Shown here piece by piece: positions 1 through 25,581 of a stretch of DNA of 25,581 nucleotides. Origin of the DNA: a virus. The notes below the pieces were generated by a model. It did not search any database. It was not told the DNA's origin and worked only from the letters and a program-made list of their open reading frames with translations. Location of the stretch: the IMG/VR virus record IMGVR_UViG_3300043409_000911, positions 1 to 25,581 of that record. One strand, 5' to 3'. Position 1 is the first letter of the stretch; each line of letters begins with the position of its first letter. Both the position numbers and the translations under genes were made by a program.

Positions 1-486
1 GTTAGACCAAGTTTCCGATTCATCAACAGTTGTTCCAAAGATTAAATCAGTTGTTGAAAGGTGTGTTCCAGAATCCGAAGTGTTATTCCATACACGAAGA
101 GTTGTTCCCGCTTCTCCATCCAAATACAAAGACCTAGGAGTTGTAGAGTTCTGCTCAGTCGTAGTCAGCCACCCTGCTTGCCAGTTAAACTCATAACCAA
201 CCGAACAGACCAAACTAATACCGTTAACACCACCACGGCTGGTATCAAAGTTGCCTTCACCGATATACTGACTTGCAGTTCCAAACAGGATGTCACCTGT
301 CATTGTGCCGCCAGCAAGGGGCAAATAAGAGCCACCACCGCCACCGCCAACATCAGCCATAGTCGCAAACGGATTTTCCGATGTAGGGTCTGCCGCACTT
401 GTGATTGCCGCAAGTTCGTCAGAAGAGATTTCATCGCCAACATTGACGACGTTTACCTCTGGCTTATCTGATGTATTAATACTCAT
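1..486 (-). CDS. Tail fibre-like protein, N-terminal part (cut by window edge)
   Basis: The frame opens with ATG at 486 and runs without a stop to base 1, so only the first 162 residues are present. After an N-terminal stretch that lists helix-prone residues (SSDELAAITSAADPT) comes a run of six glycines and then the motif YLPLAGGTMTGDI at about residues 55-67. This motif is a hallmark of phage tail fibre and other receptor-binding proteins, where it starts a beta-rich repeat. The following part is rich in G, T, S and N as expected for a fibre shaft. The start codon overlaps the TAA of the upstream gene (TAATG), which indicates coupled translation in the late operon. Role in host recognition is inferred from the motif and position downstream of head genes; the receptor-binding tip is outside the window. 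Confidence 0.75.
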   Translation of the reverse strand, partial: MSINTSDKPEVNVVNVGDEISSDELAAITSAADPTSENPFATMADVGGGGGGSYLPLAGGTMTGDILFGTASQYIGEGNFDTSRGGVNGISLVCSVGYEFNWQAGWLTTTEQNSTTPRSLYLDGEAGTTLRVWNNTSDSGTHLSTTDLIFGTTVDESETWSN

Positions 487-794
487 TAGGCGAAAGATTC
501 AAGAACAAGTACGTCAGTAAAGTCGCTTACAAGGAATGGACCATTGTAGTTTTCAAAGTTAACAGACTGACCTGCGTAGAGTTTAAAACCATTATCGTTA
601 ACATCTCCAAAAGTAATTGTCACTTCTGTGGAGCCTTGGTTTTTAATAACCAATTGAAGTCTTTTGTATTTAGATGGAACTGGTGCGTCTAAAGAAATGT
701 CATAACAAGGATTGTCGGTGCCTCTTGCGGAGGAACCTAGACCTGATGTAAAGATATTCGTATAGAATGCGTTAGAATATGTTGCGTGACTCAT
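486..794 (-). CDS. Hypothetical small virion-type protein
   Basis: This 102-aa protein is not recognised. It has no membrane segment and reads as a small beta-rich protein: alternating hydrophobic strands (RLQLVIKN, EVTITFGD, FKLYAGQSVNFEN) ending with FLVSDFTDVLVLESF. The pattern around KLYAGQSV resembles small phage decoration or fibre-accessory beta sandwiches, but that is only a resemblance. It lies between a probable head/tail connector protein and the tail fibre and its stop codon overlaps the fibre start by one base, so a structural or assembly role is likely. The leader before the ATG is CCAACTACTAAA, with no Shine-Dalgarno sequence. Confidence 0.6.
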   Translation of the reverse strand: MSHATYSNAFYTNIFTSGLGSSARGTDNPCYDISLDAPVPSKYKRLQLVIKNQGSTEVTITFGDVNDNGFKLYAGQSVNFENYNGPFLVSDFTDVLVLESFA

Positions 795-795
795 T

Positions 796-1563
796 TTAGT
801 AGTTGGATATGTAGTTGATTCGTCGAATTTGACCCTGTTGGCGAAGTTCTTTATCGTATTCTGTTTCTAGAACACCAGCAGCATCTGCCTCTGCCTTAGC
901 GGAGTCATCGTATTGCTGTTCTGCCTTTAGGAAATCTGCATAGGCTCCACGGCTCATATAAGAGCCAAAGATGTAAGGTACCTTAATAAGTTCCCAATTT
1001 GCATCTTCTCCAATAACTGGAGGGGTAGCAGAAGGAACATTAACCTTAGCCTTGTAAAAGTTTGCACTGAATGGTCTGCCAGCAACAGGCATATAAGACT
1101 GTGTTGCAGGTGCCCCAGTGTCGTAGTAAATTTGTGCCCCAGTGGCGTATGTAATAGTCGGGTCGTATAAATCTCCAAAGAGGTCTTCTCTTTTGATTCT
1201 GTACTCAACCCAAGCCTCAGATAGTTGATTGATAATAACAATGAAACTAGCAGTTCCATTACCTGTCAGTGCATACGACAGGTTTGTTGAACGTGTCGTC
1301 TCTAGTGGATTTTGGCTATATACGCCCACAATTTCACCTGCTTCTGCAGGGACATTCATTTGTCTTAGGTCGTTTACTGTAGTAACAGACAACTTTACAA
1401 ACCTTGTTAAACAAGACCAAGGATATGATTCCCAAGCCAATCTTAAACGTGTACTCGAAAAGTGACGCAAAGTCCGAAAATTGGACTGCGTAATGTTGGA
1501 AAGGTCGTAACCGCATAGGTTGACCGAGTCCATAAGGATAGTTCCGTAATCTATAGTTCTCAT
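796..1563 (-). CDS. Probable virion protein, head-tail connector or tail type
   Basis: The 255-aa product starts with a helical region that includes LRLAWESYPWSCLTRF at about residues 40-55. The pattern R..AWE...WP.. is common in a family of phage proteins encoded just downstream of the capsid gene. The middle is beta-rich and contains repeated Y..G motifs (ITYATGAQIYYDT, then Y-K-A-K). The C-terminus (about 205-255) is charged and helical, with alanine-rich and Q-rich parts. The gene overlaps its upstream neighbour by four bases (1560-1563), the mark of an operon. Position suggests head completion or a tail-associated role. The exact function is not established by anything in the sequence. 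Confidence 0.6.
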   Translation of the reverse strand: MRTIDYGTILMDSVNLCGYDLSNITQSNFRTLRHFSSTRLRLAWESYPWSCLTRFVKLSVTTVNDLRQMNVPAEAGEIVGVYSQNPLETTRSTNLSYALTGNGTASFIVIINQLSEAWVEYRIKREDLFGDLYDPTITYATGAQIYYDTGAPATQSYMPVAGRPFSANFYKAKVNVPSATPPVIGEDANWELIKVPYIFGSYMSRGAYADFLKAEQQYDDSAKAEADAAGVLETEYDKELRQQGQIRRINYISNY

Positions 1564-1934
1564 AGTAGTTTTCCGTCAGGACCATATAGTCCTTTTGTTC
1601 CGTTAACCATCACCGACTGTTTGCTTGATTGATAAGCAATCTTGTACTGTGGGTTTTCTTTGTCCCACTCAGCCACGAATTTCTTGTCTGACCAGCATTG
1701 GTAGCCAAGTTTCTGTCCCCAAAAATGCCAAGATGTTTCGGGTATTTCTCGCTCTAGTTGTCCTAAACCTTCAATGGCACGGGCTGGAACCTTCCTTTGT
1801 TTCTGTTCCCATTTTTGCTGGTGAACAGTACGAATTTTTTGGAGGTTCCAGCCTGTACGGAATTCCCTTTCCACCTCCCGTAGGAGATGGTCAGGGATTC
1901 CAGCCACAAGGGCCGATGAGGCCCTGTCTGCCAT
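1560..1934 (-). CDS. Hypothetical protein downstream of capsid
   Basis: This 124-aa protein is not recognised. It is basic and helical in the first half (residues 14-60, many R, K, E and Q) and has a tryptophan/aromatic cluster, SWHFWGQKLGYQCWSD, at about residues 68-83. The C-terminus is short and polar. The start codon overlaps the capsid stop by one base (position 1934) and its own end overlaps the next gene by four bases, so all of these are translated from one late message. It could be a head-tail adaptor or assembly factor; nothing in the sequence decides this. Confidence 0.55.
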   Translation of the reverse strand: MADRASSALVAGIPDHLLREVEREFRTGWNLQKIRTVHQQKWEQKQRKVPARAIEGLGQLEREIPETSWHFWGQKLGYQCWSDKKFVAEWDKENPQYKIAYQSSKQSVMVNGTKGLYGPDGKLL

Positions 1935-3091
1935 TAGGCGGAGAAGTCGAACTTGCCGAACGCAAGAGGGTTATGGATGCAAAGACCCAGAACCATCTCA
2001 ATCGCACGACGAGGACCACCACCGTTGTCGGTCAACTCAATGACTTCGGCAACGTTACCACCATAACGAAGTTCGGCATACTCGAAAGGAATGACGAAAC
2101 CTTTGTTACGGTTAGGAGTGAAGGCACCATAGGTACCAGACTCAGGGTCTACATCGACATCACCTAGCCAGTTGGACACGTGCAAGTTAAGGGTACCGAA
2201 GTCACCTTTGAATTGCTGAATGTTCTGGATGTAGGTAGGCTCGCCAGCGTTACGCATCGTGCGGATAGGGGAATCCGACTGTGCTTCGCCTTCAGGAGTG
2301 GTGTATACAAGACGGGAGAACGCTCTCTTAAGATTAGTACCGAGAACGAGGTCGTAGGTCTTGATTTGACCAGTCTGCTCATAAAGAGCCTGAAGCATAT
2401 CTTGGCAATGCGACTCGTTTAGCGAATCAGGGCCAGCACAAGTATTTGCGTTAGCAACTACACGGGAGGTACCGCTGATTGACTTCGTTGACGAAGAAGC
2501 GATGATATTGGCTGCAGGTGTGCAGAACTTGTCAGCGACAGGAAGAATAGTGTCTTTTTCCCACTTGGTCTTTGTCCACTTATCAAGTGCACGGAAGCGA
2601 TAAGGAACATCACCGTCGTCTTCTTGGTTGCCTTGAGCAGAAGTCAAAGTGACTTCGATGTCACGCTTGATAGCGAGCATCGCCTTGGACATCTGACGTG
2701 ACATTTCGGATGGGGTACCAGCGACTTTCACGTAGTTCGTGTTAGTCAACTTGGACACACCGAATTTACGACGGAAGATTTGCGGGTAGGCAGCGAGCGT
2801 TGCTCTAAAGCCATCTGTGAAGTTCTCCATCTTAGCACCGTCGGTAGTGTCGCCAGTGGTGCTTTCGTCTGTACCGTCAACGACGGGGCGAACGAGAGGG
2901 TCTGGGTTGCTATCAACTTGCCATTGGAACAGCGTGTTGTTGGGCTGGGATGCTTTACGTAGCATCGCTTGGACTGGGGTGTCCTTTGCGTCTACTAACG
3001 TAATCATATCAGCAATGTCCTCACGGCGACCAAGGCCCTCGCCTGTAGTCTTGTTGTAACCTGTAAGGTCTCTTTCAAATAATCTAGCCAT
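1934..3091 (-). CDS. Major capsid protein (DUF5309-like, HK97-fold type)
   Basis: At 385 aa the size suits a phage major capsid protein. The N-terminal part carries the pattern DTPVQAMLRKA....LFQWQVD (about residues 36-60), and further on RRKFGVSKLTNT and AIKRDIEVTLTSAQG (about 107-155), which match the style of the DUF5309 (SU10-like) major capsid family. In that family the segments form the N-arm/E-loop and spine helix regions. It stands directly after a scaffold gene and a portal gene, the canonical head order. The 5' leader is unusual: it is a C-rich tract (positions 3102-3125 on the opposite strand are G-rich) ending CAGATACAACA before ATG, with no Shine-Dalgarno. The DUF5309 assignment is from memory of the motif; the capsid role is well supported by context. 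Confidence 0.82.
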   Translation of the reverse strand: MARLFERDLTGYNKTTGEGLGRREDIADMITLVDAKDTPVQAMLRKASQPNNTLFQWQVDSNPDPLVRPVVDGTDESTTGDTTDGAKMENFTDGFRATLAAYPQIFRRKFGVSKLTNTNYVKVAGTPSEMSRQMSKAMLAIKRDIEVTLTSAQGNQEDDGDVPYRFRALDKWTKTKWEKDTILPVADKFCTPAANIIASSSTKSISGTSRVVANANTCAGPDSLNESHCQDMLQALYEQTGQIKTYDLVLGTNLKRAFSRLVYTTPEGEAQSDSPIRTMRNAGEPTYIQNIQQFKGDFGTLNLHVSNWLGDVDVDPESGTYGAFTPNRNKGFVIPFEYAELRYGGNVAEVIELTDNGGGPRRAIEMVLGLCIHNPLAFGKFDFSA

Positions 3092-3101
3092 TGTTGTATC
3101 T

Positions 3102-3125
3102 GGGTTGGGGGGTTGGGGTTGGGGG
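3102..3125. other. G-quadruplex-type tract in capsid leader
   Basis: On the + strand this 24-base tract consists of four G-runs of 3, 6, 4 and 5 bases, each separated by exactly TT. That meets the usual G-quadruplex pattern (four runs of at least three G with short loops). It lies in the 43-bp gap between scaffold and capsid genes. The capsid mRNA carries the complement, a C-rich leader of CAACCCC repeats, while the G-rich strand is the transcription template. Structure formation is inferred from pattern only. Confidence 0.6.
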
Positions 3126-3134
3126 TCTCACTGT

Positions 3135-4166
3135 TTACCCGAAATAACGGGCTTCAATGAGGGACGCTAAATCATCACGTGAACGTGTCTTATTAAACCT
3201 CTGCTCCACTTCCAAAGCCTTTTGTGTATTTTTAGTTTGGCTAACAGGACTTGCGGAGGGGCGACTTGGTTGAAATTGAGCCTTATTCTGCGGCGAATTC
3301 TTTGCCTGACGGCCTTGACGGGCTGTCATACCAAAGATAAAGTCTCCAACTACCAACTTGTAGTCAGGGAACTTTGCAAGTTCTGGGAAGTTTTTAATAA
3401 GGGCTTGAGCAGTTCTATACTCGGTAGACTCTTTCTTTGTCCACCAAGGATATGTTTGTTCAGCAATTGGGTCGAATTTGCGACGTGCATTGATGTTGGC
3501 TTGTTGTGCAGGTAAGTTGACTTCTAAGTCACGCATAGCCTGAATTTTCATACGCCTTGCTTCACGCTCGTCGATTTCGATTTCGTTGCCGTCAGACTTG
3601 GTAATAGTTCCTCCGTAAGGATTCTCTTCTACCCAGTCTCTAACTTTTCTAGCCTTATCAGCCGCAGTAACTAAGTCTTCTTCCCGTGTAATGTGATTAA
3701 ACGGGTTGTCTTCTTTGTTACCACTTGGCCTTGGGTTACTAACTGCGGAACGAAGTTGCTCCAGTTCTTCTTGTGCTGCCCGTAGTGCATCTTCTGCTTC
3801 TTTACGTTTAGCATTAAGTTTACTGATTCTCTTCTTTACGCCTTTAGGTAACTCTTCTTCCTCAGACTCGTTCTCAGCAATTTCTGGTTCTTCAACCGAA
3901 TTCACATCGGAACTAACGTCTTCACCAGCACTTCCAGCAATATTATCAAGCGTGTTGAATGCCTGATTATCTTCGCTTTCGGACTGGATTTCCCCCGAAT
4001 CACTATCGAGTTCAGAGGTACCCGCCTGATTTGAACCAGACAAAGCAGGAATTGCTTGGTCAAGAAGAGCGGCAAGCCCTTCCCTACTGAGTCCGCTGGC
4101 TTCGGATTCAGGGGCGGTGTTTTGAACCTTTTCGCCCTCGGTTGTCGATGATGTATCGTTTTGCAT
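3135..4166 (-). CDS. Capsid scaffolding protein
   Basis: The 343-aa product has the composition of a phage scaffold. Residues 1-115 are very acidic and low in hydrophobic residues (D, E, S, N). A basic, coiled-coil-like helix follows at about 105-145 (GVKKRISKLNAKRKEAEDA and on), and the C-terminus is basic and helical (FNKTRSRDDLASLIEARYFG), which in scaffolds often contacts the capsid protein. It sits between portal and major capsid genes. A promoter-like sequence and a short hairpin are found in the 124-bp gap upstream. No protease motif is apparent in it, so it is read as a pure scaffold and not a protease-scaffold fusion. The call rests on composition and synteny, not on a conserved motif. 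Confidence 0.75.
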   Translation of the reverse strand: MQNDTSSTTEGEKVQNTAPESEASGLSREGLAALLDQAIPALSGSNQAGTSELDSDSGEIQSESEDNQAFNTLDNIAGSAGEDVSSDVNSVEEPEIAENESEEEELPKGVKKRISKLNAKRKEAEDALRAAQEELEQLRSAVSNPRPSGNKEDNPFNHITREEDLVTAADKARKVRDWVEENPYGGTITKSDGNEIEIDEREARRMKIQAMRDLEVNLPAQQANINARRKFDPIAEQTYPWWTKKESTEYRTAQALIKNFPELAKFPDYKLVVGDFIFGMTARQGRQAKNSPQNKAQFQPSRPSASPVSQTKNTQKALEVEQRFNKTRSRDDLASLIEARYFG

Positions 4167-4195
4167 AGTGTTTTAAGTCTCTAAGAAGACAAACA

Positions 4196-4210
4196 GGGTT
4201 CTTGGAACCC
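4196..4210 (-). other. Short hairpin in scaffold leader
   Basis: GGGTTC-TTG-GAACCC is a perfect 6-bp inverted repeat with a 3-nt loop, 30 bases before the scaffold start on the transcribed strand. No U-tract follows it on the minus strand, so it is not a standard terminator. It may be an mRNA-processing or stability element. Confidence 0.4.
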
Positions 4211-4265
4211 AGAACTAGTGCCATATATTTGCGGTAACTGCTTTGAAGCAACTACTTCCTACCAC

Positions 4266-4294
4266 TTATGCATTTTTTGACAAATTAGTGTCAA
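4266..4294 (-). promoter_or_regulatory. Internal late promoter candidate with palindromic -35
   Basis: On the minus strand TTGACA (4294-4289) is followed after 16-17 bp by TGCATA/GCATAA (about 4272-4266). The -35 box overlaps the stop codon of the 82-aa gene. The -35 is half of a perfect inverted repeat, TTGACA-N6-TGTCAA (4277-4294), so the site could also bind a dimeric regulator. It would give extra transcription of the scaffold and capsid genes. The TATGACA element seen at other promoters of this window is absent here. Confidence 0.45.
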
Positions 4295-4539
4295 TCCACA
4301 ACAGGTTCTCTATTCTTAGTAGCAGTTTCCCGTAGTTGTGTAAGGTAGTTAGATAAGTCGACAAGAGCGTCTGCACGTCCTGCAGAATGAGTTCTTTTTT
4401 CCTCAGAGATGTCTTGAGATATAACTAAAGCAATTTCCTGCTGTGTCATCACGTGGATGACTTCCATTACAACATCCCAAGCAGGATTTTTTGTAAAACT
4501 TAGAGCGGCGATTGTTTCTTTGCTAGGTACGTAGTCCAT
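4291..4539 (-). CDS. Hypothetical small protein between portal and scaffold
   Basis: This 82-aa protein is not recognised. It is mostly helical: residues 15-45 (NPAWDVVMEVIHVMTQQEIA) and 50-75 (SAGRADALVDLSNYLTQLRE). Small helical proteins with a similar 'W..v...l......ve.l....' pattern are common between portal and scaffold genes in podo-like phages, where they are usually unnamed. Only three bases separate it from the portal start side of the operon, and its TGA lies inside the -35 box of the promoter candidate that serves the scaffold. Confidence 0.6.
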   Translation of the reverse strand: MDYVPSKETIAALSFTKNPAWDVVMEVIHVMTQQEIALVISQDISEEKRTHSAGRADALVDLSNYLTQLRETATKNREPVVD

Positions 4540-4542
4540 AAA

Positions 4543-6873
4543 TTACATTTGTTGCTGCTGTTGCATTTGCTGCTGCTGCATCATCATCTGTTCTTCGGGC
4601 GACATTTGCTGGCCTTGGCCTTGTCCACCCATCATTTGTTCCTGAGCCATCATTTGTTCCTGTGCCATTTGTTGTTCAGGTGCCATTTGTCCTTGTTGCT
4701 GTTGGCCCTGACTGCCTTGCGATTGCTTAATGATATCAGAAACTTGTTGTGAGAAGTTAGGACCTTGTGGTGCTACGCCAGTTCTACCAACTTGTTTGTT
4801 CTGCTCCTGAGATACAGACATCTGCAAGTTCTGAACATACTGCTGGAACGCATTTTGGAATATTTGGTCTCCGCTAAGTGCCTGTTGAGCCTTTGGATTC
4901 TGCTGCATAATCTGCTGAACCAGTTGCAAGCGTGAGCCAGCAGAAGGGTCGTTCTCAGATAAGTCAGGAGGATTACCAGCAAGCATAAGTGCAATGTCAG
5001 TCTGAACTTCTCTGTGCATCTGTTTAGACGCTTGCTGAGAGTCGACGATGAGTTCCTTAGCAGCGTCAGGATGAATTGCATCGAGGGCTACCTTGACCAA
5101 CTTGCTTCTGTCGATAATACCCTGTGCATCCAGAGGAACTGCAAACTTAACAATTGCATCTAGTTTCTCTAGCACAAGGTTTGTATCAACTTCACGAACG
5201 TCAAACTTAAGGATGAAATCAAACAGGCCGTGGATTTCTGACGCTCTTGAAGGAATGTCAGAACCAACAATCTTTAATTTTTCTTCTGGGGTTAAATATT
5301 GAAGTGCTAACTGGAACGTCTGTCTGTAAATTTCTGTCCAGCAAAGAAGCCATCCATTAACTCTGTGCTGTTGAAGCAACTGTGAGCGAATATCTTCAAC
5401 GTACTTAGATGTTAAACCGTAGTATGCTGCGTGGTTGGCCTCAACACGCTCAATAAGTGAGAACGCTACCTGAGGATTACCTGCAGGTGGTTCCATAAAC
5501 ACGTAGTCGTCTTTATTGCTTACTGGGAGAATAACGGCAGGACCAATGCGGTTTAATGCACCAATTCTTTTTGCTACCTTGATTGGAGGCAGTGTTTCAA
5601 ATGCTGTTCTGTCTCTAAGAGCATCGTGCTGTGCTTTAATTTCGTCTTGGTCAGTTCTTGAAATCTCAGGAACGCCTCTAGACTCGGTAATTGCACGTCT
5701 GCAGTGCTGTTCGGACTTGTAGCCTACAAACGGATATTCCCCGTGGTAGTACTCTAAAACTTCGTGTTTAGCATATTCGTCTTCCCCAACTTGTGGACAG
5801 AACACGGTAAAGTAGATTGCTGGAACGCCGTCTGGACCAATTTGACGTGCATACGCATATACGATTTCAATCATATTACGTGTTCTATGAACGTTAGTCT
5901 GCAACGTTGCAGTAATAGGTGTAATGGTAGGGTCGTTATACAGTGAAGCCTTACCAATTGTTCCAACGGCTTTTTCTACAAAAGTAGAGTTCCACTCATC
6001 AGTGTTAATCATAGAACGAACTTCTACTTCAGTCATAAACGTACGTCTAAAGATGACACGTGCTCTTTGGATATCTACTGTCTCAGGAGGGAATGAAATT
6101 TCGTCGTATGGCTTCAGTGCAGTAATGCACGGTGCGTTTTTGCTAATATAGGATTCGTCAATAGATGACTCTCCGTTTTCTCTAAGTTCTTTCACCATAC
6201 GTAATGCATCTTTTTCAGAGGCACTAGCAATTGTTGCTGTGATAATATTTGCTACGTACTGGTCAGAGTCTCCGCTCATAATCATTTCTGGCAATGTAGC
6301 GATTGGCGAAAGAGGGTCTTGCTGGGCTGCAGCCATAGCAATTTGTCTAACGTCGTTAATTGTAATAGGCTGGGTCCTCTTGTTCATTTGCTGTTCCCAA
6401 CCTACGTGATAAACTGTCCACCCGTACGTGTAAGCGTACTGAGCACCTAAGAATGCTTCTTCATAAATGGCTTTAAAGTTTCTACCTTCAAGTAACCAAC
6501 GCATAAGCGTTGTTGCTCTAGATGCTTTCTCTCCGTCTTCAAAACCTACTCCGCTTACTCGCAACGTAGAGCGTGTAAACGCCGTAACAAGCATTGCTGA
6601 AATGTCATTGATAGTTCTGTCGACAAGTCTGTTTCTAACATCAGACGCACCTTCAAACGGCATCGCTGGGTCACCATCATCACGACCTTCGCTGTGTTTC
6701 TTGCCATCATCAGACTGTCCAGACCATCTGCAAAAACGAATGTCTTCGATTGCTGCTAATCTGTCGATATTGCTGCCTGTGTACAATGAGTCATTGTATT
6801 CAAACAATAATTGGTTGATGTCAGGCTTTGTTGTAGCCTTTGCGAGTTGGTCTTGGTAATTAATTTTAGCCAT
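4543..6873 (-). CDS. Portal protein
   Basis: The 776-aa product has the features of large phage portal proteins: near the N-terminus R-L-A-A-I-E-D...WSGQSDDGKKHSEGR then MPFEGASDVRNRLVDRTIND (about residues 38-95), a signature of portals from marine and freshwater podo-like phages. A long helical body follows, with the crown/stem region at about 450-600. The dodecameric portal forms the DNA channel at one capsid vertex and docks the terminase. It lies after TerL and before scaffold and capsid. From about residue 660 on, the C-terminus becomes extremely rich in Q and M (QQ, EQMM and PEEQMMMQQ repeats), as seen in some long portal barrels but here unusually long. It overlaps the upstream HTH gene by eight bases. 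Confidence 0.85.
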   Translation of the reverse strand: MAKINYQDQLAKATTKPDINQLLFEYNDSLYTGSNIDRLAAIEDIRFCRWSGQSDDGKKHSEGRDDGDPAMPFEGASDVRNRLVDRTINDISAMLVTAFTRSTLRVSGVGFEDGEKASRATTLMRWLLEGRNFKAIYEEAFLGAQYAYTYGWTVYHVGWEQQMNKRTQPITINDVRQIAMAAAQQDPLSPIATLPEMIMSGDSDQYVANIITATIASASEKDALRMVKELRENGESSIDESYISKNAPCITALKPYDEISFPPETVDIQRARVIFRRTFMTEVEVRSMINTDEWNSTFVEKAVGTIGKASLYNDPTITPITATLQTNVHRTRNMIEIVYAYARQIGPDGVPAIYFTVFCPQVGEDEYAKHEVLEYYHGEYPFVGYKSEQHCRRAITESRGVPEISRTDQDEIKAQHDALRDRTAFETLPPIKVAKRIGALNRIGPAVILPVSNKDDYVFMEPPAGNPQVAFSLIERVEANHAAYYGLTSKYVEDIRSQLLQQHRVNGWLLCWTEIYRQTFQLALQYLTPEEKLKIVGSDIPSRASEIHGLFDFILKFDVREVDTNLVLEKLDAIVKFAVPLDAQGIIDRSKLVKVALDAIHPDAAKELIVDSQQASKQMHREVQTDIALMLAGNPPDLSENDPSAGSRLQLVQQIMQQNPKAQQALSGDQIFQNAFQQYVQNLQMSVSQEQNKQVGRTGVAPQGPNFSQQVSDIIKQSQGSQGQQQQGQMAPEQQMAQEQMMAQEQMMGGQGQGQQMSPEEQMMMQQQQMQQQQQM

Positions 6874-7054
6874 TTATTTTAAAGTGTTTTATGAGTTCGC
6901 TGGTGTAGTACCGTGCGTGTCCTCCTTCGGTTTTATATACTCTGACCTTTCCATCAATCCTTAATCTGTCGAGAAATCGTTCATTAATGCCAAATATTCT
7001 CGCTGCGTCTTTGCGGGTGAGCATTAACGGTAGTTCTTCTAGTTCAATAGCCAT
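6866..7054 (-). CDS. Small MerR/excisionase-type helix-turn-helix protein
   Basis: The 62-aa product is a single DNA-binding domain. Residues 9-25 (MLTRKDAARIFGINERF) form the helix-turn-helix, followed by LDRLRIDGKVRVYKT and the wing GGHARYYTSELIKHF. This is the usual pattern of the excisionase/MerR N-terminal HTH family, in which the protein reads DNA through the HTH and an arginine-rich wing. It overlaps TerL by 11 bases at its start and the portal by eight at its end. Being locked between terminase and portal is odd for an excisionase, and no integrase is seen. A late regulator or a packaging-site binding factor (small-terminase-like role) are possible; both are inference. Confidence 0.7.
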   Translation of the reverse strand: MAIELEELPLMLTRKDAARIFGINERFLDRLRIDGKVRVYKTEGGHARYYTSELIKHFKING

Positions 7055-8660
7055 AAGGGTCAGATGCTTTATAAGTTTTTTCGTCTTCGTAGGTGGGGTT
7101 CATCACGGCTAGGTATCGAAGACAGTCGATAGGGTCTTTACAAGCACCCTTTAACCCGTCTTTACCAGTCCATTCTTTTAATGCAAATATTAAATTCTGA
7201 CAATCCCAAGAAATGTAGAGTTTGGGCTTATTGAGTGCGTCGAGTGGTCTTCCCTTGTCGTATGCTAGCCAGTCATTGACGATTGCGACACCTTCTTCAA
7301 TTGCGATACCTGCTGCTGGCTGAAGGAACATTGATTCCTGCTCTCCACCGTCTGAAAACAACTCAATAATTGACGTACCTCCTTTAGCACCAATGATTTG
7401 CGAATTTCCAGCCCTAGGGTCAACGTATCTTTCCACTGGCGGCTTCTCACCTAACTCTAAGTGTTTAATTAATGCCTTGTATTCATTTATACCCCGCCCA
7501 GCACCATTAGTTTGACCAGTCCCTGCTTTGCCATCTGGTTTGTCGCAAGCAAGTGCCCATTCTCCAACTGTCATATCGGGCCATTCTCGATATATGAAGT
7601 AATTGCCCTGCATATCGATACGGAGCCAAATCATAAACCAGTTTCTGGCACCAGCAGGGTCAATAGCCATATACGACACGCCCTCCTTTGGTATTTGGCT
7701 AGCAGCGACAATATTAGCATCTCCGAATCGGGGGAACATAGTCCCGCTAAGTGAATCTGCCCATCCGTAGGCACGAATCTTAACTTCATACGGCGTACGA
7801 CCCTTAAGGGAACGTGCCATATTTGCAAAAGGGTTATAAGGGTTCCATTCTGAGAAGAACCACATAGCACAAGCGTTCTTTCTGATACAAGATGCTAAAA
7901 CTGGCATATGCCCACGCTTACACAACGGGATGGTGTTTACGTCTTTTAAAAGTTTGGCTTCTTTCTCAATAACTACGGTACATCCTCCAAGGTAATCTTT
8001 AACCACGCTGGAATAGCCAGTAATAGGCGTAAAGGTAATAACCATCTTACCAGAACGTGTAATAGTTCGGAACCTAAGCGTTTCTACCCAGTCTAAAGGC
8101 ACCAATTCGTCGCACCATACGAAATCGACTTCACCACCCTCAATTACGTCTCTATCCTGAGCGTAATTCATAAAGAAACATTGGCTTCCATTAGGCAAAA
8201 CAAAGGAATTCTCCGAAAAGCCATTCTTTTGGCTATATGAGATATTTGTAATCCTTGTTTTCTTAGCAATTTTCAGTTCTGGAGGTAAATACTTCCAGAC
8301 AACGCTCTGCTGCATCTGAATTGAAGACTGGTTAGTTGTATGAAGGCACCATACACGTGCCCCAGCCTTTGTTACAAGCGTTTGGATTACCTTTTTGGCT
8401 GCATACTCAGTCTTACCAGCACGATTGCCTCCGCTAAGGAGCATCTCGTCGTATTCTTCAAGTGCCTTATCTGCCTCTTTCCAATACCAAGGCTCATATC
8501 CGTGCCTAAAAGGGTCACTCTTTTCAGCAACTATCTTATCTTCACGCAGTTGCAGTAATTCGGCAACCTTCTCCGCCCCATATTTATCAACAAGAACCTT
8601 AATCTCATCTCCAGATGGTACTGGGATGACTGGGTGAGGGGTAGGTTTGAATCCAGACAT
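7044..8660 (-). CDS. terL: Terminase large subunit
   Basis: The 538-aa protein is the ATPase-nuclease that packages DNA into the prohead. The Walker A motif SGGNRAGKT is at residues 76-84, Walker B VDFVWCDE at 178-185 with the catalytic glutamate E185, and the coupling motif ITFTP at 208-212. The C-terminal nuclease domain starts with YMAIDPAGA (first metal-binding aspartate D334), and has further acidic residues such as D425-type 'YVDPRAG' and the late 'DPIDCLRYL'. Between the two domains is a cysteine-bearing insertion (C247...C258...C264) that may bind metal. Gene order TerL-portal-scaffold-capsid is canonical. It lies two bases after the 58-aa basic gene. Confidence 0.93.
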   Translation of the reverse strand: MSGFKPTPHPVIPVPSGDEIKVLVDKYGAEKVAELLQLREDKIVAEKSDPFRHGYEPWYWKEADKALEEYDEMLLSGGNRAGKTEYAAKKVIQTLVTKAGARVWCLHTTNQSSIQMQQSVVWKYLPPELKIAKKTRITNISYSQKNGFSENSFVLPNGSQCFFMNYAQDRDVIEGGEVDFVWCDELVPLDWVETLRFRTITRSGKMVITFTPITGYSSVVKDYLGGCTVVIEKEAKLLKDVNTIPLCKRGHMPVLASCIRKNACAMWFFSEWNPYNPFANMARSLKGRTPYEVKIRAYGWADSLSGTMFPRFGDANIVAASQIPKEGVSYMAIDPAGARNWFMIWLRIDMQGNYFIYREWPDMTVGEWALACDKPDGKAGTGQTNGAGRGINEYKALIKHLELGEKPPVERYVDPRAGNSQIIGAKGGTSIIELFSDGGEQESMFLQPAAGIAIEEGVAIVNDWLAYDKGRPLDALNKPKLYISWDCQNLIFALKEWTGKDGLKGACKDPIDCLRYLAVMNPTYEDEKTYKASDPYGY

Positions 8661-8662
8661 TC

Positions 8663-8839
8663 TTACGCTCTGGATTTCCTTGAATATGATTTATGATATT
8701 CCTTGTTACTTGGCAATTTTGGAGAAGACGCAAGAGTGGTACCCTTCCTGCGAAGGTTAAATTTAACAGCAGTACCGTAGTAAGAAGAAGCCTTTTGGTA
8801 TCTCCTTACTCCAGCACCCTTACCACGTGCTTCTTTCAT
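8663..8839 (-). CDS. Small basic hypothetical protein
   Basis: A 58-aa frame reads from ATG at 8839 to TAA at 8663. The product is strongly basic (MKEARGKGAGVRRY at the start, and R/K/S-rich to the end, SYSRKSRA) with almost no acidic residues, which suggests nucleic-acid binding. Its ATG overlaps the TGA of the preceding membrane-protein gene (ATGA), and it ends two bases before TerL, so it is part of the same operon. It is not recognised. Confidence 0.6.
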   Translation of the reverse strand: MKEARGKGAGVRRYQKASSYYGTAVKFNLRRKGTTLASSPKLPSNKEYHKSYSRKSRA

Positions 8840-9000
8840 TTCTTCTCTTCAGAAGAAACCTTGTTCTTAAAGTACTGACCTTTTACGGTATCATACTTAT
8901 ATTCAACGTTCTCCCACTTCTTCTTGTTATTTTTCCAAATAAACCAAGAACCAAGAACGCCGATAATTAAGCCAGTTAGGAATGAGATAATGATATACAT
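8836..9000 (-). CDS. Small single-pass membrane protein
   Basis: A 54-aa frame runs from ATG at 9000 to TGA at 8836. Residues 2-22 (YIIISFLTGLIIGVLGSWFIW) form a clear membrane segment with a GxxxG-like centre, followed by a highly charged soluble tail (KNNKKKWENVEYKYD and on to SSEEKK). Such proteins in phage late operons include holin partners, spanin-like factors and unnamed membrane proteins. There is no second membrane helix, so a classical holin is not supported. The gene is coupled to the next by an ATGA overlap. Confidence 0.6.
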   Translation of the reverse strand: MYIIISFLTGLIIGVLGSWFIWKNNKKKWENVEYKYDTVKGQYFKNKVSSEEKK

Positions 9001-9020
9001 ATTGTTATTTGTTGGGGAAA

Positions 9021-9485
9021 TTAAAATCGTCCTCTGAACCTAGGATGCCTAAGAGGAACGAGCGTTATGTCCAAGGCACCTTCTGGACGAGCCATCACTT
9101 TCATACCCTGCACCCACATCCGTGAATCCTTTACCCTCATCATCTTCTTTACACCTGCTGGTGTAGTCACCTGTAAGATACGTCGGTTAGGGAAGTCAGC
9201 ACGAATGACACTGACCTCTTCTGCGGCGTTAGCCGCCGAAATTTTTTCTTTGGAAGGTTCTTGTTCCTTTTTGATGCCGAGGCACTCATACATTTTTAGT
9301 ACTCCTGTCGGAGTAAGCCAGACAACTCCAAATTTGGTGGGTCTCCCACCCGACTGTTCACGATACCAATGAGATTGGTTCATCTCCTTTTCACGAATTT
9401 TTATAACCAACTTCCTGTCCACGCCAAGAACACGTACCAGTTCAGCCTCTTTTACATCACCTGTATTTATCGTCAGTTCGGACAT
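9021..9485 (-). CDS. Hypothetical protein with winged-helix-like N-terminus
   Basis: The 154-aa product is not recognised as a named family. Residues 12-60 look like a DNA-binding winged helix: KEAELVRVLGVDRKLVIKIRE (helix-turn-helix-like), a linker, then the wing-like GGRPTKFGVVWLTPTG. The C-terminal half (about 95-154) is a small beta domain with FPNRRILQVTTPAGVKKMMRVKDS, ending in a basic RHPRFRGRF tail. It is the first protein gene after tRNA-Met in the packaging/head operon. A role in packaging (small terminase) or late transcription control is possible from position, but another small-terminase candidate exists at 24383-24832. Confidence 0.6.
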   Translation of the reverse strand: MSELTINTGDVKEAELVRVLGVDRKLVIKIREKEMNQSHWYREQSGGRPTKFGVVWLTPTGVLKMYECLGIKKEQEPSKEKISAANAAEEVSVIRADFPNRRILQVTTPAGVKKMMRVKDSRMWVQGMKVMARPEGALDITLVPLRHPRFRGRF

Positions 9486-9535
9486 ATATAATTAACATCT
9501 ATTAACACTTGAAAACAGAATGCAAGCATTTAAAG

Positions 9536-9611
9536 TGGGAGCAGGGGATGGACTCGCACCATCGACCTCTGAATTATGAATCCAGTGTTCTACTGTCTGA
9601 ACTACCCTGCC
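9536..9611 (-). tRNA. tRNA-Met (CAT)
   Basis: The minus strand folds into a 76-nt cloverleaf with an encoded CCA. The acceptor is GGCAGGG with CCCTGCT (first pair G-U). The D stem is GTTC/GAAC, the anticodon stem CTGGA/TTCAG with loop TTCATAA (anticodon CAT), and the T stem GATGG/CCATC. Two odd details are seen: the D loop AGACAGTA lacks the usual GG pair, and the T loop is TGCGAGT with G at position 55 in place of T. The loss of both partners of the normal 18-55 contact is unusual. CAT could also be read as isoleucine-2 after lysidine modification; the sequence alone does not settle this. Confidence 0.88.
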
Positions 9612-9615
9612 CAGC

Positions 9616-9645
9616 ATTATTGGGAAAAAAAATTACCTGAGTCAA
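9616..9645 (-). promoter_or_regulatory. Promoter candidate for tRNA-Met and packaging operon
   Basis: On the minus strand TTGACT (9645-9640) is followed by an 18-bp spacer containing an eight-T run and then AATAAT (9621-9616). The start of transcription would fall within a few bases of the tRNA 5' end. No TATGACA element precedes it in the spacing seen elsewhere, so it may belong to another class than the promoters of the 10-16 kb region. Confidence 0.45.
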
Positions 9646-9904
9646 TCCGTAACGCAACTTCGGGTGCTTATGACACAGACCCCCTCCCCCCCTTGAATGT
9701 CATAGACAGGCGGGTTGGCACGGTGTATGTACGAGGTCGATTGAGAGGGCTTGGGACTGGTTGCCCTAGGGTTGGTATGGACTGGTGCTCTGGAGTAACT
9801 CTACGGGGCTGCTAGGGGGCTTTATTAGATGGTTGCCACACGGTCTAGACTATTACTTGTAATAGGGGGTGATAGTGGTCATATGTTCACTAGTGGTGGG
9901 CACT
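9646..9904. other. Non-coding region with palindromes
   Basis: No convincing gene is seen here. It holds TATGACA at 9669-9675 (+) and its reverse TGTCATA at 9698-9704, enclosing a C-rich tract. A + strand promoter-like pair TAGACA-N17-TATGTA begins at 9702. CTATTAC-TT-GTAATAG (9850-9865) is a perfect 7-bp dyad. GTGGTC-ATAT-GTTCAC (9875-9890) is an imperfect copy of the 12.06-kb operator palindromes, and TAGTG-N5-CACTA (9891-9905) abuts the terminator. It separates two leftward blocks and probably carries regulation for the late block. Confidence 0.5.
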
Positions 9905-9928
9905 AAAAACCCCACTGCTTAGGTGGGG
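9905..9928 (-). terminator. Rho-independent terminator after the 187-aa gene
   Basis: On the minus strand CCCCAC-CTAAGCA-GTGGGG forms a 6-bp GC-rich stem with a 7-nt loop, followed directly by five T. It is 25 bases past the stop of the leftward gene 9953-10516 and closes the GC-rich leftward block. Confidence 0.85.
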
Positions 9929-9952
9929 CTGATAGGAGGCTGGTGGGGCCGC

Positions 9953-10516
9953 TTAGGACTTGGTGGCGAGGCGGCGGGCTTGGGCGGCTTGGAGGTCAGC
10001 GATAGCGAGGCTGGCGTAGTTGAGTGCGTCCCAGAGGCCGTGGTGATACTCAGGCTTGGAGTCGAGGAAGCCGTTGATTGCGTCGTCGTTGTGACCGTTG
10101 GTGTAGTCACGGAGGTTGCTGAGCGTCTGGATGGCCTTGGCGACCTGAGCGTGGGTGAACGAGAGGCGTGGGAGGGAGCCGTAGCGAGTGCGTGGTGCTG
10201 GTGCTGCAGGTGCGTCTGGTGCGTAGTTGAGGAGGACGTGGCCCTTGGCGTGGAGGGCACGGATGACATCGATGTGGGGGTAGGCGACTTTGACATCGAA
10301 CTGTTGAGGGCGGCTCTCGGTCTTCACGACGGCGAGGTTGCGATTGACGAGGTACTCGAGGTAAGCCTTCTCTGCTGCGGTGAGGTCACGGAGTCGTGTG
10401 TAGGACTTGGGTCCGTAGACGAGTTTCGTGAGGACACTGACTTCGCCGTGCGAGACTGCGAGGTCGATGGAGAGGGCTGCTGCGAGGACGTGACCGTATT
10501 GGGTTGTGTGGTTCAT
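9953..10516 (-). CDS. Hypothetical protein, GC-rich block
   Basis: The 187-aa product is not recognised. It begins MNHTTQYGHVLAAALSIDLA and includes a segment like a DNA-binding helical domain at about 27-65 (LTKLVYGPKSYTRLRDLTAAEKAYLEYLVNRNLA). An alanine/proline-rich linker is found at about 100-113, and a helical C-terminal half follows. The start at 10516 is chosen because its leader ACACCCT-ATG matches the leader of the next upstream gene and a promoter lies right before it. It is the last gene of its unit and is followed by a strong terminator. Codon use is GC-rich, in contrast to the AT-richer head module. Confidence 0.65.
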   Translation of the reverse strand: MNHTTQYGHVLAAALSIDLAVSHGEVSVLTKLVYGPKSYTRLRDLTAAEKAYLEYLVNRNLAVVKTESRPQQFDVKVAYPHIDVIRALHAKGHVLLNYAPDAPAAPAPRTRYGSLPRLSFTHAQVAKAIQTLSNLRDYTNGHNDDAINGFLDSKPEYHHGLWDALNYASLAIADLQAAQARRLATKS

Positions 10517-10524
10517 AGGGTGTG

Positions 10525-10553
10525 GACTGTGGAAGAATTGTGCTGGTTGTCAA
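10525..10553 (-). promoter_or_regulatory. Promoter of the 187-aa gene
   Basis: On the minus strand ATTGACA (-35 at 10553-10548) is followed by a 17-bp spacer and ACAGTC. The block TTCTTCCACAGTC is identical to the corresponding part of the promoter at 12011-12039, which supports a shared function even though the -10 is not canonical. TATGACA is present upstream (10570-10576) but in the inverted orientation. Confidence 0.5.
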
Positions 10554-10628
10554 TAGCGGGGATGGGCTGTATGACAGAGGGCTATGAGGTGGGGGTGTGT
10601 GTGGTGCGGGTGGATATCAGGGCCGACA

Positions 10629-10659
10629 CCCTCGGAGGCCGTGGCGAGCCTCCTGAGGG
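10629..10659 (-). terminator. Stem-loop after the zinc/OB-like gene
   Basis: The minus strand forms CCCTC(A)GGAGGC - 8-nt loop - GCCTCCGAGGG, an 11-bp stem with one bulged A, 15 bases after the stop at 10675. There is no U-tract, so termination without Rho is uncertain; it may protect the 3' end of the message. Confidence 0.5.
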
Positions 10660-10674
10660 GTCAGGCGTGGAGGT

Positions 10675-11691
10675 TTAGGAGATGGCCTTGAAGGTGGGGC
10701 GGGAGCCGAAATAGAAGCCAGCGTCCTTGGAGGCTTCGATGGTGATGGTCTGGGTGAATTTGGTGCCGATGACTGGGAGGTTCGACTCTGCGAGGGTGTC
10801 GGACAATTTCGATGGCACCGACTGCCAGACCTTGTCTCCTTCGCTGGTGACGAAGAGACCCTTGAGCGTGGAGGTAGTCTGGTACCCGAAATTGCTTTCG
10901 ACCCACTTCGTGGAGACGAAGGAGCCAGTGAGCGAGATGCGACCATCGAGTGCGGGGCGAGCAGCGATACCTGCTTGGCGAGCGGCCTCCGAATTTTGAC
11001 GTTGGGCGACACGGACTTCTGTCTCCTTAGCCCAGCCTTCAGCCTTGTCCCAGCGAGCGGCGGAGAGGAATAATTCACGCTGCTTGTCGCTGGCGAATTG
11101 GTAATCGTACTGGCGGCACTTGGAGCCGATGGTCTGGACGATGAACAACGACTTACGGAGCACGTGGAGTGCGTCGTCGCTGGTCACGCCTAACTCGGCA
11201 GCCTTGGCGGCGATGATGGACTCGAAACCGCCACGCTCTGCAGCGAGGGCGAGCGAGAGGGCAGCGAAGAGCACTGGGTCCTTGGCCTCGCACTCAGCGA
11301 GGAGAGCGTCACGCTTGCGGCTGGTGGCGAGTGCCTCTGCACGGGCAGCGAGGCGATTCCACTGGTGCTCGTCGGAGGGCAGACCAATCTTGGTCGAGCA
11401 CTGGTGACCGATGGCGACGTTTTCACCTGAGGGCACGTGCTTGGCGACGGCGAAGTACGCACAGCGGGTGGTGCCGCAATGCTTGCAGGTGGTAGGTGCG
11501 GCCTCGGTGCCGAACCACGCCTTGTACTGGCTGCGGAGTTCAGCGATGGCTGCGGCGGCTTGCTCAGGGTGGCCTTTGAATTCGGTCCAGATGTGTGACT
11601 CCTCACGAACGTCGATGTAGCCGACGATGCGGTAATCACTGGTCTGGAAGGCAGATGGGCGGTGGATGTCAGTGCGGGTAGCGTGTTTCAT
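10675..11691 (-). CDS. Zinc-finger plus OB-like domain protein of unknown function
   Basis: The 338-aa product has a probable zinc site with C69, C72, C77 and C98 (TTCKHCGTTRCAYF ... IGHQCST), then a long alanine-rich helical middle (105-250). The C-terminal beta domain at about 252-338 shows GRISLTGSFVSTKWVES, later KVWQSVPSKL and FGYQTTSTLKGLFV, ending DAGFYFGSRPTFKA. The order zinc motif plus terminal 'tG.v.s.k....fg...k' OB-like domain recalls an unnamed phage protein family known mainly from actinophages. A nucleic-acid-binding role is likely but not proven. Start 11691 is supported by a good promoter (TTGACA-N17-TCTATA) eight bases upstream. Confidence 0.7.
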   Translation of the reverse strand: MKHATRTDIHRPSAFQTSDYRIVGYIDVREESHIWTEFKGHPEQAAAAIAELRSQYKAWFGTEAAPTTCKHCGTTRCAYFAVAKHVPSGENVAIGHQCSTKIGLPSDEHQWNRLAARAEALATSRKRDALLAECEAKDPVLFAALSLALAAERGGFESIIAAKAAELGVTSDDALHVLRKSLFIVQTIGSKCRQYDYQFASDKQRELFLSAARWDKAEGWAKETEVRVAQRQNSEAARQAGIAARPALDGRISLTGSFVSTKWVESNFGYQTTSTLKGLFVTSEGDKVWQSVPSKLSDTLAESNLPVIGTKFTQTITIEASKDAGFYFGSRPTFKAIS

Positions 11692-11698
11692 AGGGTGC

Positions 11699-11727
11699 TA
11701 TAGAAGCGAATTGCTGGTGCGTGTCAA
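11699..11727 (-). promoter_or_regulatory. Sigma70-type promoter of the zinc/OB-like gene
   Basis: On the minus strand TTGACA (11727-11722), 17-bp spacer, TCTATA (11704-11699). The same -35/spacer/-10 combination occurs at 15131-15159. The region above -35 reads into the end of the previous gene and lacks a TATGACA element. Confidence 0.65.
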
Positions 11728-11736
11728 TAGCGGGGA

Positions 11737-12000
11737 TTAACCAGCAAACTGGTTGACGAAACGCTGGGCGGTGCGGCGGGAATCTGTCCAGCCTTCAAGG
11801 ATGTAAAACTCGGCGGTATCATAAAGCCAAGTCAGGGTGTCGCCAGCCCGTTGGACCTCATTGAGGCAGGAGGCGGGGTGGGACTGGAGGCGGCCCAGCC
11901 AGATGCGGTGGGCTGCTGGTGAGTGTGGACCGAAACCTCGGTCTAGGAGGATGGTCTGAATCTGGTGCTGGAGTTCAGCGATGGTGGTGGGGGTGCTCAT
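11737..12000 (-). CDS. Hypothetical small protein
   Basis: This 87-aa protein (MSTPTTIAELQHQIQTILLD...) is not recognised. It is helical and polar, with two tryptophan-bearing segments (HRIWLGRLQSHP and TLTWLYDTAEFYILEGW). A longer frame opens at 12183, but it would run through the promoter, the TATGACA element and the tandem palindromes, so the ATG at 12000 with leader AAGGTCTACT is chosen. It ends just before the promoter of the zinc/OB-like gene. Confidence 0.65.
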   Translation of the reverse strand: MSTPTTIAELQHQIQTILLDRGFGPHSPAAHRIWLGRLQSHPASCLNEVQRAGDTLTWLYDTAEFYILEGWTDSRRTAQRFVNQFAG

Positions 12001-12010
12001 AGTAGACCTT

Positions 12011-12057
12011 GACTGTGGAAGAATAGTGCCACCTGTCAATCCTACCGTAGTGTCATA
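12011..12057 (-). promoter_or_regulatory. Promoter with TATGACA element, 87-aa gene
   Basis: On the minus strand TATGACA (12057-12051) is followed after 11 bp by TTGACA (12039-12034), then 17 bp and ACAGTC. The downstream block TTCTTCCACAGTC is shared with the promoter at 10525-10553. It is adjacent to the palindrome pair at 12063-12095, which could therefore repress or activate it. Confidence 0.6.
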
Positions 12058-12062
12058 AAGTA

Positions 12063-12095
12063 GTGAACAAATGTTCACCGTGAACGGGTGTTCAC
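12063..12095. promoter_or_regulatory. Tandem palindromic operators
   Basis: Two perfect 16-bp dyads stand one base apart: GTGAACAAATGTTCAC (12063-12078) and GTGAACGGGTGTTCAC (12080-12095). The arms are identical and only the four central bases differ, as expected for dimeric repressor sites. Centre-to-centre distance is 17 bp. They lie between a leftward promoter (12011-12057) and a rightward promoter-like element (12127-12172). No regulator can be assigned. Confidence 0.65.
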
Positions 12096-12126
12096 CTATC
12101 GTAAACTTTCGTGCCAACTCGCTGGT

Positions 12127-12172
12127 TATGACACAGCCCATCTGGGGTTTATGACACAGTGGGCTATTGACA
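12127..12172 (+). promoter_or_regulatory. Rightward TATGACA-type promoter, region A
   Basis: Two TATGACA elements (12127-12133 and 12150-12156) are followed after 10 bp by TTGACA (12167-12172). The sequence CGTGCCAACTC precedes the first element by 6 bp, exactly as at 15973-15996. No canonical -10 is found 17 bp further (CTCACA), although TAATC after the -35 is shared with region B. No annotated protein gene lies downstream on this strand, so it would drive the short element at about 12203-12318. Confidence 0.5.
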
Positions 12173-12202
12173 GGGCTAATCATTAGTAACTCACATTGGT
12201 AT

Positions 12203-12318
12203 TCCCTGCGGAGCCAGTATCTATGCGGGTTTCAGGGCATACACGCACAATTGCCTCAGGACCGCATTGTCATAGGGTGTCAATAGTCTGTATAAGGTCG
12301 AATCAAAGTGCCTCCTGA
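12203..12318 (+). ncRNA. Candidate small RNA or micro-ORF, element A
   Basis: The 18-nt block CCAGTATCTATGCGGGTT (12214-12231) is identical to one at 15851-15868 and stands exactly 41 nt after the TTGACA box in both places. A hairpin follows in both copies (here GGCA 12236-12239 with TGCC 12252-12255). The bounds are an estimate from promoter spacing to the end of the reading frame. The block includes ATG (12223) and opens a 31-codon frame to TGA at 12316-12318, starting MRVSGHTR; the copy in region B starts MRVPRHHR. Differences fall mainly on first and second codon positions, which favours RNA over peptide, but both remain open. Confidence 0.4.
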
Positions 12319-12471
12319 GCCATCCTAGGGGGTATAGCATAGAGATTCTAGAGACTCGCAGGGATTGGTCAGGCGACGCTTTCGGGGTGGGGTTGATACC
12401 AGTACTAAGACCATATGACAAAGCGTTCTAGAGCCATCCTAGATAGCCTAGCGTGGAATTCACACGGGCAC
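12319..12471. other. Non-coding stretch with direct repeat
   Basis: No gene is supported. The 12-mer GAGCCATCCTAG occurs at 12317-12328 and again at 12431-12442. An isolated TATGACA is at 12414-12420 (+), without a -35 box at the usual distance. TGTCATA (12268-12274) and TGTCAA (12278-12283) sit together a little upstream. A 66-codon minus-strand frame covers part of it but has no promoter or family resemblance. Confidence 0.4.
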
Positions 12472-12494
12472 AAAAAAACCCCGCCGAAGCGGGG
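12472..12494 (-). terminator. Rho-independent terminator after endolysin
   Basis: On the minus strand CCCCGC-TTCG-GCGGGG (a very stable 6-bp stem with a TTCG tetraloop) is followed by seven T. It lies 17 bases beyond the endolysin stop codon. Confidence 0.92.
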
Positions 12495-12511
12495 CTGGGT
12501 TGGTCAGTGGC

Positions 12512-12910
12512 TCACTTAAGAGCGGACCGAACCTTGGACCAGTAGCCGATGGTGCCGACTTTTTTCCAGCCACTGGGGCCGCCGTTCCAGATACGGGCAC
12601 GGTCTTCGTCGGTCACCGCACGGCCCAGTCGCTTGGACGTGGCGTAGAGGTCGATGTACTTGCGGCAGATGTCACGGGCCTTGTCAGGGCTGAAGGCATC
12701 GTCGTGCACGTAGCGGGTGCCGTAGGCACGGTTCACGTCGACGATGACCACCTGCCACACCTGTAGGATTCCTTTGGCACGGCCTTGGTCGCCGATGGCG
12801 TTGGCCTTACCGTTGGATTCCACCTGCGTGAGGGCGGCGATGAGCCTGTCGCTGACCTGCCCTTGGACGGGCGAGACTGCGAAGGCGAGAGCGAGGAGTA
12901 GGTATTTCAT
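12512..12910 (-). CDS. Secreted lysozyme/transglycosylase-like endolysin
   Basis: The 132-aa product starts with a signal peptide or signal-anchor, MKYLLLALAFAVSPVQG (residues 1-17). A soluble-lytic-transglycosylase-like domain follows: the probable catalytic glutamate E31 in LTQVESNGKANAIGD, then QGRAKGILQV (42-51, the conserved 'G..Q' part), and near the end ARIWNGGPSGWKK and GYWSKV. This order (E-S, G-x-x-Q, and W/Y-N-G-G) is typical of the family that cleaves peptidoglycan. Export by the host Sec system would release or activate it in the periplasm. Start 12910 is preferred over a 12982 extension because of the signal sequence and the promoter at 12920-12965. A strong terminator follows, so it is its own transcription unit. 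Confidence 0.82.
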   Translation of the reverse strand: MKYLLLALAFAVSPVQGQVSDRLIAALTQVESNGKANAIGDQGRAKGILQVWQVVIVDVNRAYGTRYVHDDAFSPDKARDICRKYIDLYATSKRLGRAVTDEDRARIWNGGPSGWKKVGTIGYWSKVRSALK

Positions 12911-12919
12911 ATCGTGGTT

Positions 12920-12965
12920 GAATGTGGTCAATGGGTGACCAGCGGCAAGGGGCTGGCGTGTCATA
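12920..12965 (-). promoter_or_regulatory. Endolysin promoter with TATGACA in a hairpin
   Basis: On the minus strand TATGACA (12965-12959), 10 bp, TTGCCG (12948-12943), 17 bp, ACATTC. The element lies in the loop side of an inverted repeat: TGGCGT-GTCAT-ACGCCA, flanked by GGGG and CCCC (about 12949-12977). The hairpin follows directly on the stop of the preceding gene, so it may also act as its terminator. Confidence 0.55.
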
Positions 12966-12986
12966 CGCCAACCCCCTAGCACCGCC

Positions 12987-13460
12987 TTAGCCGAAGACCA
13001 CGTCGAGTGCTACGATGTACTGGAGGAGGGCATCGCTGACCACGCCATCGAAGTCGAGGTCGCTTTCCAAGTCGTACTTGGCGGAGTCGTTGCCCTCTTC
13101 GACAAACTCCAACAACTGGAGGAAGCCGACAGCCTTCACACGGAGCCAATCAGGCTGCTTCTTATCCTTGGTGAAGCGGCGGAGGCGGCTCAGTGCCAGT
13201 TTAGGGGTGATGACGGTGTACTTGGTTTCCTTGCCGAGGTCGTCAGGATTGAGACGAAGGCGGAAGGACCAGTCGAGGCGAGGGGCCTTCCCTGATGGCG
13301 TGTCCAAGCCGCTGGTGGCGAAGGATGCGTCGAGGAAGCCGTTCTTGTTGAGCCGCTCATCGGTCTGGAACCACGCTGGGTTCAGGCCAGACTCCAAAGC
13401 GGAGTTGAGGAGCGATGCGATTTCGTTAGTGACCTTGATGTTTTGTAGTAGTTTGTTCAT
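12987..13460 (-). CDS. Hypothetical protein
   Basis: The 157-aa product is not recognised. Residues 1-35 are helical (MNKLLQNIKVTNEIASLLNS), the middle is charged with a beta section (RLDWSFRLRLNPDDLGKETKYTVI), and the C-terminal 60 residues are acidic and helical (FLQLLEFVEEGNDSAKYDLES). The start at 13460 is used because promoter and TATGACA element lie directly upstream; a longer frame to 13628 would run through them. The gene is a monocistronic unit bounded by hairpin/promoter elements at both ends. Confidence 0.65.
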   Translation of the reverse strand: MNKLLQNIKVTNEIASLLNSALESGLNPAWFQTDERLNKNGFLDASFATSGLDTPSGKAPRLDWSFRLRLNPDDLGKETKYTVITPKLALSRLRRFTKDKKQPDWLRVKAVGFLQLLEFVEEGNDSAKYDLESDLDFDGVVSDALLQYIVALDVVFG

Positions 13461-13469
13461 AGGACTTAT

Positions 13470-13515
13470 GAAGGTGTAGAAGTATTGTTCTGCGTCAATG
13501 ACCTGCTTTGTCATA
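13470..13515 (-). promoter_or_regulatory. TATGACA-type promoter of the 157-aa gene
   Basis: On the minus strand TATGACA (13515-13509), exactly 10 bp, TTGACG (13498-13493), 17 bp, ACCTTC. The TATGACA element overlaps the stop codon of the upstream gene 13511-13708, which shows that the site was kept within coding sequence. Confidence 0.6.
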
Positions 13516-13708
13516 CGTCGTCCTCTGGGGCTGGGCTGATGATACCAGCCTTGATGAGAGCGACGGCCTGACGGCCTAGGGAGCCTTGCAACTGCCAGAC
13601 GACTTGGGTGTCGACCAGATACTGCCAAGCCTCCAGCACGTCCTCTTCGCCGCCCTCAGCACGGCCCTCGACCAACTCGACGGCACGGTAGATGGTCAAC
13701 TTGCTCAC
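13511..13708 (-). CDS. Small protein, common phage 'WxLQGxxGRxA' family
   Basis: The 65-aa product has the pattern YRAVELVEGRAEGGEEDVLE then AWQYLVDTQVVWQLQGSLGR and QAVALIKAG. The W.LQG..GR.A..LI..G signature (about residues 38-57) belongs to a small family found in many unrelated phages (I think DUF7417), of unknown function. Translation starts at GTG, which overlaps the preceding TGA by four bases (GTGA, 13705-13708), so it depends on translation of the upstream gene. Confidence 0.75.
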   Translation of the reverse strand: MSKLTIYRAVELVEGRAEGGEEDVLEAWQYLVDTQVVWQLQGSLGRQAVALIKAGIISPAPEDDV

Positions 13709-14169
13709 TTCGCACCTGCCTTTCCGTTGAGGACGATTGCGTTCTCGGTCCAGATGTAAACGATGTCGTCGACGGTGCGTTTGAGAATTTTAACCAGCGT
13801 GGGGCTTTGTGTTGAATCGACGCTATCGTCGTCTCTAATGTCATATTCGTGGTGCCAGATAATTTCTAGCGGTATGCGTTTAGTCGTGGCCTTCAAATAA
13901 GCCTCAAACAATAAACCTTTATACGTTCCAAAATAACCCTTCTGGATTACGTGCACGTGAAACGTTACGTTGTCAGGCGAACGTGTCACCCAGATGGTAT
14001 GCTTGATATTATTTTCTTGGTCATCTAAATCAAAAGATTTAGAAACAGAAAGTCGAATAGGATTTAACAGGTCGTCTGTAACGTCGGCAAAGAATTTTCT
14101 GAGCGGACGGTAGTCTGTCGAGTCTCCAATCAATTCGATTGGCTTGCGTGTGCGGCGTGGGATTTTCAT
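13705..14169 (-). CDS. Hypothetical protein
   Basis: The 154-aa product is not recognised. It begins MKIPRRTRKPIELIGD, has a beta-rich centre (HTIWVTRSPDNVTFHVHVIQ, then GYFGTYKGLLFEAY) and ends in a charged tail GKAGAK. The start at 14169 follows a C/A-rich leader (CCCACTACCACCACA). Base composition in this gene is AT-richer than in the genes on both sides, a sign of a separate origin within the block. It is coupled to the next gene by a GTGA overlap. Confidence 0.65.
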   Translation of the reverse strand: MKIPRRTRKPIELIGDSTDYRPLRKFFADVTDDLLNPIRLSVSKSFDLDDQENNIKHTIWVTRSPDNVTFHVHVIQKGYFGTYKGLLFEAYLKATTKRIPLEIIWHHEYDIRDDDSVDSTQSPTLVKILKRTVDDIVYIWTENAIVLNGKAGAK

Positions 14170-14196
14170 TGTGGTGGTAGTGGGTTGGTAGATATC

Positions 14197-14242
14197 GAAT
14201 CTGGTGATGCGTTGCCCGAAAGCAAGAGAGCGGCGTGTCATA
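14197..14242 (-). promoter_or_regulatory. TATGACA-type promoter in a hairpin
   Basis: On the minus strand TATGACA (14242-14236), exactly 10 bp, TTGCTT (14225-14220), 17 bp, AGATTC. As at the endolysin promoter, the element is in an inverted repeat: CGGCGT-GTCAT-ACGCCG, extended by GAGAG and CTCTC. It lies just after the stop of gene 14259-15110. Confidence 0.55.
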
Positions 14243-14258
14243 CGCCGCCCTCTCAGTT

Positions 14259-15110
14259 TCAGATGATGCGGCCTTCCACTGCGGCTTTCGCACGGTCAAG
14301 CAGGTTGATAGCCTCGTCGTTGCGGCTTCGTTTTTTCAGCGGTGCCAGTGCTTCTGAGATGTCAGCGGCTTGCGTGATGACTGTTGCCCACGCCCTAATT
14401 TCAGAAGGCGTTCCATTGAAGGACGACACTCCGCCGCCAAGATTATGGTCAACGTCAATCGACCAGCCACCAAGCACTGCGTCGCTTGATTTACCTTTGA
14501 CGTGCTCTTGGCGTGAGCCGTAATAGAGTTGTGCACCTCGGAAGAATCCATTCTCGTCGACAGAGAAACGAAGATGTGTTTCCCATTCTACTTCAACGGT
14601 CTTGTTGCCCTGATAGTCTGGTGCATAAACACGCTCGACTGATTTAATTGAACGTAATCCACCTTGCGGCGTGACATTTAACACGAAACACGTCGTGCCA
14701 TAGTGGTTCCCAGATTCTTTCCAGCCACGCTCTTTGCGTACAATTTCATAGCGGGTGGCATAGTCGTCGGTGATGTCGATTAAAGAGCCGACGGTGATGT
14801 TACCAATGCTTGCTGTGATGTTGGAACGTGCTTCGGCGATGCGAGCCGCACCGAACGTTGCCTTGTCCCAAGCCCAGTAGGCTTCTTGGAATGCTTTCTC
14901 AGCAGCGTTGTCTGCGTCGAGTGCTTCGATTTGCTTTTTGGTAGCAGCAGCATCGAGGAGTGCGGATGCTTTAGTCAATCGACCCGTGGGGGTCTTAGCG
15001 GCATTCAACTCGACAAACTTTGCAGTCTTGTTTGCCTGAGTCAGTGCTTCGCTGGTTTCGATGAAGACCTTCGCCAGAGCGGCTAGGTCGGATGGTATTG
15101 TGTGGTTCAT
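14259..15110 (-). CDS. Hypothetical protein, helical N-terminus and beta C-terminus
   Basis: The 283-aa product is not recognised. Residues 1-110 form long alanine-rich helices, probably coiled coil (LAALAKVFIETSEALTQANK and AATKKQIEALDADNAAEKAF). Residues 120-245 are beta-rich, with NITVGSLIDITDDYATRYEI and later SVERVYAPDY. The end is helical and basic (KKRSRNDEAINLLDRAKAAV). No signal peptide or catalytic motif is seen. The start at 15110 is supported by a good promoter (TCTATA at 15131-15136) and leader CTACCCACACTACT. It is one of several independent units of the leftward block. Confidence 0.65.
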   Translation of the reverse strand: MNHTIPSDLAALAKVFIETSEALTQANKTAKFVELNAAKTPTGRLTKASALLDAAATKKQIEALDADNAAEKAFQEAYWAWDKATFGAARIAEARSNITASIGNITVGSLIDITDDYATRYEIVRKERGWKESGNHYGTTCFVLNVTPQGGLRSIKSVERVYAPDYQGNKTVEVEWETHLRFSVDENGFFRGAQLYYGSRQEHVKGKSSDAVLGGWSIDVDHNLGGGVSSFNGTPSEIRAWATVITQAADISEALAPLKKRSRNDEAINLLDRAKAAVEGRII

Positions 15111-15130
15111 AGTAGTGTGGGTAGATTAGG

Positions 15131-15176
15131 TATAGAATAGATATTCTGGTGGATGTCAACAGGGTGCTGTGTCATA
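15131..15176 (-). promoter_or_regulatory. Best TATGACA-type promoter
   Basis: On the minus strand TATGACA (15176-15170), exactly 10 bp, TTGACA (15159-15154), 17 bp, TCTATA (15136-15131), ATG 20 bases later. All three boxes are complete, so this is the best single model of the class. Confidence 0.75.
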
Positions 15177-15177
15177 C

Positions 15178-15501
15178 TCAGGCAGCCCAGTCGAAGGGCT
15201 TTCCGCTCTTCTTCTCGACTGTGTGAGCCAACTGGCGAAGGGCTTGGAGGGTGCGGTAAATCTCACCAGCGGAGACACGTTGCGACGAGCCGAAGTTGAT
15301 AACTCCGCCGCCGACATTGACAACCTGCAACAGGCAGTAGCCGTTGAGGCCCTTCTCTGCGTAGATGTGTCCGATGCGAGCCTCTAACGTGGCTGGCGTT
15401 TTTGTGGTGTCCTTCAGCCAAGCCGTCTGGGGTAGGCCCAAACTTTCGTTGAGCCATTCACAGGCGAGGGTGATATCTTTTGATGTAGTGCGTGATGCCA
15501 T
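15178..15501 (-). CDS. Hypothetical protein
   Basis: The 107-aa product (MASRTTSKDITLACEWLNES...) is not recognised. It has a helical first half, then a GGGVINFGSSQRVSAGEIYR segment at about residues 69-88 and a helical end (TLQALRQLAHTVEKKSG). It resembles small alpha/beta proteins without a known role. A longer frame to 15657 exists, but the ATG at 15501 is preceded by the C/A-rich leader CCCACACACACTACT used by other genes here. It follows the 64-aa gene closely and probably shares its promoter. Confidence 0.6.
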   Translation of the reverse strand: MASRTTSKDITLACEWLNESLGLPQTAWLKDTTKTPATLEARIGHIYAEKGLNGYCLLQVVNVGGGVINFGSSQRVSAGEIYRTLQALRQLAHTVEKKSGKPFDWAA

Positions 15502-15523
15502 AGTAGTGTGTGTGGGTTGGAAA

Positions 15524-15718
15524 TTAAACGGTGGTATTACGTGAGGCTTTATATGCCTCAAATCGCAGGTGCTCAGCCTTCTCACATAGTTCCTTGTGGT
15601 ACCTCTTAAGGGCTTTCTTGTGGACTGCGTGAGCGGCCTGAAGTGCAACCCAAGCACGGTGTGCTTTGGCTTCGGCTTCAGTTGCCAGTGAATCGGCGGT
15701 GTGGTATGAGGTAGTCAT
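15524..15718 (-). CDS. Small helical hypothetical protein
   Basis: The 64-aa product is one long helix by composition (ATEAEAKAHRAWVALQAAHA then VHKKALKRYHKELCEKAEHL), rich in A, K, E and H, coiled-coil-like. Function is unknown. The ATG at 15718 follows CTACCACAACA. It is the first gene of the leftward unit, starting from the divergent promoter region at 15.74-15.81 kb. Confidence 0.6.
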   Translation of the reverse strand: MTTSYHTADSLATEAEAKAHRAWVALQAAHAVHKKALKRYHKELCEKAEHLRFEAYKASRNTTV

Positions 15719-15735
15719 TGTTGTGGTAGGAGAGC

Positions 15736-15780
15736 ATACAATCAGGTATAGAACGATTTGTCAAGTCGTGCTGTGTCATA
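15736..15780 (-). promoter_or_regulatory. TATGACA-type promoter, leftward arm of divergent pair
   Basis: On the minus strand TATGACA (15780-15774), 9 bp, TTGACA (15764-15759), 17 bp, TTGTAT. Together with the rightward element it forms the palindrome TGTCATAatactgTATGACA (15774-15793), so two opposite promoters share one binding region. Confidence 0.65.
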
Positions 15781-15786
15781 ATACTG

Positions 15787-15809
15787 TATGACATAGTAGG
15801 TAGTTGACA
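15787..15809 (+). promoter_or_regulatory. TATGACA-type promoter, rightward arm, region B
   Basis: TATGACA (15787-15793), exactly 10 bp, TTGACA (15804-15809). The -10 is not canonical at 17 bp (CTCAGC), but TAATC occurs shortly after the -35 as in region A. Downstream lies no protein gene for 250 bp, only element B. Confidence 0.5.
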
Positions 15810-15839
15810 GAGTCTAATCTTAGGCACTCAGCCTATGTA

Positions 15840-15928
15840 TGGCTGCAAACCCAGTATCTATGCGGGTTCCAAGGCATCATCGCATAAATGCCTATAGAAG
15901 GCGTTTTCTATACCCAGTCCATAGGTAG
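15840..15928 (+). ncRNA. Candidate small RNA or micro-ORF, element B
   Basis: CCAGTATCTATGCGGGTT (15851-15868) is identical to element A at the same 41-nt distance from TTGACA. Hairpins follow: GGCAT-N10-ATGCC (15873-15892) and TATAGAA-GGCGTT-TTCTATA (15893-15912). Then CTATACC (15908-15914) can pair with GGTATAG (15928-15934). A 22-codon frame starts at ATG 15860 (MRVPRHHRINAYRR...) and ends at TAG 15926-15928. The start of the RNA is estimated from promoter spacing. RNA structure is better conserved than the peptide. Confidence 0.42.
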
Positions 15929-16002
15929 GTATAGGCCAAAAGATACCCCCCTTAGAATGGCACCGCTTTAATCGTGCCAACTCAGGGCATATGACATAGC
16001 AC
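15929..16002. other. Control region before the rightward operon
   Basis: TGGCAC-N10-GTGCCA (15958-15979) is a 6-bp inverted repeat. CGTGCCAACTC (15973-15983) with TATGACA six bases later (15990-15996) repeats the arrangement at 12110-12133. No gene is seen. Confidence 0.5.
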
Positions 16003-16048
16003 TATGACATAGCAGGTACTAGACAGATATGCATATGTGTGCTAGTGT
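16003..16048 (+). promoter_or_regulatory. Main promoter of the rightward operon
   Basis: TATGACA (16003-16009), exactly 10 bp, TAGACA (16020-16025), 17 bp, TAGTGT (16043-16048). The first start codon is at 16057, eight bases after the -10, so the message would be leaderless or nearly so. Confidence 0.6.
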
Positions 16049-16056
16049 GTTTGCCT

Positions 16057-16302
16057 ATGAACCTAAAACTCGTAAATTACTTGCAGCAGGGCAAGCCGCT
16101 CAACGAACGCCAGTCGGCACTGCTCGATGCCAACCCTAAGATTGCTTCTTACTATACGGAGCCAGACGAAGATGGAAAGCAAATGGTCTGTATTGAATTG
16201 GCAGCAGGTTTTAACTATGAAGGCAGAGAATCCTTTATAGCCTACGGATGGCGTGAAGCCGTTCAGCAAATCAAACACATCGCCGAGGACATCGCCGAGT
16301 AA
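16057..16302 (+). CDS. Hypothetical small protein, first gene of rightward operon
   Basis: The 81-aa product (MNLKLVNYLQQGKPLNERQ...) is not recognised. Residues 1-30 are helical, followed by a small beta part (KQMVCIELAAGFNYE) and an acidic helix (AVQQIKHIAEDIAE). The ATG at 16057 is preferred to the one at 16039, which lies between -35 and -10 of the promoter and could not be in the transcript. Being next to the promoter makes it an immediate-early candidate; such products often modify host functions, but there is no direct evidence. Confidence 0.65.
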   Translation: MNLKLVNYLQQGKPLNERQSALLDANPKIASYYTEPDEDGKQMVCIELAAGFNYEGRESFIAYGWREAVQQIKHIAEDIAE

Positions 16303-16324
16303 CCTTAACTTTCCCCCACATACT

Positions 16325-16522
16325 ATGACTACCAAAAATAACATCATCAAGCCTTCCGTCGTGAAGGCTATAGCCAAACAGAATGGTCGCCGAGTCTCGA
16401 AAGAGTTTATCGACCTTCTCAACCAATACGTAATCCGCAAGGTCGTAGAGTGCTCTGAAACCCATAACGGGAAGAAGAAGACGCTCGATGCCGCCGTCGC
16501 AGGTTACAACGGAATCAAATAA
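16325..16522 (+). CDS. Histone-fold-like small DNA-binding protein
   Basis: The 65-aa product reads as one histone-fold domain: helix 1 SVVKAIAKQNG (11-21), the turn RRVS (22-25), the long central helix KEFIDLLNQYVIRKVVECSE (26-45), and a loop with basic residues and T (HNGKKKTLDAAV, 47-58) that starts the last helix. The patterns 'R.S.eF...LN..V...V..C' and 'G.KKT' match the small bacterial/phage histone-like proteins related to DUF1931. Such proteins bind or bridge DNA as dimers. It is an early gene, so a role in organising phage or host DNA is likely. Family assignment is from pattern and needs structure prediction. The leader ACATACT has no Shine-Dalgarno. Confidence 0.65.
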   Translation: MTTKNNIIKPSVVKAIAKQNGRRVSKEFIDLLNQYVIRKVVECSETHNGKKKTLDAAVAGYNGIK

Positions 16523-16532
16523 TAATACGACT

Positions 16533-16877
16533 ATGGAAACCAATAATGACACCAGATACCGCCGTAAAATTAATCAGGCACTAAATGTGCTGCTAGATAC
16601 GGCATTTGCTCTCTCCGACAAACAGGTAACCGTCGCCGCACTTAAACGTGTACAGAAAGAAATTGAGGTTGCGATATACGACTGCCAAAAAGAGATTGCA
16701 CCTCCTACCCCACCACGCACATATGTCATTCAAGTGCCCTCTAAGGGCTATTACGTAAAGGAAACCCAGTCTTGGACTCAGGATATTACAGAGGCTTCCC
16801 GCTACAGTGAGGAGACTTTTGGAAAATATCACGACCACACTGGCTCCGTCGACGCTCGCTGGGTGCTGGTCTCCTGA
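16533..16877 (+). CDS. Hypothetical protein
   Basis: The 114-aa product has a helical, charged N-terminal half (YRRKINQALNVLLDTAFALS) and a beta-rich C-terminal half after a proline linker (APPTPPRTYVIQVPSKGYYV). The second half ends with aromatic residues (FGKYHDHTGSVDARWVLVS) and looks like a small separate domain. It is not recognised. ATG 16533 follows ATACGACT; a frame starting 45 bases earlier would overlap the preceding gene. The TATGACA element for the next promoter begins two bases after its stop codon. Confidence 0.62.
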   Translation: METNNDTRYRRKINQALNVLLDTAFALSDKQVTVAALKRVQKEIEVAIYDCQKEIAPPTPPRTYVIQVPSKGYYVKETQSWTQDITEASRYSEETFGKYHDHTGSVDARWVLVS

Positions 16878-16879
16878 AC

Positions 16880-16925
16880 TATGACACTGCACCCTATTGA
16901 CAAATCCTTCACCCCAACAAATATC
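16880..16925 (+). promoter_or_regulatory. TATGACA-type promoter within the rightward operon
   Basis: TATGACA (16880-16886), exactly 10 bp, TTGACA (16897-16902), 17 bp, AATATC (16920-16925). The ATG that appears at 16881 is part of the regulatory element, so it is not a start codon. Confidence 0.62.
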
Positions 16926-16934
16926 AATAACGCT

Positions 16935-17336
16935 ATGACCAAACCTACCACCATCATCCCCTCATACGAAGCCGTCGCCGACGGTGAGTATCAGGTTCAC
17001 CACTCAGAACTTCCTTTCATTATTTCTAAGGAAGACGGACAAGTTGACGTTCAGTACGTTGCTGTCTTACGAGACAAATACAACGGAGAGATTTCTTTCC
17101 AACGTTACAGCCGACTGCAGACACTTAAAGTGTGCGTCAACCTAACGTACACTGACGTACATCTTGAAAAAACGGTTTCGTACATTTCAAGCGTCGGCTC
17201 AACTGTGTGGTCTGAATCGTTCCCTATAGACCCTGTCACGTTTGAAACTAAGCCGTACTCGCACTTCAAATTAGCGTCCTCGGTAGTATTCAAAGCAGAC
17301 GGTACACCCTCTAACCTTGAGGCTCAAAGCAAATGA
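16935..17336 (+). CDS. Hypothetical protein
   Basis: The 133-aa product (MTKPTTIIPSYEAVADGEYQ...) is not recognised. It is beta-rich throughout with alternating strands (VQYVAVLRDKYNGEISFQRY, then KVCVNLTYTDVHLEKTVSYI), suggesting a small barrel or sandwich. The pattern of an early gene with 'GEY.v..' near the N-terminus is seen in many phage proteins of unknown role. Start 16935 is chosen because the longer version begins in the TATGACA element. Its TGA overlaps the next ATG by four bases (17333-17336). Confidence 0.62.
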   Translation: MTKPTTIIPSYEAVADGEYQVHHSELPFIISKEDGQVDVQYVAVLRDKYNGEISFQRYSRLQTLKVCVNLTYTDVHLEKTVSYISSVGSTVWSESFPIDPVTFETKPYSHFKLASSVVFKADGTPSNLEAQSK

Positions 17337-17596
17337 AAAACAAACTACTGACCGTCAGTCGACTGCCACACTCCTACCTTACCGTGGGAGATGTGAGCGT
17401 GGTGATTGACCGTGACACTACGGGCGGACTGTCCGCCTTCAATGACAAGTTAACCATCGTTATCCAGCAGGACAGCAACTACTACAAGACTGTTATTGAG
17501 TTGAGCAAGAGCAACATCAACGGAGACGTTGAGTTGTCCGACTGGCTCCACGATGTCATCAGGCACTTCACCAATCTTAACTCTGTTAAAAAATGA
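17333..17596 (+). CDS. Hypothetical small protein
   Basis: The 87-aa product is not recognised. It has beta segments (LTVGDVSVVIDRDT, KLTIVIQQDSNYYKTVIELS) then a helix (WLHDVIRHFTNLNSVKK). Both of its ends form ATGA overlaps with neighbours, so it belongs to a coupled set of three genes (16935-17763). Confidence 0.6.
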   Translation: MKNKLLTVSRLPHSYLTVGDVSVVIDRDTTGGLSAFNDKLTIVIQQDSNYYKTVIELSKSNINGDVELSDWLHDVIRHFTNLNSVKK

Positions 17597-17763
17597 AGCC
17601 ACACGACGTGCCAGATATGAAGGAGTACCTGAGGGCTGTACGTACCGCTAAACTGCGTAAGCAGATGCGTCGCAAGGCGACGGTGCGTATCACCTTAGGG
17701 CTTGTTATCATCTGGTTAGCCTTTGTTGGCTTCGTATCCATCATCAACAAAATCATAAACTAA
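17593..17763 (+). CDS. Small membrane protein
   Basis: A 56-aa frame begins at ATG 17593 (overlapping the previous TGA) and ends at TAA 17763. The N-terminal 30 residues are polar and strongly basic (RTAKLRKQMRRKATVR). A single membrane helix spans about 33-50 (TLGLVIIWLAFVGFVSII), ending in NKIIN. The positive-inside rule places the basic N-terminus in the cytoplasm. It may be an early membrane factor, for example for superinfection exclusion, but this is only a guess from size and place. Confidence 0.62.
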   Translation: MKPHDVPDMKEYLRAVRTAKLRKQMRRKATVRITLGLVIIWLAFVGFVSIINKIIN

Positions 17764-17764
17764 A

Positions 17765-18079
17765 ATGGTAAAATATCACACAACACGTTTTGATAATATT
17801 CCGCTTACTGTAAACGGCGTTACGTACAAAGGAAACTTTTTCGCCAAGTACGTATGGACCAATGACAAAATTGGGGTTACTAAATTTTTCGATAAGCCGC
17901 ACTGGGATTGTATCTCTATCATTAACCCAGAGGCCATCGCTCACAACGGAGAAGACATCTACGACGGTTTGTGCAGCGAGCACAGGCAAAGTTTAGATGA
18001 GCAGTGCATCTATGCCGCCGAAGAAAAACAACCTCTTCCTCCCGCAAAAACAAAACGTTCAAACCGTAAGCGGTCTTGA
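17765..18079 (+). CDS. Hypothetical protein with basic tail
   Basis: The 104-aa product is not recognised. Its first 65 residues are beta-rich (FDNIPLTVNGVTYKGNFFAK, then KIGVTKFFDKPHWDCISI), and its last 25 are proline/lysine/arginine-rich (LPPAKTKRSNRKRS), a likely nucleic-acid contact. It starts one base after the previous stop (TAAAATG). Its 3' end contains the -35 box of the next promoter. Confidence 0.6.
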   Translation: MVKYHTTRFDNIPLTVNGVTYKGNFFAKYVWTNDKIGVTKFFDKPHWDCISIINPEAIAHNGEDIYDGLCSEHRQSLDEQCIYAAEEKQPLPPAKTKRSNRKRS

Positions 18080-18103
18080 CACAACCTGCACCACTCTGTT
18101 ACA
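18075..18103 (+). promoter_or_regulatory. Promoter of the exonuclease/replication genes
   Basis: TTGACA (18075-18080), 17 bp, TTACAA (18098-18103), ATG 19 bases later. There is no TATGACA element above the -35, so this promoter should not depend on that factor. Confidence 0.6.
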
Positions 18104-18122
18104 AACCTTTCCCATACATACT

Positions 18123-18914
18123 ATGACCATCCAAAAAATAAATAAAAACCTAGACGAGACCGTATACCGTGCTATTCCTGCACTGTCTGCAACTCAACTG
18201 AAGACCCTTAAGAAGTCCCCGTGGCATCTTAAGTACAACATCGACAACCCATCCAAGCCCACAGAAGAAATGGTGTTCGGCACGGCTGTACACGCTGCTT
18301 GGCTTGAGCCAGCAAAGTTTGCAGACGTATACGTACGCTCACAGAAATTTGACCGCCGTACTACGGCTGGTAAAGTTGCTGCTGCTGAGTTTGCTGCCGC
18401 TAACGAAGGTAAGATTATTATCGACTTCGACGACTGGACAAACCTTGAGTCGATGGTTGCCAACCTGAACGAAGCGTACGGACATCTCCTCCCGTCTTGC
18501 GAGACAGAGTTGTCTATCGTGGTGCCTGACCCTAAGTTTAAGGTAACGCTTAAAGGTCGTCTCGACTTGTACTGCGAAAAGACGAAGACCATCTACGACC
18601 TGAAGACGTGTCAGGATGCGTCGTTCGGTGGGTTCTCCCGTGACGTGTACAAGAATGACTACGCCCTGCAATGTCTGCACTACCTGTTTATTGCTAAGGA
18701 AGCAGGTCTCGACGTGGAGCGTTTTGTGTTTATTCCAACGGAGAAGAAAGCACCCTTCTCTTGTGCTGCCTATCCTATCGTCTTCAACCTGACGTTCCAG
18801 CACTTGTGGCAGGAGCGGCACGAAGAATTGCGTCAGGCTTGGGCTGAAGCAAACGAGCGTGGTGTGTACGTCAAGCCGCACGAACTTGCAGAGCGTAGCA
18901 TCGTCATCAACTAA
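18123..18914 (+). CDS. RecE-like exonuclease (PD-(D/E)XK, exonuclease VIII type)
   Basis: The 263-aa product has the motif order of RecE/exonuclease VIII C-terminal domains. FGTAVHAAWLEP is at 52-63 (H57 and E62), LKGRLDLY at 143-150 (D148), YDLKT at 158-162 (D159 and K161), and DYALQCLHYL at 179-188 (Q183 and Y187). Such enzymes degrade one strand of duplex ends and produce single strands for the annealing protein. The partner here is the Rad52-like protein at 22716-23594, 3.8 kb downstream in the same operon. The ATG at 18123 follows CCATACATACT and a good promoter; a longer frame from 17997 would overlap the preceding gene and is not used. Confidence 0.87.
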   Translation: MTIQKINKNLDETVYRAIPALSATQLKTLKKSPWHLKYNIDNPSKPTEEMVFGTAVHAAWLEPAKFADVYVRSQKFDRRTTAGKVAAAEFAAANEGKIIIDFDDWTNLESMVANLNEAYGHLLPSCETELSIVVPDPKFKVTLKGRLDLYCEKTKTIYDLKTCQDASFGGFSRDVYKNDYALQCLHYLFIAKEAGLDVERFVFIPTEKKAPFSCAAYPIVFNLTFQHLWQERHEELRQAWAEANERGVYVKPHELAERSIVIN

Positions 18915-18924
18915 TTATTATAAA

Positions 18925-19203
18925 ATGAAAACACCATATAACACTATCACGCTTCTGGTTTCTGACGCAAAAGAACTTCCGTTCTTCGATTCAATCCTGC
19001 TAAATTATTTCAGATACTCGGCTACCTGTGCAGACGACAGGGGCCTTGCAACTGGATTAACAAACGTTACCAACAAAGAAATTTGTAATGCGTTTGGAGT
19101 TAGCGAACGTTACGTTTCTCTTTCAATTTCCCGTCTTCGTAAGATTGGAAAAATCGAGTTCGTATCCTACGACGGCAAGGAGCGTATCTTAGGAATAAAA
19201 TAA
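18925..19203 (+). CDS. Winged-helix DNA-binding protein
   Basis: The 92-aa product has a helix-turn-helix in LTNVTNKEICNAFGVSERYV (about 45-64) followed by SLSISRLRKIGKIEFVSYDG, the recognition helix and wing. The first 35 residues are helical (FFDSILLNYFRYSA). This is the DnaD-N or replication-initiator type winged helix that phages use for replication start or for transcription control. It stands directly before a second winged-helix gene, so the two may act together at the origin. The start at 18925 uses TATAAA-ATG; the earlier in-frame ATG lies within the previous gene. Confidence 0.68.
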   Translation: MKTPYNTITLLVSDAKELPFFDSILLNYFRYSATCADDRGLATGLTNVTNKEICNAFGVSERYVSLSISRLRKIGKIEFVSYDGKERILGIK

Positions 19204-19208
19204 TTACT

Positions 19209-19955
19209 ATGACCAAACCTACCACACCACTCGGTTTCACTGGAATATTCATCCCTAGGGACTTATGGCTGAAAGAGGACCTAAGCCCTACTGAGAAATT
19301 GCTTGCAGCAGTCGTAGACGCTCTTGACCAAGGGGATGGGTGCTGGGCATCCAACTCCTACCTCGGAGGGGTTCTGGGGCTGTCTGAGAGGTCCGTAAGG
19401 GACTATCTGGCTAAACTGGAGGCGTTCGGAATCCTGATTCGCAAACAGGACGGCGAGAAACGTCGCATATACTCGGTGTATGCAGATGCGATTCGCAAGG
19501 CAGACATACCAGCAGCACCGTCGAACGAACGTTCAGGGGCGGCAGAAACTCGCCTACCAGAGGCGGCGGAATCCTGCCTAGGGGGGCGGCGGAATCCTGC
19601 CACCAATAATAAACTTAATAAGAAAGATGATATTAAACCCTCACTGGGGTATTTGGTATCTCAAGTTTTATCTAGGTTTGAATTAAGCAAGGAGAGCAAA
19701 GACGTTCTGGAGGCAAACCTCTTGCTGTACACTGACCATCTGAAGACCTTGAACCGTAAGGCATCCATCAATAGCATTAATGCTCAGGTGGAGTTCTTAC
19801 GGGACCAGACTGGTCAATGGTCAAATATGTCTATCGCCGTGGAGATTATCAACCAGACGATACGTCAGGGCTGGACTGGCTTATTCCCGTTAAGCAAAAA
19901 CGCTCAGGCACCTAAGAAAATTCTAACCTCAAAAGACCACGATGGAGCCTTTTAA
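19209..19955 (+). CDS. Replication initiator-like winged-helix protein
   Basis: The 248-aa product starts with a winged helix: LSPTEKLLAAVVDALD (26-41), then ASNSYLGGVLGLSERSVRDY and LAKLEAFGILIRK (about 47-80). This is the common Helix_turn_helix_36-type domain of phage replication proteins. A disordered linker rich in A, E, R and P follows (about 95-140). The C-terminal helical domain ends with the pattern SIAVEIINQTIRQGWTGLFP (about 211-230), which resembles the DnaD-C/lambda O-type segment that contacts the helicase loader. It overlaps the loader gene by 14 bases, which supports their cooperation in loading a replicative helicase. Confidence 0.75.
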   Translation: MTKPTTPLGFTGIFIPRDLWLKEDLSPTEKLLAAVVDALDQGDGCWASNSYLGGVLGLSERSVRDYLAKLEAFGILIRKQDGEKRRIYSVYADAIRKADIPAAPSNERSGAAETRLPEAAESCLGGRRNPATNNKLNKKDDIKPSLGYLVSQVLSRFELSKESKDVLEANLLLYTDHLKTLNRKASINSINAQVEFLRDQTGQWSNMSIAVEIINQTIRQGWTGLFPLSKNAQAPKKILTSKDHDGAF

Positions 19956-20637
19956 AGAATTTAAGGAGAGTGAGGCTTCACTCAACTGTACCTGCGAGCA
20001 ATGCGGAGAGCCGTTTGTTGTGACAGGTGCGGTGCTGGAGTACTTCAAGACGTTCAGGTACTGCACCAGCAAGTGTGCGGATATCGCATACGAAATTGCT
20101 AACCCTAAGCCGAAGACGGAGACGACGCTTAAAAATTATCCTCCGATTTACTGGGACACTGACGTGAAGAGGCTTCCAGAAAAACTGGCTGCGTCGGCTG
20201 TCAACTGGTACCCGAAGGTGGGCAAAGGTCACCTGCTCATCCACGGCTCAAGTCGTGCTGGGAAAACACGCACAGCGTGGGAGGTATGCAAACGACTCCA
20301 CAGGGAAGGGTTTGCTGTGGAGGGTTATACCGTGCGGCAACTTGAAGAAAAGTTGTACGAAGGGATGGGAAGAAATAATCACCACGCAATGTTCAGGCAC
20401 CTTGCTCAGGTTCAGGTTCTATTCATAGACGACTTAGGCAAAGAGCATATGAGTAAAGCGGGTCGACTGGCACCAGACCTTTTTGCATTAATTGACGAGC
20501 GTACGTCGTGGAAGAAGCACACGATTATAACTACGAATCATATGGGCGATGGCCTACGTGAAAGATTTGGTGACGCTGAAATGGGCACAGCATTTGTTGC
20601 TCGTCTACGTGAGTTCTTTGATATCACCTGCCCATAA
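19942..20637 (+). CDS. DnaC-like helicase loader (AAA+ ATPase)
   Basis: The 231-aa product has Walker A GSSRAGKT at 102-109, Walker B VLFIDDLGKE at 159-168, and sensor-1 TTN at 197-199 before a conserved H. A later arginine-rich helix (LRERFGDAEMGTAFVARLRE) may hold the arginine finger. This is the DnaC/DnaI/IstB-like arrangement for a protein that places the ring helicase on DNA. The N-terminus has a probable zinc site (C18, C21, C41, C45), in CEQCGEPF and YCTSKC, which could bind single strands or the initiator. No helicase or polymerase is found in this window. Confidence 0.82.
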   Translation: MEPFKEFKESEASLNCTCEQCGEPFVVTGAVLEYFKTFRYCTSKCADIAYEIANPKPKTETTLKNYPPIYWDTDVKRLPEKLAASAVNWYPKVGKGHLLIHGSSRAGKTRTAWEVCKRLHREGFAVEGYTVRQLEEKLYEGMGRNNHHAMFRHLAQVQVLFIDDLGKEHMSKAGRLAPDLFALIDERTSWKKHTIITTNHMGDGLRERFGDAEMGTAFVARLREFFDITCP

Positions 20638-20641
20638 TTCT

Positions 20642-20953
20642 ATGAACGAACCCGAATACCCAAAAGCAAAATATAACAACTCAATTGCTGGTGCTGCCAT
20701 TTCAATTGGCGTTACTCCTGAGACGCTTGAATTGTTTGTCGCACAAATGCGAGAGTATGACCGTAAAGAAAAACTAGGAGAAAAACCTGACTCTAAACTT
20801 GTGTACTGGTGGGCATATGTTGAAGTATATAACCGTATGCTTGAACTATCAAAAAAAGTAAAATACCTAGAAGAACAAATTGATATTGGTGTTAAGAATT
20901 GTTTTTCCCACTTGCACGACAAAGAAAGAATTAAAGGAGGAGGACAAGAATGA
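20642..20953 (+). CDS. Hypothetical protein, helical
   Basis: The 103-aa product is not recognised. Residues 15-40 look like a short helical DNA-binding-like segment (SIAGAAISIGVTPETLELFV), and residues 60-95 form a coiled coil (YWWAYVEVYNRMLELSKKVK). Its C-terminal codons (KGGGQE) contain AAAGGAGGAGG, a strong Shine-Dalgarno placed right before the next gene start, the only clear one in this operon. Confidence 0.6.
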   Translation: MNEPEYPKAKYNNSIAGAAISIGVTPETLELFVAQMREYDRKEKLGEKPDSKLVYWWAYVEVYNRMLELSKKVKYLEEQIDIGVKNCFSHLHDKERIKGGGQE

Positions 20954-21165
20954 GCGACCCAACCCGATACGAAGTCGAGGGCTGTATGGAGCCGTCAAAA
21001 AAAGGAAATTTTGTGCATTGGTCAGACTACGCAAAACTCAAAGCCGAAAATCAGCGTTTCAGAAAAGCGTTTAAAGACATAGAGGCAGCGTGGTATAAGG
21101 GACGCTCATCATACGTCATTGCAATCGTTGACGACGCACTAGCAAAACAAACCAACACAAAATGA
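20950..21165 (+). CDS. Hypothetical small protein
   Basis: The 71-aa product begins MSDPTRYEVEGCMEPSKKGN then VHWSDYAKLKAENQRFRKAF. Proteins with 'G.fV.WsDY..L..E...fr' are frequent in phage early operons, role unknown. It is preceded by a consensus Shine-Dalgarno (AAGGAGG, about 20934-20940) and overlaps both neighbours by four bases (ATGA at each end). Confidence 0.62.
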   Translation: MSDPTRYEVEGCMEPSKKGNFVHWSDYAKLKAENQRFRKAFKDIEAAWYKGRSSYVIAIVDDALAKQTNTK

Positions 21166-21359
21166 TTTACGAATTTAGAAACCCTATGCCAGTAGAGACA
21201 CCTTTGGGCTATGGTATGCTTCTGTACGTGCGAGACGGGGGAACGTTTAGTAATGATGTGTTTGCCATAGTGCTGGACAAAGACGGAGTCATCAGGCACT
21301 TTACAAGCGAACAATTTTCCTTCGTGCAAAACGATACATTTAGAATCAAATCAAAATGA
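21162..21359 (+). CDS. Hypothetical small protein
   Basis: The 65-aa product is not recognised. It is mainly beta (LGYGMLLYVRDGGTFSNDVF, AIVLDKDGVIRHFTSEQFSF), like a small single-barrel protein. ATGA overlaps couple it to the genes on both sides. Confidence 0.58.
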   Translation: MIYEFRNPMPVETPLGYGMLLYVRDGGTFSNDVFAIVLDKDGVIRHFTSEQFSFVQNDTFRIKSK

Positions 21360-21637
21360 AACGTACTAATTTAAAACGAGGTACTAGGCTTCGCCCTGTT
21401 AGTAAAAAACGCAGGAAGAATTTAGATACCTATTCAAAATTAAGGCAGGACTTTCTGAAGGACAAAAGAGTTTGCTTTGTATGCGTAAGGACAAAGGCCA
21501 CGGACATTCATCATATGAACGGGCGGCACAACGAACGGCTTAACGACACCACCCACTGGTTGCCAGTGTGCAGACCTTGCCACGACTGGATTCATCTTCA
21601 CCCCCAGAAAGCCAGAGACAGCGGCTATTTAATTTGA
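21356..21637 (+). CDS. HNH endonuclease-like protein
   Basis: The 93-aa product has a basic N-terminus (MKRTNLKRGTRLRPVSKKRR) and then a compact HNH zinc domain. C40 and C43 (VCFVC), D50-I-H52-H53-M-N55-G (the catalytic HH.N motif) and C72/C75 with H76 (VCRPCHDWIH) build a zinc-stabilised beta-beta-alpha-metal fold. Single-domain HNH proteins of this size in phage recombination modules may act as nicking or recombination nucleases (NinG-like position) rather than as homing enzymes, since no intron or unique insertion is evident. Its stop overlaps a TTG start of the next gene (TTGA). Confidence 0.75.
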   Translation: MKRTNLKRGTRLRPVSKKRRKNLDTYSKLRQDFLKDKRVCFVCVRTKATDIHHMNGRHNERLNDTTHWLPVCRPCHDWIHLHPQKARDSGYLI

Positions 21638-22086
21638 GCCGCCCTACCTACGAGACTGAAGGTCATTTAGAAAGTGAAAGAAAGGTCATCGAAACTATTG
21701 AGGCGTTGCACGGGGTTAAATTAACGAAGACTCCAAAGTACTATCACATAGATTATTGCATTGTGGATATGCGGAATAAAGTTTGCGGCTGGATTGAAGT
21801 AAGAAATAAAACGTTCAACAGAAATAAATTTACGTCGTTCTATACTTCACTAGAAAAATATTTAAGCGTGGCACGTATGGCACATCTAACTGGTCTTCCA
21901 GCATACATAGCCTGTTCGTGGACTGATGGCATCTTCTTCAAGACCGTGCATCACGGCGACGCTAGGGTGTATCCTATAACCGTAGGAGGACGTACTGTTA
22001 ATTCACGCAACGACCCTGACGACATCGAGCCAGTGATTCATATTCCGATTGAAGATTTCAAACCTATATCAACTATGTTCCAATGA
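21634..22086 (+). CDS. PD-(D/E)XK-like nuclease-fold protein
   Basis: The 150-aa product begins at TTG 21634, chosen because this start overlaps the previous TGA as do its neighbours; the ATG at 21568 would overlap the HNH gene by 70 bases. The core reads YYHIDYCIVDMRNKVCGWIE (about 36-55), continuing V-R-N-K, then FTSFYTSLEKYLSVARMAHL and PAYIACSWTDGIFF. The order D...(G)WIEVRxK...K...A...T.LPA....W.DG is typical of a restriction-endonuclease fold of phage and VRR-NUC type, with D41 and E55 as metal ligands. The usual EVK is EVR here, so activity is uncertain. Confidence 0.62.
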   Translation: MSRPTYETEGHLESERKVIETIEALHGVKLTKTPKYYHIDYCIVDMRNKVCGWIEVRNKTFNRNKFTSFYTSLEKYLSVARMAHLTGLPAYIACSWTDGIFFKTVHHGDARVYPITVGGRTVNSRNDPDDIEPVIHIPIEDFKPISTMFQ

Positions 22087-22337
22087 AAATTCGTACCTAC
22101 GATTGCCCTACACGCTTCTTCGTCACGTCGTCTAAGCCTGACATTGAGAACCTTGTCGACCTGCTTGCACTAAGAGGGAATGGCGAATGCTCCTGCGAAG
22201 ATTTTAAAATGGTAAAATTAATTAATTATAGAAAGAAGGAAGGACCCACACAGTGTAAGCATATAAAGGCTTGCAGGGACCACTTCCTAGACGAGGTCAT
22301 CCACTACATTCGGCAGGATACTGGTATGACAAAGTAG
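22083..22337 (+). CDS. SWIM-type zinc-binding small protein
   Basis: The 84-aa product has CSCEDF at 36-41 and CKHIKACR at 58-65, that is C36-x-C38 ... C58-x-H60, the pattern of a SWIM zinc finger. SWIM domains bind DNA or proteins and in archaea and eukaryotes occur in recombination factors. Here it stands between nuclease-like and annealing-protein genes, which fits a recombination accessory role. The 3' end includes the TATGACA element of the next promoter. Confidence 0.65.
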   Translation: MKIRTYDCPTRFFVTSSKPDIENLVDLLALRGNGECSCEDFKMVKLINYRKKEGPTQCKHIKACRDHFLDEVIHYIRQDTGMTK

Positions 22338-22370
22338 GAGTTGACAAAGGCCACAACACTATGATACATT
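22325..22370 (+). promoter_or_regulatory. TATGACA-type promoter for the Rad52-like gene set
   Basis: TATGACA (22325-22331, inside the end of the SWIM gene), 9 bp, TTGACA (22341-22346), 18 bp, TACATT (22365-22370). The next chosen start is 22391, after the C/A-rich leader CACCTACCAACAACACT. Confidence 0.62.
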
Positions 22371-22390
22371 ATGCACCTACCAACAACACT

Positions 22391-22714
22391 ATGTCGTTAC
22401 CTACCACACCAATCAACGTCGACAAAGCCGTCGACGCTCTCATCAAACCATACCAGCGTAAAGGCCGCACACGTTCCTACCCAAACAGCAATTGGACTAG
22501 GGAAGTTGTCGTCAACGTTTCTATCATCCTCGAAAAATACGAGGACGGTACGCTCCCAGAAGAAGAGCGTGTCATCTACGACTTCTGTAAAAAGATTCGT
22601 CAAAAGTACGGCAAGCGTCGCCACGGAAAGTTTGGTCGCACGTTTTTCCAAGACTGGGTAATCAAAACCCTCAACAAAGAAATCGCCACTCTCTGCACTC
22701 CACCCATAAAATAA
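22391..22714 (+). CDS. Hypothetical basic protein
   Basis: The 107-aa product (MSLPTTPINVDKAVDALIKP...) is not recognised. It is basic, with a helical middle (VVVNVSIILEKYEDGTLPEE) and a basic segment KIRQKYGKRRHGKFGRTFFQ. ATG 22391 is used since the longer frame starts before the promoter. It ends one base before the Rad52-like gene and may work with it. Confidence 0.62.
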   Translation: MSLPTTPINVDKAVDALIKPYQRKGRTRSYPNSNWTREVVVNVSIILEKYEDGTLPEEERVIYDFCKKIRQKYGKRRHGKFGRTFFQDWVIKTLNKEIATLCTPPIK

Positions 22715-22715
22715 T

Positions 22716-23594
22716 ATGAACGACATACTAAAAAAACTACAGGCACCGTTTCACCCAGACCGCATTGAATGGCGACTTGGGTCCTGCGGTAAAAAACAGG
22801 ACGGCTCCTTCTGGGGCAAAGCCCTATGCTACATCACCCAGCGAGCAGCCTTTGAGCGGCTCGACGAAGTGTTTGGCTCTAACTGGTCCATCGACGAAAA
22901 GTATCAGACCGTTGGCTCTGGTGCCGTTTGCGTTGTGACCGTCTCCGTTAGGGAGAAAGACGTAGAGCGTAAGGTTACTGGCTCCTGCCAAGTCGAGTTT
23001 GATAAGGCTGGCGACATCGACCCGTTTAAGACCGCATCATCTGGTGCACTAAAACGTGCCGTTGTATCGCTAGGCGTGGGTCGTTATTTGTACGACCTTG
23101 AAGAGGGCTGGGCTGTCATTGCCTCAGACGGAGCGTACCAAGGTAAGACACGTGACAAGGAATCCTTCCGCTGGAACCCTCCTACACTCCCTGTTTGGGC
23201 GTTGCCTGAAGGCTTTAAGCCAGAAGAGAATAAGAAGAAGGTCGCAACGTTTGTACCTGAGCAGGAAGAGTTTGTTCCGACTGCACGATTCATTCCTAAC
23301 GAGTCTGCACAGCAGCCAGTAAACCTTACCGTAACACCGTTTGGCTCCTCTGACCCTCTCGACGCTGTGATTCACTTCGGCAAGAACAAAGGCAACAGCC
23401 TTAGAACCCTTAGCAAGAAGTCGCTCCAGTGGTATATCGAAGAGTACAAGGCAGAAGGCTACAATGGTCGCCCTCCACGCAAGGAAGACTTAGACCTCCG
23501 TGCAGCACTAGATAAAGTTGCTGGTACGAAGACGGTGTCTGCTCCCGCTCCCGCCCACGCAGCACTTGAAACTGAAGACAACGTTCCGTTCTAA
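22716..23594 (+). CDS. Rad52-like single-strand annealing protein
   Basis: The 292-aa product has a Rad52/Rad22-type N-terminal domain: YITQRAAFERLDEVFGSNWS (39-58), VVTVSVREKDVERKVTGSCQ (83-102 region) and the signature DPFKTASSGALKRAVVSLGV then GRYLYDL (112-138 region). It binds single strands and pairs complementary ones, acting after the RecE-like exonuclease. A linker (about 165-215) is followed by a second small domain, IHFGKNKGNSLRTLSKKSLQ and WYIEEYK, which resembles DUF3820. The extreme C-terminus ETEDNVPF imitates the acidic DxxPF tip of single-strand-binding proteins, by which those recruit repair partners. The stop overlaps the next start (TAATG). Confidence 0.82.
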   Translation: MNDILKKLQAPFHPDRIEWRLGSCGKKQDGSFWGKALCYITQRAAFERLDEVFGSNWSIDEKYQTVGSGAVCVVTVSVREKDVERKVTGSCQVEFDKAGDIDPFKTASSGALKRAVVSLGVGRYLYDLEEGWAVIASDGAYQGKTRDKESFRWNPPTLPVWALPEGFKPEENKKKVATFVPEQEEFVPTARFIPNESAQQPVNLTVTPFGSSDPLDAVIHFGKNKGNSLRTLSKKSLQWYIEEYKAEGYNGRPPRKEDLDLRAALDKVAGTKTVSAPAPAHAALETEDNVPF

Positions 23595-23767
23595 TGGCTA
23601 AGCCTAAACGCAAGTCGAAGACGGAGCCTTACCAGATTAGAATCAACAACGCTAACTGGACCATATACAAACAGTGGTGCGAAAAAGAAGGAGTAGCATT
23701 CTGTTTCCTGTCAAACGCTAGCAGATTCAATCTTTGGGTTTCAGAGATTATCAAAAAGTCTAGGTAG
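23594..23767 (+). CDS. Small hypothetical protein overlapping tRNA-Arg
   Basis: A 57-aa frame runs from ATG 23594 to TAG 23767. The product is basic at the start (MAKPKRKSKT) and then mixed alpha/beta with aromatic residues (QIRINNANWTIYKQWCEKEG, AFCFLSNASRFNLWVSEIIK). It is unrecognised. The last ten bases of the gene, with its TAG, are the first ten bases of the tRNA-Arg acceptor arm, so tRNA processing would remove the stop codon from that transcript. Confidence 0.62.
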   Translation: MAKPKRKSKTEPYQIRINNANWTIYKQWCEKEGVAFCFLSNASRFNLWVSEIIKKSR

Positions 23768-23832
23768 TTCAATGGATAGAACCTCCGCCTTCTAAGCGGA
23801 TGATTTGGGTTCGATTCCCAACCCAGACACCA
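23758..23832 (+). tRNA. tRNA-Arg (TCT)
   Basis: A 75-nt cloverleaf with encoded CCA: acceptor GTCTAGG/CCCAGAC (one A-C mismatch at pair 5), D stem GTTC/GAAC with GG in the loop, anticodon stem TCCGC/GCGGA with loop CTTCTAA (anticodon TCT, codon AGA), and T stem TTGGG/CCCAA with loop TTCGATT. It lies at the end of the rightward operon and supplies a codon often rare in GC-rich hosts. Confidence 0.9.
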
Positions 23833-23862
23833 GACTCCTAACTAACACTTAGGGGTCTTTTT
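23833..23862 (+). terminator. Rho-independent terminator of rightward operon
   Basis: GACTCCTAA-CTAACAC-TTAGGGGTC forms a 9-bp stem (one G-T pair) with a 7-nt loop and is followed by five T. It begins right after the CCA of the tRNA. Only the + strand has a T-tract. Confidence 0.88.
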
Positions 23863-23869
23863 GTATAAA

Positions 23870-24343
23870 CTAGTCTAACTTGGTTAGGCACCACTTGTTA
23901 TTGTCCACCTCAGTATATGCGACGTGGATAAACTCAGACTCCCACTCGACTTTAGTAATACGCAGTGAAAAGATTTGTTCGTCTGTCTCAAACAGACCAG
24001 CCTCTACTAGTGAATCAATAATTGTTTTACTGACGTTGTCTGCGTCTGGCTTTGTTACCTTAGGGCGAACCTTGCCATCTTTGATTGGTCTGCTCTTAGG
24101 TGGAAGGTAGGACAAAATGATTGCAAGATGCACTGGTTTACCCTTCTCAATCTTGTAAATGTTTTTGTATGCTCTCAGTCTTTCTAGGAATTCATTCTTC
24201 CACTTTTGGATTTCACTCTTCACATATTTACCAATGAAGGGTGGCCTTCCCTTAGGCTTAATAATTCTTAAAGCCGATTGATGCGTAGAAGTCGGCGGGG
24301 ACATAGCGATTTCTATTAGGTGGGTACGTAGGTCTTGTTTCAT
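23870..24343 (-). CDS. rusA: RusA-like Holliday junction resolvase
   Basis: The 157-aa product shows the RusA pattern: KPDADNVSKTIIDSLVEAGL (98-117) then FETDEQIFSLRITK (118-131). The aspartates D100, D102, D110 and D121 and lysine K131 match the metal-binding and catalytic set (family: D70, D72, D91 and K76 in E. coli RusA have this order of acids within the same motif). It cuts four-way junctions formed by recombination and replication, which clears branched DNA before packaging. Start 24343 is used; ATG at 24304 is an alternative because the family often starts closer to the core. It converges on the terminator of the rightward operon and diverges from the HTH gene. Confidence 0.85.
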   Translation of the reverse strand: MKQDLRTHLIEIAMSPPTSTHQSALRIIKPKGRPPFIGKYVKSEIQKWKNEFLERLRAYKNIYKIEKGKPVHLAIILSYLPPKSRPIKDGKVRPKVTKPDADNVSKTIIDSLVEAGLFETDEQIFSLRITKVEWESEFIHVAYTEVDNNKWCLTKLD

Positions 24344-24346
24344 ATA

Positions 24347-24375
24347 TTGACTGGTTAGGACAAATAGACATATAT
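24347..24375 (+). promoter_or_regulatory. Promoter candidate of HTH/TerS-like gene
   Basis: TTGACT (24347-24352), 17 bp, ATATAT (24370-24375), with ATG at 24383, only seven bases after the -10, so the message would be leaderless or nearly so. It lies in the 39-bp gap between divergent genes. Confidence 0.5.
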
Positions 24376-24382
24376 CATACCT

Positions 24383-24832
24383 ATGGACAAGCACGAAAAG
24401 ATTAGGACAGACGTAGGCTCAAGGCATACTGGAGCAAAGATACCCGTTGAAAAACGTGAAGAGATTGAACGTCGTCTTAAAGAGGGTGAAGGCATTAGAC
24501 ACATTGCAAAAGAAGTTGGCTCAAGCGAGCACACTGTAACAGCAATAAGAAACTCTACGGAGTCAGGACCTAACCTCAACAGTTGGAAGAAGAGCGTCGC
24601 AAATAACTTAATGGAGTTTGTTGCTAAGGGTGCAGAAAGACTTAACGCAGAAGTAGACAACATCCCAATTGGCTCATTGCCTCTGGCAATAGCCATTGCT
24701 CAGGACAAAGCACTCACGCTTAACGACCAGCCAACGCACGTGACAGAGCACAGACTTTCAATAAGCCACGACGACATTGGGCGGCTTATTAAGGGTGATA
24801 TTATAGATATCGACCCGCCAAAAATTGGATAA
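24383..24832 (+). CDS. HTH protein, small-terminase-like
   Basis: The 149-aa product has an N-terminal helix-turn-helix, VEKREEIERRLKEGEGIRHI (22-41) then AKEVGSSEHTVTAIR (42-56). A helical middle (LNSWKKSVANNLMEFVAKGA) and IGSLPLAIAIAQDKALTLND (about 94-113) follow, ending in LIKGDIIDIDPPKIG. The pattern 'P.aiAiaqDK...L.dqP' after an HTH domain occurs in phage proteins annotated as small terminase or HTH protein. TerS would bind the pac/cos site and feed DNA to TerL. It is far from terL (16 kb in this window), though a circularly permuted map may place it near late genes. A transcription regulator is the alternative. Confidence 0.6.
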   Translation: MDKHEKIRTDVGSRHTGAKIPVEKREEIERRLKEGEGIRHIAKEVGSSEHTVTAIRNSTESGPNLNSWKKSVANNLMEFVAKGAERLNAEVDNIPIGSLPLAIAIAQDKALTLNDQPTHVTEHRLSISHDDIGRLIKGDIIDIDPPKIG

Positions 24833-24833
24833 C

Positions 24834-24868
24834 AAAAACCCCTCTTCGGCTACCAACCTAGGAGGGGT
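24834..24868 (-). terminator. Rho-independent terminator of the membrane-protein unit
   Basis: On the minus strand ACCCCTC and GAGGGGT form a 7-bp stem with a long internal part, followed by a run of T (TTTTTG). It lies 50 bases after the stop at 24919 and just past the end of the opposite gene. Confidence 0.78.
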
Positions 24869-24918
24869 AAACTGTTGCCAGTTTATGCTATGACCGTACG
24901 TGTTTCCACGCCACGGCC

Positions 24919-25581
24919 TTATGATTGGATATTTTCCTCTGGGGTCAAGGAACATTGCCGTCTCCTAAACGACCACACGGTATATCCAAACGTAATTAAA
25001 ATAATACCGCCAGCCGTATAAGAAAACCACGTTTGCATAAGAATAGTAGGAAGGAATATAGGCAGAGCCATTAATGAAGTCCCGATAGCAAGACCAACTG
25101 CTCCTGCTTTTTTAAGGCCAGACAATCCAAACCACATAGCAGCCATAAGTGCTCCGCCACCGATAAGAGTGAACACAGCACCACCTGCAAGGAAGTACTT
25201 CCTGATAGCCTCCATAGTTTCCTTTGCCTGTAAATCTTTCAGTGCCTTCTCAGCCAACTCAGCACGTGAATTTGCCGCAGCCAATTCTTTCTTAGCCTTC
25301 TCTACCTCTTTCCACTTCAGGGTAGTCTTCTCATCTACGCTCGCTGCTTCAGCCCTATCTCTGGTGAAGTAACCTTCATCTGCTGCTTTGATTGCGTTCT
25401 GGTAGGCTTCAAGGTCCTTAACGGTAGGCCGTGCTATGCCTGATAGTCTTTCAAGTTGGGCATCTATGGCTAGTTTGTTTACCGCAGGGATATCTACACC
25501 TTCTGTAGCAGCCTTAAGACCGCTTACGGCCTTGGAGACTTCAGATTCCACAGAATCAATATAGGCATCCGTTTTAACAGA
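24919..25581 (-). CDS. Membrane protein with coiled coil, N-terminus missing
   Basis: The frame is open to the right edge (residues SVKTDAYIDS precede the GTG at 25551 without a stop), so the true start lies beyond the window. The visible part is 220 residues. An alpha-helical region is followed by a coiled coil rich in A, E and K (WKEVEKAKKELAAANSRAEL, then AEKALKDLQAKE). Three hydrophobic segments follow: YFLAGGAVFTLIGGGALMAA, AVGLAIGTSLMALPIFLPTI and TAGGIILITFGYTVW. The C-terminus is short and basic. Position in a leftward unit with its own terminator suits a lysis or virion-associated membrane protein. It could be holin-like, but the long coiled coil is unusual for that. Not recognised. 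Confidence 0.65.
   Translation of the reverse strand, partial: SVKTDAYIDSVESEVSKAVSGLKAATEGVDIPAVNKLAIDAQLERLSGIARPTVKDLEAYQNAIKAADEGYFTRDRAEAASVDEKTTLKWKEVEKAKKELAAANSRAELAEKALKDLQAKETMEAIRKYFLAGGAVFTLIGGGALMAAMWFGLSGLKKAGAVGLAIGTSLMALPIFLPTILMQTWFSYTAGGIILITFGYTVWSFRRRQCSLTPEENIQS

Follow-up and report, generated by a model that had tools for sequence, protein, structure and literature searches.

A TATGACA box upstream of -35 elements in a group of uncultivated phages, very likely a regulator's landing site

Results

The window analyzed here is the whole 25,581-nucleotide (25.6 kb) stretch of IMG/VR virus record IMGVR_UViG_3300043409_000911, a partial genome of an uncultivated phage. Leftward terminase, portal, and major head genes occupy 1-9 kb, and 10-16 kb contains a block of small leftward genes, mostly uncharacterized. 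The rightward genes are for recombination and replication: exonuclease VIII-like, replication initiator O-like, DnaC-like loader, HNH, and Erf. Rfam found two tRNAs in the window and nothing else. The regions 12109-12271 and 15843-16000 are duplicated, and a 50-bp repeat family (62-70%) lies at 12920, 13470, and 14197. The duplicated regions contain a repeated non-coding segment (12206-12271 and 15843-15908), for which no convincing match was found in the relatives; an exact 16-mer from it had 35 matches in IMG/VR, about the estimated chance level.

No near relative of the phage was found among GenBank phages, where TerL relatives show at most 32% identity over most of the protein. The TerL search returned at least 80 records of relatives. 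In prokaryote assemblies, relatives of TerL come almost exclusively from MAGs of Verrucomicrobiota and closely allied groups (Pedosphaera, Opitutae, Verrucomicrobiales, Opitutia, and Pontiellaceae, with one Flavobacteriaceae), and the host is therefore probably in Verrucomicrobiota, which we treat as a lead only, as MAG contigs may be mis-binned. A pattern search of IMG/VR for relatives via gene 10675-11691 returned none; homologues of this gene are present in the relatives' records.

Counting both strands, the window contains 22 copies of the heptamer TATGACA. Dinucleotide-shuffled versions contain 3.0 ± 1.7, none of 100 having as many as 22, and no other 7-mer of the window is as over-represented. 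For TATGACA-N9..11-TTG the window count is 10, whereas 300 shuffles gave 0.19 on average and never more than 2. An initial annotation had listed eleven sites at which this box precedes a -35 element and had proposed shuffled controls. The enrichment is borne out, and all eleven sites are found where they were placed (Table 1), eight with N10 between box and -35, two with N9 (15780 and 22325), and one with N11 (12057). Two of them lie in gene ends, as had also been noted. The distance from the box to TTGAC (within 45 nt) is 9, 10, or 11 in 8 of 10 cases, and distances from the inverted box show no pile-up. At all 11 sites the box points towards the -35. The hexamers deviating from the TTGACA type are TAGACA (16003 site), TTGCCG (12965 site), and TTGCTT (14242 site).

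The 7-mer is invariant while spacers and flanks differ among sites, both in the window and in its relative G028 (see below). In the window site alignment, the consensus runs into the spacer, about TATGACAcAG[C/T][A/G][G/C][G/C] at ~0.6-1.2 bits per position. Given this continued conservation, the recognized site probably exceeds the seven bases of the box, in the window being about TATGACAcAGCAGG. The alignment contains no dyad, and the box is asymmetric.

Eleven further copies have no adjoining -35 (698, 3324, 7569, 9669, 9698, 10570, 12127, 12268, 12414, 13839, and 15990), and those at 698, 3324, and 7569 fall in structural genes. The regulon had been described as phage-wide, which overstates its extent, because promoter-linked sites are confined to 12.0-16.9 kb and 22.3 kb, and structural genes and some good promoters are unboxed. 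Nor do the boxes precede genes throughout: the sites at 12150 and 15787 stand before the repeated non-coding segment, with no clear ORF. The gene following the 22325 site is in the frame of ORF 22271-22714, with its ATG probably at 22391.

Table 1 Boxed sites and candidate reader proteins in the window
Feature	Coordinates	Strand	Context
Box 12051-12057, N11, TTGACA 12034-12039	12034..12057	-	Before gene 11737-12000
Box 12959-12965, N10, TTGCCG 12943-12948	12943..12965	-	Before gene 12512-12910 (SLT-domain protein)
Box 13509-13515, N10, TTGACG 13493-13498	13493..13515	-	Before gene 12987-13460; overlaps end of ORF 13511-13708
Box 14236-14242, N10, TTGCTT 14220-14225	14220..14242	-	Before gene 13705-14169
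Box 15170-15176, N10, TTGACA 15154-15159, TCTATA at N17	15154..15176	-	Before gene 14259-15110
Box 15774-15780, N9, TTGACA 15759-15764	15759..15780	-	Before gene 15524-15718
Boxes 12127-12133 and 12150-12156, N10, TTGACA 12167-12172	12127..12172	+	Before non-coding segment 12206-12271, no clear ORF
Box 15787-15793, N10, TTGACA 15804-15809	15787..15809	+	Before non-coding segment 15843-15908, no clear ORF
Boxes 15990-15996 and 16003-16009, N10, TAGACA 16020-16025	15990..16025	+	Before gene 16057-16302
Box 16880-16886, N10, TTGACA 16897-16902	16880..16902	+	Before gene 16935-17336
Box 22325-22331, N9, TTGACA 22341-22346	22325..22346	+	Within end of ORF 22083-22337
Opposed boxes 9669-9675 (+) and 9698-9704 (-) flanking C-tract	9669..9704		Array position of relatives
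HTH and OB-like-barrel protein	9021..9485	-	Adjoins array position; candidate reader
Small HTH-like protein	18925..19203	+	Precedes replication initiator; candidate reader

At the boxed sites of the window, the -35 elements are mostly good and the -10 elements poor. The -10 exceeds about the 95th percentile of random positions in only 4 of the 11 sites, and a sigma-70 consensus scan, which covered ten of them, recovered none. Sigma-70 promoters have their -35 and -10 hexamers 16-18 apart. The first half of the proposed layout, a TTGACA-like -35, is thus mostly sound, while the second half, a -10 after N17, is weak; with -10 elements this poor, we can only infer that the sites function as promoters. 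Start codons lie ~31-50 nt past the -35 at the boxed genes (31-33 nt in five), a distance so short that, if the sites are promoters, several of these genes would have leaderless or nearly leaderless messages. Promoters without a box also exist, two in the window (10553 and 11727) and two good ones in G028, so the box marks a subset of promoters.

TATGACA is also the top over-represented 7-mer in the related records L011 (G023), L013 (G003), L016 (G005), L018 (G022), L019, L021 (G006), and L022. In seven relatives besides the window phage, 6-12 co-oriented copies form an irregularly spaced array. It occupies a single conserved place, a non-coding region upstream of the homologue of window HTH gene 9021-9485, about two genes before terL, with a C-tract and a conserved hairpin-containing block beside it. 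At this position the window has just a pair of copies, in opposed orientation and flanking a C-tract of the same kind.

The most informative relative, G028 (IMGVR_UViG_3300047095_000699, 43 kb), contains the array plus single boxes. Six of the single boxes are of the promoter type (27852-, 29039-, 29990-, 31406-, 32039-, and 35338+, the sign giving the strand), and each follows the pattern TATGACA-N9-TTGACA-N16/17-TC(T/C)A(C/A)T with an extended -10, followed by an ORF, an arrangement found 0 times in shuffles. All six point towards the -35; one more single copy (24128-) has no -35. The G028 boxed promoters have clear -10 elements, unlike their window counterparts, and start codons 46-54 nt past the -35. 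Their -35 elements are all TTGACA, and the two good promoters mentioned above are unboxed, so the earlier suggestion that an activator compensates for poor -35 elements fails to generalize.

A common promoter class is seen in the relatives, TTGAC(A/T)-N17-TCYACT, whose spacer is conserved and terminates in TG-N. The box occurs at N11 once and N29 twice in G006, and at N29 twice and N30 once in G022, mostly before promoters of this same kind. A nearly fixed distance between box and -35 is supported in the window and in the relatives; a universal 10 bp is not, the spacing being lineage-specific. In IMG/VR pattern searches, box plus TTGACA gave, among the matches listed, scattered single matches, and the triple-box pattern did likewise; when the extended -10 was added, more than one site was found only in G028.

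G003, G005, and G023 have the array and no boxed promoters in the stretches analyzed, and G001, G002, G004, and G027 have neither array nor promoter boxes. G002, G004, and G027 show promoters of the TTGAC(A/T)-N17-TCYACT type despite the absence of the box. The four box-less phages group together in the TerL tree, within the array-bearing phages, a placement that suggests loss of both array and boxes. The window lies outside all these relatives on a long branch, and together with the nested position of the box-less four this points to an element that is probably old in the clade, with a box-to--35 distance that was probably re-set in each lineage.

The regulon reading that accompanied the earlier proposal of a dedicated factor is supported, and the relatives strengthen it independently; for the factor itself, no family of proteins is exclusive to the phages with the box. 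The protein adjoining the array position, 9021-9485, is predicted to contain a helix-turn-helix and a small barrel resembling the OB folds of IF1 and S1 (mean pLDDT 80.5, pTM 0.43, Foldseek E-values weak). It has a weak excisionase match, and its viral-library matches below E 0.001 are uncharacterized phage proteins only. It is conserved, and phages that carry the array as well as phages that lack it have it; the homologue in G003 (array) is nearer to that in G002 (no array) than to that in G005 (array), which is a mild argument against this protein as the reader. The replication initiator is a further candidate. No Ogr-, Mor-, C-, MotA-, or CII-like activator was recognized among the window proteins searched.

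Discussion

Judged from the sequence comparisons, TATGACA is a real, conserved regulatory element, and the presence of the same box before promoters and as an array in related phages makes it very likely that a regulator lands on it. We give a rough probability of 0.55 to the reading that the box is a protein binding site from which non-structural phage promoters would be activated at about -49. Assuming a normal -35/-10 layout, the box center is at about -49 with N10, -48 with N9, and -68 with N29. A sequence-specific DNA-binding protein, more likely encoded by the phage than by the host, would read the asymmetric site, sit just upstream of the -35, and most likely contact RNA polymerase. Its binding would switch on a set of non-structural genes, each with its own promoter. 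The weak -10 elements of the window are a better argument for such dependence on an activator than the poor -35 elements. The same protein would bind the terminase-side array of 6-12 boxes in the relatives, where it may provide a regulatory sink or switch, or do a second job in packaging or replication.

A regulator at the box could also act in the opposite sense. An immunity or timing repressor of the phage might bind it and silence these genes, with the boxes outside promoters serving as roadblocks, as in Cluster A mycobacteriophages. The asymmetric dispersed site, its single orientation at promoters, and the copies outside promoters would fit, and stoperators behave likewise in what PMC6550527 reports of them. 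The box does not overlap the promoter but lies upstream of its -35 (center at about -49, or at -68 in relatives). No repressor family was matched among ~24 proteins scanned from the partial window, and no integrase gene was recognized among the window proteins searched. Because of the upstream position, the single orientation, and the few fixed distances tolerated, we favor an activator and consider a blocking repressor unlikely. A rival in which the array is a packaging (cos- or pac-like) or replication site, with the promoter copies as co-opted sites of its protein, is similarly doubtful. The array, C-tract, and hairpin block precede an HTH gene that is itself located two genes ahead of terL, in the manner of TerS sites near cos, and the neighboring HTH protein is conserved. 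Packaging leaves the strict register of box and -35 in the window and G028 unexplained, however, and four relatives manage without the array. A packaging or replication site with co-opted copies can be compatible with activation.

Other explanations fared worse. At four window sites the ATG of the box is in frame with the gene, as it would be if TATGACA belonged to the context of the start codon (ATG ACA) and translation set the spacing; the frame is wrong or meets a stop at the other window gene sites and at 5 of 6 G028 sites, and the arrays contain no genes, so that we regard this explanation as ruled out. Recent duplication of a promoter cassette, with no selection on the box, would be in line with the duplicated regions and the 50-bp family of the window. 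It is highly improbable and was rejected, since only local repeats were found: beyond these, the flanks of all sites fail to align significantly, flanks and spacers vary around an invariant 7-mer, and two distant phages have different fixed distances. A host motif was also rejected, TATGACA-N9..10-TTGAC being absent or single in six MAGs with a TerL relative, although the true host may differ from these.

Very little is known about gene control in phages of Verrucomicrobiota. The perfect 7-mer survives divergence of the flanking non-coding DNA and of the spacing, and it is gone from both places, array and promoters, in the same phages. We tentatively propose, as a possibility only, that the box is peculiar to a clade of uncultivated Verrucomicrobiota phages, in which one protein reads both the array and the single promoter boxes and couples early expression to packaging or replication, while each lineage sets the distance anew. 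If one protein does serve array and promoters, gene control would be directly linked to packaging or replication. The box offers a directly testable target, with a short list of candidate proteins conserved in these phages.

Several phage activators (P2 Ogr and P4 Delta, Mu Mor and C, T4 MotA, and lambda CII) occupy a constant position, either on or upstream of the -35, in a number of promoters. Their sites are dyads, or replace or flank the -35: P2 Ogr/Delta promoters have the dyad TTGT-N12-ACAA near -55, and lambda CII promoters have TTGC repeats flanking the -35. In its presumed working, the TATGACA box is most like these activator-dependent promoters, with P2 Ogr the closest in position. 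It differs in being an asymmetric 7-mer before a mostly intact TTGACA, and neither the Ogr dyad nor the CII repeats were seen in the window site alignment. A literature search for TATGACA in promoters returned nothing relevant.

Dispersed elements of mycobacteriophages offer a second comparison. The stoperators of Cluster A, as described in PMC6550527 and PMC9283540, are short, asymmetric, lineage-specific sites in many copies, mostly in one orientation to transcription; most lie outside promoters, where they stop elongation, and one protein reads them. The common orientation is also found here (11 of 11 window sites, 6 of 6 in G028, and co-oriented array copies). In contrast to stoperators, the TATGACA box is mainly locked to a -35, as are 11 of the 22 window copies and each of the six ORF-facing G028 copies. 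No repressor was recognized among the ~24 proteins scanned from the partial window. The Cluster K SAS/ESAS is likewise a short asymmetric element in one orientation before many non-structural genes; in the account given in PMC3203893, it sits 3-7 bp before the start codon, looks translational, and has no known function, whereas TATGACA is upstream of the -35 and well over 40 bp before the start codon. Cluster O genomes carry more than 30 perfect copies of a 17-bp dyad repeat, also of unknown function (PMC4351075), with leaderless promoters nearby. This repeat resembles TATGACA in its many perfect copies and differs in being palindromic and without a tie to the -35. The lock to the -35 sets TATGACA apart from these dispersed mycobacteriophage elements.

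Non-coding elements in the window and its relatives

The features located in the window and its relatives are listed in the table below. A boxed site is a candidate regulator-binding site consisting of TATGACA (the box) 9-11 bp upstream of a TTGACA-like -35. The tandem palindromes between two divergent boxed sites may be LexA-like or repressor operators. One such palindrome, GTGAACGTATGTTCAC, is found in L011, a stretch of another virus record, where it lies immediately upstream of an HTH gene and adjoins a box.

The two copies of the repeated non-coding segment are 74% identical, and the segment is possibly a small RNA. Copy 2 folds better than its shuffles (z -2.7), copy 1 does not, and the relatives compared gave no convincing match to either copy.

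The conserved block lies near the array of TATGACA copies in relatives, and consists of ATTGCCAC...GTCT followed by a hairpin, CATCC/GGATG. The block seems to be retained in the window, but with a different hairpin (CTATTAC/GTAATAG). It may belong to a cos site, to an origin or to an RNA.

Features in the window and relatives
Feature	Location	Strand	Context
Repeated segment, copy 1	window 12206-12271	+	~30 nt after boxed TTGACA at 12172
Repeated segment, copy 2	window 15843-15908	+	~30 nt after boxed TTGACA at 15809
Tandem palindromes (n=2), GTGAACAAATGTTCAC + GTGAACGGGTGTTCAC	window 12062-12097		between divergent boxed sites 12057- and 12150+
Conserved non-coding block	window ~9820-9875; L013 2220-2300; L018 8065-8110; L011 7825-7880		near array
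tRNA-Met gene	window 9536-9611	-	adjoins array position
tRNA-Arg (TCT) gene	window 23758-23832	+	

Promoters and repeated words in the window, relatives and record G026

Between the -35 and -10, promoters of L010, L014, L016, L018, L021, L399 and L405 share a spacer motif, AGTnGAACATCTG, with a partial palindrome (GAACANNTGTTC); it may be an operator or an extended -10. More distant relatives (L025 869-7928, L031 759-4802) carry ~15 gene-by-gene promoters of the form TTGACACCCCCCTCCCTCC-N-TA(T/A)AAC with very short leaders, and represent another lineage with one promoter per gene.

In the window, and in several relatives (L018, L021, L047, L014), TGGCCTT/GGCCTTG or words related to them are over-represented as well. 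Record G026 (L277 3813-4264), found through the triple-box pattern search only, contains ~15 TATGACA copies on the same strand, often spaced by 26 bp.

Follow-up and report, generated by a model that had tools for sequence, protein, structure and literature searches.

The window analyzed here (25,581 nucleotides, the whole stretch taken from virus record IMGVR_UViG_3300043409_000911) contains two copies of an 18-nt core, CCAGTATCTATGCGGGTT, on the plus strand: one at 12214–12231 (element A) and one at 15851–15868 (element B). Both lie exactly where the original prediction had placed them, and they were the sole matches in the window at ≤3 mismatches (2 found, 0.01 expected). The cores are embedded in a longer duplication, also on the plus strand; positions 12150–12271 are colinear with 15787–15908 (ca. 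120 bp), the offset being 3637 throughout, and the two segments are 74% alike across the last 66 nt of the alignment. A TTGACA hexamer precedes each core on the same strand (12167–12172 for A, 15804–15809 for B). The distance of 41 nt that had been reported for both copies was reproduced, with TTGACA ending at 12172 and 15809. Because this spacing is part of a single ca. 120-bp duplication, its equality in A and B was not counted as independent evidence.

The two elements had been described as flanking a cluster of leftward accessory genes. Element B does bound that cluster; element A lies inside it, and the leftward genes continue on its left (9953–12003). The terminator of a leftward transglycosylase gene (endolysin-like, with an SLT domain) is located on the minus strand at 12477–12496, between the gene and element A. 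A search of viral sequences returned no relatives of the accessory gene at 14259–15110. It had also been stated that no protein gene follows either element, which does not hold for B: a rightward operon begins ca. 190 nt past its core. An IstB/DnaC-like loader and an HTH_36 protein are encoded at 19.2–20.6 kb, and the phage additionally encodes a Rad52-type annealing protein, RusA and two PD-(D/E)XK nucleases. On the basis of these genes, the phage has replication and recombination functions of its own. Cumulative GC skew peaks, rather than reaching a minimum, at B.

The heptamer TATGACA occurs 22 times in the window, compared to 2.9 expected, and tandem and inverted copies surround both elements (five around A, four around B). 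Upstream of core A are two tandem, iteron-like TATGACACAG boxes on the plus strand (at 12127 and 12150; 12127–12159); downstream of it are an inverted box on the minus strand (12268–12274) and a further plus-strand box starting at 12414. Core B is preceded by an inverted pair at 15774–15796 (15780 on the minus strand, 15787 on the plus strand) and followed, ahead of the rightward operon, by tandem plus-strand TATGACATAGC boxes (at 15990 and 16003; 15990–16012). Ordinary genes of the phage are also preceded by TATGACA, so the box may be a promoter element, or a regulator site with both uses. The TATGACA/TTGACA pair yielded scattered single matches only in the scan of viral sequences.

The core was then sought beyond the window. 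The exact 18-mer had six matches in viral contigs, all with flanks unlike those of the window, and 26 in genomes, where ca. 7.5 were expected (257 Gb, treated as uniform random sequence). Some of the genome matches arose by coincidence; in two of the loci (L011 and L020), for example, they are terminator-like hairpins that follow tRNA-Gly. The core was followed by TC or TCAG far above chance, and a longer, degenerate 22-nt pattern, CCAGTNNYYATGCGGGTTTCAG, was therefore built. This pattern was present in 95 viral contigs, with chance matches estimated at well under one; removal of sites with shared flanks left 49 independent viral sites. Conservation drops sharply beyond about −4 to +23, with A-rich bases before the core and C or G after it. 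The core is part of a motif of ca. 22–26 nt, found repeatedly in DNA of unrelated origin, with the consensus AAA(C/G)CCAGTRTYYATGCGGGTTTCAGC. When a profile was built from 78 other sequences, with A and B excluded, it scored A at 42.7 bits (full motif at ca. 12210–12236) and B at 38.7 bits (ca. 15847–15873); every other site in the window scored below 8. Judged by these scores, A and B belong to a widespread phage and plasmid motif, CCAGTRTYYATGCGGGTTTCAG. Annotated phage carriers include Pseudomonas Detrevirus phages and Chaseviridae (phiEcoM-GJ1, SKA49), and in the latter the motif lies within a large non-coding region. Most viral contigs with the motif hold one site each.

The surroundings of these sites were compared to controls. 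An ORF of at least 100 aa covers 17 of the 49 sites, as opposed to 80% of random positions on the same contigs; the motif is thus preferentially non-coding. Within 150 bp, an 8-mer is repeated at least three times at 18 of 47 sites (38%) versus 4.2% of control windows. The repeats are replicon-specific (CTCTACAAC around L001, GGTTAGG around L169), and the clustering of TATGACA at A and B resembles this iteron-like setting. Seven of 57 neighboring genes belong to replication families (VapE-like, three; DUF5906 primase-helicase, three; Rep3 initiator, one; the matches were counted as separate genes), compared to none among the families listed for 54 distal genes (2.5–6 kb away). PHROGs annotations concur, with primases and helicases among the neighbors of the motif. 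The majority of the neighboring genes have non-replication functions, and an integrase, a portal protein and a lysozyme are also represented.

Plasmids gave a similar picture. In four of the six plasmid families inspected, an initiator gene lies at most 400 bp from the motif; these four include the pIGWZ12-type E. coli and Salmonella plasmids. The 4,073-bp plasmid pCARB35_04 was taken to be pIGWZ12-type on the basis of its size, relaxase class and layout. In this E. coli plasmid, the region upstream of rep has four iterons followed by an AT-rich stretch and a DnaA-box-like TGTGGATAA, with the motif directly after these. The origin of pIGWZ12 has been placed ahead of rep, in a region with DnaA boxes, iterons and AT-rich DNA (PMC6856555). 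The corresponding distances are 158 bp in a Parabacteroides plasmid (rep downstream of the motif), 348 bp in Pseudomonas MPF_I plasmids (motif upstream of rep) and 375 bp in an IncFIB Klebsiella plasmid (between repB and the motif). In the other two families, represented by an Aeromonas plasmid and pMOL30, the motif was not within 400 bp of an initiator gene. A match in a Methylospira plasmid was weak and located inside an IS66 element, and it was left uncounted. Among 515 places with the motif in E. coli genomes, 506 are on plasmids and nine on chromosomes, the plasmid count being dominated by one family. The motif was found in one of 398 Pseudomonadota genomes. Several independent counts thus support an association of the motif with replication regions.

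No such conservation was evident among relatives of the phage. Eighty TerL-related loci were devoid of the core at ≤3 mismatches save for one coincidental 3-mismatch site. Thirty whole contigs of relatives yielded two chance-like 3-mismatch sites, and none exceeded 10 bits in the profile scan. The relatives lacking the motif stand at ca. 60–68% TerL identity. The original prediction had named homologous phages without the core and its spacing as evidence against it, and the core is absent from these 30 related contigs, many of which are fragments. The arrangement TATGACA-N10-TTGACA was not conserved in the relatives either; the pair present in one of them (G023) is not at the matching place. 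A megablast search with the window returned no related phage record. Relatives chosen by DnaC were too distant to serve as a comparison set.

The motif could form a single-strand hairpin, AAACCC-A-GTR/TYYA/TGC-GGGTTT, in which a single A is bulged and the loop has four bases. Folded with DNA parameters, 26 of 51 sites have this core hairpin as their minimum-energy form. At positions −4 to −2, opposite TTT, A is preferred, followed by G, and A and G interchange at position 5, opposite T10. These two features favor folding of the strand as written. Pairing is imperfect at position −1, opposite G15, which is G in 17 of 49 sites and is then unpaired. Taken together, these structural features are suggestive only.

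The motif could instead be a mobile or selfish repeat (a REP- or MITE-like palindrome), of which the phage acquired one copy that was then duplicated. A Brachymonas MAG contains ca. 65 dispersed chromosomal copies, largely near-palindromes composed of two inverted cores, and A agrees with one of them at 28 of 30 nt (12211–12240 versus 3782–3811 of L021). Inverted pairs also occur in Clostridia MAGs, where some adjoin tRNA genes, and one proteobacterial MAG has two copies with shared flanks. Against this stand the single site in most viral contigs and the restriction of high copy number to Brachymonas among 200 genomes of the family. Drift, moreover, would not preserve more than 20 bases across phyla in many unrelated replicons. 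Neither A nor B has an inverted partner nearby at ≤3 mismatches. We consider it unlikely that the motif as a whole is such a repeat. A role at origins does not account for the Brachymonas and Clostridia copies, which could form a repeat family that has the core in common with the motif or has captured it.

The original prediction likened A and B to a duplicated small RNA gene. Under such a reading, each would be transcribed rightward from a TATGACA/TTGACA promoter, and the core would serve as a functional seed or protein-binding hairpin. Boxes like those upstream of the cores are common to promoters of real genes of this phage. In both copies the top strand could fold into a hairpin that has a UYYA loop and one bulged A, and the A/G interchange at position 5 preserves pairing with T10. 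The small stems noted downstream of the cores (GGCA/TGCC and GGCAT/ATGCC) were both found; this GGCAT stem lies outside the general motif. However, neither TTGACA is followed by a −10 hexamer at a usable spacing (at 14–20 nt, at most three of six positions match), and no promoter was called. TTGACA at the distance found in A and B was present at none of the 49 independent motif sites, so the combination of promoter and 41-nt spacing is missing elsewhere. The predicted RNA folds of A and B (73 nt) have ordinary stability relative to shuffled sequences (z = +0.41 and −1.15). No Rfam family threshold was reached by either element, relaxed matches falling far under threshold, and no terminator-like site was found on the plus strand shortly 3′ of either core. 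What stands of that proposal is that A and B are non-coding copies of one conserved element; the reading of them as a duplicated small RNA gene is unsupported, and we regard it as improbable.

A third alternative is that a tyrosine recombinase reads the motif as an attachment-type or recombination site. Several matches lie directly at tRNA 3′ ends (L016, L018, L182, L239), one site adjoins an integrase, and another (L207) adjoins a dif-like site. However, integrase genes are equally frequent among neighboring and distal genes (two versus two), and no recombinase is annotated beside the sites in Chaseviridae or the E. coli plasmid; this role is accordingly given little credence. Finally, the suggestion that the conserved ATG starts a micro-peptide beginning MRV is very hard to sustain: frames of 31 codons (12223–12318) and 22 codons (15860–15928) do start at the plus-strand cores of A and B, respectively, but the residues common to both are mainly the translation of ATGCGGGTT in the DNA motif, for which reason both frames were judged artefacts, and the frames at the 49 sites scatter in length (median 22 codons, range 5–162), and an SD-like sequence precedes only two.

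A and B resemble a replication-type control site more closely than a duplicated small-RNA gene. The reading to which we give about an even chance is that they are copies of a widespread cis-acting element, AAA(C/G)CCAGTRTYYATGCGGGTTTCAGC, that is probably origin-proximal and acts at the start of replication. Under this replication-element model, once the strands are opened, the motif would load priming or primosome proteins near the origin. The TATGACA boxes around the cores would be iterons bound by an initiator or regulator of the phage; B itself is situated in the divergent early control region. Several observations weigh against the model: most neighboring genes have other functions, the GC skew does not reach a minimum at B, relatives of the phage lack the motif, phiX174, G4 and ColE1 have no match to it, the hairpin is imperfect, and the many Brachymonas copies go beyond a pure origin role. 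We infer a replication function, action as a folded single strand and recognition by a conserved host protein; that so short a sequence is near-constant across unrelated mobile elements implies a conserved cellular reader.

Such an element would bear comparison with several known systems. Single-strand initiation sites (ssi; phiX174-type primosome assembly sites or PAS, G4-type origins, and the Frpo/sso ssDNA promoters) are also short, non-coding, capable of forming hairpins, and found near origins in many unrelated plasmids and phages. The genomes of phiX174 and G4 hold the classical PAS and the G4 origin. The best matches of the motif in phiX174, G4 and ColE1 had 11–12 mismatches in 27 positions, about the level of shuffled sequence. 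The motif thus differs from known sites in having no sequence match in the three replicons compared. The REP module of pIGRK contains a palindromic ssi-like sequence together with iterons; it is dispensable and affects copy number and stability (PMC6854812).

Iteron origins such as that of pIGWZ12 resemble the present arrangement in that the region upstream of rep combines the motif with repeats, a DnaA-box-like sequence and an AT-rich stretch. They differ in that iterons are specific to each replicon, whereas the motif is constant. In the available text of the pIGWZ12 origin description, the motif is not named as an origin component. The REP and MITE palindromic repeats are matched by the ca. 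65 dispersed, often palindromic copies in the Brachymonas MAG, which share the core; unlike these, the motif in phages and plasmids is mostly single-copy and has no inverted partner. No name or description of the motif was found in the open papers to which the search extended; its novelty is therefore provisional.

We tentatively propose, as a possibility that we hold with less confidence than the local assignment, that this unnamed sequence of ca. 22 nt is a cis replication component shared by unrelated phages and plasmids of several phyla. It would be read by a conserved host factor and form the constant counterpart to the replicon-specific iterons, and the phage studied here would hold two copies of it. 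Should the motif prove to be a site of priming or primosome loading, origins of uncultured phages and plasmids could be located by means of a simple sequence marker, and the handover from very different initiators to the replication proteins of the host would become testable.

The heptamer TATGACA was found at 22 places in the window, often 9-11 nt upstream of TTGACA. Many genes on both strands were preceded by it (e.g., at 15780, 15176 and 12057 on the minus strand and at 16880 and 22325 on the plus strand); it is a putative phage-specific promoter or regulator box. The direction of transcription changes at element B, the second copy of the non-coding element (window ~15800), and the cumulative GC skew peaks at the same place. 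A GAGCCATCCTAGGGGGTATAG-like sequence is present in two copies downstream of element A, the first copy (12317-12343 and 12431-12457), and in one reversed copy downstream of B (15939-15965, minus strand); it is possibly a second repeated box of the window.

Outside the window, the core-containing motif occurs twice in genome G039 (loci L130 and L143), and the flanks are common to both copies. These copies sit within a short MITE-like element, the ends of which resemble inverted repeats (CTAGTGTAGTGYTGCAC). In L207, the motif has a dif-like site immediately upstream of it (GTGTCGCATAATGCGTATTATGTTAAAT; locus positions ~4246-4308). In the Brachymonas MAG G031, a near-palindromic, roughly 60-bp repeat that features two inverted cores is scattered over L021, L025 and other contigs in ~65 copies; among 200 genomes of the family, this repeat appears to be restricted to G031.

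Two tRNA genes are located in the window, tRNA-Met(CAT) at 9536-9611 (minus strand) and tRNA-Arg(TCT) at 23758-23832 (plus strand). The G+C content is 54-61% across 9700-13700, compared to 42-51% over most of the remaining window, and most of the leftward genes (9953-15718) had no match in Pfam, PHROGs or related phage loci. Because of these two features, the block looks newly acquired.
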